Shown here in pieces: positions 1 through 64,000 of a stretch of DNA of 64,000 bases. The position numbers were made by a program, and so were the translations under genes. Origin of the DNA: Leucosporidium creatinivorum (Eukaryota > Basidiomycota > Microbotryomycetes > Leucosporidiales > Leucosporidiaceae); NCBI GenBank assembly GCA_001600635.1, contig BCKL01000006.1, forward strand, positions 945,967 to 1,009,966, given 5' to 3'. Position 1 is the first letter of the stretch; every line of letters begins with the position of its first letter. The notes under the pieces were generated by a model. That model saw only the letters and a program-made list of their open reading frames with translations. It had not been told where the DNA came from and ran no database searches.

Positions 1-2354
1 ATCCGGGTCGTCGGTCTCTTACAGCTCGCTTGGTCGAGACGGTTCGCTTCTACGGCCTGCTCGGCTTCACCTCATTCGTGAGTGGCCTTCAGGTTCCACT
101 GAGCAGCTACAGAGGCTGATTGACTCTTGGCACACTAGGGAGGACCATCGGCCAATATTGTGCTCATCCGCAAGGTTCGTCCAAGCCTCTGCAGCCGCCC
201 GCCGAGACTGGCCGGCTCACGTTCTCTGGCCCCCACCTGCAGATTTTCGTACAGCAGCAGCAATGGCTCGACGACAGTACATTCAATGATCTCTTGGCAC
301 TCGGCTCAAGCTTGCCGGGTCCGGCGTTCTCGCAAGTGAGCTCAATTTCTCGCTGGCCGATCAAGCTCGAGCGTCGGCGCTGTGCTTCGCTGTGCTTCGC
401 TGTGCTTCGCTGTATGAGGCTGAACTATCTTCACTTCTACAGCTCGCGTTCTCGATCAGTGCATTCCGAGGCGGTATCTTGGCTGCTCTACTCTCCTTCG
501 TGCTCTTGACGTGAGTCGCTCTTGTGCCGAAGCGATCGCCGAGCTCGTCGCCGAACGCCGCCACGTCTGCGCACGAAGCTGACACGTATCTCATAGCGCC
601 CCAGGAGCTATCATCATGATCGGACTCGCCTTCGCCGTCAAACGTATCCCCGACACGCTCCCTCCCGTCGTTTTTGGGCTGTTCACGGTGAGAGAGAGGG
701 CTCTACGGCCATCGCCGCTCTCGACCTACACTCACCTGTCCATCACCACAGGGTCTCAACGCCTCCGCCGTCGGACTGATTGCTCTGGCTGCGTACCAGC
801 TCGCCAAGAAGGTCATCACCGACAAAACCACTCGCCTTCTCCTCTTCCTCTCGGCCGCCATCGCCTGCTGCTACGAGTCGCAGTGGCTCTATCCTACGCT
901 CGTTTGCGCGGGAGGAATCACTACGCTAGTCTTCGATGAGACCATGGCCTATCGCGCACGTCGATCCGCTCGCAAAGCACCTCAACTTCGCACCGAAACG
1001 CCCGAGCAAGTTGAGACGCCTCCGACGCAGGACATCGAGATGGAGCTTGCCAGGCCTCAACCCGCTGCTACCAAGAGCAACTCGATCGCCAGTGGAGTGG
1101 ATACGAGCGCCAACGTCTTGCTGAGGAGGACGACTACGCGCGACTCGAAGCGGTATCCGACCCCTCCCCTCGAGAACGAGTCGAGGCAGCAGAGTAGGCA
1201 GGAGACAATCTCGTCGATGGAGCATCAGGTAGCGCAGGAGGAGGAGGTGTACTTCACCCTCGGTGTCAAAGGCGGACTCGCTATGTGAGTGGAGCAGTTG
1301 ACGCTCGACGATGACTCTGAAGCTGACATCCAGCTCGCCTCTCCAGTGGAGCGGCCTTCATCGTCACTCTCATCATCATGCTCGCTGTTCGTGGCTCTAT
1401 TGCTCACAACCGAATTCTCGACTTCACCACCAACCTGCTCCTCGCTGGAACGATCATCTTCGTGAGCTTGGGCCTCGCTGCTCTCGCTTCGCTGCTGACC
1501 TGTTGTCTTCTCGCTCGCAGGGAGGAGGACCTGTTGTGATTCCTCTTCTTCGCGGTTACACCGTCGACAAGGGCTGGTGAGCTCCTCCTCGTTAGAGCTC
1601 AGATCCTCGGCGACCTTTGCTGACCTGCTTTTCGCTCAGGGTCACTCCTCGAGACTTCCTACTAGGCTTTGCTCTTCTCTCTGCGATGCCTGGACCGCAG
1701 TTCAACTTTGCCGGATTTCTCGGCGTGCTCGTCATAACGGAGGCGCCCATTGCTGGAGGTCTGTCGTCTGAGTCGGTAGCCGAGTTGTCGACGGGAGCTG
1801 ATGCGATCTGAGCAGGTATCCTCGGGCTCGTTGCCATCTTCGCGCCCGGTATCTTGTTGAAGCTCGCATTTCTTCCGCTCTATCAGCGCTGGAAGACGGC
1901 CACCAAAGTTCGGTCGATCCTACGAGGTACGTTTAACTCGTTAGTATCTGGCTCTCGGCGCGAACAAAGTGCTAGCTGATACTGACTCATGTGTGAACAG
2001 GCCTCAACGCTGCAGCTATCGGCCTTGTAAGCTCAGGCGCTTCTGTTCGGCGTTTGCTTCTATCGCCGAGCGCGCGCCGAATCGACTCCCATTGCTGTTA
2101 CTGACCTACTCGCTTCTCGCTCTCAACAGATCTTCTCCGCCACTTACCGCCTCTTCCGCGTAGGCTTCATACAAGCCGATCCGACAGGCCTCACGCCCGC
2201 CACCTTCAGCTCTCTCGACCGAGACGGCTTCTGGGTCTCGACGGTCGCGGCTGCGTTTGTCGCCTGCGAGTCTTTCGCTTGCCCTACACCTTTAGCTATC
2301 TTAGGAGGAGCGCTGGGAGGGATGGCTTGGTACGGAGTGCAGACGACGAGGTGA
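1..2354 (+). CDS. Chromate ion transporter, CHR family (5' end outside window)
   Basis: Membrane protein of the CHR (chromate transporter) family, which in fungi is linked to chromate/sulfate transport at the plasma membrane. The gene enters from the left edge and is joined from short exons (25-77, 139-174, 243-335, 443-510, 597-687, 752-1284 and further small exons to a TGA at 2352-2354). The two-fold CHR pattern is visible: a first half with GGPSAN and SLPGPAFSQ and hydrophobic runs, then a Ser/Arg/Glu-rich cytosolic linker (about 952-1240), then a second half with GGGPVVIPLLRG and AMPGPQFNFAGFLG. The N-terminal exon(s) are missing only because of the window edge. The family call rests on the paired PGP motifs and is firm; substrate is not shown by sequence. 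Confidence 0.85.
381..410. repeat. 10-bp tandem repeat, 3 copies
   Basis: TGTGCTTCGC occurs three times head to tail inside an intron of the chromate transporter gene, followed by a partial fourth copy. Confidence 0.9.
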
Positions 2355-2667
2355 CGAAGCTGAAGGGACAGGGCAACGCCGAGCTCGGCCGCGGAGGGCT
2401 GAAGGGACTTAGAAAGGCGCTAGCCAGGGCGTGAATTGATGTTGAACACCTCAATGAACCAGTATGCTATCTCAGAGCCCTGTCGAGCCCTGCGAAAGAT
2501 CTCTCCAAGTCTCTCCCTCGCCCAAGAAGCGCGAAGGTCAGCCTGCCGCTCCTTGCCCTCCTGCTCTCACCTCGCATCTCGCTTTTTCGACTCAGCAGCA
2601 GCACCTCGAGCACTTGGAGCACATCCGACTACTCTACAGCCCTACAGTACCCTCCTACCGCAGCAGC

Positions 2668-3953
2668 ATGGCGGGCTCGCGCTACGCCTACACTCGCACC
2701 TTCGAGCTTCCCGACCCCTTGCTGCCGACCACCTTCTTCGTAATCCGGCTTGACGGCAAAGGCTTCCACGGCTTTTCCAAGGCGCACGACTTCGACAAGC
2801 CCAACGATGTCAAGGCGCTCGAGTTGATGAACATGGCTGCGAAACGGACGATGGAGGGGAAAGAGCTGGCGGGGGAGTGTGTGGTGGGATTCGGGGAGAG
2901 CGATGAGTACAGGTGAGCTCGAGAAGGCTGTAGTTGAGGCTGCAGGGAGCTAACGAGCTGTTTGAACCGCTACAGCTTTGTTTTCAAGAAGACCTGCAAG
3001 CTGCATGGCCGGAGACAGAGGTAGGAGGGTGTGTAGAAGCACGATCGAGCGCTCACTAACATGAGACACCTACAGCAAACTCGTCACGCTCGTCACATCG
3101 CTCTTCACCTCGGCCTACGTCTTCCTCTGGCCCTCGTACTTTCCCAATTCGCCTTTACTGCTCAATGAGCTCCCTGTATTCGACGGACGGTGAGTAGCGG
3201 AGGTGCTTGCGTTAGGGATCGGACGCTGACCCGCTTCGACCGAGCAGGATAGTGCAATACTCGACCGAGCTCGAGGTCAAGGACTATCTCCGATGGCGCC
3301 AGGTCGACAGTAAGTCCCGTGCCCTCCACTACACGACTATAGCTGATCCTGTCCTTTCGCAGCGCACATCAACAACATGTACAACACCTGCTTCTGGGCG
3401 TTGGTTGAGCAGGGCGGCATGACAGCGCAGGAAGCGAACAAAGAGCTGAGCGTAGGTCCCTCCTTTCGCTTGCTGGAGAGCTCGAGTGACACTCTCTGCA
3501 CCTCGAACAGGGCACAATCTCGAGTCAGAAGCAGGAGCTCCTCTTCTCCCGCTTCGGCATCAACTACAACCACCTGCCGCCGATGTTTCGCAAGGGCTCG
3601 GTGCTCGTCTGGGAGGATGAGCCGACACCAGCGCCGGTCGAAGCTGAAGCAGAGCCTGCAGCTGTCGAAGTACGTCTCTAATTTCTGTTGATCCCCCTGG
3701 AGCTGACTACTGCTCCTTCTTTGCTGACTCCTCGCCTTGTTGGCAGCCTTCAACTCCATCCACCTCCGCCGAGCCCTCCCCCTCCGCATCACCAGCTCCT
3801 CTACTAACCCCCGATGGTCGACCACGGCGGAACAAGAAGCTGGACAAGAAGATCGCCAAACCAAAGCGGCGGGTTGTAGTCGTGCACGAGGATCTTATTG
3901 GCGAGTCCTGGTGGGAGGAGGGAGGCAGGGGGGCGGGCATCTTGCAAGGCTGA
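2668..3953 (+). CDS. THG1: tRNA(His) guanylyltransferase Thg1
   Basis: Adds the extra 5' guanosine (G-1) to tRNA-His, needed for its recognition by histidyl-tRNA synthetase. The start at 2668 (MAGSRYAYTRTFE) gives the normal family N-terminus; in-frame codons further upstream would add an unrelated extension. The metal-binding segment FFVIRLDGKGFHGFSK and the second catalytic segment GFGESDEYSFVFKK, which is split by an intron near 2911, are both present, as is VKDYLRWRQVD followed by HINNMYNTCFWAL. At least six introns. After VLVWED the protein carries an extra Pro/Ala/Glu-rich stretch and a Lys/Arg patch before the end, longer than in the yeast enzyme. Family assignment is firm. Confidence 0.93.
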
Positions 3954-4712
3954 GGTTTGTTGGCCTATCGGAGCTTGAAGGGAGAACTGGCGAGTCCTTG
4001 AAGGGCTGAGCCGAGTTTGAAGAGTAGGCGAGCTTCACATCTCGCTACCGGCTCGGCGCCGGCGAAGCCCTCTCTCCCGCTCTCCGCCAGCGACTTCAGC
4101 ATGGACTCAACAGCAGTTACCGAGGCCTCGCCAAGCTAGATCTTCCTCGTCGTGTGTATGTGTGTGCGAATGCGAGTGGCCGTGTGGACAGGCGTGAGGC
4201 GATGGAGGAGCGGAGGAGAGGGAGGAGTCGGCGCTCTGTAGGCAGGCAGAGGCGATGAGCGAGCTGCAGCGATACGCAACTGGCTTGTGCGAGCTCGCGT
4301 ACCCCTTCAGAGCTCGTGGGTTGACCTGCCGCTGTCGGCGGAGCTGGAGAAGGAGGGCGTGGGGGAGCGGAGGTCGATGCTGGGGTAGAGGACCTGGGAG
4401 GGGATGGGTGAGCAGCAGCAGAGTTCCAGCATGTCTTCGACCTACATGCTGCTGTGCCGAAGACGAAGAAGAGCAGCGAGCCGGAGGAGGGCAAGCTGCG
4501 AAGCGGCGAACATCAAGCTCTCCTTCGCTCTTCGCCTCGGTCTGTAGGCCAGTGGACGTCTGTTCTGTCGAATCGAAACAGTTCACCTAAAGCTATCCAC
4601 CTCTTCTCTCGCCGACCCCTGAGCTCGAGGTGTCACTTGACCGGCTCGCTGATCTCTGCCAGACAACTCGGAGCGCCTCTCACCCTCCGACCACATTTCG
4701 CAAGACGAAAAG
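3954..4712. other. Intergenic stretch; His-rich minus-strand ORF, not supported as a gene
   Basis: No family was recognised. A minus-strand open frame (4107-4586) ends in a His-rich run (HGHSHSHTHTHDEE) followed by a Cys pair near its stop, but it lacks a convincing start, and the run is produced by a GT-rich simple stretch at about 4152-4172. The 3' UTR of THG1 and the promoter of the methyltransferase gene must lie here. Confidence 0.4.
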
Positions 4713-5617
4713 ATGTCGACCTTCCCTTCCAATTACCTCGCACCAGTCGCCTGGCATGGCTTGAGCCCTACCGAGCCTTTCATCTACAGCGCGCCCCTCC
4801 GAGCCGACTCGCCGTTCGAGCTTCCTCTTCGTTCGCCGCCCAGACGACACAAGGAGCTTCACGCCGACTTGGTCTGGTCGAGCTCAATCTTGCTCGGCGA
4901 CGCCATCATCGCTGGAGAGCTCGAGGTCAAGGGCAAGAGGGTTTTGGAGCTCGGCGCTGGAGTGGGCTTGCCGAGCTTACTCGCGGCGAAGAAGGGCGCT
5001 GAGAAGGTGAGTGCTGGCTGACGGGTCGAGTAGAAGCTCTCTGCTAAGCCTTGACGAGAACACAGGTCACCATCTCCGACTTTGACGACGAGGAGATGCT
5101 CCAGGATCTTCGGGAGAACCTCGGCCGAACCCTGCCTGCTCCGCTACAGTCCAAGGTCGGAGTCATCGGCCATACTTGGGGAGGTGATATTACGAAGCTG
5201 CAGAGGTATGCCTTCTCTTCCCGGCCCAATCTCTTCAAGCTGATCTACCTTCTCGGCGTTCGCAGTGCCGGCCCCTTCGACCTCATCCTCGCCGCCGACC
5301 TGGTCTGGGTGCGCTCCTCTCATCCCCTCCTGATCGCAACACTCTCTCGCCTCCTCGAGAGCTCTCCTTCCGCCGTCGTCCACCTCGCCTGTGGCTTTCA
5401 CTCGGGCAAAGCTGTCGTCCGAGACTTCCGGGCGAGCGCCGAGGCAGCCGGTCTTGTTCCCGCCAAGACGTACGAGGGCGATGGGAGGTGGTTCGAGATT
5501 AGCGTTACTGGTGAGAAGAAGGAATGGAGCAAGTATGGTCACTGTGGCGAGCAGGAGCTGTCGCAGGAGGAGAGGAATCGTTGGACTCTTGTAGCGGCGC
5601 TGCAGAGAGGTTGGTAG
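4713..5617 (+). CDS. EFM7: Protein N-methyltransferase, Efm7/Nnt1 type
   Basis: Class I S-adenosylmethionine-dependent methyltransferase of the Efm7 (Nnt1) family, which in yeast methylates the N-terminus and adjacent lysine of elongation factor eEF1A. Three exons (4713-5006, 5066-5205, 5266-5617) give 261 residues, the usual length. Visible are the N-terminal HxLW-like HADLVWSSSI, motif I LELGAGVGLPSLLAA (residues about 77-91), the acidic ISDFDDEEML after it, and the post-motif LILAADLVW. The ATG at 4713 is the first that matches family length. The substrate is taken from the family, not from the sequence. Confidence 0.85.
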
Positions 5618-5920
5618 TCTACCTACAACGAGTGAAATTGATTTCGAGCTGCAATTCCTCACTTCCTGTGGTACTGAATCCGTCTCAGAGCTCTGCTATA
5701 AAGTCAATTTCTGTCGCCCCTTCGACGCGCCGAAGCCGGCTCACTTCTTGACTTTCGTCCGATTCGTCGCGTCATCGGCAAGGAGTAGGGAGAGCTACAG
5801 AAGGCGCTCTATCACCTGCTACAGGCCTACGCTACCCTCACCAATCACCTACAAGCTCACACTTCGTCACTCAACCCCGCTCCACCAGCACCTCGCTCAA
5901 CTCGCTCGACTCAGCTCGAC
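5618..5920. other. Intergenic stretch, promoter side of the next gene
   Basis: No coding signal was recognised. It holds the end of the methyltransferase transcript and the upstream region of the 5921 gene. Confidence 0.5.
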
Positions 5921-8364
5921 ATGGCGCGCGGGGGCTTCCTGTACATCGACTACGAGGTGGGAGAAGCTGTAGGAGGACTCAAGCTCACCGCCAACTCTTC
6001 CTACGAGGTCAGTCCAAGCTGTGTTGTTTCGTGAGTGAACGGAGCTGATCTCGTTTCAACAGGACGCCGAGCGGGATGTCAGGAGCCACTTGAGCTCGCA
6101 TCTCGACAGCAGCCATATCGTGCGCTTCAACCAGCTCGACACTCGCCGCAACAAGGCCTACACCTTCCTGCCCTCGAGTTGGTGTTGGGATCCGGCAGAG
6201 GACGTCGACCTCCAGCTCGTCGTGGTCAAGCGTCCCGAGCAGCAGCAGCCAGACGCCAAGAAGGAGACGAATACGCCTAGCCTGGGACGCTCCACCACCC
6301 CCGCCTACAGCCCTCAACCTCCCGGCGTCCCAGCACCGCCGGGCAAGCTCCCTCGCGAGCCAGTCGGCGCTACTCCTCCTCAATCCCCTCCGTCTACCAC
6401 TCAATCACTACCCATCATCGAGGACGACGCTGTCGTCCCTGCTACACCGACTAACAGCGACGACTCTTCGGACGACCACGACCTCGGCGCTGGAAGAGCA
6501 GGCGATCCCTCGCAGGAGTCGACCAGCGGGTGGGAGAAGGGAGCAAAGGGCAACAAGCGGACTCAGCCGAGGACTCTCTCGCGAGAGCAGATCGCTCGCG
6601 AGGCGGATGGAGAGCGCCTTCTCTCCCCTCGTCAAGCTCGCGCCTCGCAAGGGGCCTTCGGTTCCCTCCCCACCGCCTCTAGCTCGCTCCCCACCGCCTC
6701 CTCCTCCGGTATCTCTCCTCTTTCCCCTACCGAAGCATCTTCCAAGACCGGCTCTCGCATCAGCGATGCCCCATCTCCCGCCTCGGCCTTCGCCCACCCT
6801 TACCACTTCCTCCGGCCCTCAATCCTCGCAAGACGCCCATGCTCTACCTCCTCCTCACCAGCAAGCGCTCAACTCTTCGCAAGGCAGCAATGTCTCTTCG
6901 GTCAGCGCGACTCGCTCGGAGCTGGCGGGAAGAGGTCGTCACGAGGCGCCGTCGCCATTCCGAGGGACCTTCAACGGTACCCACGAGGAAAGGAAGCAGG
7001 CGATCAAGTGGGGGAAACGGAGGGAGGAGGACCTTCCTGCGCCTGCTGTCGCTTCAGTACCTGCACCGAGGTCCTCTCCTCGTCGCTCGAGCGTAGGAAG
7101 CGATTTCCAAATCGGTCTCGTCGGCAACGAGATCGCCTTCGTCGCGAGATCACCTGCGCGACCGCCGAGGAGTAGCCAGCGGGAGGTACCGGTCGGTCAG
7201 GGCTCGAGGCAGAACGGAGGACAGGCAGCGCAGGACGTCGAGATGGAGGAGCCGTCGTCGCTCGAGTCGGCCGAGGGCAATATCATCATCAAGAAGGAGC
7301 GACACTCTTCGCCTACCCTCTTTCGCCAACCTACCACGTCGGGCTCAGGCTCTGACGCCAGCAGGAATCGCGCCCTCAAGCATCACTCCTCGGCGTCGGC
7401 GTCGGCGTCGGGCGGCTCGATCTCTCTCGACCCTCGTCCCATGACGGACGTACAAGCTCGTCAGGCTATCCTCCAGAGCCTAGGAGCCGAAGTCCCGCCT
7501 GAGCCCATCGCACCGTCCCCTCGCGGCACCAAGCGCAAGGACACCTCCACTCCTCGACACTCACCTCGCCGAGAGGCTACCCGCTCTCCCAACAAGCGCG
7601 CGAGGCTCACCGACTCTGCGCCAGCCGCTTCCACCTCTGCCGCCGCTCGACCTGTTGCTCGAGGACCGAGTCTCGAGGAGGGCGAGTCTTCGCCGAGGCA
7701 ACGAGCAGCTCACGCCAAGGAAGGCCGACCAAGCCTCGCCTCACCTTCTCAACCTCGTCCCTCCACCCCTCTCGCGACAAAGAAGGCTCCCGCCAAGGCC
7801 AGGCTCGCTACCAAACCTCGCCATTCTCTCCCCGCCATCCTCCCTTCCGCCTCGCAGTCCACCCCCTCACAACTCGTCGCCCGTTCCTCTCTCCCTCCAC
7901 CGCCATCCAGCTCTCGTCGCTCCTCCCGCTGGAACTACATCATCCGACTCCCCACCTCTCCCATCTCTCCTCGTCAAGCCGCCCAACACAGGCCGAAGTA
8001 CCACTTCACCGAGCGCTCGGTCAACGGCGCGACCGAGGGCTTGACGCTGCAGTTCGTGTTCAAGCGGGTTGAAGAGGTGACGGGGTGGAAGAGGAAAGAT
8101 CTGCGGATCCGATGCAGGTGTGGAGCAGGGTCCGGCGATGGCGAGGAGAGTCAAGAGACGGCTTCGGCGAGGAGCGCAAGTGAGGGGTCGAGTTTGGGGA
8201 GCTCGCAGAGTGAGGGTGGAGTGGTCGAACGGATGGCGTGGGGGAGCGACCATATGTATATCGGGTTCAGGGATCTCGAGGAGTGGGGTCTGAAGAGTGG
8301 GGATGTTGTGGACGTTGACTACATCCCCTTTGATCCGCTGAGGCCGTTTGACGCCGAGGAGTGA
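5921..8364 (+). CDS. Large low-complexity protein, unknown function
   Basis: Not recognised. Exon 1 (5921-6007) encodes 29 residues (MARGGFLYIDYEVGEAVGG), then an intron (6008-6062), then a long exon. The middle is dominated by Ser, Pro, Arg and Ala with nuclear-localisation-like patches (TKRKD, NKRARL). Only the two ends look folded: the first ~90 residues, and the last ~150, where WNYIIRLP, YHFTERSVNGATEGLTLQFVFKR and a final GLKSGDVVDVDYIPFDP form a compact block. The reading frame changes between 6600 and 7175. A 124-base intron 6709-6832 (gtatct...cgcaag) would restore it, but a frameshift cannot be excluded. Probably a nuclear, disordered protein; no function is claimed. Confidence 0.7.
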
Positions 8365-8941
8365 GCTTGGTAATCGAGACTTGGTTGCGTACAGCCTCGA
8401 GAAGCCGAGAGGATGTGTAGTAGAGCTGGGAGATGTGAGAGAGTGAGCTTGCGAAGGCTTCGGCTGAAGTTCGGACTCTCATCGCAGTCTAGCTCGCATC
8501 GGTCGTATGAGTCAGGTTACGTAATGCACAACTGGTTTCATCTACATTGAGCTATCCGGCTCGTCAACCCTCTACACCCGCTTCTCACCGGCAGGCGCCT
8601 GCGAAGGTGAGTAAGGGAAGTCAGCTCGGCGCCTCCAACCGGGCGAAGAGGAGCCATTTGACTTCGCCTCTCCGCCGAAAGTGCTGTCGTTCTCGCGATC
8701 ATGATTGATGTAGGAGAGCAGTCTGAGTCTCGAGATTGTGTTGAACTCGGTTCGCGGGCGGAACCTCCAACGCTCGGCGCCGAGCAAGCTGAACTGCTCG
8801 CTGTGCTCCCCAGTTTGCGATGGGGTAGAAAGCTGGAAGGAGTTCATTGAGCTGCGTCCTTGTAATGAGTTACTGAGTCACTAGACTGCTGTGATGTATG
8901 TTGTCGAAGCCGGGAGCGGACTGAGTCCATCGCTGAGCTGC
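8365..8941. other. Intergenic stretch between convergent genes; small minus-strand ORF
   Basis: Two convergent genes end here. A minus-strand ATG ORF of 91 residues (8572-8847) is open, rich in Ser, Arg and Gly, with no recognised family and no visible intron. It may be chance in GC-rich DNA. Confidence 0.35.
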
Positions 8942-10390
8942 TTAGGCCTTCGCCGCCTTGGCTTTGGCGATGAATGCCTTGGTATCCGCGACGACTTGCT
9001 CCTCGGCGAAGGTGAGCTATTGGGTCCAAATAAAAGAGGTACGAGGTCAGCATACGTCGTCCGAGAGTCGGCCGGCGCGATCGCCGAAACTCACAGGCCA
9101 GCTCTTGAGGCTGAGCAAGGTCTTGTGATAGTCACGGAACGCAGCGTAGGTAATGTCGGTGGTTACCGTTGTGTAGACGTCTCCGGTGAGCGTATCTGTA
9201 GATGAGAGCGGATGTTTCGGCGTCAGCGGATGCTCGGTCTCTGCTCAGCCAGCTTTTGCTGGCGAGGCGGGCGCGGGGCGGATGGAAAAGCTAAAGAAAG
9301 GAACTCACCAGCCGCGCCCATCGCGAAGAAACGACCAACAAAGGGTGCAACGCCAAGATCCGCGGCGCTGACCTTGTCGCCGAGAGCGAAAGGGCCGTCG
9401 TACTTGGCGAGAAGACCTTGGATCTCACTGATGCCTCTGAGGATAGAGTCTGAGGTGTCTTGACCTTGAAGGAGGTTGGTGAAGAAGGGAGTGGTGACAA
9501 TTTGGTTGAACCTGAGCGCCGGCGACGGCGAGCCGAGTGGCGAAGGAGGGCGAGGGAGGCGGAAGAGAGGCGGAAGAGCGAGCGAGTGGTTTGGTAGGAT
9601 TATTTGACGGGTTCAGTGAGCGGTAGATGAGCACGAGGTGGGGAAGGGAAAGCCGAGTCAGCGTCTGGCACACCTCGACGATGCTCAGTGAGCCTGCGTC
9701 TCCTCACTCGAACTCACCTCTCGATGAAGTACCTCGCTTCGGCGCGTTTGAGGGGATCATCGGGGAGTAGCTTGCCAGGAAAGAGGTCGCTGACGAGCTC
9801 GAGGATGACATGCGACTCGGGGATCTTGGTGCCCTCCTCGTCGGAGCCGACTTGGAGGACTGGGACCTTGCCGGCGGGGTTGACCTTGGTGGTGTACCCT
9901 GTTGATTTGATAAGCGATGCTGTCAGATGAGCTCGAACGACAACAGCCTGCTCCGAGAAGGCAGGCAAAGGGAGAGACGAGCTGATGTGGGGCGAATGCG
10001 AGCGTAGAGACGTACAGGAAGGCTTGTTCTTGAGATCAATCTCGATGCGGTTGACCTTAGCGTCGACCTCGTACAGAGCAAGGTTACCACGCTGAGCCCA
10101 AGGGCTGTAAGGGAGGACAAGCGCGGTTAGGTCAGCGCTCAGCAACGAGCGATGAAGAGCTGTAGCGTTTCAGACCTCGCCGAAGCAGGGGCTCAGAGCT
10201 GAGCTACTTACCAGCCGGTCGAGTAGTAGAGGGTGAGCTCGGGAGTGCTGGTCATCTTGCTGGAGAGGCTGTTGAGAGCGTAAGCTTGCGCGAGGCGAGA
10301 AGTGGTGCTGTAGGTGAATTGGCGGGTGGTCCGGGAAGTGAGAGTTCTAGTTGATACTCGAGTGGAAGTGCTGAGGCTGCTGACTAACAT
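8942..10390 (-). CDS. Glutathione S-transferase, copy 1, with possible mitochondrial leader
   Basis: Cytosolic-type glutathione transferase, conjugating glutathione to electrophiles or reducing disulfides. The thioredoxin-like N-domain shows the family order: SPWAQRGNLALYE, VEID-like VNRIEIDLKNKPSW, the cis-proline segment VNPAGKVPVL, and ESHVILELVSDLFP for the glutathione gamma-glutamyl contact. A helical C-domain follows (IQGLLAKYDGPFALGDKVSAADL). The paralog at 55919-57209 starts at the equivalent of the inner ATG at 10255 (MTSTPELTLYYS). Here the frame stays open to an upstream ATG at 10390, adding 45 residues rich in Ser, Thr and Arg and without Asp or Glu, which looks like a mitochondrial presequence. 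Five or more introns. Stop TAA at 8942-8944. Confidence 0.85.
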
Positions 10391-10619
10391 GTGGTAAGCG
10401 AGAAAGAAAGCTGACTGGTCGCTTCGGGGAGTTGGACATTCGGACTTCTGGCCCCGCTTTCGGTCACAATGGCGGGGCTCTGCAGCGTGTTGTACACAAA
10501 TAGAGTGGTCGAGTGAGGTCGAGTTCCAGCGGTAGCTCGCCTCTGTACAGCTCCCGGGGTGACAGAGAACAGCCTTCGAATCTCGGCTCGGCGCCGAGCA
10601 GCTCTTAATGCGCTCGCTC

Positions 10620-11335
10620 TGCGACCTTTCTGGCGAAGAAACTTGTCGAAAGCAAGAATATGTAAGAGGTACGGCTCGAGATGACGCTGTAGCGCGGCAG
10701 CCGGCGAGTAATGGGCGATTTGGCGGTGCGTGAGAGCTCGCCGACTCCCTCGGCGCTGTCACGTCGGAGGAGGATCTCGCGGGCGTTCGAGATGAGCCAA
10801 GAGCGGGTGGTGGTAAGATCCCCCTTCCAGCGGGAGAGGCCAGTCGCAGGCCAGATGTCCTGCAGAGGCCAGTGAGATCAGCTTCGGCGGAGAGGTTCAT
10901 AGCTCGGCGTAAAGACTTGCACTTCGAGCAGTCTCCTGAGACACATACGGGAGGACCCAATCGTTCAAGCTACCGGATCTGGAGGACTCGTCTGCAGAGG
11001 AAAGATCAGCTGAGCCCTAGCTTGCAGCTCCATCGACTCACACTCGTTGCCGACCTCAGCCAACTTCTCGAGCTCTCCTTCGGTGAGATCCTCCTCATGC
11101 CACAGCGTTAAGCCAGTCGCACAGTACTTCTTATGCACGGGTCAGACCTGTAGTCGAGTACAGAAGCGGTCAGCGGATTTCGGAGCCGAAGGGCAAGGAG
11201 TCCTCAGCCTGAGACGGCGAACGAAGGGCCGAGCTCACCAGTTTTGCGTGTTCTGCACAGCAATAGAAGGCTTCCTTGCCCTGCCGCAAGCCTTGACTTC
11301 GGTACAGGGCAGACGGCGCACTCCCTAGCAGTCAT
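10620..11335 (-). pseudogene. MYND-domain gene remnant, copy A (truncated)
   Basis: Relative of the intact gene at 35465-36434 and of the remnant at 18466-19445. The start (MTARECAVCP) is present at 11335. Compared with the intact relative, the MYND exon has lost four bases after CP and one base in the second Cys pair, so the zinc finger is out of frame. In exon 2 the conserved Trp codon before PVHKK is TGA (11152-11154), where the other copy has TGG. The third coding block (WKGD..., RSWLISNAREILLRRDSAE) is readable but similarity ends abruptly at 10712, where the sequence runs into the upstream region of the glutathione transferase gene. A TAA soon follows. Non-functional as a MYND protein. 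Confidence 0.8.
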
Positions 11336-11495
11336 AAACCTTAGCAGCGAGTTTGCAGTCGAGAGACGAGCGACAAGGAAGAAGGAAGAGAGACGAAGTC
11401 GCTCCGGACTCCTTGCCCTCTTACGCTTCACCTCGTCTCTTCAACTCGACTCGGGATGGAAGCGTTCAAGGACAACGAGTGCATCGTCTGTGGTG
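10712..11495. repeat. Segmental duplication, copy A
   Basis: This block is nearly identical by eye to 18819-19592. It spans most of a damaged MYND gene (minus strand), the shared promoter and the first codons of an intact MYND gene (plus strand). The left boundary is sharp at 10712; similarity fades inside the first exon of the MYND gene near 11495. Confidence 0.85.
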
Positions 11496-12429
11496 CAGCG
11501 ACTACTAAGCGCTGCTCAGGCTGCAACAAGCTCGCCTTCTGCGGTCCAGCTCATCAGAAGCTGGTGAGCTCGACCCGCTTGCACCGCTTCGTTTGCGTGT
11601 TGTTGATTCGGACTTCTGATCTACTACAGCTTTGGGTCACGCACAAGCACCTCTGCGGCAAGGCAGAGTTCGTCTCGCCGCCGCTCATGCCTACAGAGCT
11701 CGACTGGGCGTTCGAGCACCCCGGTTAGTTCTCTCAGTTGCCACGAAACCCACGTCGACTTGCACGCTCATCGTCTCCGTAATCGCAGATGATACCTTCT
11801 CTGACCTCTTGAAGCCGATCACCGCCAACTTCGGTCTCGCCGGTCGCGAACTGCTGGTGGTGAGTTGGCTTGCCCGGCGGAGCGGCCCCAGGTCGTCGCT
11901 GACCTCACTCGTCATGCAGTCGGACCAAGCCCTCGTCAGCAGCTGGGGCATCCGCTTTAGAGCCGTCGTGCGCGCCATCTGCTACACCACCGGCGGGACA
12001 TCGCTCTACTTCCACCCCGAATGCACCATCGCCGAACTCAGCTTTGCCGCCGTCTCCCCCACCGAACTCATGGTGCGGGCCCGATTCCCCGACGAGCTCG
12101 AGTCCCCCTGCCCGATTATCTACCAAGAGATGCTCTGCGCGGTAGTCTATGCCTTGACTCTCGCGTACCAGGCTGAGCGTCTTCAGCAAAAGCGCCGAGA
12201 CGACCCGTCCATTTCGGACGAGCGGTGGATCAGACTGGTACAAGAGGAGGCCTCGGTGCTTGAGCTTGCGTTCAGTCGGATGAAAAGGGTGGAACAGATC
12301 ATAGACCACTTAGAAGAGGGGGTACTTTCCTCAGTAGAAAGGGAGTCGATCAAAGAGATCTTCATGGCCAACAGGGGAGCGGCGGAACAGCAGCTGCGGC
12401 TCACGGAAGCGGTACTTCGCCCGCGCTGA
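11456..12429 (+). CDS. MYND zinc-finger protein, copy 1
   Basis: Begins with a MYND finger: CIVC, CSGC, FC, a His, then after an intron WVTHKHLC, the usual C4-C2HC layout of about 40 residues that binds zinc and mediates protein contacts. After a short linker (TELDWAFEHP) comes an all-helical region of about 180 residues with no recognised domain, including CYTTGG, PCPIIYQEMLCAVVYALTLA and a C-terminal coiled-coil-like stretch. Exons are about 11456-11561, 11632-11723, 11790-11861 and 11920-12429. It lies head to head with the damaged MYND gene on the minus strand, 120 bases between the two start codons. Close relatives at 19558-20473 and 34459-35353 diverge after the finger. Function unknown. 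Confidence 0.8.
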
Positions 12430-12624
12430 GCAATGTAGAGGAATTGTACACTCTCTTGCTATGCTTGAGGATTGAGGCCAAGGCGAGACCGAAAGCAAAG
12501 TCCGAAGCTCGGCGAAGACGGCCGCTCCCGCGACCAGCTTGCTACTTCGCGATACTATAGGGGTGCTCCGTGCTCTGGGACAGGGCGATCTCAATCGCTA
12601 CCCTAGTCTACCTCCCGCTCCTCT

Positions 12625-13056
12625 TTAAAGCTCCCTCAGCGCCTCCCCCTCTGCAACCCACTCGACGCACCCCCCCTCCTCCACGCTCCCCAACTCCCCC
12701 TCACCCAACCAAAACCTCTTCAAACACCCAGGCAACCTAACCCTCGTACACTCGCCCGTCTGCTCATCCAGTACAGCCCCATTCTCCACCAACGCGACGA
12801 TCAACCGGGGGATAGCGGCGGCCGTGGCGTTGAGGGTGTGGGTGAAGAGGGTTTTGGGCGCTGGGGAGGAGGAGGAGGGGGAAGGGCGATAGCGGATGGA
12901 GAGACGACGGGATTGGTAGTCGGTGCAGTTGGAGGCGGAGGAGAGCTGTGGCGATGTGGAGTGCAAGGGGGAGTGAAGGGCGGCGAGGGAGGTGGGAGAG
13001 GGAGGGTGTAAGGAGATCAAAGCGAGTTGAGTTGGAAAGGGAGTAGAGGTTTGCGA

Positions 13057-13096
<40 letters not shown>

Positions 13097-14512
13097 GAGG
13101 TCAGCAAAGCGAAGCGAAGCGAACGAGAAATGCGAGCCGAGCCCGAGCTTCGGCGCAGCTAGCGACCAAAAATTGGCGAACGAAACGCACCTCTCCCCAC
13201 TTGCCGCGCCCCGGCATCCACGCCTCGATATCATACTTGCGATGAGCGGAAGCGCCCAGCTCCTGCGTAGGCATATCGAGGACCCTGCGCGCGAGCGAGT
13301 CGAATCAGCTCTCGGCGCTCGCTGGACGAACAAAGAACAGGACAGAGCTCCCAAAGAACCTCACCTCAAGCTCAACCCCAACCCCTTCAAAATCTCCTCC
13401 TGCGTCTCCCTCAAGTCCTCCAACAACCTCCCACTCTGCTCCTCGGTGCAAATGACGACCATCTCGACCTTGGAGAACTGATGGACCCTATACAGTCCCC
13501 TCGAATCGGCGCCCCTCGCTCCCGCTTCGGCGCGAAAGGCCCTCCCGAGCGCTACATGCTTGAGCGGGAGGTCCTTGGCGTCGTAGATCCTGGCTGCCGA
13601 CATGGCGACGAGGGGGACCTCGGCCGTTCCCGCCAAGACGAGACCCGCCTCCTTGGCCCCCTCGGCCGTGCCATCAGAAAGGAAATACGTCTGCTGCGCC
13701 TCTCCATCTCGAGGGCGGAAACCACAACGCTCTGCTACCTCTGCTCGAACGACGTCGGGAGTGAGGACGGGGGAGAAGCCTCGGCGCAAGGTGAGGTGCA
13801 AGGCGTATTGCGTGAGTGCTAGTTCGAGGAGGGCGCCCGAGTTGAGGAGGAGGGGCCAGGAGGGCCCGGAGGTGAGGGTCGAGGAGGGGAAGTCGGTCCA
13901 TGGTAGGGAGGAGAGGGAGCCGGAGGGAGAGGTGAGGGTGAGATGGTCCCTCGAGGCGATGGGTGCTGGTCGAGGGGAAGAAGGGATCAAAGGCCCAAAA
14001 GTGTGGACGAGGCGAGCTCGGTCCTCCCCTCCTACTGGTACATCCTCGTGCGAAGTGTTGGGCAGCTCAAGAGCCAAGAGGTGTAACTCGTTCTCCAACC
14101 CTGCGAGTCTCGGCTCCAACCCCTTCAACAACTTCTTCACTTGGGCTCCTTCCTTCCTTGCTTCTGCTGTCCCCTTGCCCTTGCCCCCAGCAGCAGCGAG
14201 GTTGCGCCGTTCTCGAGCGGCTTGGAGCTGTTTCCTGACTGACCTCGCCTCTGTCTCCAAAGAGGTGATGTGATCGACTAGAGCAGGATCCAAAGGGTAA
14301 TTGCGGTCTACCAGGTTTTGTTTGATTCGTTGTGGGTTTGAGAGGATGGGAGAGAGATCGAGAGAGGGAGGAGGGAGGGTCGTTGGTCGTGAGGAGGTGG
14401 AAGAGGCGCTGGTGGAAGAGGCGGAGCGGGAGCGAGAGAGGCACAGCGGACAGCTGTTGAGAAGTAATGTGCGCCGAGTTGGCTGCAGCCGCTGGGCGAC
14501 GAGACGGAGCAT
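12625..14512 (-). CDS. Seryl-tRNA synthetase, mitochondrial type
   Basis: Class II aminoacyl-tRNA synthetase charging tRNA-Ser. The Arg/Ser-rich N-terminus ([15 protein letters not shown]) fits a mitochondrial leader. Next come the tRNA-binding antiparallel coiled coil (about residues 55-130), the active-site core with [14 protein letters not shown], motif 2 (FRAEAGA...[14 protein letters not shown]) and, in the last exon, [13 protein letters not shown] and motif 3 as [17 protein letters not shown]. Three exons are clear: the first ends near 13372, a short exon carries [31 protein letters not shown] in two pieces of the family pattern, and the last runs to TAA at 12625. The second intron contains a GA microsatellite. 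A separate cytosolic enzyme is expected elsewhere. Confidence 0.9.
13059..13095. repeat. GA microsatellite
   Basis: About 18 AG/GA dinucleotides in a row inside the last intron of the seryl-tRNA synthetase gene. Confidence 0.95.
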
Positions 14513-14822
14513 GTCGAGAGTAGAGACGAGGAGAGAGCGAGAGAGAGACGCGTCCCAAGTTGGCCAGTCTTGAGGAGAGCGTCAGGGGTTGGAGATTGGT
14601 AAAGGAGCAGTGGTGGCTCGTAGATTGAAAGTGAAGGACTTTTTGTAGCTCTGCGATACCGCAGAAGCTAGTCTCAACGCCGAAGACTCCACCTCACAAC
14701 CTTCGCCGAGCTGAGCTCCAGCGGCTTCCTCCTCCCCTTCTCACAGCTGCTGTAGCTATTCAAAGAATCCGTTCATTCATCATCACCTGCACACTGTCTA
14801 CTACTGCTATCTCTCCATCCCT

Positions 14823-15620
14823 TTACTCCTCCGCAACCGCCTTCTTCTTAAAGAAGCTCTCCCTCTCCTTCTCCCTCTCGCTCCTCGGCTTCTTGCCACT
14901 CTCCCACCCCAGCTGTCCTCCCGCCAAATCATACGTCCCGACCATCGAGCCCATAAACGCGCACATGCCCACAGCTTTAGGGATCGACCCCGAGCGGATC
15001 CCAGAGACGAACCCCGCGGCGCAGCCTCCAGAGGCGCCCGCGATGCCGTTGTCGGAGGATTCGATGAGGTTGGCCACGGTGTGGTCTACGGCCGCGAAGG
15101 CGAATCCGGCGGCGGCTGTGCGAGTGTAAGACGAGAGGTTAGCGACTTGTTTTAGAGCCGGAGAGCTGCTGCTGGTTCGGCGCGGCGCGCGAAGGAGAGC
15201 TGCAGAGCGACAATGGCGAGGGAGGTTATACAGTTGTAGCCTGTAGCTCAGAGCCCCTGCTACCCCCCTCTGCACCCTCTTTGCTTTCCCCTACACCCCT
15301 TCCCAAGCCCTCTCTCTCCCAAGCTCCCAGACTCGACGCAAGCCTCCAAACTGACCAAAGTAACCGGCAATCCACCCAGTCCTAGTAAACACTCCCATAG
15401 CTCCCTTGTTATGAGGTTCCAACGAGTTCTTGATGGCCGAGATGAAGAATCCCACTCCAGCGGAGGTGATTCCGACGTTGAAGGCGGGCGCTAGGACGGG
15501 AGAAGGGTGGTAGGCGTGCACTTGGTGGGAGGCGGAAGCGGAAGCGAGAGGAGCGAGGAAGGGTCGTGGTGGGAGGGTGACGTCCAAGTCTGCGCGAGGT
15601 GCTTCGTAGGGACCCGACAT
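14823..15620 (-). CDS. NADH:ubiquinone oxidoreductase subunit NDUFA11/B14.7
   Basis: Accessory subunit of respiratory complex I in the mitochondrial inner membrane, a Tim17/22-fold protein. Two exons (15356-15620 and 14823-15115, intron with gtcag donor and cacag acceptor) give 185 residues, normal for the fungal subunit. Family landmarks: GITSAGVGFFISAIKNSLEP, then NKGAMGVFTRTG, then SGGCAAGFVSGIRSGSIPKAVGMCA near the C-terminus, all Gly-rich membrane helices. The start at 15620 (MSGPYEAPRADLD) fits; an open frame upstream is not homologous. The gene diverges from the oxidoreductase at 15958 across 337 bases. Confidence 0.87.
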
Positions 15621-15957
15621 TGCTACAGAATCAGAGGGAGAGGGAGAGGGAGAGGGTGAGGATGAGCGTTTCAAGCGAGAAGATGATTGGCGTTGCAAAG
15701 GCTGGTGGTGTAGGGGTGTAGGGCTGTAGCTGGGGCTCAGCAGTGCAGAGCTTACCTCCTTGTAATCGACTTTGGTACAGAAACGAGCGCAAAAGAGGGG
15801 AGAGCACAAGTCGTCTTTGGGCGAGCTTGCAACTTGGACTTGGACTACTTGGGTCGAACTCTCGGCGCTGTCCAGCTCTCTCCCTCTCACATCTCACCTC
15901 GTTTCGCCGAAGCTGCAGCGTATCACTCGTCTACAGCTCTCTACACTCTCGCGCACC
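15621..15957. promoter_or_regulatory. Shared upstream region of two divergent genes
   Basis: The 337 bases between the complex I subunit (minus) and the MDR oxidoreductase (plus) must hold both promoters. No TATA-like box was recognised. Confidence 0.4.
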
Positions 15958-17488
15958 ATGTCCACCACTACTGCTAGGACTATGAAGGCCGTCTACATCT
16001 CCAAACAAGGGAGGGACCTCGTTGAACGGCCCATCCCTACCCCCGAGGCTGGCGAGATCTTGATCAAAAGTGAGGTTATAGTGCTACATCATCTCTGCTA
16101 CCTCCCCGAGCTCGCGCAAGAGCTCTACACGAATACAGAGCTCCAGCCCGACGCGATTCAACGCGCTGCTGACGAATGCCCACCTCATCTTCCTGTTACC
16201 TCCTCCCACCCGCTGACTTTCCTCTGTTACTTCCCACTCTAGACGTCGCCATCTCCTCCAACCCCAAAGACTGGAAGCTCCCCTACTACCTCGCCCCCTA
16301 CGCCGCGGTGGAAGGGAACGACGTTGCTGGCTATGTGGAGCAAGTGGGAGAGGGCGTACAAGACTATAGGAAGGGGGATAAGGTCGCTGCGTTCTCCAAG
16401 ATGAGGACGGCCGACAAGTATGGTGCTTATGCCGAGTACACGGTGCGTCGAGTTGGGAGTTGGAGTTGGAGGGGGGACGAGTCGGACCGACCGACCGAGC
16501 GCCGAGGGAGGCTTTTGTCCTTGCTGATGGATACGCTTGCTCCTGTCGCCCGCGATACAGATCTCGCCGGCCAATACCGTCATCCCTCTCGGTCCCAAGA
16601 CCTCCTTCGAAGGTGAGCCGAGCTGAGCTCCAACTGCCAAGCGCCATCCGTCGCCGTCGCCGCCGCCGAGCTGAACCCATCTCTTTTCTTCCCCTCGCCC
16701 TTCCCTTCCTTCCCCCTGTCTCCCCCCCTTCCAACGACCGATAGGCGGCGCGGCCCTCCCCCTCGCCTACATGACCGCCTGTATCGGTCTCTTTCTCCGC
16801 CTCGGTCTGCCAACGCCGCAAGATCCTTGCCTCTCTCAAATCCCGATCCTCATCAACGGCGCGTCCACCACGGTAGGGATCTACGCCATCCAACTCGCCA
16901 AGAAAGCGGGTTTATGGGTCGTAGGCATCGCGGGCAAGAGCAGTGATGTAGCCTGGGCTTATGGCGTCGATGAGATGATTGATTATCGAGGCAAGACCAA
17001 GGAGGAGTTGACGAGGGAGATTCGCATGGCTGCGCAGGGCAAGTTGCAGTACGCTTTTGATGTCGTTAGTGAGGAGGGGAGTTTGGAGTGTATTGCTCAG
17101 GCGTTTGAGAAGGAGGGGGGAAGGATTAGTGAGTTTTGCTCTCGACTCGAGGCTCGGTCGAGCTCGTGAGGCTCTGCTGACTCGCTCCCTCTTCTTCGCA
17201 GCCTACACCCTCACCTACCCCGACTCGATCCTCTCCACCCTGCCTCCCTCCGTCACCCCAATCCGCACCCTCGTCGGCACGGCCCACACAGCCGAAGACA
17301 GCGCCTTCGCCCGCACATGGTATCGCCAGCTCGGCGCGTGGTTGGAGGAAGGCGAGTTTCGCCCGATGCGGACGACCGTCATCCCTGGTGGACTGGGGGG
17401 AGTGGAGGAGGGATTGAGGAGGCTCAAGGAGGGGGAAGTGAGTGGGGAGAAGTTGGTCTATAGGGTGGGGGAGACGGAGGGGTTGTAG
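15958..17488 (+). CDS. MDR-family oxidoreductase (zinc-independent, enoyl-reductase-like)
   Basis: NAD(P)H-dependent medium-chain reductase of the zinc-independent quinone oxidoreductase/trans-enoyl reductase branch. N-terminus MKAVYISKQGRDLVERPIP leads to the GroES-like domain (NPKDWKLP, GNDVAGYVEQVGEGV, YRKGDKVAAF). The Rossmann domain follows with ILINGASTTVGIYAIQLAKKAG (written across residues about 185-206), the cofactor loop, then GVDEMIDYRG. The structural and catalytic zinc Cys ligands of alcohol dehydrogenases are missing. Introns interrupt after GEILIK, after AYAEYT, after KTSFE and after EGGRI. The metabolic substrate cannot be told from sequence. Confidence 0.83.
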
Positions 17489-18465
17489 ATGTGGGTGGAG
17501 GGGAAACGGACAGGGTATGTTCAAGATGGGCGATGTGGACAGGGCCGTGGGAGAGTCGAGGGAAGGCGTTTCGGCTCGATGGGTTGGCTTCTCGATCGGC
17601 TCGCTCGCTTCTCGGTCGGCTTGCTACGCACAGCGGAACATTCTTCGAGGCTACCCGGGCACACCCATCGGTCCGTAACACTTCACGCTACGTCTGTACG
17701 CCATCCCCATCCTCTTTTCTCTCCTCCACCCTCCTCGTCCTCTCTCCGCCCAGCTCGGCGCTCCGAGTCGCTCCTTGCTCGATCCCCTGCTCTCGCAACC
17801 CCGTCAGCGGCCTCGGCACGCACGTTCTTCATCGCCACCGCCCTCTCCCTCTCTCCCTCCACCACTCCCTCTCCACCACCTACCACCTGCGCCGGCCCCT
17901 CCTCACGCCTCCTCGCCCTCGCCCGGCGCCGTCCCCTCCACTCAAGCCACATCTCCCACTCCGGCTTGCCTATCATCACCCACACACAGCCGCATAGAGC
18001 TAGAGCTCAGATCGCCCAGTAGATGGTGGACCGGATGGAGTCGCTGTCCTGGGAGGAGCGCCCATGGTGGTGAAGGTCCGAGGAGAGGTTGGTGGTTAGA
18101 TTGGGGGGTGCAGGATGAGGAGAGAGGTGGGGCAGCCATTGATGGTGAGTGATTGGGAGGGGTGGGGAGCGAGGCCGCGGAATCTGGCTTGCAGGTGGTT
18201 GAGAAGCTGAGTTGGAGGAGAGGGCGGGAGGGAACGCCGAGCTTTTGCGAGTCGAGCTGGTCAGAAGGCCGAGTACTAGCAGGCAGGGACAGAGAAAGAG
18301 AACGAGGTAGAAGAGCACACGACGCAAGTGAAGGGAGGTTTCAGAGCCTTGCGAAGGTGGAGCCTTGCTCGGAATGTGAGAGCGATCACCGACCCGCTCG
18401 TTCTCGACGCTGAGGCTTCAGTGCTCGTTATCGACACGCCTCTGTAGTACACCAACAAAGATTTT
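17489..18465. other. No confident gene; minus-strand open frame with an in-frame TGA
   Basis: On the minus strand, one frame reads from about 18327 to 17683 and is interrupted only by TGA at 18007-18009. On both sides of the stop the translation looks like a membrane segment (STIYWAI, stop, ALALCGCVWVMIG) followed by an Arg-rich tail (EWRGRRRARARRREEG). There is no in-frame ATG. It may be a decayed or mis-spliced single-pass membrane protein. Confidence 0.35.
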
Positions 18466-19445
18466 TCACAGCCCTACTGCTCCTTCCCCCTTCAGCATCT
18501 GCTCTCGGCGGTCTGACCTCTCGCGAATGACGGCGCGGCGCCGGCAAAGGTTGAGCAGCTGGGCAGCTAGCAAGGGGTGGAGACCCGCCGAAGGGGGGAT
18601 TTTTATCACAAGTAGACATCTCTTCCCTAGCATGACCTCGTTGTCCTTCTCCGAGGGTTTGAGCGGCTTGGGGGAGAGCGGGATGACCTCGGGCTCGACG
18701 AGATAGCTGAAGATGGCGCATTGGGAGGAGAAGTTGGTGCGAGTGCTGAGGTCAAAGGGAGTGAGGTTCCGGTCGCGGTCGAAGGTGCTGACTCTGTAGA
18801 AGAGTGGGCGGCAGGTGGTGGGCGATTTGGCGGTGCGTGAGAGCTCGCCGACTTCCTCGGCGCTGTCTCGTCGGAGGAGGATCTCGCGGGCGTTCGAGAT
18901 GAGCCAAGAGCGGGTAGTAAGATCCCCCTTCCAGCGGGAAAGGCTAGTCGCATGCCCAATGTCCTGCAGAGGCCAGTGAGATCAGCTTCGGCGGAGATGT
19001 TCAAAGCTCGGCAAAAAGACTTGCACTTCGAGCAGTCTCCTGAGACACATACGGGAGAACCCAATCGTTCAAGCTACCGGATCTGGAGGACTCGTCTGCA
19101 GAGGAAAGATCAGCTGAGACTGAGCCCTAGCTTGCAGCTCCATCGACTCACACTCGTTGCCGACCTCAGCCAACTTCTCGAGCTCTCCTTCGGTGAGATC
19201 CTCCTCATGCCACAGCGTTAAGCCAGTCGCACAGTACTTCTTATGCACGGGCCAGATCTGTAGTCGAGTACAGAAGCGGTCAGCGGAGTCCGGAGCCGAA
19301 GGGCAAGGAGTCCTCAGCCTCAGACGGCGAACGAAGGGCCGAGCTCACCAGTTTTGCGTGTTCTGCACAGCAATAGAAGGCTTCCTTGCCCTGCCGCAAG
19401 CCTTGACTTCGTTACAGGGCAGACGGCGCACTCCCTAGCAGTCAT
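18466..19445 (-). pseudogene. MYND-domain gene remnant, copy B (C-terminal frame still open)
   Basis: Relative of the intact gene at 35465-36434. Exon 1 carries the same two small deletions as copy A, so the MYND finger is out of frame. Everything after it is readable: exon 2 with IWPVHKKYCATGLTLWHEED, an exon with NDWVLPYVSQETARS that seems to use a GC donor (gcaagt), and a last exon of about 165 codons without a stop (18963 down to TGA at 18466-18468). It contains SRWKGDL, RSWLISNAREILLRR, YRVSTFDRDRNLTPFDL and FSYLVEPEVIPLSPKPL. Either a recent pseudogene or a gene that now starts downstream without the finger. Confidence 0.7.
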
Positions 19446-19592
19446 AATCCTTAGCAGCGAGTTTGAAGTCGAGACGAGCGAGAAGGAAGAAGGCAGAGAG
19501 ACGAAGTCGCTCCTTGCCCTCTTACGCTTCACCTCGCCTGCACAGCTTTGACTCGGGATGGAAGCGTTCAAGGACAACGAGTGCATCGTCTG
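18819..19592. repeat. Segmental duplication, copy B
   Basis: Near-identical to 10712-11495 in the same orientation, covering the damaged MYND gene, its promoter and the start of the next MYND gene. Confidence 0.85.
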
Positions 19593-20473
19593 CGGTACAG
19601 CAACGTCGACGCGTTGCTCGGGCTGTAGGAGAGTCGCCTTCTGCTGTGCCGGCCACCAAAAGATTGTGAGTCGAGCTTGCACCGCTCAGAGTGCGTCTTA
19701 CTGAGATAGCATTCGCTACAGATGTGGCCAGTACACAAGTGCTTCTGCGGCAAAGAAGGCTACACACCTCTCCCGCTCACCAAGGAGGAGATCAACTGGG
19801 CGCTCTCTCATCCTGGTCAGCTCCTACCGTCGGTTGCGCCCGTTCGCCAGCTGACCGTCCTCGGCTGGCACAGATCCTGAGCCCGCGAGAGATGTCCCAT
19901 TCCTCATTCGCCTTCTCAAGGCCCAAGATCCTTCGAAGGAGCAATTGGTGAGCCGCCCGATTTTCTCGCCAGCGCCGAGCGCCAGCTGATCCACGTCCAC
20001 GCTCACAGTCGGCCTACAACTTTTGCCTCCTACCCCTTCCCATCGTTCACGCCTTCGTTCGCAACTCCTGCCATGCCACCTACTACCCTGGCTACACGCA
20101 AGGCCTTACCCCTCCCCTCGTGCTCGCCGTCTTCGCCTGGATCTCTCACCCCGAATCGAGCTGCTACAGCAACCCTCAGACACCCAAGGACATCTCGAAA
20201 CACCTTTTGCTCAGCCAAGTCTTCATTCGCATCGCTTACACGGCCGCCTTGGTCCTTCGAGCTTCTTGGCGGGCGCGAGTCGGAGGGGATGCGACGGTGC
20301 AAGAGCAGAAGGAGTGGGCTCAGACGAGTCTGAGAAAGCTCGAGAAGATGATGGATGATCTCGGGGCTGGATTGGAGCCCAATTCAGAGCCGCTGAAGAC
20401 GTTCACCGGGAGCCTGAGAAGCTTCCTGGAAACGCCGAGGTGGCTCGTCGATGCTGGGTGCTGTGTAGCTTGA
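19558..20473 (+). CDS. MYND zinc-finger protein, copy 2
   Basis: Same design as the 11456 gene. The MYND finger has CIVC, CSGC, FCC, His, then after an intron MWPVHKCFC, followed by LTKEEINWALSHP and a helical C-terminal region. That region is specific to this copy, with CHATYYPGYTQGLTPPLV and a Cys-ending tail. Four exons: about 19558-19663, 19722-19814, 19873-19948, 20010-20473. The first ~45 bases match the 11456 gene almost exactly and then similarity drops quickly, so the two genes share a duplicated 5' end but old, different bodies. Head to head with the damaged MYND gene (112 bases between starts). Confidence 0.8.
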
Positions 20474-20662
20474 GTTTAGTGAGGAAGCCGCGGCGTAGAT
20501 AATCAGAAGCAACGGGCTAGCTTGCGCTACTCGAGACCGAAACCAGCGCTGAGCTCCTCGAGTGAGAATTCCTTGCTTTGGCGACATCGCCGAACAGCTC
20601 TCAGCTTTCTTTTGCGCAACAGTCCAAGACACAGCACAGCTACTCATATCCATATCACAAAA

Positions 20663-21469
20663 CTACACACCACCGGGCTGCTTGGCTGCCAAGGCGTACG
20701 CAGGCGGCTGCTCGACTCCTGCTTCGGCCGACGCCCCTTGCTCGGCGATGACTTCTTGAACGGCGGGGCGTGCTTGAGCGACGGGGGCTGGCCGTTGCAC
20801 CCTCACGGCGCGGATAATTGTAGCATTGCTCTGCTGTCCGCCGACTCGAACCGTCGGTGCGACTGCAAGATCGGCCCGAATAGCAGCCGTCATTTGAAGC
20901 CTCGCCGCCGTCTCCTCCTTTCTCGCCCGCTCTGCTCGGGTTTTAGGATCTACACAGCACCAGAAGATGATGAGGAAAGCACCCAAGATTCATCTCACGC
21001 ATATGCCCAAGATCTGCTCGCGAGTGTAGCGCGGCGCTCTGGGAAAGGAGCGATCAGCTCGGCGCCGAGCAGGAAGCGAAGAAAAGAGCTCACGAGCATC
21101 CATCGATCCCGTTAAGACCGTCTTGGGCTTGCTGAGGAGGAAGATAAACCACTTCCTTGTCATCGTCGCTGACCTGGAAGCGAATCCATTGTCCCGACTT
21201 GACGAACTTGCTGGCGTCAAAGTTCGACTGGCTCGAAGTCCGAAATGAGCCTACGGGCTCATATTCTTCGAGAAGGGTGCCGTTCCAGTCACCTACACCA
21301 TCATAATAAGGCGCTACAGTGTACTCAAATGGAACTTGCCGTGCGAAAGCGAGAGGGAGCCTGTAGTGCTGACGGGCGCGATGGATATAGAAAGCCCGTT
21401 GGTGCTGTTGGTAGCTAAGGCTCGTCGGTTGAGCGGAAAGAGCATGGGTAGAAGGCCGGTGGGAGCCAT
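20663..21469 (-). pseudogene. PY-tailed membrane protein family, member 1 (broken)
   Basis: Two-exon design shared with the members at 21756, 31814 and 33091: an ectodomain exon ending in GIDGC, then an exon with one membrane segment and a cytosolic tail ending PPAYALAAKQPGGV. Start at 21469 (MAPTGLLPMLFPL). Two lesions are seen. In exon 1, about 60 bases of the ectodomain are missing relative to the relatives and the frame shifts between the SLSLS segment and VPFEYT. In exon 2, the membrane segment is interrupted by TGA (20990-20992) between GICVR and ILGAFLIIFWCC. The intron is 21039-21093. The intact tail suggests recent inactivation. Confidence 0.75.
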
Positions 21470-21755
21470 TGCTGAGGCGGCTTGCGAGCGAGGGACGATC
21501 GCCGAGGTGGCTTGGGCTCGGTTTGTGAGATTGTGCAGGCGCTATGCGAGGTTGTCGGTGCTTCAATACAAGCTGAGAGGGTGCAGTCGACGAGCGCAAA
21601 GTGAGAAGAGGCCACAAAGCGACGCAGAGAGAAGAGCGAGGCGTCGCGAAGCTTAGCTGTCCCTTTCGGCAGCCCTCTGGCTGCCTCGCTGAGTATGACG
21701 TCGAGTGTGGATGATCGAGAGATGAAGTATCGGACTGATTGCACTGATACAGAGT

Positions 21756-22564
21756 CTACACTCCTCCTGCAGCCTTCCCGCTCAGCTGCGCCTCGTAGCT
21801 CGGCGGGGTCTCCTCCTCAATTCTCGCTCCACCTGTCCCCGCCTGTCCGGCTCCACCAACGCGAATCGTTTCTCGAGTGACCGCACGCTCATTCGTTTGC
21901 ACTACACGCGGCGCTTGAGGCGTCTGACGAGTGACGACCAGCTCGGCGGGGACTTGGGCGTTGATTCGGCGCCTACGCCGCTCCCCAAGGTTGGCCACAA
22001 TGCTAAGGATTCCCGCGAGCCCAAGAAATCCCCCAAAGAAGCAGAGGAAGATGTAGCCGAGGGACCAGTCGTTGCTCTGCGGGATGCTGTGGTATGAAGA
22101 TCAAATCAGCGCGAGTACGAGCGCACTGGAGGGGAGGAAGGTCACCTGCACCCATCTACCCCATCCGTCCCATTCTTGACCTCGCGCACCGAATCAAAGC
22201 TGATCGACCCTCCTCCGTCCTGCACTCGGAGCCGAACCCAGCTCTCCTCCGGCAAGCTCGCTGTAACATTCCACCCGGCCGTTCCCGCTTCGGGATATAC
22301 GCCGAGAGAGCCCTCGAGAGGAGGATTATAGAACGAGCCGTTATAGTGCGATGTGGGCGGGTAGGCTTGCCACGAGAGTTGGAAAGGAGGAGCAGAGCCG
22401 CCGTAGGAGACGTTGGCGGGTGTACAGGTGATGTCGCCGTTGGAGATGGAGAAGAAGGGTTGTTTGAGGGCGCTGCCAATGAAGGGGGTCGAGTAGTTGA
22501 GCGGAGCGCGCGTGTTGAGAGATGCGTAGTTCGGCGAGAGGGCGAGAGGTGGAGCGGGAGCCAC
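21756..22564 (-). CDS. PY-tailed membrane protein family, member 2 (GTG in place of ATG)
   Basis: Exon 1 (22146-22564) encodes an ectodomain with N-glycosylation sites (NYS, NVS, NGS, NVT, NGT) and the pattern ITCTPANVSYGGSAPPFQL, WVRLRVQD, ending DGVDGC. After a 59-base intron (22087-22145) exon 2 encodes one membrane helix (YIFLCFFGGFLGLAGILSIV), an Arg cluster (GERRRRR) as stop-transfer, and a cytosolic tail ending PPSYEAQLSGKAAGGV. Relatives begin with ATG-GCT-CC (MAP); here the matching codon is GTG in a favourable gccGTGg context and no in-frame ATG lies nearby. Expression may need non-AUG initiation or a hidden upstream exon. Confidence 0.65.
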
Positions 22565-22988
22565 GGCGAGAGGTGCAGGAGAGGCGAGTAGCTCGAGGGT
22601 GGGAGTTGATGAAAGCGATGCAGTACGCTGAGAGGTTGTGGTTGGAGGAAGAGAGGCGAGGAAGTTTTGCGTCAGAGCGCGGGAGCGCTCTCGGAGCTCT
22701 CCTCATTTGACGCCAGCGAGCACCTCCTAGCTTTAGATGGCGCCGACGCTGAGTCGCTTCGATGGTAGATTTCGATGAGGACGAGCTCGCGCGATGGGAA
22801 CGAGGAGGGCCGAGAGCCGATGCGAGCCGGTGTGCGGGCATGCGCATCTGCGAGAGTCGAGCCGAGGTCAGCGAGGCGCAGAAGGGAAGAGGGCGAAGCT
22901 ACTAGCGCACTCGCCGATTACATGAAGAAGTCCAGCTCCTTCTACAACCATTCGAATCGAAGCTCTACTCGACCTCGGCGCGGACCCC
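22565..22988. other. Intergenic stretch
   Basis: Upstream region of the minus-strand membrane gene and downstream region of the SET gene. No gene or repeat was recognised. Confidence 0.4.
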
Positions 22989-24006
22989 CTACGTCCCTCC
23001 GGCTTGCGCATGCCACTGCTTCATGAATGCCTCGGCCATCTTCTCCCGCTCGATATCCTTCTTGGCACTCTCCTCGTCGCTGAGCGAGCACCACGAGCAC
23101 TGGCATTCAAACCTCCACTGCGAAGAGCGAAAGCAAAAGGGTCAGCTCGGCGCTCACGGCACGGCGTCGGAATCCAGGCAAAGAACTCACCTTGACCAGC
23201 AGCTCTTCTCTCCGTTCCCTCCGCTTCTGAAACGGCACAATGTACGTCACGCAAAGCTCCTCGCCTGCCTTGACCGCCCTCGTCGTCCGAACGCCGAGCT
23301 CGAATCGCTGCCAATCCCACTCCGGTCGAGCGTTGGCGTCGCATGCATGGTTCAGACGACTGTAAACTGGGAAGACGCCGGTATAGGTGACCGGGTCGGC
23401 TGCGTCTCCAGCGCCTTCAAAAGAGATTACAGGTGCTCCGTTCGTTTCGATTCGACCGAAGATGGTCTCCGAGCCAGCGAAGCAATTGCTGAGGTCGAGG
23501 AATTGGCGTTGATGGTCGAATTCGAGGTGAGAGAGGGCGTGGGTGAAGATGTCGTTGGCTTCCTTGCGTGAAGGTCCTCGGTCGGAGGGATCAAAGACGA
23601 GAAGCGGTCGGTCGACGAGGACGAGCGAGTTGGGCGGTAGATCCCGCTTGGCGAATAGTGCGAGACCCTTCTTGGCCGTGGAGCGGATCTCGTACGCTGG
23701 TGAAACGTTGGCTGAGCCGAGGAGGGGTGGAGGTGGCCGAGAGGCGAGGAGAGCGCGAGAGGCGGCGGTGACGAGGAGTCCCGTGCTGGCGGTTGGTGAG
23801 GCTGGAGTAGGTGCGGGCGAAGCAGGGAGGAAGCTCCAGTGCAATGTCGACGGCGAGTCTCGAGGTGAGCTGGCCCAGCCTGGCGGTGCCGCAGCGAGAG
23901 GAGGGATGGGCGCTGCTCTTGAGGTTGCTGGCTGTTGGGCTGCAGCTGGGGTGGGCTTGGGCTGAGCAGGCGCAGAGCTCTTGCCGCTCAAGAATCCTCG
24001 TTTCAT
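22989..24006 (-). CDS. SET-domain protein (SMYD/Set5-like, without MYND)
   Basis: SET domains transfer methyl groups from S-adenosylmethionine to lysines. After a Pro/Ala-rich N-terminal ~85 residues, the SET domain starts at YEIRSTAKKGLALFAKRDL, runs through a helical insert and SNCFAG, and reaches the catalytic core SRLNHACDANARPEW and the conserved Tyr in ELCVTYIVP. A post-SET zinc site follows in exon 2 as FECQCSWC. Two exons joined at 23118-23190. The start at 24006 (MKRGFLSGK) is the first ATG in frame. The histone or non-histone substrate is unknown. Its position among MYND genes is notable because SMYD proteins combine both domains, but here they are separate genes. Confidence 0.83.
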
Positions 24007-24970
24007 GTCGGTCGAGACGGGCGAGTGATGTGTAGGAGGGGAACTTTCTACGCGTCCCAAGCTCTTCCTCTAACGTCTCGCTGCTCGGACCTCGACTCGC
24101 CTACACCTTCTACAGAGGCTCTCTGATACATTGGGCAGTATCTACTTAGCTCCTGCTGCTCTCTCTACCGGTCAATTGGCCCGCTCGGGCCTTCAGCAGC
24201 TCCGCCGTCGAAGGAGCTCAGTCACAGCTCGCTCTACCTCTCCAAATATAATTGCAGCGGATGGCGCCTGTGAGTAGGCAGTTATCTTCTCTGGGCTTAG
24301 CTCAGGGCACACGCCCCCATCTACTCCGTCGCCGAAATCAGCTCGGCGAAGGGGGTTGTTCACCGCTTCTGAGGAGCTAGCAGGAGCTCGGCTCACTGCC
24401 AGCTCCTATTGAGCCACACATCTTTGCCCTCAACATATGTGGGCACCGCCAGATACCCCTCAACCCGCCCCCTCGACAGCTCGGCGACCCTTTCGCCGAA
24501 CCTTTCCTCGCCGAATAGCAGCTGAAACACGGTGAGATCGACGGGGAACCTGCCAGTATGTACTGCAGCGGAGCGCTCAAGATCACTTGGCCTACTCGCC
24601 CCTCCTGGACCCAATCACGGCCGAAGGAAACGCTGCGACGGGTCAAGCCTCGAGCGCCGAGCGCCGAATACATCTCAGCTCGGTCTCTGAAAGCTTTGAT
24701 GGGCTCTACGTGGTCTTGTGTAAGTCTTCTAACAGCTCTTGACTGTCGACGGTGGCCGACCAGCGCTTGCAGGACGCAGCTCGAGTCGAGACTCTCAGAG
24801 CAAGATCGGTCGAAAGCGCTTCCGCTGACGCTTTCCTCTCTCCTCCTCACTTCTTCGACAGCCAGATCAGGTTCCTGCTCGTACTTCCGGCGAGCTTCAC
24901 TCGAAGCCAGAGCCCTCAACAACTAGCAGCGCTCCCACCGCTCTTCGTCTCAGCTGCTCACCTCAGCAGC
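24007..24970. other. Intergenic stretch with a possible small minus-strand gene
   Basis: On the minus strand, 24614-24393 reads as a compact stretch (RFPVDLTVFQLLFGEERFGE, then VEGYLAVPTYVEGKDVWLN) with an intron-like acceptor before it (cttgacccgtcgcag near 24634). No start could be fixed and no family was recognised. The rest shows nothing. Confidence 0.3.
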
Positions 24971-25700
24971 ATGGCGCCCGCATTGCTCGCCCTCCCCGTC
25001 AAGATGGCCGACATCCTTACTGCAGCAACCTCCAACCTTGCTCCACCCTATCTATTGATCAAGCCATTAGACTACAGAGTGTCCGATCCAGTTGACCACA
25101 GCTTCCTCTGGACTTCGCACGACAACGTCGATTGTCCATCGCTCAAGCTTGTGTACGGCGGTCTTCACCCTCCTTTCACTATCCGTATCAGCAATCCTTA
25201 CGCCACCTCTCAAGCTGTCAACGCCTCGGTGTCCTTCTCGGCGGAGCTCGGCCCTTTCGAGAACAGCGGGGACGTCGATTGGAAGGTCATCTCGCCTCCA
25301 GATCTATGGCTTCAGGCTACTATTATCGATGCGGTGGGATCTGAAACTGCTAAACCCCCGATTTGGGTCCGGGAGGGCACCTTGAGCAAGCCCTTTGCTA
25401 GTAAGCTTGGGGCTCGCCGAGGTCCCGACCAAGCTTTTGCTAACCCTTGCTCTTCGTAGGAACGCGTCGCTGATAACGGGGAACTGGATCGGGGAAATTC
25501 TCATCTACTTTCCCTTCGTTGGACTTGCCTTGATTGGCATCATCTTGGCGGGTGAATGGGTCCAGCAGCGGATGCGGGAGTTGGCGCTGCAAGGACGGTT
25601 CGGAGCGCGCAAGCAGATGGAAGAGCAGGGGAGGAGAGCAGAGGAGGAGGCTGAAGAGGTACGGTGGAGAGAGCGGGAAGGAAGCCGTGAGCCCGCGTGA
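24971..25700 (+). CDS. Single-pass membrane protein of the same ectodomain family, member 3 (no PY tail)
   Basis: Exon 1 (24971-25400) encodes MAPALLALPVKMAD and an ectodomain with CPSLKLVYGGLHPPFTI and LWLQATIID. Exon 2 (25460-25700) encodes NASLITGNW, a membrane helix (ILIYFPFVGLALIGIILAG) and a charged cytosolic tail of Arg/Glu/Gln with likely coiled coil. The Cys...YGG..PPF pattern is shared with member 2, so the ectodomains look homologous. This gene and its neighbour at 26240 lack the PPxY/GGV tail and form a subgroup. No function is known. Confidence 0.75.
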
Positions 25701-26239
25701 CGAGATGTGCAAGCGTAGCCTTGGTCGAGTCGGCGCAATCGAAGCTCGGCTTTCTCGGCGCTCATCTCGACGAGGGTAGACTTATCTGTGGCAGTTCCGA
25801 TGCTGTCGGAGATAACACAAAGAGGTCACCAAGATCGGATACTAAGGAAGCCAAATGCTCGAAGCAGCTATGTCTGGCGCTTCCTCGAAGCTCAGCGACC
25901 CTTCGCCGAGATGCTGCCTCGCGAATTCGATGGCTGGAACACTACACAGTGCGACCGCGATGTAAAAGAGCGGTTTCTTTCGCTCTCCGAAAAGCTCGGG
26001 CGCGCTCCTGCTCCCGCCTGCGCCCGTCCACGACTGAGGCCCGAGGGGTTGAGCTCTGAGAGCGGCGCGTCTGAAGCTTGCCTTGCGTCCGCCTCTCTGC
26101 TCTCTTCCACCTTTTGATCGCACAGTACAGTACCGCACATCTATCGCAACGCGCTCGTGTGGCTCAGTCTCGCTCATATTACAGCCCTTGAGGATCAAGA
26201 AGCTCGGCTCGATCCTGCCCTTCAGTTCAGCCCAGCATC
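25701..26239. other. Intergenic stretch with an open frame of unknown status
   Basis: A plus-strand ATG ORF, 25800-26117, reads as ordinary protein in its first two thirds (SYVWRFLEAQRPFAEMLPRE, FDGWNTTQCDRDVKERFLSL) and then becomes low-complexity. It could be a small gene or a remnant; no family was recognised. Confidence 0.3.
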
Positions 26240-26899
26240 ATGGCGTGGCAATGGCTCGCCTCGCTCATGCGAGCCACCGACATCCAACAACCCTCAGCAG
26301 CCGACCTTGCTCCCCCTTACCTTTTCCTCAAATCGGAGCGTCGCTTCCTCTACACTTCGCATGACAATGTTGCCTGTCGTCCTTTGCGGCTCAGCTACGG
26401 CGGTCTTCACCCGCCGTTCACTATTCATTTGCGTAAGCCATATGCTACAGCTCTGCCTGCCAACGACTCGACGGCGACTTACGCTGCCCTCGGACCTTTC
26501 GAGGAGGACGGCGAGCTCGAGTGGACCGTCGTTTCCCCTCCGAGCCTATGGCTGCAGGCTACTATTGTAGACGGGAAAGGGCTAGAAAGCTCGATACCGT
26601 CCTTGTGGGTCGTGAAAGGGACCACTCGTTTCGTCTCGGACGGAATCTGCTGGTGAGCCCCTACGCCGAGCTGCCGCCCGACCGAGCTTTCGCTGACTCT
26701 CGACCTCGCTAGGGATTCATCGCTCATCACGGGCGACTGGGTCGCGGAGGGTTTCCTCTACTTCTTAATCGCAATGCTGGCCCTCCTCCTTGGTGCCATT
26801 GGGATGTGCTGCTGGGAGGACGCGAGCGATCGACGAACGCTCCGAGCTAAGCGGCTGGAGAGGGAACGGGAGGGAAGGAAGGCAAAGGAGGCCGAGTAG
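26240..26899 (+). CDS. Single-pass membrane protein of the same ectodomain family, member 4 (no PY tail)
   Basis: Tandem partner of the 24971 gene. Exon 1 (26240-26652) encodes CRPLRLSYGGLHPPFTI, LGPFEEDGELEWTVVSPP and LWLQATIVDG; exon 2 (26713-26899) encodes DSSLITGDW, a membrane helix (GFLYFLIAMLALLLGAIG) and a short basic/acidic tail (RRTLRAKRLERERE). The two genes are clearly duplicates: same intron position, same SLITGxW after the intron, same orientation. The ectodomain faces outside if the N-terminus is translocated; a classical signal peptide is weak. Confidence 0.75.
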
Positions 26900-27096
26900 T
26901 GTGGGAGATGCGGTATGCGCGAGCGTGAGCATGGAGCAGTAGTAGTCGGCGTAATCGAATTCTCATCACCGAGCTCCTCTCGGCGCTCGTCTCCTCGAGA
27001 GATATATCGTCCATGGCGATACAATTGCCATCCGCAAGAACAAAAGAGAGAAGTTACCAATACTACACGAGATCTACACCGCTCGACCCTGCACCG

Positions 27097-30000
27097 TCAC
27101 CCCGTCCCTCGAATCCTCCTCCCCGTCCGTTCCCTCTCCCTCTCCCTCCACATCCTCCAACAAACGACCGTCGACAACGCCGCCGAAACGCCTCCAATCC
27201 TAAAGATCATTCCCAATGCATCCCAATCCTTCCCTCCCTCCTCCTCGACCGCAGCTCGGAAAGCGAGCCTCGCGAATTCGCCTAAGCGATCGTCGACGAA
27301 GGTCGTGTTTGGCGGTGTGAGGGGGACGGTAGAGGAGGGATGACCGCCTGAGGAGATTACCGAGTGGTGAGGGGCGAAGAGGGCGAAGATGAGGGAGGAG
27401 AGGGCGGTGACGAGGAATTGGGGGAGGACGAGGTAGATGTTGTGACAGCTGTAGGAGTCAAGGAGAGGGGGAGGGTTAGCTGAGCTCGGCGCAGTAGGAA
27501 GAGAGAGAGAGACGACAACGAACCCGAGAATCACCCCCGCCTGATCGCCCGCCCCATCTCCCTCCCCTCCTCCATCATCCATCTCCCCCTCCCCCTCCCA
27601 CTCATCCTCATCACTTCCCCCCTCCCCACCTCCAAACGTAATCCTCGGCGGCTCAGCATACCCCCCACCATACACAGCCCTCGCACTCCCCGCGCTGCCC
27701 CTCCTACTCTCCCTCCCCTCGTACCCACCCTTCTCGCTCCCCTCCTCGCTACTCCCCCCGTCCGACCGCTCGAACGTATCGTCCGAATGCCGGATCTGCA
27801 GGACTGTAGGCGTCGTCCCTCCTCCTTGCTGTCCTTGCGCTAGAATCGTCGAAGTCGAAGCGAAAGAGTACGGATCATTATCGCCGAGACTGAGGTTCGA
27901 GGCATAGGGATCGTGGTTCGGTGGGTACTCGTAAGGGTGGGAGGACTCCCTCGATGCTGAGTTGTATTGTCGAGGTGACGGCGAAGGAGAGGGAGACCGG
28001 CGCTTCCTGTCGTCCAGCTCATCGGAGGAACGAGGGAAGGTCGACCGCTCGGGAGTGCCCCCGAGCGAGGTGGTGTCAAAGTACGCGCTCGTAGCGCTCG
28101 GCGGGGTACCCACCATACTCTCCTCCCCTCCTCCACCATCTTCCCTCCTACCCTCCGGCCTCGGATCCGGGAAGCCCCAACTCCCTCCCTCCTCGCCCCC
28201 TACCCCTCCCCCTCGCCGAGCTTTCGGCGTGTCCATCAACGGCGTCTTGCCGTTCGACATGGAGGGCTCGTAGTCCGACGCTTCCTCCATGATGGGAGAG
28301 AGGGCTGAATGAGAGTTATCGGCCCAGTGGGGGGAGTGGGAGTGGAGGGCGTGCGAGGAGGGCGAGGAGACGCCGATGCGGAGGATGAGGTCGCCGAGCT
28401 GCGAGCTCAAACCAGGTCAGCGAGCGCGCGAAGGAACAGGCGAAGTGAAACGTACGATGGCGAAAGGTGCCCAGTTGGTCACAGCCCACGAGAAGCCAGC
28501 AGCAGCGAGGATGAACGACGCGCCAAACACCGAGGTAGCGAACCAAGTCCCGATGAGTAGGGTAGCGAAGAGGGCGTTCGAGATGGTCCACAGCAGCGGT
28601 AAGCTGAGCCAAGCGACCGGCATAGTCGGTAGCATGGACTTGATCCTCTCCGTCAGAGTCTCGCCTTGGCCGAATCCCGTCGAGGAGCGAACGTAGGGCG
28701 AGTTGGGCTTTGAGCTGCTAGGCGAAGAGCTGGAGCCGGCGATGAAAGGGGGCAGGAGGATGGAAGTAGCGAGAGAGACGATAGCGTGCCATAGCATCGC
28801 TCGAGTGCCGGCTCGGGTCGCTGCGTCGCGGATGTCGAGAGGGGCAGAGGCGAGGTCGGAAAAGGTGGAGGTCGTTTGGACGTAGATTTCGGCGACCCAG
28901 GTGGTGCCGAAGAAGAGGACGGGGAACCAGCCGATCCAGGAGGAAAACTGTCGCGATCCTAGCGGTCAGCAAGAGAAGCGAAGCGCGTCAAACGAACGCC
29001 GAGTCGAGAAACGAACCTGGACGTTGAGGACCTGCTGGATCGGTCGAGGGAGGGTGCGCAGGGTAGTCCAGATGTCGAACATGGCTTTCATAGCTGGGCT
29101 CGAATCGTCGTCGGGTGTTCGGGTGTCTTCTCTCGAGATGAGGACTCGTTCCCGAACGCAGACTACCGTGATGGCGTGGGCTCCGCAGAGGAAGAAGGAG
29201 GTGAAGAAGGTGAGGACCTGTGAGGCTCGAAGGTTAGTTATAAGCTCGGCGCTCGAGAGAGATTGAGCTCACCTTGAGCTGCTCTCCGCCGAGGAAACCG
29301 CCGGTGAGGTAGACGAGGTCGAGTCCGCCGACCCAGTAACCGAGGACGGCTGGTGAATTCACAGTCAGCTGAGCCTCGCGGAGCACGATGTAGAACATCA
29401 GACTCACCTCCAATGCCATTCATCCTCGAAGCCCAGGCATTCGCAGCGGGTTGGAGGTGCGGCGCAATCACGTCGACGATGAGCGAGCGGTCCATGGCTT
29501 GCACGACGTTGATGCTGAAGTCGCTGTGGATCGAGAAGAGGGTTAGCCTAGTGTAAAGTTCAGCGAGAGCTCGAACGTACATCACGTAGACCGAGAGGAT
29601 AGCGAGAGCGATAGTAAGTCGTCCGTGCTGCGAAGCGGTGCGCCGAATGAGCTCTGGTCAGCGAAGGCCCAGAGCCGAGCAAGACAGGAACACTCACAAT
29701 AGCACCTCCGCTCTCCGCTACGAGCCCAGCGACCTCCTTTGACCATCCGAGCAAGAGGACTGCGAAGCTCGAGACGACACACCCTCCAATGATGAAGGGA
29801 CGTCTGCGGCCGAGGGACAACCTACAGCCGTCGGAGAGGACTCCCACGACAGGCTGTACGATCAAGCCGCTGAGCGGTCCTATTGGCGTGAAGAACCGAG
29901 GGTTAGCGAACAACGGGACGGGCTCTCACGAGGCGGGGCGCCAGCTGCCAGCTAGCCTGCTGCCAGCTAGCCTGCTGCCAGCTACTCACCTGCAAGGAAG

Positions 30001-30283
30001 ACGATGGCCATATGAGATTTTGATACGCCGAGGGAGAGCAAGTAAGGGGAAGCTTGGGCCATCTCACAACTCCACACGAGCTGTAGACCGAGCATTGAGA
30101 TGGTGAGAGCTAAGAATCGGCAGAACTGCGGCTAACGGAGGTAAATACACATTCAACCGAATCCTAGATATGCTGAAAGGTAGTTACCTGGGGAGCGTGA
30201 GGCGCTTGAGGCAAGAGGACGGCTCGACCGACCCAGCGAGAGCGGCCATGAGGGGAAGAGGGGAAAGCCGAGAGTCCCGTCAT
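27097..30283 (-). CDS. GPH/SLC45-type sugar transporter (sucrose/alpha-glucoside H+ symporter-like)
   Basis: Major-facilitator protein of the glycoside-pentoside-hexuronide/SLC45 branch, proton-coupled uptake of sugars such as sucrose or maltose in fungi. First exon MTGLSAFPSSPHGRSRWVGR (start 30283), then LQLVWSCEMAQASPYLLSLG, the signature GPLSGLIVQPVVGVLSD with LSLGRRRPFIIGG, and the second-half helices down to SWAVTNWAPFAI. A long hydrophilic insert of about 270 residues (27550-28300), rich in Ser, Pro, Gly, Asp and Glu, separates this from the last helices (IYLVLPQFLVTALSSLIFAL). At least eight introns. The long insert resembles regulatory loops of fungal relatives. Stop TGA at 27097-27099. 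Confidence 0.85.
29947..29984. repeat. 15-bp tandem repeat, 2.5 copies
   Basis: GCCAGCTAGCCTGCT is repeated in an intron of the sugar transporter gene. Confidence 0.9.
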
Positions 30284-30447
30284 TGAGGAAGGGAGCTAAA
30301 GGGCTACAGAGCCCTCCACCTAATAGCGCAGAGTCGAAGTTGGGAGACGACTGGAGACGAGCCCAGACGAGCAGACGGTAAGAGCCCAAGCGTCGTCGCG
30401 TTCAACTCAACTCTCTCGCTCTTCCCTTACGCTTCGCATTTCTCAGC

Positions 30448-31571
30448 ATGGGTATGTAGTCACTTTATGCACTCATTCGAGCACTAGCTAACCCTGCTCT
30501 ACTTCTACAGATCAACAGGTACGCTCCTGCAGCTTCTCAGCCTCTACCTTCAACCTGGAACTGACCTCTCCCTCTGCAGAACCGAGTCGGCAGCAAGTTT
30601 GGAGGAGGAGGAGTAGCAGGAGCATCAGAGCAGGCCATCGACCGAAGGGAACGGCTAAGGAAACTCGCCCTAGAGACTATCGACCTGGCAAAGGTGAGCT
30701 TCCAAGCCCGCCGCTCTCATCTCAGCGCCCGGCTAACGCTCTCTGCACCTCAACCAGGACCCCTACATCCTCCGCAACCATCTCGGCGGTCTTGAATGTC
30801 GACTGTGCTTGACCCTCCACACCAACGAGGGTTCCTACCTCGCCCACACGCAGGGAAAGAAGCATCAAACCAACCTCGCCCGTCGAGCCGCTCGTGATGC
30901 GCATGACCCGAGTCAGTATGCCCAGCAATTGGCGGCGCAGCAGGCGGCGCAGAAGGTTCAGGTGCAGACGAAGAGCTTCATCAAGATTGGTAGCCCAGGG
31001 TACCAGGTGCGTTTCGCTGACTACCGCTTTCGGGGTGGTGAAGGGGAGAGCTGATGCTGAATGGTGATGCTACAGGTCACCAAGGTTCGCGATCCTATTA
31101 CTGGACAGCTCGGCCTGCTGTTCCAGGTGCACTACCCCGAGATCAAGGAGGGCGTCAAGCCCCGGCATCGGTTCATGTCGAGCTTTGAGCAGCACGTCGA
31201 GGCCCCCGATCGGACATGGCAGTACTTGTTGGTGAGTGGAGTGTGCTCTTGATGCTGACAGGTCGTAGCTAGGTGGTGGAGTAGATCCAGAACTGACTTC
31301 ACCGACCGAACGCCTCGCAACAGATCGCCGCCGAGCCATATCAGACCATCTCGTTCAAGATCCAGTCTCGGGAAATCGACAGTACGTTCGCTCATCCCTC
31401 GTCCACTTCTTTGCCCAGCCCTCTTGCCCTCTACCGCGCTCGCTCGTGGCTCGCCGAACCCGCGCTGACCTCGCCTCCCTCCAAACAGGCGCCGAAGGCA
31501 TGTCGTGGGAGCACTGGGATACCGACACCAAAACCCTCTCCTTCCAATTCCTCTTCGCTCAGCAGCAGTGA
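30448..31571 (+). CDS. SF3A2: Splicing factor 3A subunit 2 (SF3A2/Prp11)
   Basis: Component of the SF3a complex of U2 snRNP, needed for prespliceosome assembly in the nucleus. Starts MDQQNRVGSKFGGGG, the hallmark N-terminus, followed by RRERLRKLALETIDLAKDPY and a matrin-type C2H2 finger (CRLC then SYLAHTQGKKHQTNLARR). The C-terminal half has VTKVRDPITGQLGLLFQVHY and the segment ending in WDTDTKTLSFQFLFAQQQ. The metazoan Pro-rich tail is absent, as in other fungi. Exon 1 codes only ATG-G, and exon 2 is an 8-base microexon (30511-30518). Introns after it are at about 30519-30579, 30694-30757 and further on. Confidence 0.95.
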
Positions 31572-31813
31572 GCTTGCTCGGTCGATTCGGTTCGGTCGGC
31601 GCGGGAAGGAGGGAGGGAGCAGAAGGAGGAGGATTGGAGCAGCAGGAGGAGTGGAGAGCCATGCGTAGACTGGCTAGCTATAGTGCCAACGATAGTGTGT
31701 ACTTGTTTTCTCATCTCTTCGTCGTCCCTCATCTCGTTTCGTCTCTCGGCTCGACTCGCCGATTCGGCGCAAGATCCTCCATTCGACAGCTCGGCCAACT
31801 TGTCAAGCCTCAG
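31572..31813. other. Intergenic stretch between convergent genes
   Basis: Holds the 3' ends of SF3A2 (plus) and the membrane gene (minus). Nothing else was recognised. Confidence 0.4.
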
Positions 31814-32692
31814 CTAAACTCCACCAGGCCTCTTATGCTCCAAAGCAGCGGCATACCTCGGTGGATGATCCTCCTCGACCTCTGCCTCCCGCTGCTCCAC
31901 CCTCGCCTCGGCGATGTCCTCCTCGCGCTCACCCATTCTTCCCCAGGGATTGAAGTCCTCCGGCTCATCTCGCACGATCAGGGGCGGAGGAACCACCGGC
32001 ATTGGTACGGGCGCAGGCTGCCCCCCTTGCCCCGCCGGCGTCTTCTGCTCGACCGCCTCGAGCCTCCGCTTGCGCTTGCGATCACTCCAAGTGCAGAAAG
32101 CCCAGATGAGCAAAGCCGCGGCCAAGCAGCTTGCTATATAGATGCCGATCTTTTGGCCGTTGGTGAAGCGCGGTCCTCTACGAGCGAGAGGTGAGGATAA
32201 GTTCAGCTCCAAGCTCATCGCCGAAGGGGGGTAGCAGGGTCGTTTGCGACCTGCGTTGTCGAGCGAGATCACTCACGTGCACCCGTCTACTCCTCGCTTC
32301 CCGCTTTTCACCTGCCAGGCTCTATCATACGCCGCCTGCCCCAGGGTATCATCCGTCACCATAAACCTGACCCACCTCCCCGATCCCACAGCATCCAGGT
32401 CAAAGTCCACCGTGTTCTCTCGGAGATAGTAGCCTTGCGGTTGCTCGGCGGGAGGTAGACTATCGTCACAGCCGTCGCCCTGTCTGTAGGACGAGGGAGC
32501 GATGCTATAGGAGACGATGAGCGGCAGGTTTTGGCCGTGCAGCGAGACGGGGATGAGGGGGCAGGACACGCTGCCGGCGTTGATAGAGATGTGCCCTGAG
32601 GTCGAGGGTCGGACAGCTATAGATAGTGAGGAGGTGCTGTTGGACACTGGCGGCGAGAAGTCGCGTTTGTGAGCGAGGGCTGAAGGAGCCAT
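31814..32692 (-). CDS. PY-tailed membrane protein family, member 5
   Basis: Exon 1 (32277-32692) starts MAPSALAHKRDF and encodes a secreted-side domain with NSTSS, SVSCPLIPVSLHGQNLPLIV, WVRFMVTDD and the terminal RGVDGC. The intron is 32178-32276 (phase 2, as in the relatives). Exon 2 begins GPRFTNGQKIG, followed by one membrane helix (IYIASCLAAALLIWAFC), a basic cluster (RKRKRRL) and a long Pro/Glu-rich cytosolic tail ending PPRYAAALEHKRPGGV. The PPRY is a PY motif of the type bound by WW domains of Nedd4/Rsp5 ubiquitin ligases; that link is family knowledge, not shown here. Confidence 0.78.
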
Positions 32693-33090
32693 TTCGGATC
32701 GGAGGGGGCTCGGCGAAGATGAGAGGGTGGTGAGTTGACGGCGAGGCTGCTGAGCTGTTGGGCAGTGCTATGATATAGTAAAGACGAGCGGAAGGAGTCG
32801 AAGGGTGAAGACGTCGAGGCAGAAGCCGGACAAGCAGCGAACACAACGTCAAGTTCGATCGACGCCGGGTTTTGCCTCTTGGAGTCTTTCGAAGTGCTGG
32901 CGTTCAGCAGGGATGTCACTCGCTACAGGAGGCTCTCTAGCAGTCTGAAGTGGTCGTTGAACCTCTGAGCAGGCTATTCTCGATGAGCTGCCCCTGAAAT
33001 GAAGCTCGGCCCAAGCTTCGGCGCTGGGAAAAGGATAGGTCCAGTACAGTTGTGAGGGGGATTATCCGCAACTAGAGTCTTCACCAATCT
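32693..33090. other. Intergenic stretch between two tandem membrane genes
   Basis: Upstream region of member 5 and downstream region of member 6, both on the minus strand. No other signal was recognised. Confidence 0.4.
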
Positions 33091-33940
33091 CTATACACCT
33101 CCTGGTACCTTTGGATCGATACCATAAGCTGGTGGTTGCTCCTCCTCCTCTCTCCTCGGCGCCTCGACGATATCGGGCTCCTCCCTCCGAGTCGGCGGCT
33201 CCTCGACGACTACAGGCGGCTGCTCCATTTCCACCACTGGCGCAGGGAGAGGAGGAACAAACACCGGTAGTTGATAGGCGTGATGAACCACCGGGGGAGG
33301 GGCTGCGCCCTTGGCAAGCTTTCCCCTCCTTACTCTCGGCGCCCGCTGCTTGGTGCAGCACTGGCAGCACCAGCCGAGGAAACCGCAGAAGCACCAACCG
33401 AGGATGACAGCGGTGAAGGGGAAGACGAAGACGCTGAGCCAGATCAGAGCGGTCTTCACGGCTGCAGAGATGCGAGGCTTGCTGCTCGGCGAAGGGATCA
33501 GCTCGGCGATGTGAGGAGAGCGACAAGGGAGCTCACGTGCAGCCGTCCACGCCTTTCGATCCAACCTTGAGCTGATAGGGTACAGAGTAGGCTTCTGCCT
33601 TGCTGCTGTCCTGCACTACGAACCTGACCCATCCGCCTTTCAACGAGCTGAGAGCAAACTCGGCGGTGCCGTTCCGATCAAAGGAGCCTTGCGGATCGTC
33701 CTTGGACGGTGTGGTACCATTCCACGGCTCGGAAGGGTCGTACGCCCGCGTGTAGGTGTATTCGACGACGAGGGGGAGGAGATCGCCAGTGTAGGAGACG
33801 GTGCTGTTCGGGCAGGAGAGGGAGCCGGAGGATATGGAGAGGTAGCCAGTGCTGGAGGGGGTGAGCAGGGTGATGCTGAGGTTGGTGGTGAAGTTGGTGA
33901 CGGCGAGTAGAGCTGGTGTGAGGAGGGCGAGAGGAGCCAT
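33091..33940 (-). CDS. PY-tailed membrane protein family, member 6
   Basis: The best preserved family member. Exon 1 (33537-33940) starts MAPLALLTPALLAVTN, a hydrophobic leader, followed by N-glycosylation sites (NFT, NLS, NST, NGT), SLSCPNSTVSYTGDLLPLVV, GGWVRFVVQDSS and SKGVDGC. After the intron (33462-33536) exon 2 encodes one membrane helix (ALIWLSVFVFPFTAVILGW), a Cys-rich juxtamembrane stretch (CFCGFLGWCCQCC) that could be palmitoylated, a basic cluster, and a Pro/Glu tail ending PPAYGIDPKVPGGV. An upstream in-frame ATG would add about 80 residues not found in relatives, so 33940 is preferred. Confidence 0.8.
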
Positions 33941-34458
33941 GGTCGGCCTGAGGAAGTGGTCGCGACTCCGAGCGTCGAAGGAGGAAAGGGATCGCCGAAG
34001 GTGCTGATGGGAAGCGTATGTAGCTACAGAAGCTCGGTCGAGTCGAGTGGGGCGTCGAAAATGCTTGGAAGAGACGAAAAGGCAAGAGAAAGAAGAGCAG
34101 CCACGACCTCGCTCGCCCGCGCAGGGATGAGCGATTGGACGAGCACCGGACTGAGCTCGAACAGGGGAATCGGTCGACCATTTCATGGGACAGTGACGCT
34201 GCAGTGGCCGTACTGAAGAGTCGAAAAGTGCGAGTAGAGTCCGCGAGCAATCGTCTCGGTGGCAGAGTGGTCAAGTGGGGCAGCCTTGGCGCGGCGACAG
34301 ATGGCTGCCTGGGATCGCCGAGCCCTGCTCAGCAAGAACCTGAGGCGAGATGAGATGGCCTCTCAGCAACTAGACATGTACACCAGACTACTTCAGCTTG
34401 TTCTCCACCGCTACAGCACCACCACCTCCTTACCGCCCCGATTCGACATCTTCGGCGT
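33941..34458. other. Intergenic stretch
   Basis: Upstream of membrane member 6 and downstream of the MYND gene at 34459. One tRNA A-box look-alike occurs near 34260 but no tRNA. Nothing else was recognised. Confidence 0.4.
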
Positions 34459-35353
34459 TCAGCGCTGGCGCATCGCCACAATCGACTCGACGAGATCCCT
34501 CACCGGCCTGTAGCACAGGTCGCGCACCATCTCCGCTCGATCCTGCAGCTTCTCTTTCATCTCATCGGTCAAGCGTTCCAAGCGTGCCACGCCTTGAGTA
34601 AGGAACTCGGTCCGAACGAGCTTGTCGAGCGCCACCGCCCGCTCGATCTCTTGTTGCTGGAATACGGCGGCGAGGGTTTGGATGTAGACGCAGAGGGTGA
34701 GGACTTCTTCGAATACTACTTGTTGTTGCTTGGGGAAAGAGCGCATGCCAACGTCGACAATGCTGAGCTGCGAAAAGGGTCGAATGGAAACGGCGAAAGT
34801 AGTGTGGTACTCGGGGAACTCGGTGCGCTGGCATACAGTCCTGATGGTAGCACGTAGTTCGAGGTCGTTACTGGAATTGAGGATGTCCAGCGCAGACTGC
34901 AAACGAGGCAAAGGTGGTGAGCGCCGAGAGTCGTGTGGGAGGAGAACGTTCGGCGGCCTTACCGCCTGGCCGAGAGCAGGGTTCAACAGACGCTCGTGAC
35001 GCAATATCGCTTCAATTTTCAAGCGGGCTGCACCTGTAGCTTGTTGCGATCTCAGCGGCTACCGTTGAGCAGCTGTCGACGAGGCTCACTTTGGCCGAGC
35101 ATCCAGTCAAGCTCCGCTTGCTGCAGGGGCGGTTGCCGATATCCTTCCTTCCCGCAAAGGTGCTTGTGCGTGACCCATGACTGTCGAGGAGCAGTGATCC
35201 GACTCAGCCAGACTCGAAACAACGGCGCAGGCGGGTTGAGCTCACCAACTTCTGATGAGCCGCGCTGCAAAACGCCAGCTTCCTACAGCCCGAGCAGCAC
35301 TTGGTAGTAGCTGTACCGCAGACGATGCACTCCTTGTCCTTGAGAGCTTCCAT
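34459..35353 (-). CDS. MYND zinc-finger protein, copy 3
   Basis: Starts MEALKDKECIVCG, matching the 11456 and 19558 genes (MEAFKDNECIVCG). The finger continues CCSGC, FCSAAHQKL and, after an intron, SWVTHKHLCGKEGY, then AELDWML. The body is mostly helical (LKIEAILRHERLLNPALGQA; then, after an intron, a segment ending in KLQDRAEMVRDLCYRPVRDL). It differs from the other two copies. It is the minus-strand half of a head-to-head pair with 35465, only 111 bases between start codons, inverted relative to the two other cassettes. Function unknown. Confidence 0.8.
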
Positions 35354-35464
35354 CCCGAGTCGAGTTGAAGAGACGAGGTGAAACGTAAGAGGGCAAGCGA
35401 GCGAGCGCGCGATTTCGTCTCTCTCCCTTCTTCCTCTCGCTCGTTTCTCGACTCGACTACAGGA
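35354..35464. promoter_or_regulatory. Very short bidirectional promoter between two MYND genes
   Basis: Only 111 bases separate the two divergent ATG codons. The equivalent spaces in the other cassettes are 120 and 112 bases, and all three contain a shared aagaggg...cgaagtcg-like stretch, so spacing and sequence look conserved. Confidence 0.6.
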
Positions 35465-36434
35465 ATGGCGACTGCTACAAGGGAGTGCGCTGTCTGTCCT
35501 GCTACAACCAATCTCAAGGCCTGCGGCAGGTGCAAGGAAGCCTACTACTGCTCTACAGAACACGCCAAGGTGGTGAGTGGGAGCTCGGCCCTTCGTTCGC
35601 CCCGAGGAGAGGCTCCTCTATCCCCGCTTCGCACTCCGCTGACTGGCTTCTGTACTGGACTTCAGCTCTGGCCTCTGCACAAGCGCTTCTGTAAGACTGG
35701 ACTCGAGGTGTGGCACCAAGACGACCTCTCGGAGAAGGAGATCGACCGCCTTGAACATCCTGACGCAGAGGGTGAGTTCTGAATCAGGAAGGCAGTTGTA
35801 CGGAAACTGAGGTGCGCTTCTGACTCCCAGACCTGCTACGTCGCGTGCATAAGGCGACCGATTTGTTTGTTCAGCGGTTCCCAGAAGCGATGTCGAAGGA
35901 GGTGAGCTCGCTTTCAAGGCTCAAGCTCAGCAACTGCTTGTAAGAGCCTTCGAGTCTGACATCACCTTACATCCACAGTCCATCTGGAGCTCTACGGTCT
36001 CTACCAAGTGGAAAGGCGACCCACGCCTTCGCTCGTGGATCATCGCATTCGGGCGCAGCCTCGTATCGAGCCATCCCTCGCCCGAAGAGACAGATCAGCA
36101 GCCCTTTGGCCACCTCAGAGGCAACTTGATCATCCTCACATGCGACCCCCTCTTGAATCTTGCCGGCGCCGACAAAGCGGGCCGAGATCGCTTCCTCCTC
36201 CAGGGGTTTGTGGTCCCCCTCCTCCTCGACCGAGCTTACCAGCGAATGCCGAAGTCACAGCCGGACCTGCGCGACATGCAAGCTGAGGATGCCAAGCTCG
36301 TGCGACTTGCCATGAGCCGGGTGCGGGGTCTCGTAGACACTTCAGGAGCGTCGCCCGAGGTGGCGCAGCTCTTTCGCCGAGCAAGCATCTGGTTGGATAA
36401 GTGGGTGTCGAAGTACAACATACCGGGGTACTGA
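35465..36434 (+). CDS. MYND zinc-finger protein, copy 4 (intact relative of the two remnants)
   Basis: MATATRECAVCPATT begins a complete MYND finger: CAVC, CGRC, YYC, a His, and after an intron LWPLHKRFC. Then comes EKEIDRLEHP, a short exon (LRRVHKATDLFVQRFPEAMS), and a long last exon with WKGDPRLRSWIIAFGRSL, LIILTCDPLLNLAGADKAG and DKWVSKYNIPGY at the end. The pseudogenes at 10620-11335 and 18466-19445 align to it exon by exon, which makes it the reference for their damage. Four exons. The partner across the promoter is the 34459 gene. Confidence 0.82.
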
Positions 36435-36593
36435 GGTAGCCACTTACTTGATCTAGGCTTCTGCAACCCTTCACTGTCAACTTTCCATGCTTTTGAGAGC
36501 GAGCGAGCTCAACTCCAGTATCGCCGGGCTGGCCTCGCGAGCCGTCACCAGCTGTAGATGTCGCATAAGGGAGGTGGCAAGGGTAGGCGGCGT

Positions 36594-36601
36594 TATAAAT
36601 A
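36594..36601 (+). promoter_or_regulatory. TATA box upstream of the tail-only membrane gene
   Basis: TATAAATA lies 57 bases before the ATG at 36659. Such clear boxes are rare in the rest of this window, which suggests that the short gene has its own promoter. Confidence 0.5.
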
Positions 36602-36658
36602 GGCCCACTCTAGGCTTCATGGTGACTGTGGTATTTCAGCTCGTTCAAAGGACTGTTC

Positions 36659-37078
36659 ATGCCCCGGGCTGAAATTCTCGGCGCTGACCATCGACACATC
36701 CAGGGGGCCCGCCTCAACCTCGATGAGATTCTGAGCATTACCATCGCAGCCGTTGCGGTGAGGGCTCTTGTCACCGGCATTCTCTTCATCGCCCTGCGCA
36801 ATGCCTGGCAAGCTTGCAGAGCGACTCGGAGGAGGCCGGTCGACGATCCTCCTCGACTAGCAGCTGCGCCCCTTGTTGTTCGGCACGGGCTTCCCGTATG
36901 TGAGGTGGAAGAGGAAAGGGCGCTACCCCCTGGAGCTCGGAGGGTGTTGGAGAGGGAGAGGAATGTGGAGGAGCCGGCCGAGGAGGACATCGCCGAGGCG
37001 CCGGCTGGGGAGGCTGTGGGTACAGAGGAGCATCCGCCAGCGTATGCGTTGGATCTCAAGCCTGCTGGAGGAGTCTAG
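36659..37078 (+). CDS. PY-tailed membrane protein family, member 7 (tail-only form)
   Basis: Corresponds to exon 2 of its relatives only. It has a membrane helix (ILSITIAAVAVRALVTGILF), a basic cluster (RATRRRP) and a Glu/Pro-rich tail ending PPAYALDLKPAGGV, 139 residues from an ATG at 36659. The first ~15 codons correspond to the end of an old intron: a branch-like gcgctgacc and an acceptor-like acatccag precede the conserved exon-2 start. No ectodomain exon is found upstream. It may make a membrane-anchored cytosolic tail without an outside part, or be a remnant that happens to stay open. Confidence 0.55.
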   Translation: MPRAEILGADHRHIQGARLNLDEILSITIAAVAVRALVTGILFIALRNAWQACRATRRRPVDDPPRLAAAPLVVRHGLPVCEVEEERALPPGARRVLERERNVEEPAEEDIAEAPAGEAVGTEEHPPAYALDLKPAGGV

Positions 37079-37348
37079 AATAGTAGTCTTGTAGCTGTAG
37101 TGCAGTACGTGGCGCTTCAGGGTGCTGGGGAGGCTCGGCGAAGGCGAGGCCAGGATCGGACTCCTGCAGGTGGGAAGCGAGGGTCGAGCACTCGTAAACC
37201 TTCCCTGCTCCGCGCCCGATGGCACAACTTGAGTTGTACCGAAGACTCTGCAGCTTCTGCCCTCCGATCGGAATCCTCGACGCCCCGCCTCGCTTGCTCT
37301 CTTTCCTCCCGCTCTGCTGCACTTCGTCTCTTCTTCACGCTCGCCAAG

Positions 37349-39739
37349 ATGAACACGGCTCCCAAGAAGGCAGCTCCCGTCTCGCTTGACTCGCTGTAAG
37401 CTTCCCCTACCCTTCTACAGGCGTGATGAGCTGGACGCGACGCGTTTGATGGCGAGGGGGAAGGGGGAGCAGCTGGGTAAGGGTACGAGAGCGGGCAAGA
37501 ACGCAAAGGGAGCTACATACGATCACACAGATCTTCCTCAGCTCGACTACAGCCGGCTGATTGCTCCTACTCCACTCGAACAGCCTCGACGATGTCTCGA
37601 CACCCAAGCGCCGTCCTATCGCTCCAGGATCATCTGCTGGGCGTGTCAGCAACTTCTCCTCCTCGCCTGTACCCATGAGTGGTACCCCTTCTCGCCCTAT
37701 CGCGCCTGGCCCCAGTCGGCTACACAACTCGAGCCCAGCCAAGTGCGTTGCCGCGTCGCGCTCCTGCTGCTCTGTAGCGGAGAGCTGACCTCTTCGAGCA
37801 CCACAGCGGCTCGCCAGCAACACCATCCGTGCCCTTCGCCTCCCGCGCCAACAAGCTCGCGGTGCAGGAATCGCTGAACGGCGACCTCGACCTCCCTACT
37901 TCCTCTCAACGCGTCGGCGACAAGCCTCGAGTACTCCTCTCGTCGACTACAGATCCATCAACGTACAACTACAGGATCGCTTACGAGAAGCCGATGGAGC
38001 GCAGTGAAGGTGACTTTGAGACGGCGGCCCACCGAGGTCCCTCGCTGACCTCCCCTCCTTACGCTCCCAGCTCTCGACAAGCAGATTGACGAGGCTGCCG
38101 AGGCTTTCCGCGACTATTACGGCCTCGACGACTTCGGCGACCCAGGAGCTCAGTCGCAGGTGAGGAGCCACTGCATCCCTCCGCTGCCCGCTCGGCGCTG
38201 ACCCCTTCCCTTCGCAGGAGGACATCATGGCCATCGGACGGCTCTGCCCCGAAAGCGACAATGCCAAGATGACCGAGACTTCTACCTGGCTCGAGTCGTC
38301 TCGCATGCTCGGCAGTGGATCGCGTGTGCTGCTCAAGTTTGACGCCGAGATGAAGGTTCGCCATGCTCCCCCAGGAAGCGGCGGCATGGGCATGTTCGCA
38401 GGGTGCTTGGTGGGCGTGAAGGGAAGGAATGGAGGTGGGAAGCTGTTTGCGGTGAATGAGATCTGGATGGTGAGTGCTAGCGAGCCGTTGGAGTCGGAGC
38501 CGAGCTGATCGTCTTCCTGCGCAGATGCCCCCAATCGACCCCTCCTACTCTCGGCCATCAGAGATCCTCGACAGGGAGTACGGCGAGGGCACCAAGAAGC
38601 TCGGCGGCAACCCCATGTCCGTCATTGTCGCTGCTGGGCCCTACACCGTCGACTCGGATCTCGAGTACGCTCCTCTCGGCGCTCTGCTCGAGAACGCGGA
38701 GGAAGAGCGACCAGATGTGCTGGTGTTGGTGAGCAGCTTTTCCCTTTCATGGTCCAGCAGCCTGCTGACCTCGCTTTCTTCTCAGCTCGGACCCTTCGTC
38801 GACGCCGAGCACCCTCTCATCAAGGTCGGCGACGTCGACCAGACGCCTGAGGACCTCTTCCGCTCACAAATCTCAGCACGCCTCGCCACTCTCCTTCTCG
38901 CATCTCCTCGCACCAACGTCATCCTCATCCCCAACGGCCGCGACATGACCAATGCGCACGTCGCTTACCCTCAGAGCCCCTTCTCGAAGGAGGGTCTCGG
39001 ACTGCCCAAGGTGAGTCGTTCTGCTATCGCTCTCTTCGCTCGCCTGCTGACTGCTGTTCGCTCAAAGGGAGTCCGCTGCCTACCAAACCCCACCACCTTC
39101 AGCATCAACGAGGTCGTCTTCGCCATGACCTCGGTCGACGTCCTCTTCTCGCTTCGCAACCAAGAGTACTTCCGCAAGTGCGGCGAGGCGCACGACGAGG
39201 AGAACGTCGTCGAGGATGCTTCGAACAAGGACGTCATCGCGCGCACTTGCCGGCATCTACTTCGTCAACGGAGGTAAGTCGGCTTGCTCTTTTTCGCTCC
39301 TTCCCTCGACTGACTCGCCCCGCCTTGTGAGACAGCTTCTACCCCATCTTCCCCGCTCCTCTCGGCTCCAAGACTCTCTCGCCGCTCAACCTCGACATCA
39401 CCCACAACGACCTTATCAAGATGGGCGCGAACGGCACGAGCGGCGCCGACGTTGTCATCCTTCCGAGCATGCTCAAGCACTTTACTCGGGTGAGTCTCCG
39501 CTGGTATCGACCCTCTTGTTCGATAACTGACCTTCCCCTCTCGCACGCAGATCGTGGACTCAACCATCATGGTCAACCCCTCGTTCCTCGTTCGCGGCGA
39601 GTCGGCCGGCACTTTCGCTCGCTTCACCGTGCACCCAATGAACAAGAGCGAGCTGCAGCAGGGCAGTACGGATGGAGGCGACGAGATGATGGAGCACAGG
39701 GTGTACGAGCGGTGCAGGGTTGATATCGTCAAGGTTTGA
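37349..39739 (+). CDS. POL12: DNA polymerase alpha subunit B (POLA2/Pol12)
   Basis: Regulatory B subunit of the DNA polymerase alpha-primase complex, nuclear, for initiation of replication. The linker exon has Ser/Thr-Pro sites (SLDDVSTPKRRPIAPG). The OB and inactive phosphoesterase domains follow: RVLLKFDAEMKV, GGNPMSVIVAAGPYTVDSDL, DVLVLLGPFVDAEHPLI, then NVILIPNGRDM, VRCLPNPTTFSINEVVFAMT, PSMLKHFTRIVDSTIMVNPS and GTFARFTVHP. At least eight introns. The 5' end is uncertain: the ATG at 37349 (MNTAPKKAAPVSLDS) is followed by what would have to be an intron of only about 25 bases (gtaagc...tacag), and the helical N-terminal domain of the family was not found. Family call firm. Confidence 0.85.
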
Positions 39740-39921
39740 GCGGGGCGAGGAGGAGCGTGAGGCGTTTAGAGATGATGCTGTAGGCTTCTGTACACTCGTT
39801 TCGCCTTCTCTAGATCGGCTCTGAGAGACGATGGTGCGATCCGCGAGCGAACAAGCATAGCTTGCAGACTTGCAAGTCTCCATCGACTACACAACGCCGA
39901 GCTCTCCTGCGGTCCTCGCTA
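39740..39921. other. Short space between convergent genes
   Basis: 3' ends of POL12 and the MYND gene on the minus strand; no other signal. Confidence 0.4.
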
Positions 39922-42125
39922 CTACCAAGACTGTTGCTGATCAGGCAGCTCGTTGACGTCGAGCTCGAGCTGGTCGCCGACTCGCCATGCGTTGAAGTAG
40001 GCTTTGTTCCCTTGCCATCGCTCGCAAGCGGCAATCTGGAGTGAGCTCGAGCCGTGTCAGCTCGGTCGGCTTCGCTTGATATCAACGCGAGAATCACTCG
40101 CCGTCTCTTCAAGCTGCTTATAGAACAGCTGAGCTTCTTTAGTCCACAAGTGTGTAGCGGTTGCGCCGGGGCCAGTCCTGCGCGTTTGAGACGGAGGAAT
40201 GAGTTTCGGCGTCTCTTCAACGGGACAGCGCAGGCACACCTGAGCAGCACTGAGCGCTCTCGGTCGTACAGCATGCAAGACGAGGCAGACACGCCCGCTG
40301 GCAACCCAATGCCCGCTCGCTGAACCTTGACGAGGAAGGACTCGGTGCCGTGAATATTCTTGGCGAGAGTGTGCGTGTCGTAGCTTGCTGGCTCCTTGGT
40401 CTCCCAGTTAATGATGCCCTGCCAGCGCATTTCGGGTTGGGGGTTCAAGATGTCGAGGAGGATGTGGTCGCGGTCGGCAGAGCGGGTGAGACACTCGGCG
40501 GGGAACTTTTGGCGCCGACAGGCCGTCTTGTGCTTCCTGTGAAGGAGAAGAAGGGTGAGGACATGTTCACGAAGCGTCGAACCCAGGAGCGTACGGCCAG
40601 TGCTCGACCGAATGCTGAGGAGTGCAGTAGTAGACGCTCTTGCAGCTGCAAAGCGGACAGCGAGTCAGTTCGGGTCTTCGACCGCCGGAACAGGAAGTTG
40701 GAAAGTTACTTACTGACTACACAGCTGTTTGCAGTTGTCTTGCGTACATCCCTCCAGCGAACAGGCTGTCTTCGACTTGCCGCTGCCGCCAGTCTGAGCC
40801 AACCGGCTCGCTACTCGCAGCTCAACGGCGTTGAGAGGAGCCAAGAAGGAGACGCCGTAGCGCGGGCGTACATCAGCTGGAAGACTGTTGTTGATCCAGC
40901 TCGAGTAAGAGGGTGCGACAAGTGAAGCGTTGAAGAGGATGAGGCGAATGAGGTGCTCTGTGAAAGGTGAGGCGAGAGCCGAGTGAGCTTCACCCAGGGG
41001 GCTCGGCATGCAGCAGTCACAGGGACAGGAGGCGCACGGATAGAGGATTGTGGGAGGAAGCAGACTGGCATGCTTTCTGATGATGACGAGTCCATGAGTG
41101 TTGAGATCCGCTTGACCGTCTGTCGAGCGCCGAGGTTAGCCGTGTGCAGAGCGCAGCAGCCAACAAGAGCTCACAGCATACTCCTCCTGCTTCCCTTCAA
41201 GGACGGTATAGCGAACGACAATGATGGGCACCTTCTTATAGTGTTGAAGGCTTGCTCGCTCCTCGGCCGTCTTCTTCACCGTCCCGAGGTTCTTGTCGGG
41301 AGTGGGCTCGACCTCCTTGACGCTCACTACCTCGACGACCAGCTTAGGCGAGTCCTCAGATCCCTGCTCGAGTGGGTCACCCCCGAAGATCTGAGTAACG
41401 GATCCTGAGGAAAGCCAGCCGAAGGTCAGCGCCGAGCGCCGAGTGTTCGGGAACTCCAAAGCTCACCGACTCCGTCGATGCTATACGCTAGCCTGGTGAT
41501 GAGCTCTTTGATCTCCGCTAGCTTGTCCACGCCTTCCTCCTCGGGATTGCTGAGCCGGAACGCCTGCTTCATACTGAGAGCGACGTCGTAAGGCTCGCCG
41601 ACAGAAGGATACGACGTGTCGGCGCGAACCGATTAGACGAAAGACATGTCGATAGTCGACCCAGCACTAGCCGGTAAACGGCGTTTCGACCATTCCGGCC
41701 AGTCGGGGAGGGAATCGAAGGAGAGGGAGCGAGGGGCCAGAGGGCTGTCAAAGGAATACGTCAGCTCGGTTCAAGGTGCAAGGAAGCAGGAATGGCTCGA
41801 AATACGCATCAGGGAACATCTGCTGTAGCCTCTGAGCACTCCCGAACCCTTGCTTGATCGTCTCGACGAGCTTCGTTTGCCGCTCCCTCTCCGGGAGGAA
41901 CTGAGCGCTTCTGTAAGCCATTTGAGTTGGTCAGCCATCGCAGACTAGTCAATGGCTGGTCGAGCCCACCACATACCCAGTCTCATCCAATCTCAACAGC
42001 TTGGCAGCTTCGACCAAATCATCCAACGTGCTGTTCTTGAGCGAGAAGGCTGCGAATGGATTAGGAGCAGCAGTGGGCTTAGGAGGCGGTCGAGCGCCCG
42101 GAGGTGGACGACGACGAGGCGGCAT
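39922..42125 (-). CDS. MYND zinc-finger protein, distinct type, with an in-frame TAA
   Basis: A different MYND protein from the cassette genes. The N-terminus (MPPRRRPPPGARPPPKP, start 42125) leads to FAAFSLKNSTLDDLVEAAKL, ERERQTKLVETIKQGFGSAQ and SFDSLPDWPEWSKRRLP. A TAA at 41633-41635 interrupts an otherwise continuous frame (IDMSFV, stop, SVRADTSYPSVGEPYDV). Coding character continues through KQAFRLSNPEEEGVDKLAEI, VTQIFGGDP, HYKKVPIIVVRYTVLEGKQE and RPRYGVSFLAPLNAVEL. The zinc finger is close to the C-terminus (CSLEGC, CSHCKSVYYC, HW, HKTACRRQ), followed by MRWQGIINWETKEPASYDT and DQQQSW. Around nine exons; the last intron seems to use a GC donor. It could be one gene with a read-through or mutated codon, or two tight genes, the second starting at MKQAF. 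Confidence 0.6.
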
Positions 42126-42420
42126 TGCGGCGGTGAAGAGACGAGCAAAAGAGGCGGAGAACAAAGTACGGTGAAGCGAGTTGAGGAGCAGCGACGGGAG
42201 GATGTAAGAGGCCAGAGCAGAAGGCAGGAGCAGTAGAACAGTATCCTCGGCCTCCTGCTGCCGGTCTCCAGAGGCTTGAGACCCCTCGACCCCTTTCCCC
42301 TCGTTGCTTTCTTCTCGGCGCCGATGGCTTCAACTCTGCTCGCTCGAGCTGCAGTTAACGGCAATCAAATGTCCACTCGAGCTAACTCTACCGCACACCT
42401 CTATCGTATCTTCCATGCAA

Positions 42421-44100
42421 CTACCATCCCCTCCCAGCTTCACTCCCCTGCTCCCACCTGTCTTCCGAGCCCTCGGTCCGAGCTTCCCTCTTCCCCTTCA
42501 TCTCAACCCACCCTTCCTCCCTACACGCCTCCACCACCCTAGTCGGCCACAGCAGCGCGTACAAGCTCATCGCAAGCCACAGCGGCAGCGCGTCGAGGAG
42601 GTAGAAGTAGACTTCGTGAGTCGCGAGGTAGCCGAAGAAGCTGTGGGTGGAGGAGCGGGTGTCAGTACAGAGAGAGGAGGGAAAAGAGGAGGGAGGGAGA
42701 GAGGCGCACCCGTCGGCTTGCTCAATGAGACGGAAGAGGGAGCGGATCTGTTCGGGAGCAAACGAGCGCCGAGATCGACAGTCAGCTCGGTCTAAAGCTG
42801 CGAGTCAGGAGAAGGGGCTCACCAGGATCCCGACACACGTAATGAGCATCACGTTGGTGAGAAGTTTGACGTCGTGCACTTTGCTCGTCGACATGAAGCG
42901 CGCGAGGGAGGCTCGGTGGCCGCAAGGCGAGGAGTAGAGAATCGGGTGAAGGCGTTTCCTGTGGATGGGAGGTGAGGTGCAGGGGTGGAGAAGCAGAGGA
43001 GAAAGATTAGTCAGAGACTGGGTGATGCATGATCTGCAGAGGGCAGCAAGAAACGAGCAGAGAGAGAGAGCGAGAAAGCTCGGACTTACAATTGCCGAAC
43101 AAAGACGACGAGGATGACGGTAAAGGCGGCATAAGACAGCAGCGCGAGCGCAACACCCGACACCGACATCTGTCGTACGACAATCTCCGGATCAGCTTCA
43201 CATCACCCCCCTCCTTCAGTCCTCCTGTCCTCACTCGGCGCTCGGCGACTCACAATCTTGCCCAACCTCCCCCACTCGCCTCCCAGAATCACAAACACCG
43301 TGCCCGTCGTCTGACAGCAAAACGTGACAACATCCGAGAGCAAGAAGGTCCAAGTCAACCCTCGGCGGGGCATGAGGAGGCAAGGGTCCGAGATGGCGGG
43401 AGTGAGGGCATGGGCGAGGCGGCCGAGGAGGACGTAGTTTTGCGCGAGGAAGGCGACGGGCTGTTTCAGAACAGAAGCAGCGTTAACAGAGTAAAGAGAG
43501 GCGAGGGAGGGGGAGGCGCACGGAGAGGAAGGTGATCTGTTTTCGGCGAGAGGCCAGCGTTTCGCCGAGCGAGCAACTTCGCAAGAGCACCAGGGTGCTC
43601 ACGAGGAACTGCCAAGCGTAAGCACCGGGGTTCATTCGTATCGCGAATCCGAGGGTCATGACTGCGAGGAGTGCGCGATTGCTCGTTAGGTCTCCCTCAA
43701 AGTTAAGCGCCGAGGTGCTTTCGGCCGAGCACCGCCGACGAGAAAACACGTACAGGTCATTCCGATCGTCAAGCAGAGCATGTAGCCTTTCCTGCCATTG
43801 CGGAAGAAGTCTGCGCGATGATGCTAGGGCGTCAGTAGCTGTCGTTGGGAGTCGAGCCGAAGCCAGCGACTTACGAATCCAGAGCACGAGCGTCGAAACG
43901 AGGTATAGGATCAACGCGAGGACGGCCAGGGCCTTACTGATGTGCAAGGAGGAATTCATCTGGTCTGCTCCTTCTGTGCCGCGGGGAAGGAGGGTGTGCT
44001 GTCGAGGACGAAGAGGGTGAGCTAGCTGGCGAGCGAGCAGGAGGGCGAGACGGACCGAGGCGGAGGCGCTGTGGCCTAATATGACGGCGGCGAGTGCCAT
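42421..44100 (-). CDS. RTA1-family seven-helix membrane protein
   Basis: RTA1-like proteins are fungal seven-helix membrane proteins tied to lipid translocation and resistance to 7-aminocholesterol or to stress. Helices read in order on the minus strand: SKALAVLALILYLVSTLVLW, GYMLCLTIGMTC, AYAWQFLVSTLVLL, PVAFLAQNYVLLGRLA, WTFLLSDVVTFCCQTTGTVF, SGVALALLSYAAFTVILVVF, LLTNVMLITCVGIL. Then come the family signature RSLFRLIEQADG and HEVYFYLLDALPLWLAMSLY before a charged tail. Start at 44100 (MALAAVILGH); at least six introns. Substrate unknown. Confidence 0.83.
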
Positions 44101-44558
44101 CTTGGTGAGTCTGTTGGAGGCGTAGAGCAATGAGTGAGCGATGAGGACGCAAAGAGCGAAGGTTCCTCCTCCTCTGAGTCGACGCCGTTGAAAGCACCTC
44201 TGTACTTACCCCGCGTCTCACGCTCAACCACCATCAAGCGAGCGTCGTCACTGCATAGCAATGCAGTGCTCACTCGTGGATCCGAGTGGCGCCATCCTCC
44301 CTCACTGACTCGAGCTTGTCTCCTATTCATTCACGCCGAGCTGGCTCGACCGCCGACGAGCGGATCCGTTGGGCACTTGAGGTCTTGGTTATGCCGGGAT
44401 AAGGGAGGAAGAAAGCAAAGAGAAGGTGAGAGGGGAGGTGGAGTCCTGCCCAACGTGCCAGGTCAGCTATTGTTTCCCCCGAGCGCGAATGCCGAGCAAA
44501 GGAACGGCGAGACGAGCTAACTTACACTCACAACCATCCGCCCTGCTGCCTCCAAGAA
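44101..44558. other. Intergenic stretch
   Basis: Upstream of the RTA1 gene and downstream of the NYN-like gene. Contains a perfect 8-bp inverted repeat (44249-44268); no gene was recognised. Confidence 0.4.
44249..44268. repeat. Perfect inverted repeat, 8-bp arms, 4-bp loop
   Basis: CACTGCAT and ATGCAGTG face each other across AGCA, about 150 bases upstream of the RTA1 start codon. It could be a protein-binding palindrome or chance. Confidence 0.6.
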
Positions 44559-45739
44559 TCAACCTGGTCCGTCACCACCTCTCGCCTCCACCAGCCTGAT
44601 CCACCTCGCCCCCCTCCTCCCACCGACCTCGACCACTCCCTCCTCCCGCGCCGCCTCAAGATACTCCTTCCAACTCTGCGGCACAGTCGTCTCGCTCGCC
44701 ACAGACGAGGCAGAGGGTGGGTAGAGTGCAGTGGGAGAGCCGTACTGAGCGCCGAGGGCGCCTAGGACGTCGTTGAGTGGTGGGGAGGGGTCGGTGTGGA
44801 GAGAGAGGTGCGAAATGAGGGGAGTGAAGGGGGTGGTGAGGTCGTCTACAGGCTGCAGTGGAGACATGATTAGCCAGGTTACTTCGACTAGTAGCAGCGA
44901 GGGTGCTGCACGCCGAGGAACGCACTTTGCCTGCCGCAACTCCTTGCCCTCTCAACTCGCTCGGCATCAGATGCCGCTTCCCATTATTCGGGTCCCTCCC
45001 ATCGAACAATCCCCAATCCCTCAAATCGAACCTCTTCATCCCCAGTTCCTCCAGCGCAGGTGAGAAGGCCGGCGTAGTCTGCAACAGCGAGATTTTGCTC
45101 GACAGCTCGGCGCCGAGGGAGGAGAGCGTGGAGGCGTAGCCTGCGTCGTGCGTACCGCCGAGAAGCAGGTGGTCGAATATGGGTATTAGGAGAGCGAGGT
45201 GTCCTATCCACCCAACAGCTCGTCAGCCCCTCCCGTTCTCTGCGCCGAGAGAGACGAAAGCCGAACTGACGTTTCAGCGCCCGATCCGCAGCCTGCTTGC
45301 CCCTCCCGGTATCCACCGCTGAGCAACAGCCAAGAGGGAAGGTGGAGAAGCCTTGTACGAAGGATTCGAGTGCAGAGGGAGCGACTTGGTCGGTGAACGA
45401 GAGGTAGGAGGAGAGGCCGGCGAGGTTCCTATAGCGTTACTGAGGGTGTGAGATATCTGCCGGGGCCCAGAGCGAGAGAGGTACTGACCAAAACACCATG
45501 CACATTAACTCCACTGGCTGAGCGGACGTGAAGAGCCCTACAACTCGCGTGTGGAGCTGCTCAGCGGCCAGCCTTCCGCCGATGTGCCCTTGCGAGAGCA
45601 GAGAAAGGTGGAACTGCGCGGTGAGAGCAGTAGCGGTTAGTTACAAGCTATAGGGCGACAGCGGACGACTCACAAAGTCTGCATCCCCGTCTAACAGAAC
45701 AGCGATTCGGAGAGGAGAAGCAGCGAGAGGAGCCGTCAT
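44559..45739 (-). CDS. NYN/PIN-like domain protein related to fungal CCCH-protein N-terminal domain
   Basis: Starts MTAPLAASPLRIAVLLDGDADFFH. The hydrophobic strand ending in DGD is the metal-site start of NYN/PIN-like nuclease folds. It continues with SQGHIGGRLAAEQLHTRVVG, then the family-like SAVDTGRGKQAADRALKRH, then LLGGTHDAGYASTLSSLG, a motif order known from the N-terminal domain of fungal CCCH zinc-finger proteins. No CCCH fingers are present, so this is the domain alone with a C-terminal extension (PLNDVLGALGAQYGSP...SWKEYLEAAREEG). About five exons. Nuclease activity is possible but not certain. Confidence 0.65.
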
Positions 45740-46254
45740 CGTTGCATGTACGGAGGTAGAACAGCAGGCAACAGAAGCTGTAGCCTATTCGAGCAATTGG
45801 GCGAAAGCTGTAGCCGAGTAGAAGTTGGTCCAAAGACAAGAGTCGTCGCGCTCGGGCTCGCATCTCTTGATTTCCCCCTCGCACCTCGTCTCGCATCTCT
45901 CAGCCACTCGGGAACCATCTGCAAGGCTACAGAAATCACCGCCGAGCCCATCTACAAGGCTACAGCTTTTCGCCCTCTCCAACTCGCTAGTTAGCACCGC
46001 CCGTCGCGCAGCTCCCTCGCATCAGCCTCCAACACACTCAGCAGCAACAGCAACAGCTCGTCTCGCTCTTTCATCTCTCGCCTAAAAGTCCGTCTAGCAG
46101 ACCTATCGACCTACAGGCTCGTCCAGCCCTTCAACCGCCTACATCGCTCCACCTTCGATACAACAAGCAAGCACCGCCGCGTCCCTCTTCCCTTCAACCT
46201 CGCTCTCTCGCAGCAGCTCTCAACTAGCAGCTACCTACAAAAGAGCTCACAAGG
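45740..46254. promoter_or_regulatory. Divergent upstream region
   Basis: 515 bases between the NYN-like gene (minus) and the four-helix gene (plus). It has many CTCTCC/AACTCG-type pyrimidine-rich tracts close to the plus-strand start and no recognised ORF or TATA box. Confidence 0.4.
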
Positions 46255-47778
46255 ATGGGTCTCTGGTCCCGCACCTACGTCTGCTGTGCAGTACCTCTCT
46301 GTACGTCTATAGCCCTCATCTCCCTGTGAGAGACGCGTGAGAGCTGACCGCAGCATTCGACGGCGACGACAGACAACTCGGGGATCTATGCTATCCTGGC
46401 TCAGTTCACAATCGTCGCGCTGGTGACGGGTGTATTGGCTTTCGCGGCACCTAGTAGTGAGTTCTTCGTACAGCTTTGCCCGATGGGAGAAGAGCGCCGC
46501 GAGGCATCCGCTGACCTTGCTCTCTCTCTGCACCTTTACATCCTCCTGTCACCTACTCGTCTCTCATCCATTCTCCCTCACTACCTCTGCGACCCCTCGC
46601 AACAGTCGTGGCCGTCTCGATCCCCTCGTACGGCGCCTACATCCTCGGCGTCGTCTGCATCCTCGTCGCCCTCTTCCAGCTCTTTGGCTTCTTCGGCGTC
46701 TACAGGGAACGGCCAAAGATGTTCAAGACCTAGTGCGTTACTTTCTCTGCCTCCGCCCGCCATCCTTCCACTTTCGCAGCTCGGCGCTCCCCCTCTCGGC
46801 GCGCTCTAGCTCACTCGCTGACGCTCCCGCACCCGCCACAGCGCCCGCATCAACACCGCCCTGGTGACCCTCTCCCTCCTCATCGCCCTCGTCTTCATCA
46901 TCCTCTCGGCCGCTCGACACGGCACCGCCGTCACCGCCTGCGAGAACCTCTTCGCGAGCAAGAACTCGACGAGCACGGTCACGAGCGGGACTCAGATCTG
47001 TAGCATTTGGACATGGGTCCAGATTGGGATTATGGGGCTATTGTTCGTGATTGTCGGGCTTTGTCAGGTGGGTGTTGACTTGGCGAGGAGAAGGGAGCGT
47101 GAGCGCCGAGCTGATTCGCTTCCCTCCGATCTATCCACTTTTCCTTCTCCACTCTTCGACACAACCAGGCCTACTTCCTCATGTTCACCCAAATCTACTC
47201 TTCGGAACAAAAGCTGGACCAGTACGCCTCTCTTTTCGCCCCCTTCTTCTGTCTCCCCTCGCCGCCCCTTCCTGGCTCTCCCCACTCCCGCTAACCTCCC
47301 TCTTCCCGATAGCGCCCGGTACAACTCCGTTTACTCCTCCGCGGCGCAAGAAATCCGCGAATCCGGCCTGTGGGACCACCCTTCCGCCTCCGATCCCTAC
47401 GCCGCGCCGGGGTATCCTCGGGAGCACCAAAGGCAACAGTCGGGGCTGAGGAACGAACTGCCCAGGGAGGAGGAGTATCAGGAGGAGATTCAGGGTGGAC
47501 TTGGTGGAGGGGAGAAGGGATGGGAGAGGACCGAGGAGAGGTTCGAGCCGCCTGTGGATCGGGGAGGGGCTGGGTATGGGTATGAGGGACAGCAGTATGG
47601 TGCTCAGGGGCAGGGGTACCACGATGAGCCTCAGCACGGCTACGAGTACCAGCAGCATCAGCAGGAGCACCGGCAGCCGCAGAGCTACTTCCCCGACCCG
47701 CACGCCGGCCAACACCAGCAGCAGCAGCAGTACGCACCGCAGCAGGGTCAGAATTGGGATCCGGCGTACCGTCGTTAA
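46255..47778 (+). CDS. Four-helix membrane protein with Gln/Tyr/Gly-rich tail
   Basis: Tetraspan layout: a helix at the N-terminus (MGLWSRTYVCCAVPL), then IYAILAQFTIVALVTGVLAF, then YGAYILGVVCILVALFQLFG, then NTALVTLSLLIALVFIILSA. After a Cys-containing outer loop (TACENLFASKNSTSTVTSGT, QICSIWTW) comes a further helix IGIMGLLFVIVGLCQ. The cytosolic tail is Gln, Tyr, Gly and His rich (YQQHQQEHRQPQ, QQQQQYAPQQGQ), prion-like in composition. Four introns. Fungal proteins of this build occur at plasma membrane or septa, but no named family could be fixed. Confidence 0.78.
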
Positions 47779-48257
47779 GCTCGGTGTTGCTCGGAGGAGG
47801 AGGAGGAGCGAGGAGCGGGAGCTGGACTCTCGCTCGCTCACTCGGCGTCAAAGGACGCTGGGGGAAGGAGGAGACTGTGAATAGAATGGACTCGAATCGC
47901 TTGTTACCACTACCACCTACCCTCTCTTTATAGTGCGCTTCTCGCTTTCGCCCTCGCTCGCAGACTTGTAGCAATAGGAATGGACACGATAGCGACGACA
48001 GACGATTCGAGCAAGCGAGAGCCGAGAATGAGAGCGAGGAAAGTGAGAGAGCGCTGCTCGATGAGCGCAAAGGGAACAAGATAGAAGACGCTATACATGA
48101 TGCAGCCGACGCGGCCGGAACTTTGCTCCCTGCTACAAACCGGCTTGCCTGCTTGGCGCTCGCTCTCGACGCTGCTTCTCGCTCGCTCGCTCGGCCATTC
48201 TCGACCCGGAGATGCTATCCAATAGGTTCACATTTTCTCCCTCATCCCTGACCACCC
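47779..48257. other. Intergenic stretch between convergent genes
   Basis: 3' ends of the four-helix gene and of the bL17m gene. No gene recognised. Confidence 0.4.
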
Positions 48258-49462
48258 TCAAGCGCTGCCCCCAGCAAGCTGCTCCTCACTCCTCTTACTC
48301 CCCGTCCACTGCTCCTTCCTTCTCTCACTCCTACTCCGTCCGGCCTTAGCCAGACTGATTGGTCCACCCCTCTTGCTGCCTTCAACGCCCTCCCATCCTT
48401 CAGTCCTCTCACCAGCCTTCATCCTCCGTCCGGCCATAGGGACGGTGAGCACCGGCTTGGGTGCACCGCGAGTGTCGGAGGGGGTGAGGCGTTGAGTCAG
48501 TTGGTGGACTATGCGCGTGGGGTCGGCGGTGGGAGTGGTGGACAGGGTGAGGAGAGCAAGGTGGCGGAGGTAGTGGTGGTAGGAGCGGTTGAGGAAGAGG
48601 GTCGAGGGGTGGAGAGTGATTGGCTCCTGCTCGGCGGAGGCATCGGCGGCGGCGGAGTCGGCTCCCTCTGCGTTGGTGGGCGAAGGAGCGGAAGTGGCGA
48701 ATCCCTCGAAAGCGGCTCCCCTGAAAGCCAAAGCCTTGACCACATTCTTCCTCGTCAACTCCTCCAACTCTCCACTCTTCTCCAACTCGGCCAACACACT
48801 CTTCTCTCCTCCCTCCTCCACCCTTCGGCGGAAACTCCACCACCCCTCTACCCCCTCCCCACCCCTCGCCCTCACAGCCATCTCCCTCCCCACAGCCTTC
48901 GCAGCATTCTCAAACTTCAAATCATTCGGCCCGTCGACGAGCTCCAGTACCGCCAGGGGAGCGTTGTCGCCGACGCGGTTGCCGGCGCGGTGCAGGCGGG
49001 TGTAGCCGCCTGGTCGGGTGGCGTAGCGGGTGGAAAGCGTCGTGAAGAGGGGACGGAGGGTCGTGGCGGGGTTCTGGTGCAAGATGGACGGGGGAGAACG
49101 CGGGTTAGCGGGCGATTTGGAGAGTTCGGCGATGAGTTCCAGAGCGCGGTCGAAGCTCGGCGGGGCTCCGATTCATTTACAGTTATACGGCCAAGCTCCG
49201 TAGAGTCCCTCCTGAGCCTCAAGAGTCGCCAGAGAACGAAGCAACTCACGAGAAGGAAGCTGTTGGCGCGCTGCCAATCGCTCTGACTGCCGCTCTTGGC
49301 CCATGTAATAACCTTCTCCACGAGCTTCTGAGTTTCCTTGGCCTTGGCCACCGTCGTCGTAATGCTCTGGTGCTCCAGCAAGCTCGAAACGAGGTTCCTC
49401 AGCATGAGAACGCGATGCGAAGTTGTCCGCGAAAGGCCCTTGTTCCCTAGACCGTGCCGCAT
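48258..49462 (-). CDS. MRPL8: Mitochondrial large-subunit ribosomal protein bL17m
   Basis: Homolog of bacterial ribosomal protein L17. Begins [20 protein letters not shown], the family signature, with [20 protein letters not shown] following. An intron (49074-49249) splits the domain, and exon 2 resumes with [20 protein letters not shown] and [16 protein letters not shown] fungal C-terminal extension of about 200 residues follows, with a Lys/Arg-rich end. No cleavable leader is obvious, as in other L17m proteins. Divergent from a mitochondrial gene at 49664 (201 bases apart). Confidence 0.93.
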
Positions 49463-49663
49463 GGTTTATGTGGTGCTGTAGTAGTGTAGAAGTGTAGCGA
49501 ACGAGCCCTGTAGTTGAGCGGGCGAGAACGAGCGAGAGGTTGAGGAGAGAAGCCAAGAAGCGCGAGCGGGCAGAAAATCCCAAGTCGTTCGGCGAGACGA
49601 GGGGCATGAAGGTTGGCTTCTCGCCGTATCTTTGACTGCTAGTTCCTGCACCTTTCTACGAGG
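49463..49663. promoter_or_regulatory. Bidirectional promoter of two mitochondrial-function genes
   Basis: 201 bases between the bL17m and Sls1-like start codons. This arrangement suggests co-expression. No known motif was recognised. Confidence 0.5.
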
Positions 49664-52600
49664 ATGCTTCGCTCGCTGGCCCGCCCCGCTGGCTCCCGAC
49701 TGGCACCTTCATGCCCCGCCTGCCGAGCTGCTCTGAGCTCTTCTCGTCGCTCCCCTTTGGCTTCCACTTCGGCGTTGAGGCTGCCGACAGCTTTAAGAGG
49801 ATCAAGAGCAGCTTCATATACTGTCACAAGACCATGGACGACTACCCGACAGCTCAGTACAGCCACTGCACCTCTGCCCGATGAGCAGCAGGACGCACAG
49901 GCCGAAGAGCAGCAGGAGCAGCCGACTGAGCCAACAGAGCAGGAAGAAATGGACGCTCTATTAGCCACATTTGAATCGACATTACATCCGACTACAGCCG
50001 AGGAATTACCGCCTACACCTCCCCGACCTGCACGCCCTTCGCCCCCTCCCCTCTCGCCTTCAATGCTCCTCTCGCCCAACTTCCCCGCCGGACCACCTAC
50101 AGCTACCGACCTCCGCGCTCTCGCTCCTCGTCACTTCAACATCCCCACTCCTCTATCACCCGACTCGCATCGCCTCATCTACTCCAAGACGTTCCAAGCA
50201 GCCTTCCTTCGCCTCGACAAGGCATTCACCAAACCTCAGCTATTGGCGCTCGTATCGACCCCGAAGGAGGAAGGTGGATTGGGGTATAATCTCATGAAGG
50301 AGGGAGAGGATCGGGAGAACTGGAAGAGGAACGTCAAGGGCAAGAAGGCCAAGACATGGATGCCGAAGAAGTGGGAGAAGATGAACAAGAGGGAGTTAGC
50401 CCATGTCGTTTTGGTGCTGCATTGGGGGATGGAGAACCCAGAGACGCTGCCGAGTGGCAAGAAGGGACCGCAGAAGGTTGATGGTGAGTTTGTGGGGGGC
50501 GACGAGGGAGCGCCGAACTCCCAACCTGCCTCGGTCGGTGAGCTGACCCTATTCTTTGACACTCAACAGCCGTGCCATTGGACGACAAGACTCTGTTCCT
50601 CCTTCTCTCGCCTCGTGGGTCACACCTCGCCCTCCACTACTCCTCGTTGCCTTCGCGCTGACCTCGTCTCTCTTCCGCTCGTTCCCCTTCCCTCTCCCCT
50701 GCTCTTGCTTCTCCCCTCCTCACTTCTCACCATCAATCTCGCACCATTCGTACCCTCACCAACAGACTCCACCATCATCCCCAACCTCTCCACCAAGCTC
50801 GGCGTCTCCTACTCCTTCTCCCGCAACCCCGCCACCAGCGCCCTCTCCCTCATCCTCCGCGGCAACGTCTCCTCCGTCGAGAAGGCTAAATCAGAGATCG
50901 AGGGTGTCGTCGATGTGCGTTGTTCTTCTTTTCCTCCCATCCTGCTACCTCCGCGAGGCCGACTCGTAGCTAACCTAGCTCGCCATTCGAACAGACCGCC
51001 TACCAACGCACCCTCCACCTCCCCCGACCAGCCGCTACACTCCGACCAGAAGTCTACCAGGCCGTCTCGCGAGTAGCGAAGACCTTCCTCGAGCCTAGCA
51101 AGAACGCCGAAGAAGGAGAGGACGACGTCCTGATCGCCACTGCCGCCGAGCAGCGGTACCTCGAGCGGGCAGAGCAGTACCTCTTGACCGCCTTTACTCT
51201 TGTAGGTCTTCCCTCCTCCTCAATCTCGCTCAGAACGACTGCTAACCTCGCTGCTCTGCGCTCGACCTTGAACTCGAACAGGACCACCACCGCCTCACCA
51301 CCCCACTCTTCGCCTCGCTCCCCACCTCCCTGACCACCCAATCCTACTCCATGTACCCCTTCCAACCTCCCTTCCGCCCCGCCTTCCTCTCCGCCGGCTC
51401 TGCTTCCTGCTACGCCCGCATCCGAGCAATCGCTTCCCCTTCTTCCGCCTCTGCTCCTGAAAAGAGTCCATTCGAGGAGCTCTTGAGTTGGAGTACGAAG
51501 ATGGGGGTGCAGGCTATGGAGAGGATTCCATTGGGACGGGGTGGGAAGGAGGCGGGGATGAGGGGGTACGAGAGAGTGACGAGTGGGAGGAGTAGTGAGG
51601 GAGAAGTGCGGAGGTGGGGAGAGATGGAGACCGTTCTTGGAGCGCTGCAGAGTGGGTTTGAGAGGGGAGAGTCGTTCTCGCCTTCCCCTGTCGTTGAGGG
51701 TGTCGAGGGTGAGGCGGTTGAGGGAGAAGAGCCAGCGCCGAAGGAGGAGTGGGACCTGCGCGCATCGTTTGGCCATGTGCTGTGGCCGCTGTACCCTCGC
51801 GGTGCTGGAGAGGGATTGGGACCGGCGTTGGAGGGAGAGTGGGGATTGGAGAAGCTGTTGCAGTGGAGGGGGAAGAAGGGAGCGCAGGCGAGGGCAGTTT
51901 GGTGCGGATCGTGAGTCGGCTCTCTTTTTCGCTGTGGCTGTCGAGGGAAGAATGCTGACTTGGTTTGCTGTTCGACAGACCACCCTCCAACTTCCTCTCC
52001 ACCACCGGCGTCCTCACTCCCACCACTCCCCTCTCCACTCCCTTCTCAGCTCTTCTTCCCTCCGCCGCCTCCACCTCACTGCTGGAAGAAGCAAATCGCA
52101 TCGCCACCTCCTCCCCTGTCGTCGACAACGCCCAGTTCCGTCGAGTGACTTACCTTCCCGTTCAACTGCCGAGTGAGGAGAGCGGGAGGGCGATGAAGAA
52201 GGTGGAGATTGAGTTTGCCAAGGGGACGGTCGTTAGTCGGAGGATGGAGGTTAGGGAGATGAAGGTCGAGGTGGTCGTGCCTAGTGGGTGAGTTAGACGA
52301 GCGAGACTGGAGGAGTTCGGCGAGCTGGAGCTAACTGTACTTTCGCCTTTTCTTGTTTCTCTCCCCGCTTTTGACCCTACTACAGAGCATCGGACGTCCA
52401 GTTCACGCTCACCAAGCGGAAGGACCTCCCCGAGTCGGCTATGCCCGATTTGTATGCTCTTTTTCTCTCCCTGTCGAGCTCTCGCTAACCCTCTTTCTCT
52501 CAATAGCCCGGCAAATACCTCCGCCACCACCGCCCCTCCTCTTCACCTCACCATCGACTCTCACCCCTACATTCTTTCCACTGACCACTGGATCCGGCGA

Positions 52601-52990
52601 ACCACCGTCGACGTCCCTCCGCCATCCAGCGAGGCGGGCGCCGAAGTCCAGCCCACCTCGACTCCCATCCTCCCCACCCGCCAAGTGCAAGAGACATTCC
52701 ACGACCGAGCATCACACGAAGGCTCCCGCGGCATCGACGTCTCCCTCTACCTCGGTGGCACCTCTACACTCGCCTCCAGTCCCTCTACTCCTTCGCCTTC
52801 CTTCCACGCCGAAGAAGGCGACGAGCTGCCCGATACGCGCAATCTCAACGATATTGCCAGGAGCGGCCGGTGGAAGAAGATGCTGGAGGCGCTCGAGAGG
52901 AGGGCTTGTGAGGTCAGGACGAGGGAGGCGAACTCGGCGATGGCGGGTGGCAAGGGAGTGGAGGGGAGGGTTTTTGGCGCGGGGAGGTAG
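49664..52990 (+). CDS. Sls1-like mitochondrial inner-membrane expression factor
   Basis: Mitochondrial leader (MLRSLARPAGSRLAPSCPAC, Arg/Ser/Ala rich), then acidic Gln/Glu-rich linker. A domain with KTFQAAFLRLDKAFTKPQLL and WMPKKWEKMNKRELAHVVLV follows, then a KH-like unit (LGVSYSFSRNPATSALSLIL, RGNVSSVEKAKSEIEG). The C-terminal half continues VPFEYT-unrelated segments such as FGHVLWPLYPRG, TLTKRKDLPESAMPD, IDSHPYILSTDHWIRRT and SGRWKKMLEALERRACE. Six or more exons. Layout and the KH-like unit fit Sls1, which couples mitochondrial transcription with translation, but only the overall pattern supports the name. Roughly 850-900 residues. Confidence 0.6.
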
Positions 52991-53478
52991 GAAGTATGAC
53001 AGATGCATTATAGACACACATCACTCTAGTCCTGGCTTGGGGAGTGGATGAGTGGTGATGGGCTCGGTCGAGGGTTCGCTCGGCCGAGGCTGAGGCGGTT
53101 CGACTCGGTTCGTACTCCTTCGACGCTCAGCCGAACGATACGAACTGACCGGCGTTCTTTGCACAGCTCTGGGGATCGTCTCATAGCCTCCGCTGCTGGC
53201 GAAATCCCCTTGAAGGTCCGAGCGAACGACGAGGCGAGGGCTGACGCTCGGACGTGACGGCTTTACCTGTTCCCCTTTCCTGTTCTTGGGGCTGAAAACC
53301 CTCCATCGCCTCGGCCTGTTCTCTGTTGATCTTGCTGGGTCGTGTTCTAACTCCAACAGTCTCTCCATCCTACTCGCAGTGCGTCGAGCCTTTCAGTGAG
53401 TTGAGCTGCCAGTCCCTCGGCGCGCTCTGATCTTGACTGACGTTCTCTCTGTCCCTGCAGCTCCTCCTATCGCTCAAG
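52991..53478. promoter_or_regulatory. Intergenic stretch, upstream of the PQ-loop gene
   Basis: 488 bases between two same-strand genes. Several gcgagg/cgaac tracts; no ORF recognised. The intron-like tail before 53461 (ctgac...ctgcag) suggests a 5' UTR intron. Confidence 0.4.
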
Positions 53479-55677
53479 ATGGTGCTCTCTACGGAAGATC
53501 TCATCTCCAAGGCTGCTGGAATGCTAGGTGAGCTGTGTCCTTTCCCTACCCGCTGGGCCGAAGCTGACCCTTCCCCCTCTCGCAGCTCGTGAGCGCTGGC
53601 CATTGCCCTCATGTGAGCGCGGTGCACGCTGACCGTCAAAGGATCGCTTCTTGTGTGCAGTTGGATACGCATTGTGGTCGCAGTTCCCTCAGCTGTTGAC
53701 CGTCTACGCCGAGAAGCCAACTCGGGGAGGACTGAGTTACAAGCTGCTCGTTTTGTGAGTGCTCTGCTCGCTGTCTCTTTTCTTTTGAGCTCACCATCGC
53801 TCGTTCAGATGGATTCTTGCCGACGCATTCTTATTGGCTGGAGTCTACCTTGGTCATGCCCTGCAGACTCAGCTGTTCCAATACTCGTGAGCCGAGTTTC
53901 CTCGCCGGCGCCGTATCCGCGACTTGGCTGATCTCCTCGCCCTCTCCTCAGCTGGTACCTCTTTGGCGATTCCTTACTTTTCGTTCAGCAAGCTTTTTAC
54001 CATGGCAAGCCCTACCCCTTCTTGCAGCTCCCCCTTCTCCGTGTTCGGCGCTGACCTCGACCAATCGCAGGCTACCTCCCCTTCACCCAACGACGCCGTC
54101 AGCGCAAAGCCGAGGAGCATGGAGCTATCCGTGCACTAGTCATCAGCCAACAGGTGACCAAGGACAGCCCTTGGATCGTCAAGAACCAGGACAAGGTCAA
54201 TGCTCGGCGCCGAGAAACGGAGGAGCTCGCTGGACGGCAAGGAGAACGCCACCGACCTGATTCATCGTCGATGAACTCGGTCAGGAAGTCACCTCGTCGC
54301 CCACGTCGTGAGGAGTATGTCGAGCTGCTGCCGAGCAAGTCTCCTCGGCGCCGAGGAAGGCAATCGAGCGAGGACGAGTCGGAGGAGGAGCTGAGGACCC
54401 CGCCTGGGCCTCGTGGCTTGGAGCTGGCTGTTATCCACTTCTTCGGCAAGTGGAACGCTATCACCCAGCCTGTCTGCCTCGTCGTAAGTCGTACCTCTCC
54501 CTGCCTCGGCGCTCCTTCGGCGCTTTGGCTTCGTTGCTCAGGCCTTGGACCCAGCCTGACCGTCTCTTCTCTCCCCTCATCGCTCTAGGTTCTCAGCTGC
54601 CTCATGCTCCTCGTCTGGTACCTCACCGCCTTCCGGCCTCGAGCCGCACTGGACCCCATTGAGCACCCGCTCCCTCCCGTCGAATACGGCAAGGTCCAAC
54701 CGCTTCCTCTCGTTGCCTGGCTACTCGCATGGATCGGTACCGCTCTCAACATCGCTCCGCGTATTCATCAACTTCATAGCACGATGAAAGTACGTTGACC
54801 GTGGCTCATCCTCATTGCCGAGCTCGCCTGACCCTACCGCCGTCGACAGACAAGATCGACCGAAGGAGTCGAGGCGTACATGTTTGTTGCTTTGAGTGAG
54901 TACTGTTTGCTTCTGTAACTCAGCATACCCGCTAACGTCCTCGTAGTCAGCGACAGCGCCGCCACGCTCCTCGTAAGTTGTCTCGGCGCCGCCTCCATCT
55001 CCGAAGCTGACATCTTTCATTCGCAGTCCATTCTCATTGTCTCTCAAGACGGTAGCTACCTACTCTCGCAGTCCCCTTTCCTCGTCGGCGTCATCCTCGT
55101 CATCTCCCTCGACAGCGCCTTCCTCTTCTTTCACTTCAAATACCAAGGCGCCGTCGTCGACTCGGTCCTTGAACGCCCATGGAGCTCGCCTACCTACATC
55201 GTCGAACACCAGCTCCTTGCAGCCCCCTCCCCCAAGACCGACGCCCGGCACCGCAAGGCCCTCACTCGCCTTCGACGAGAGCACCTCCGCGATTCGGATC
55301 GTTTTGCCGAGGCTGGACCTCACCTCACGGCTCCAGCTCGCCGGCACGCTCAAGCAGCCTTACAGCAACAGCGGGAGGCCCTCACGACGGCGCAAGCTGG
55401 GCTCGACCGGCACGTTGAGTCCTCCGGCGATGAGGCTCGGATTCGGGCTCATGTCAAAGCGGGAATTGCGCACCGACACGAGGTTGACGCCGTACAGCGG
55501 AAGGCGGAGAGTAGGAGCGCTCAGGGGCTGCAGCAGGCGGACAGGGATTGGAGGGAGTGGAAGCCGAGTAGCGGAGGCGATTTGGTTGCGCCGAGAGCCG
55601 AGGGTTCGCAGAGGTCGAGGGCGACCAGGTTACCAAGGGACGTTGTACAGCCGCAATACACCTCTTCTAGACATTGA
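53479..55677 (+). CDS. PQ-loop membrane transporter
   Basis: PQ-loop proteins carry small solutes such as cationic amino acids across vacuole/lysosome or Golgi membranes. First PQ loop: GYALWSQFPQLLTVYAEKPT followed by GLSYKLLVLWILADAFLLAG. A long hydrophilic loop rich in Arg, Ser and Glu (NSVRKSPRRPRREE, KSPRRRGR) follows, then the second PQ loop: WIGTALNIAPRIHQLHSTMK, RSTEGVEAYMFVAL, SDSAATLL. After helix SPFLVGVILVISLDSAFLFF comes a Glu/Arg/Gln-rich cytosolic tail of about 190 residues ending QYTSSRH. About ten small exons. Substrate unknown. Confidence 0.83.
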
Positions 55678-55918
55678 TATATCGACCTGCATCCACACTC
55701 AGCTTCGAATGAGTCCCAACTCCCTGCTCGCTTTATCTCCCCCGACGCCCTCGTCACTGATTGCCTCCTCCACTCTCTCTCTCGCTGATTGTGAGAATGG
55801 GCACATATTCACATATCAATCTGCTCACACCGCAGTACATGCTCCTCTTGCTGTTTCTTCTCTTCACCCACCCTCGCCCTTCCTCTCCTCAGCCTCGACC
55901 GAACGATCACCCTCAAAC

Positions 55919-57209
55919 TCAAGCCGAAGCCCTGATGGCCTTGACGCGGTTCTTCGTGTGCTCGATGATGTAGGGCTCGTCGAAGGTGGCCTGTTGGAGT
56001 TCAATGGGCGGAGTCAGCAAAGCGTAACTGACCCAAGGTCGGACCGAGGTGGGAAGCGAAAGCTCAACCAACCTTGAAGCTCTCCCTCTCGGACAAAGTC
56101 TTGTGATAGGCGACGAAGGGAGCGTAGGTAGCGTCGGTGGTGAGAGCCTCGTAGACTGAGCCGACGAGGAGGCCTGTAGAGTGGAGGTGGGTCAGCGAGT
56201 CGTTTGCGGGCGCCGAGAAAGATGCGTACCAGCTTTCCCGGAAGCAAAGATACGACCGACGAACGGCGCGACGCCCAAGTCTGCCGCCGAGATTTGCTCT
56301 CCGAGCGCAAAAGGACCCTCATACTTGGCGAGCAGGCCCTGGATCTCCTTGATGCCGGCGAGGAGACAGACGGTGGACTCTTCCTTGCCATGGAGGAGGT
56401 TGGAGAAGAAGGGAGTCGAGACGACTTGGTTGAACCTGGGCGAGCGAAGGGGGGAGGAGGGAAAGGATAAGGCAGGGCGAGTTAAGGCAGGGCGAGTTGA
56501 GGCAGGGCGAGAGGGGAAGGAGAGGTCGGATACATGAGACGAGATAGGGGAAGGAGTTATATGATGTGATAGAGAGGAGGAGTGGCGCAAGAAGCAGCTT
56601 GGTCAGCAACTCCGAAGCGAACTCGGCGGAGGGCAGACGGAGACAACGCACCTCTCGATGAAGTATCTCGCTTCGGCGCGCTTGAGAGCATCTTCAGGCA
56701 AGAGCTTGCCGGGGAAGAGGTCGCTAACGAGCTCGAGAATGACATGGGACTCGGGAATCTTGGATCCGGTCTCGTCGGAGCCGACTTGAAGAACTGGGAC
56801 CTTGCCGGCGGGGTTGACCTTGGTGGTGTACCCTGTTACATCCAAGAAAGCGTTGATGGTCGACGTGGTGAGGGAGGGCGAAGGCCAGGAGATCAGCGAC
56901 GGCGCAAGTGGAGCGCCGAGTGAGCGAGAAAGACGTACAGGCAGGCTTGTTCTTCAGGTCAATCTCGACGTGGTTGACCTTGGCTCCGACCTCGTGCAGA
57001 GCGAGCGTAGCGCGCTGAGCCCAGGGGCTGTATGGAGGTAGCAAAGGTCAGCTTCCGCCGGTATTAGCTCAGCACGCGAGCGGGTCGGTCATTTCAGACT
57101 TGAGGTGCTGTAGTGGAAGGCTGCTCGGGTAGAGCGGAATGGGTAGCGTAGATGAAGATGTAGCTTACCAGACTTTGGCGGAGTAGAGGGTGAGCTCGGG
57201 AGTCGACAT
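55919..57209 (-). CDS. Glutathione S-transferase, copy 2
   Basis: Paralog of the 8942-10390 gene: MSTPELTLYSAKV, PWAQRATLALHEVGAKVNHV, NKPAWYTTKVNPAGKVPVL, ESHVILELVSDLFPGKLLP, RYFIERFNQVVSTPFFSNLL, EIQGLLAKYEGPFALGEQI, SAADLGVAPFVGRIFASGKA, ending EHTKNRVKAIRASA. Same intron positions as copy 1. It starts at the position matching the inner ATG of copy 1 and has no leader, so it is probably cytosolic. Five introns; one contains a 15-bp minisatellite. Confidence 0.88.
56471..56512. repeat. 15-bp minisatellite, about 2.8 copies
   Basis: GGCAGGGCGAGTTRA units in tandem within an intron of the second glutathione transferase gene. Confidence 0.9.
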
Positions 57210-57665
57210 GATGAGCGAAGTTGAGGGAGACTGCGTGCTTCGGCTGTAGCGAGGACTTGACTAGAAGCTGTAAGTGATTGGGGCGGTAGCGTAGGTTGCT
57301 GGCGAGGTGCAAGAGTGAACAAGAGCTGAGTTGCGGAAGAGAAAGAAGAGAGAATGGCGCGAGCTCGGAGCTGAGGAGCGCAATTCGGGCAGTTTGATTA
57401 GACTTAGCAATAGGGAGTAACCAATTGCTTACTCTGCTTTGCAATTTCCAAGGAAGCTCAAGCTTCAGGCCAACTCGGCTCAGACTCCGCCACATACTTC
57501 GCTACAACTTCTTTCGACTCGCTCTCGTAGAAAAGCAGCTCTCTCACTTCGCCTACTCGCCCGTTCAAGCTACAGCTCAAGCAGGAGCTCGTTTCAGCAG
57601 CAGAGGCGGCGCGTCGACCTGACAGCTCTCGAACAGCTGTTCTGCAGTCCATTTACAGCGCTAGG

Positions 57666-59815
57666 ATGGCACCAGCAGCCCGTAATAACGCACAGCAGCT
57701 GCCCAGTGCACCTGCTACACCTCAACCGGGCGGAGCAGGACTAGGGCTGGGGCTGCAAGGCGTGAACGGTGAGCTAGAGGCTGCGAGAGCTCGGCGGAGG
57801 GGGCCGCAAGACTACAGGAACTGCGAGCTGACTCGTATGCTACACTACAGGCTCAGCAGCGCCATCACCTCGACCAGGCGGCAGCGGAGGGACAGCAACA
57901 CGAGCTGGATCAGCAGAGTGAGCTCTTACAGCCTCGCGCTGGCCGTATCTAGTCATCTACAGGATGCTCACAACCCCATTACGCTTTCTTCCACTCGTAC
58001 TCGCGGGACTACAGCCCCGATGGACCGTCAGGCGGAGGAGCTCCCGAGGGCAAGTCAACAAACGTTGATGAGCTCATGGATGCTGTAGGAGCTTCAGGAT
58101 TAGACATCGGCGTGAGTGGAGCTTCTTTCGCTGTCGCTTTACAGCTTTAGCGGAGCTCGCGCCGAGCTGCAGGAGCAATGCGGCTGGCTCGTGCGCCAGT
58201 GCTCCTCGCTCGCGCTGCTCTATTGCTTCCTGTAGTGAAGCGGGTCTTGACCGCTAACTTCTCTCCTACCTCCCATCTTTACCCTCGTCTGCCTCCCGCT
58301 CTCGCAGGCCGAGGAAGAATCTCTCCGGCTCGCCAACGAACGACTGCACGCTCAACACCAAGCGGCTCAGACGGGCCCTGTAGTGGATCGGAGTAGGAAG
58401 CAGGACTTTATCGATCAGGGTGTACTGGCCGATGTGGTTAAGAAGATCGGTGAGTGGGTTCTACAGACGAGTCGAAGAGCGGCGGGAAGAGCGTCGGCGC
58501 CGAGGAACAGTAGCTGACCTCCTTTCGCTGCTCCTCGATTCCTTTACTCTCTCCGTTATCACACCTCGCTCACTCGCCTCAACTCGTCACCCTGCCCGCC
58601 CTCGTCCCCTCCTCCCCACTCTCTTGTTCCCCTCCTCTCAACTCCCTCTCCACCACAGCCGCCGCCTTCCAACTTCGCACCCTCGAACCCGATACCATCC
58701 CTCTCATCGCCCTCGCCACCCGCCACCGCCTCTCGTCCCTCATCAACGACGCTATCGCCGCTCGAGACCACCGCCGAAACTCGTCCCATCTCCGACCTCC
58801 ACCATTCGCTCTTCCCAAGAAGAAGAGGAAGCGGAGTGATGTTGATGCGATTGAGGGAGAGGATGGAGAGGAGGAGGATAGCGAGGAGGAGGACGCGATG
58901 GAGGAGTTTAACCTCGACTTCTTGAGCGGAGGAACGACTGGCCAGGGCAAGGAGAAGCAGCCGGCGTGGGATTCGTTGGTGCTGGATGATGGTGAGAAGT
59001 TGTTGGGCGTGTTGGAGAGGGTGGACCGGGAGGAAGAAAGGAAGAAGAGGAGGGAGAGGATGCTGAGGGAGCAGAAGGAGCAGGAGGAGAGGGACCTCGC
59101 TGAGGCGATTGCTGCCAGCGAGGCGGCGGAGCGGGAGCTGGCTGAGTCGGCGTCTGGCTCGAAGAGTGGAGCGGACAAGTTCTTGGCCGGAGGAACGCCA
59201 GGAGGATCGGCTGGACCGTCGACGCCGAGAGCGGGAGGAGCAGGTGGCGAGGATACGCCCGTACAGCTCGACAAGAACGGTAAGCCCAAGAAGCCGCGGA
59301 AGAAGAAGACGGAAACACCCTCGATGAGCGCTCGCAACATGTCCGAGGACGTCAAGAAGCGTCTGACCGATCAGGTCGCCATGCGCTCGCTCGGCGGCAA
59401 GAACTTCTCCTGGCTCAACGCCGGAGGTGGTGGCGGCATGGGATCCCCCTCTCCCGCCGGTCTACCCAAACCCCGATTCGCTCCCGCCTCTTCCCTCCCT
59501 CCTCCGACCTTCAACGCCTCTACCTCCTCCATGCCGAACGGCTCCTCTTCCCTCAACCCCTCCTCCTCGGCCAACAACGCCCAATCAACCTCCTCCTCCG
59601 GTCTCCCACCGGCCCTCTCTCGACTCTCGGGCATCCCGCCTCTACACGACGCTTCTCGCTCGAGGAGGACCGAGGAGGAGTGGGAGCGGGGCGCCAATAT
59701 CACCGAGATGGGCGATCTGCTGTGGGTGCTGGAGAGGGAACGAGGGACTGGAGTCGGCAAGGGTAGCGGGAGGAATGTGCTATGGAGAGCGAGGGCGGGA
59801 GTGATCAAGAGGTAG
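57666..59815 (+). CDS. TAF4: Transcription initiation factor TFIID subunit 4 (TAF4)
   Basis: Histone-fold subunit of TFIID, paired with TAF12, in RNA polymerase II initiation. N-terminal half is Gln/Gly/Pro rich (MAPAARNNAQQLPSAPATP). Then come NVDELMDAVGASGLDIG, AEEESLRLANERLHAQHQ and RKQDFIDQGVLADVVKKIG, and the histone fold LEPDTIPLIALATRHRLSSL with INDAIAARDHRRN. These are followed by a nuclear-localisation patch (PKKKRKRSD), an acidic stretch, and the conserved end with MSEDVKKRLTDQVAMRSLGG, then KNFSWL. Six or more introns in the first 800 bases, then one long exon to TAG at 59813. Assignment firm. Confidence 0.9.
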
Positions 59816-60233
59816 TTCGGGGAGGGAGAGAGCAGCCGACGAGCGGCGGACGACACGAAAGTACATACGATCGAAACGCGCAACAATCATGTCTTGGCTT
59901 ACTCGGCTGTTCGGGAGAGAGCAGAGGCGAGCGAAGAGCTGGTCTGGTGCAGATGCTGCTGCTGCTGGACAGTTTGGTTTCTCTCGCTTCTCTCTCGCTT
60001 CTCCTTCCCTTCTTCTCCCCGCGCGAGGTTCAGAGAGCGATATTGAGGGGTGGAAGATAATTCTGCAACAACAAAGTACTACTGAGCATCTCCCAATACC
60101 AAACAGAGCGCGGCCGATGATCCTGAGCGAGAAGGGGGAGCTCAAATCCCGAGCAACGAGCATGCTTGATGCGCCGCACTGATGGAGAAGAGAAGTCAGC
60201 TCGCGCGCTTCTCTGTACGACAAGAACAGCCAC
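59816..60233. other. Intergenic stretch between convergent genes
   Basis: 3' ends of TAF4 and the RNase III gene. A plus-strand ATG ORF of 97 residues (59889-60182) is open but has no homology cue and sits only 73 bases after TAF4; not supported. Confidence 0.4.
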
Positions 60234-61409
60234 TCACACAGCCTTGGCTACCTTGACCGTTCTCCCCTCCCCTCGAACCTTCAGCCCTCTCCTCAACCCC
60301 TCGGTCTCATCTCCGATCGCTCCCAAGTCCCGCCACTCGAGCTCATACTCCTGGGAGGTTACCTGAGGTCCAGTTCCGGAGGGCATCGTCGCAGAAAGAG
60401 GGAACGGAGGAAGGGAAGGATTGGAAATGGCGAGAGCGGTGGAGGGGCAAGGCGAGGGCGAAGGGGAGAGCTTGCGGAAGGTGACACTTCGGTTAAGGGC
60501 GTGCCCTCGAGCGGAGGCCCACTCCATCATCTTGCCGACGTAATTGGTGACTGGCGGCGGCGTGGGCGGCGGCCGTAGGTCCTCAACGCCATCGCAGAAG
60601 GGACCCGGAGAGCTTGCTCCTGCTCCTCCAGCCGCCGACATCTCGGCATGCATCGGTAGCGGCTCCCGGAACACCTCCTTCAGCCCCTCGTACCCCACCA
60701 CGACCAGCTTGCCAAATAGCTCCTCCACAAACTGCTCGACGGCCGGCCGAGGCTGCTCGAGGTCGAGGGTGCCGAGGAAGGCTTCGAAGAGAGCCGCTTG
60801 GACGCGGTAATTGACTTGGAGGTACTGAAGTTGAGCTTCGGCGGCGAGGAGGTGCTGAGGGAGTCCGAGATGGCAGGCGAGGGCCGAGAGGAGTGAGTTG
60901 GAGACGAGGATGGAGCGGAGGAGCTGGGTTTGGCGAGGTCGGAGGGGGGAGGGCGGTCGGTAGTGGGGTGTGGAATGGTGAAGAAGCGAAGCGGAGGGAC
61001 AAGGAAGGCAAGTGAGCCGAGAGAAGTCTGCGAATGCGCTGGGGGAGAACTCACCGAGCGCATCCCAACCACCAATCCAGGGAACCTCTGGTCGATCAAG
61101 CGAGTCATGTAGTATTCCAACACGGCGTCCCCGAGGTGCTGTAGGCGCTCCTTCGTCAGCACTGCTCCCCTTCGACGCGCCCCCAGCTCAACTCACCTCT
61201 CGTCGCTCATAATCCCACACAGGCATGCCCAACGGTCGCTCGAACGCATCGTGAGCTACACCACGGTAGCTCGTGTGCGTGCGCCATGTATCAAAATCCT
61301 TCAGAGGCGGCAGTGAGATCCGGAGAGTCGAAATGCAGGCTTGGAGCTCAGCGCGGAGCGGTTCCAGAGTCGGTGATGAGTGTGAAATGGATGCAGTGAT
61401 GTCTCCCAT
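60234..61409 (-). CDS. Ribonuclease III-domain protein
   Basis: Double-stranded RNA nuclease fold. MGDITASISHSSPTLEPLRA (start 61409), then FDTWRTHTSYRGVAHDAFER, then the RNase III signature as RLQHLGDAVLEYYMTRLID. The Asp of LGD is present, but the Glu of the usual RLExLGD is Gln. NSLLSALACHLGLPQHLL and FEAFLGTLDLE follow, with acidic residues in the second catalytic position (EAFLG). The C-terminal part, NYVGKMMEWASARGHALNRS and EYELEWRDLG, looks like a double-stranded RNA-binding domain. Three exons. It could be a mitochondrial ribosomal mL44-like protein or an active Rnt1/RNase III; the altered Glu favours the former weakly. Confidence 0.75.
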
Positions 61410-61828
61410 CCTTCTAGGTGCTCGTGGTGCTGTGGCGAGAGACGAGGGAGCGACGAGATGAGAGCGGGAGGGAAAGAGGTGACGGAGGCGGAGCGTCGAA
61501 AGGGGTCAGTGCGTCGAGAGGAAGCGAATGGTGGAAGCAGAGTTTGTACTGAGATCTCGGTATTGCTCTAGCGCTTCGCGATCACTCCTGCAGCTTTGCC
61601 GGTAGCGCTCGGCGGAGCTCGTTCGGCGTTGGGAAGAGCTGGAGATCTATAGGCGAGCTGTAGTGGAGTCGCAGCTCAGCAGCTACTCTCGGAGCTCAGT
61701 ATCAGCGTCAGTTGTCAAAGCCGGCCCATGAGCGACTTCTGTGGCTCTTTCGCCTCCAGCCGCCGAGTGAGCGCTCCGCTCTCTCTCCTCCCCTCGCTGC
61801 GCCGCTCGGTCCCCTCCTCGTCACAACA
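61410..61828. promoter_or_regulatory. Divergent upstream region
   Basis: 419 bases between the RNase III gene (minus) and the RBR ligase gene (plus); no ORF or known motif recognised. Confidence 0.4.
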
Positions 61829-63695
61829 ATGTCGTCTCCCATCGAATCGTTCGAGTACGCTGAACAGCTAGCACAGAGGTATCAAGCTTTCAGTCTTACC
61901 GAAACGATGGACGCCCGCTTCGCGAGGGAGCTGGCGAGGAGGGAGCGAAGAGGCAAGAACGCGGAGGGCGATGCGCTGCAAGTGATGGGTCTAGGCGAGG
62001 TGTATCCGGTGTTGAGTGTTGAAGCAGTCGAGCGCAGGACTAGTCAAGTAAGCTCTCTCTGCTGCTCCTGCCTTGGAAGCGAGTTGCGAGCTGACCGACC
62101 TCGTCGCAGGAAGATGGCATGAGCGCTGCCAAGGGGGAATCCGCCAGCTCGATGGGGAGTAGTACAGGCTTCTCGGTGAGCTGATCTCCACCTACATGCT
62201 AGTGGACAGCCTCAGCTGACCGCCGATCCGTCTTCGCAGGCAAGTCCCCCAACGACATCCAGCTCCGACAGGAATTCCACTGGTCTTAACGCTGCTGTGA
62301 GCTACCAACCGCATAAAGTGACCTTCTTGGGATCCTAAGCTGACTTCCGATCTGCTCTCAAGGCCCCCGTCTTCCGTCCCTTCGCTCTTCCACCTTCGGC
62401 TCCGTCCTCGCTCCCTCCTCCTGCCCTCTTAACTTGCGCCATCTGCCTCGAAGACTGCCGAGTTGTATACCACCCCTATCACACTACCCTTCGTGAGCCA
62501 CCTGCGGAGGATGGACCGGCGTTCGGCATGCATATCGGCGCCGAGCAGGACGAGCACGTCGCTTGCCGTTCTTGTTTCGTGAGGTACTTGGAGGGCAAGC
62601 TGGAGGAGGACGACAGAAGGAGGGTCTTCCCGATTTCCTGCCCGGTGCATGGGGTGAGCTCGAATGAAGGTCGATGCAAGCGACAAGCGCTGACCTCGGC
62701 GATCCCTCTCTAGTGCTCGTTCGAAATCGACGACGAAACGGCTCGCCGCATCCTCGGTGCCAACAACCTCGGAGGATGGGTGAGCTTTGCCTCCCACCTT
62801 TCTGTTCATCAGCCGACTCATCTCATTTCTGCAGTACTATCGCCAAATGCTGGACTCGTCGCCTCCCCTCTACTGCCCGAACGCTCGCTGCTCGATGCGC
62901 CTCATCAGTGCTCTCGCAGCGGCGAGCCCGAACCCTCGTGGTACGTGTCCACAGTGCAAGGAGGAACACTGTGCTAGCTGTGCGGTGGAATGGCATGAAG
63001 GTGAGTCGTCGAGCCTCTCGAGTCTCGGCGCTTCCAGTTCAAGCGGCGACGACGAACGCTGACCTGCTCTCCTCCCCCTAGGGCTCACATGCGCCGACTT
63101 CCAAGTGAGCCCCCAGACTTTACCTGCTCTCCCGATGTTGCCATGCTGACCATCAATCTCGCAGTCCCTCCCTCCCGACGCTCGCTCCCCTGCCGACATC
63201 TCGGTTCTTCGCCTCGCGACGGCGGAAGGCTGGCAACGCTGCGTGCGCTGTCGCATGCTTATCGAGTTGAGTGTCGGTTGCAATCATTTGGTCTGCCGCT
63301 GCAGTTACGAGTGGTGCTGGGGCTGCGGGAGGGCTTGGTGAGTTCTATCGATCTCCGCCGAGCAGCGAGGTGGAGCTGACGAGCGCCGTTCTCGCAGGAC
63401 TGGATACCGCGGAAGGTGTGGGAACGGCAGCCGATGCGCAGCGCTCACCGAGCAGAGGCAGAGGAGGCGAAGGCCGCAGATGGCTGCGCAGGAGGACGAC
63501 AGTGAGGAGGGGAGCGACGAGGGCAGCAGCGAGGACGAGTTGGAGGAGAGTGAGGAAGAGAGTGAGGATGAGAGTGAGGATGGGACTGACGTGTATAGCG
63601 AGGGAGAGGGCGAGGATGAGAGCGGGGAGAGCTCAGCCGATGGGTCGGAGTGGGAGGCGGATTGGAGGAGCTCGCAGGAGTCGGAGAGCGAGTAG
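61829..63695 (+). CDS. RBR-type E3 ubiquitin ligase
   Basis: RING-in-between-RING ligase passing ubiquitin from an E2 to its own Cys and then to a substrate. Starts MSSPIESFEYAEQLAQRYQA. RING1: CAICLEDCRVVYHP, CRSCFVRYLEGKLEE, CPVHGC. IBR: YCPNARCSMRLISAL, CPQCKEEHCASC, LTC. RING2: CVRCRMLIELSVGCNHLVCR and CSYEWCWGCGRAW, where the Cys of GCNH is in the position of the catalytic Cys of the family. An unusual tail follows: Arg-rich, then an almost purely Ser/Glu/Asp stretch (63480-63695) ending QESESE. Eight introns; the last is 63339-63398. Target unknown. Confidence 0.85.
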
Positions 63696-63740
63696 TTTGA
63701 GCTTGAGGAGAGGCTTGGCTAGCGTACCAGTACATGCATT

Positions 63741-64000
63741 GTGAGCTTCGCCCAGCCCGTCGACGAGGAGGTCGCCAAGGAGGGCAAGATCGCCCCCCGC
63801 GACGACTTCAAGCTCCGCGCCCGTGTCCTCGCCGACGAGTACGGATGGGATGTCACCGATGCCAGGAAGATTTGGTGCTTCGGACCCGATGGTGCCGGAC
63901 CCAACTTCCTCGTTGACACCACCAAGGGGTGAGTTCTGCGCTTTCTAGCCCCTTCGAACCTTCGCCGAGCATGCGCTGCTCGATCCCCACCGCTACTGGA
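63741..64000 (+). pseudogene. Internal piece of translation elongation factor 2, 5' half missing (runs off window)
   Basis: From about 63741 the frame reads [60 protein letters not shown] and then a GT donor at about 63929. This is the eEF2 segment around residues 570-650, a domain IV part just after the middle of the protein. Nothing of the preceding ~570 residues is present: the RBR stop lies only 45 bases upstream and there is no in-frame ATG. The open, strongly conserved translation argues for a recent rearrangement, an exon captured from the real gene, or an assembly join. Downstream exons may follow outside the window. Confidence 0.7.

Follow-up and report, generated by a model that had tools for sequence, protein, structure and literature searches.

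A clustered family of predicted single-pass membrane proteins with a shared PPxY-K-x2-GGV C-terminal end in Leucosporidium creatinivorum: possible Rsp5 adaptors

The window analyzed here, the whole stretch of 64,000 nucleotides of Leucosporidium creatinivorum DNA, raises the question of what a short tail signature, repeated in five neighboring genes or gene remnants, does at the C-terminal end of membrane proteins. All five ORFs (A to E, spanning 16.4 kb) end in PPxY-(4 or 6)-K-x2-GGV immediately before the stop codon, the ends being confirmed in 5/5, and four of the five adjoin homologous ectodomains; this supports the sequence-only reading of the locus, which had proposed a local family of membrane proteins with a PPxY...GGV C-terminus, here seen as paralogs with one predicted membrane pass each and a conserved end. 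The features are as follows, each terminal module being followed by a stop.

20663..20989, minus strand: A, downstream half of the transmembrane (TM) segment plus tail, open frame after a TGA, defective copy
20663..20707, minus strand: A, terminal module PPAYALAAKQPGGV, end at 20663
21096..21335, minus strand: A, remaining ectodomain fragment ending GIDGC
21756..22086, minus strand: B, exon 2, TM plus cytoplasmic tail
21756..21806, minus strand: B, terminal module PPSYEAQLSGKAAGGV, end at 21756
22087..22145, minus strand: B, predicted phase-2 intron, 59 nt, GTGACC...CCACAG
22146..22702, minus strand: B, ectodomain exon ORF ending GVDGC, without in-frame ATG
24971..25700, plus strand: F, same ectodomain family as A to D, plus TM
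26240..26899, plus strand: G, tandem neighbor of F
31814..32177, minus strand: C, exon 2, TM plus tail
31814..31864, minus strand: C, terminal module PPRYAAALEHKRPGGV, end at 31814
32178..32276, minus strand: C, predicted phase-2 intron, 99 nt, GTGAGT...TCGTAG, picked among candidates
32277..32692, minus strand: C, ectodomain exon, ATG to GVDGC
33091..33481, minus strand: D, exon 2, TM plus tail, acceptor GAGCAG picked (alternative acceptor GCCGAG possible, 3 nt upstream)
33091..33135, minus strand: D, terminal module PPAYGIDPKVPGGV, end at 33091
33482..33536, minus strand: D, predicted phase-2 intron, 55 nt
33537..33940, minus strand: D, ectodomain exon, ATG to GVDGC, predicted nine-strand beta-sandwich
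36640..37078, plus strand: E, TM-plus-tail exon only, possible phase-2 acceptor TTTCAG ending at 36639, by eye
37034..37078, plus strand: E, terminal module PPAYALDLKPAGGV, end at 37078

Among A to E, only C and D look intact, both being open and spliceable with the predicted introns. A carries a TGA (20990-20992) within the TM segment, and the open stretches of its ectodomain lie in two different frames, the recognized part being limited to a match to D residues 59-134. The exon 1 ORF of B contains no in-frame Met, the ATG of C and D corresponding to a GTG at 22564 (GTGGCTCC against ATGGCTCC in C and D), and no ectodomain was found upstream of E, where the seven ectodomain queries gave no match. 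The two-exon design ascribed to the whole group, with G[IV]DGC followed by a phase-2 donor, holds for A, B, C and D and does not extend to E, which has no ectodomain exon. The ectodomain of G is 52% identical to that of F, and beyond the TM segment no PY motif was seen in the ORF of either gene. Hydropathy peaks of the TM segments are 2.18-2.42 in B to E, and a basic run follows the TM segment in B and C. Sequons are found in the ectodomains (5 in D, 1 in C, 5 in B) and none in exon 2 of these three genes; exon 2 of A contains one. A signal peptide is not evident in C, and the start of D is only weakly hydrophobic.

The gap between PPxY and GGV is 7 residues in A, D and E and 9 in B and C, instead of the 8-12 originally suggested. 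The module also includes an invariant Lys (KxxGGV, 5/5), which had escaped the earlier description: the linkers from PPxY to this Lys are 4, 6, 6, 4 and 4 residues in A to E, its spacing to the C-terminus is constant, and the terminal Val is kept in 5/5. With Gly at -2, GGV is not a canonical PDZ ligand. Each distal tail has exactly one Lys, located just after PPxY, and juxtamembrane Lys are present in C, D and A. The tails had been described as Glu/Pro-rich; they are indeed acidic in C, D and E (16, 13 and 16 Asp+Glu in the distal tail) and hardly so in A and B (5 and 6). Taken together, the five distal tails contain 5 Lys, all of them the invariant one, and 28 Arg; Lys depletion was dropped as strong evidence, the Lys/(Lys+Arg) of other proteins in the window ranging from 5/37 to 20/45.

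The combination of both elements is rare. Six-frame analysis of the window gave 1711 ORF ends with 20 open codons before the stop, and PPxY occurs within those codons in nine of them, namely A to E and four others without GGV. Genome-wide, the DNA pattern for KxxGGV plus stop (AARNNNNNNGGNGGNGTNTRR) has 48 matches and its backward-read control 37, so the number of sites is itself near chance; a true stop is present at 37 of the 48, and an in-frame PPxY within 100 codons at 5 of these 37, all five being the A to E cluster. In this search, which is blind to ends that lack Lys or whose last codons are interrupted by an intron, KxxGGV in such company was found in A to E only, and the lineage-specific expansion that had been anticipated was not seen genome-wide. 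The pattern search was preferred to a similarity search with the D tail exon, which recovered D, E and weak matches at three further places (C2, C14 and C27) but none of the A, B and C tails, and was thus insensitive. The weak match on C2 was set aside as a further member, the ORFs there having no GGV end.

The terminal module is shaped by selection on the protein. In the codons of its seven invariant residues, positions 1 and 2 agree in 140/140 comparisons and fourfold sites in 15/50, against a chance value of 0.288, and the synonymous sites of the tail are saturated; residues kept invariant over fourfold sites at chance level argue against recent copying and against low complexity, the condition under which the signature was to be abandoned, and uphold the claimed conservation of the GGV end. 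Invariant columns amount to 28/130 in the ectodomain, 6/70 in the TM and proximal tail and 7/14 at the end, a region delimited after the motif was known and within a gappy exon 2 alignment, and the TM and proximal tail are more variable than the ectodomain (Fisher p=0.03). The ectodomains have diverged as claimed (29-41% identity among B, C and D); the notion of a variable outside joined to a constant inside, however, has to be narrowed, since constancy is limited to the last ~14 residues. The mid-tail, composed of few residue kinds, aligns poorly.

The ectodomain occurs in at least eight genes of the genome (nine domains), a lower bound because each of the seven queries, among which the G ectodomain was not included, found a subset; six of the eight genes carry a PY motif, and both PPxY and LPxY are represented. 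A kin gene at C6:913-915 kb ends in EQPPEYVGVAR before the stop, with no Lys after PPEY, and another on C22 has LPTY with a PY-to-Lys linker of 8. The retention of PY in kin with other C-termini suggests that it is probably an older element of the tail than KxxGGV. The ectodomain exons contain 2 Cys in D, 3 in C, 2 in B, 1 in F and 2 in G, and the fold is predicted to be a beta-sandwich: the best AF2 models of two ectodomains, built from six-row alignments and with the other four models of each scoring lower (pLDDT 72.9 and 72.6; pTM 0.66 and 0.63), show nine strands in the same order. Foldseek against the PDB gave best E-values of 4.3e-3 and 7.7e-3, none at E<=0.001, the top 50 being assorted, largely beta-sandwich entries. 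A PDB sequence search with B gave no match, and Pfam nothing above cut-off in the ten pieces scanned. The ectodomain presumably resembles a common basidiomycete domain (Cys...GG.pPf...W...D.sG...Cys).

Potential readers of both signals are encoded in the same genome. Among the pieces scanned, an Rsp5-like gene on C1 matches the C2 domain (1.6e-5), WW (7e-20) and a partial HECT (3.3e-9), and a GRASP55_65 match is found on C20 (1.7e-23). The WW domain has 15 matches in the genome, 11 of them exceeding the Pfam threshold; the top match lies in a gene other than the Rsp5-like one. Nedd4-family WW domains recognize the PY motifs PPxY and LPxY (PMC8509885), which makes the proposed role of the tail as a Nedd4/Rsp5 WW ligand plausible. 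A C-terminal Val is an ER-export signal and a GRASP55 ligand according to PMC11470877, whose available text describes no fungal use of it.

These data are best explained, with a probability of about 0.4, by membrane-bound Rsp5 adaptors in which a PPxY docking site is combined with a KxxGGV transport signal. C and D, and probably B, would be N-out/C-in single-pass proteins in which a beta-sandwich ectodomain of ~105 residues, sharing two Cys, leads through one TM helix and a basic juxtamembrane segment to a Pro-rich tail that is also acidic in C and D and ends in the free PPxY-(4/6)-K-x2-GGV carboxyl terminus. PPxY would dock an Rsp5/Nedd4-type ligase, and KxxGGV may serve independently of it, most likely in forward transport as a C-terminal valine signal recognized by COPII/GRASP; the ectodomain and TM segment would select membrane partners, to which the tail would bring Rsp5 for endosomal sorting. 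Rcr1, Comm, PRRG4 and Shisa-like proteins are likewise short proteins with one TM and L/PPxY motifs that act on other membrane proteins, although Comm and Rcr1 each have a function independent of the ligase (PMC5578492), so a PY motif is no proof of ligase-dependent work. Less probable is a stronger version, in which KxxGGV-COOH is a fungal sorting signal not described before, the sole distal Lys lying in a blind zone of the ligase so that Rsp5 is recruited without a substrate role; in its boldest form, the end may be a masked di-glycine, with turnover switched by removing the last Val so that GG becomes the C-terminus.

The position of the Lys bears directly on the strongest alternative, possible but rather unlikely, in which the proteins are surface receptors or adhesins that are themselves Rsp5 substrates, ubiquitylated on the tail and sent to the vacuole. 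In yeast Sna3, which has PPAY, Rsp5 attaches ubiquitin to one C-terminal Lys (PMC2171029), and the single Lys just after PPxY in each of the five distal tails is reminiscent of this arrangement. Nevertheless, Rsp5 modifies Sna3 well when ~10 residues separate PPxY from the acceptor, and Lys N-terminal to PPxY are poorly used (PMC3738095); linkers of 4-6, together with a spacing fixed to the C-terminus and not to PPxY, indicate that the Lys goes with GGV, which makes a C-terminal-signal role likelier and an adaptor likelier than self-ubiquitylated cargo. The invariant Lys as Rsp5 acceptor was therefore dropped as the leading idea and kept as part of this alternative. The linker rule was obtained in vitro with yeast Rsp5 and depends on context according to its authors, a Lys at position 121 also being poorly used (PMC3738095). 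In the wtf antidote all seven Lys of the PY tail can be ubiquitylated (PMC10721834), so that, with juxtamembrane Lys in C and D, and also in A, ubiquitylation in cis is conceivable despite that rule. The wtf meiotic drivers, considered for their PY motifs, were rejected as a model, being multi-TM proteins with N-terminal PY tails.

A lower probability is assigned to cell-wall sensors working without ubiquitin, the tail binding another WW protein or a C-terminus-reading partner such as a cell-wall or polarity scaffold. The number of WW matches in the genome leaves room for such partners, and a beta-sandwich ectodomain with a TM segment and a flexible tail would suit a sensor; against it, PPxY and LPxY, the two forms present in the ectodomain family, are those bound by Nedd4-family WW domains (PMC8509885). 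That the cluster is a decaying tandem family of little present function, with the tail as a remnant of ancestry, is improbable: three of the five members are damaged or doubtful (A broken, E without ectodomain, B without in-frame ATG), yet C and D are open and spliceable and the seven codons kept full agreement at positions 1 and 2 while their fourfold sites were randomized. Chance or low-complexity likeness, which the few residue kinds of the mid-tail might evoke, is already contradicted by the restriction of PPxY among KxxGGV ends to five tails within 16.4 kb, four of them beside homologous ectodomains.

Judged from sequence, the nearly fixed end of these proteins probably brings Rsp5 to membrane partners, which would make the cluster a novel version of an established type of adaptor. 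Among the matches listed in the open-licence PMC literature, nothing relevant concerned a named basidiomycete family of this kind, and the one paper found for a GGV motif or end deals with ferredoxin scaffolds. Rsp5 adaptors have a part in the choice of membrane proteins that a fungus retains or degrades, and those met in the literature, as far as the sources extend, are from yeast (Rcr1 and arrestin-type) plus an arrestin analogue of Cryptococcus. If the adaptor reading is correct, the clustered combination of ectodomain, PY tail and fixed end would offer a test of how adaptors avoid their own destruction through lysine placement, and the A to E family a test of whether fungi read a C-terminal valine as a transport signal.

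Comparison with known systems places the family among several partial likenesses. The valine cargoes CD8 and Cx36 share a terminal Val on the cytoplasmic tail and differ in that no KxxGG context is described for them in the accessible part of PMC11470877. Sna3 has one Lys after a PPAY close to its C-terminus (PMC2171029, PMC3738095), but its linker to the acceptor is 15 residues (PMC3738095), in contrast to 4-6 in A to E, and no Lys at ~10 residues or more past the PY motif was found in A to E or in the C22 and C6:913-915 kb genes. Shisa-like (STMC6) proteins have an ectodomain, a single TM and PY motifs within the group (PMC5578492), and the PDZ ligand at the C-terminal end of Shisa6 (PMC4778035) gives a similar two-signal tail plan; their ectodomains mostly carry six Cys in the arrangement C-x-C-x-CC-x-CC, with x of variable length (PMC5578492), a pattern absent from the ectodomain exons of B, C, D, F and G, which have 1-3 Cys and a predicted beta-sandwich. 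Drosophila Commissureless and vertebrate PRRG4 have a single TM and L/PPxY, bind Nedd4 and clear another receptor from the surface; a signal sequence is missing from Comm and two PRRGs (PMC5578492) and seemingly from C as well. No sequence relation is claimed. Yeast Rcr1 and Rcr2 are fungal, short and provided with one TM and a cytoplasmic PY motif, Rcr1 binding Rsp5 and both regulating surface expression of an amino acid permease, although they carry PPSY and VPEY (PMC5578492). A single TM with a PY motif in the tail is likewise present here, judged by hydropathy and tail sequence and with the topology predicted, whereas Pfam, covering exon 2 of C and D, gave no Rcr-type match (0 families for D; LapA_dom at E=0.25, below cut-off, for C). 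Rcr proteins are not known to have such an ectodomain or a KxxGGV end. With Rsp5 adaptors in general, A to E share the PY motif, a putative Rsp5 WW ligand, in a genome that carries a ligase-like gene.

The A–E cluster, five ORFs ending in PPxY and KxxGGV, forms a small family that is real, well defined and in part decayed. Scanning the window in six frames gave five GGV ends with PPxY just ahead, and these coincide exactly with the tail coordinates of the sequence-only reading:

20663, minus strand, end of A
21756, minus strand, end of B
31814, minus strand, end of C
33091, minus strand, end of D
37078, plus strand, end of E

When aligned, A–E have in common PPxY, a lysine and GGV, with a fixed KxxGGV end and a PPxY-to-lysine gap of 4 in A, D and E and 6 in B and C; among the 1711 window ORF ends having 20 open codons, PPxY occurs in nine, namely A–E and four others without GGV. 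Over the genome (27.7 Mb, 63 contigs, the window being positions 945967-1009966 of contig C6), AARNNNNNNGGNGGNGTNTRR matched 48 places and a backward-read control pattern 37, so such sites are in themselves near chance; inspection of all 48 places gave a true stop at 37, of which five, namely A–E, have an in-frame PPxY within 100 open codons. The possibility that the tails align only by low complexity fails, since positions 1 and 2 of the seven shared codons agree in 140/140 cases, whereas at fourfold third positions 15 of the 50 pairs compared are alike, against a chance agreement of 0.288 given local codon usage; judging by these codons, the terminal module was held by selection on the protein while silent sites became randomised.

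The copies differ in their state. C and D are open from the ATG via GVDGC, a short phase-2 intron (predicted, and picked among several GT-AG candidates) and the transmembrane segment (TM) to the tail; B has this layout, but its exon 1 ORF is without an in-frame Met, and GTGGCTCC stands where C and D have ATGGCTCC; an upstream exon is possible. In A, a TGA lies within the TM (20990-20992) and the ectodomain exon is open in two different frames; E consists of the TM-tail exon, and none of seven ectodomain queries matched upstream of it. Two, perhaps three, of the five copies thus look functional, and for A and E the selection signal tells of past rather than present use. TATAAATA occurs at window 36594-36601, shortly upstream of E, which might be transcribed separately.

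At both cluster ends lie MYND-finger-like genes in inverted arrangement (window 19178-19670 and 35241-35745), which match each other over 121 nt at 79%, 100 nt at 70% and 46 nt at 85%; zf-MYND was detected at 35369-35779 (E=1.4e-5) and, sub-threshold, at 35204-35614 (0.014), and not in the 36-residue piece tried from the left gene. This arrangement suggests that the region was long ago duplicated in inverted orientation, and the tail genes may belong to that duplication. A SET-domain gene (23107-24066, minus strand; PF00856, E=4.8e-10) adjoins B.

The proposal of variable outside parts wired to a constant inside holds for the last ~14 residues but not for the TM and proximal tail. B, C and D are pairwise 29-41% identical over the ectodomain and 27-34% over exon 2, and invariant columns number 28/130 in the ectodomain, 6/70 in the TM and proximal tail and 7/14 at the end (Fisher p: end vs proximal tail, 0.0008; end vs ectodomain, 0.04; ectodomain vs proximal tail, 0.03; indicative values, as the motif was already known when the limits of the end were set, and the alignment of the proximal tail is gappy). 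No Pfam family passed the cut-off in the ten pieces scanned, with two sub-threshold matches (E 0.096 and 0.25). In the best AlphaFold models, the ectodomains of D (pLDDT 72.9, pTM 0.66) and B (pLDDT 72.6, pTM 0.63) have nine strands each in the same order; Foldseek returned nothing at E<=0.001 with these models, and its top rows were a mixed set, mostly of beta-sandwich entries. The ectodomain occurs in at least eight genes, as collected with the seven queries: A, B, C, D and four kin, two of them outside the window:

Window 24971-26899, plus strand, tandem pair F and G (25.0 and 26.2 kb), ectodomains 52% identical to each other
L071 2345-3729, gene at 913-915 kb of contig C6, ending EQPPEYVGVAR and stop; a possible long phase-2 intron (~0.7 kb) precedes its end
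L072 2673-4191, contig C22, what seems to be one gene, with an apparent pair of ectodomain repeats, a single TM and, in its tail, LPTY within EEDLPTYQAAVDAGRKGYTVRDAA before the stop

F and G have short Glu/Arg tails, and no PY motif was seen in their ORFs after the TM. PY is thus present in six of the eight genes, and KxxGGV would seem to have been added in the A–E cluster.

The PPxY of A–E is credible as an Rsp5 ligand, the same genome having, on contig C1, an Rsp5-like gene with a C2 piece, a HECT piece and, in a stretch of 0.7 kb, three WW matches, of which two exceed the cut-off and one falls below it. The Rsp5-Sna3 crystal structure and assays are reported to require a lysine about ten residues from PPxY, a nine-residue spacing bringing a sharp fall in modification and a lysine ahead of PPxY being poor (PMC3738095); in contrast, the linkers of A–E (4-6) place their sole distal lysine in the Rsp5 blind zone, and its spacing is constant relative to the C-terminus, not to PPxY. 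We infer that this lysine goes with GGV rather than with PPxY, and that the tail would recruit Rsp5 onto partners and not onto the protein itself. Counting against this inference, a wtf PY tail can reportedly be ubiquitylated at every one of its seven lysines (PMC10721834), so that the linker rule is not absolute.

Rcr1, Comm, PRRG4 and Shisa-like proteins have been suggested to recruit the ligase to partners in this way (PMC5578492); a ligase-independent role described for each of Comm and Rcr1 counts against an adaptor function here. A valine at the C-terminus has been reported to signal ER export and to bind GRASP55 (PMC11470877), and a GRASP-like gene is also present in the genome; one might guess, from its conservation, that the terminal Val of A–E has such a use. 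No description of a second C-terminal signal of this kind was found in the open-licence PMC literature searched, and A–E would, on their sequences, represent an apparently new form within the known class of single-TM PY-motif Rsp5/Nedd4 adaptors, set apart by this putative second signal.
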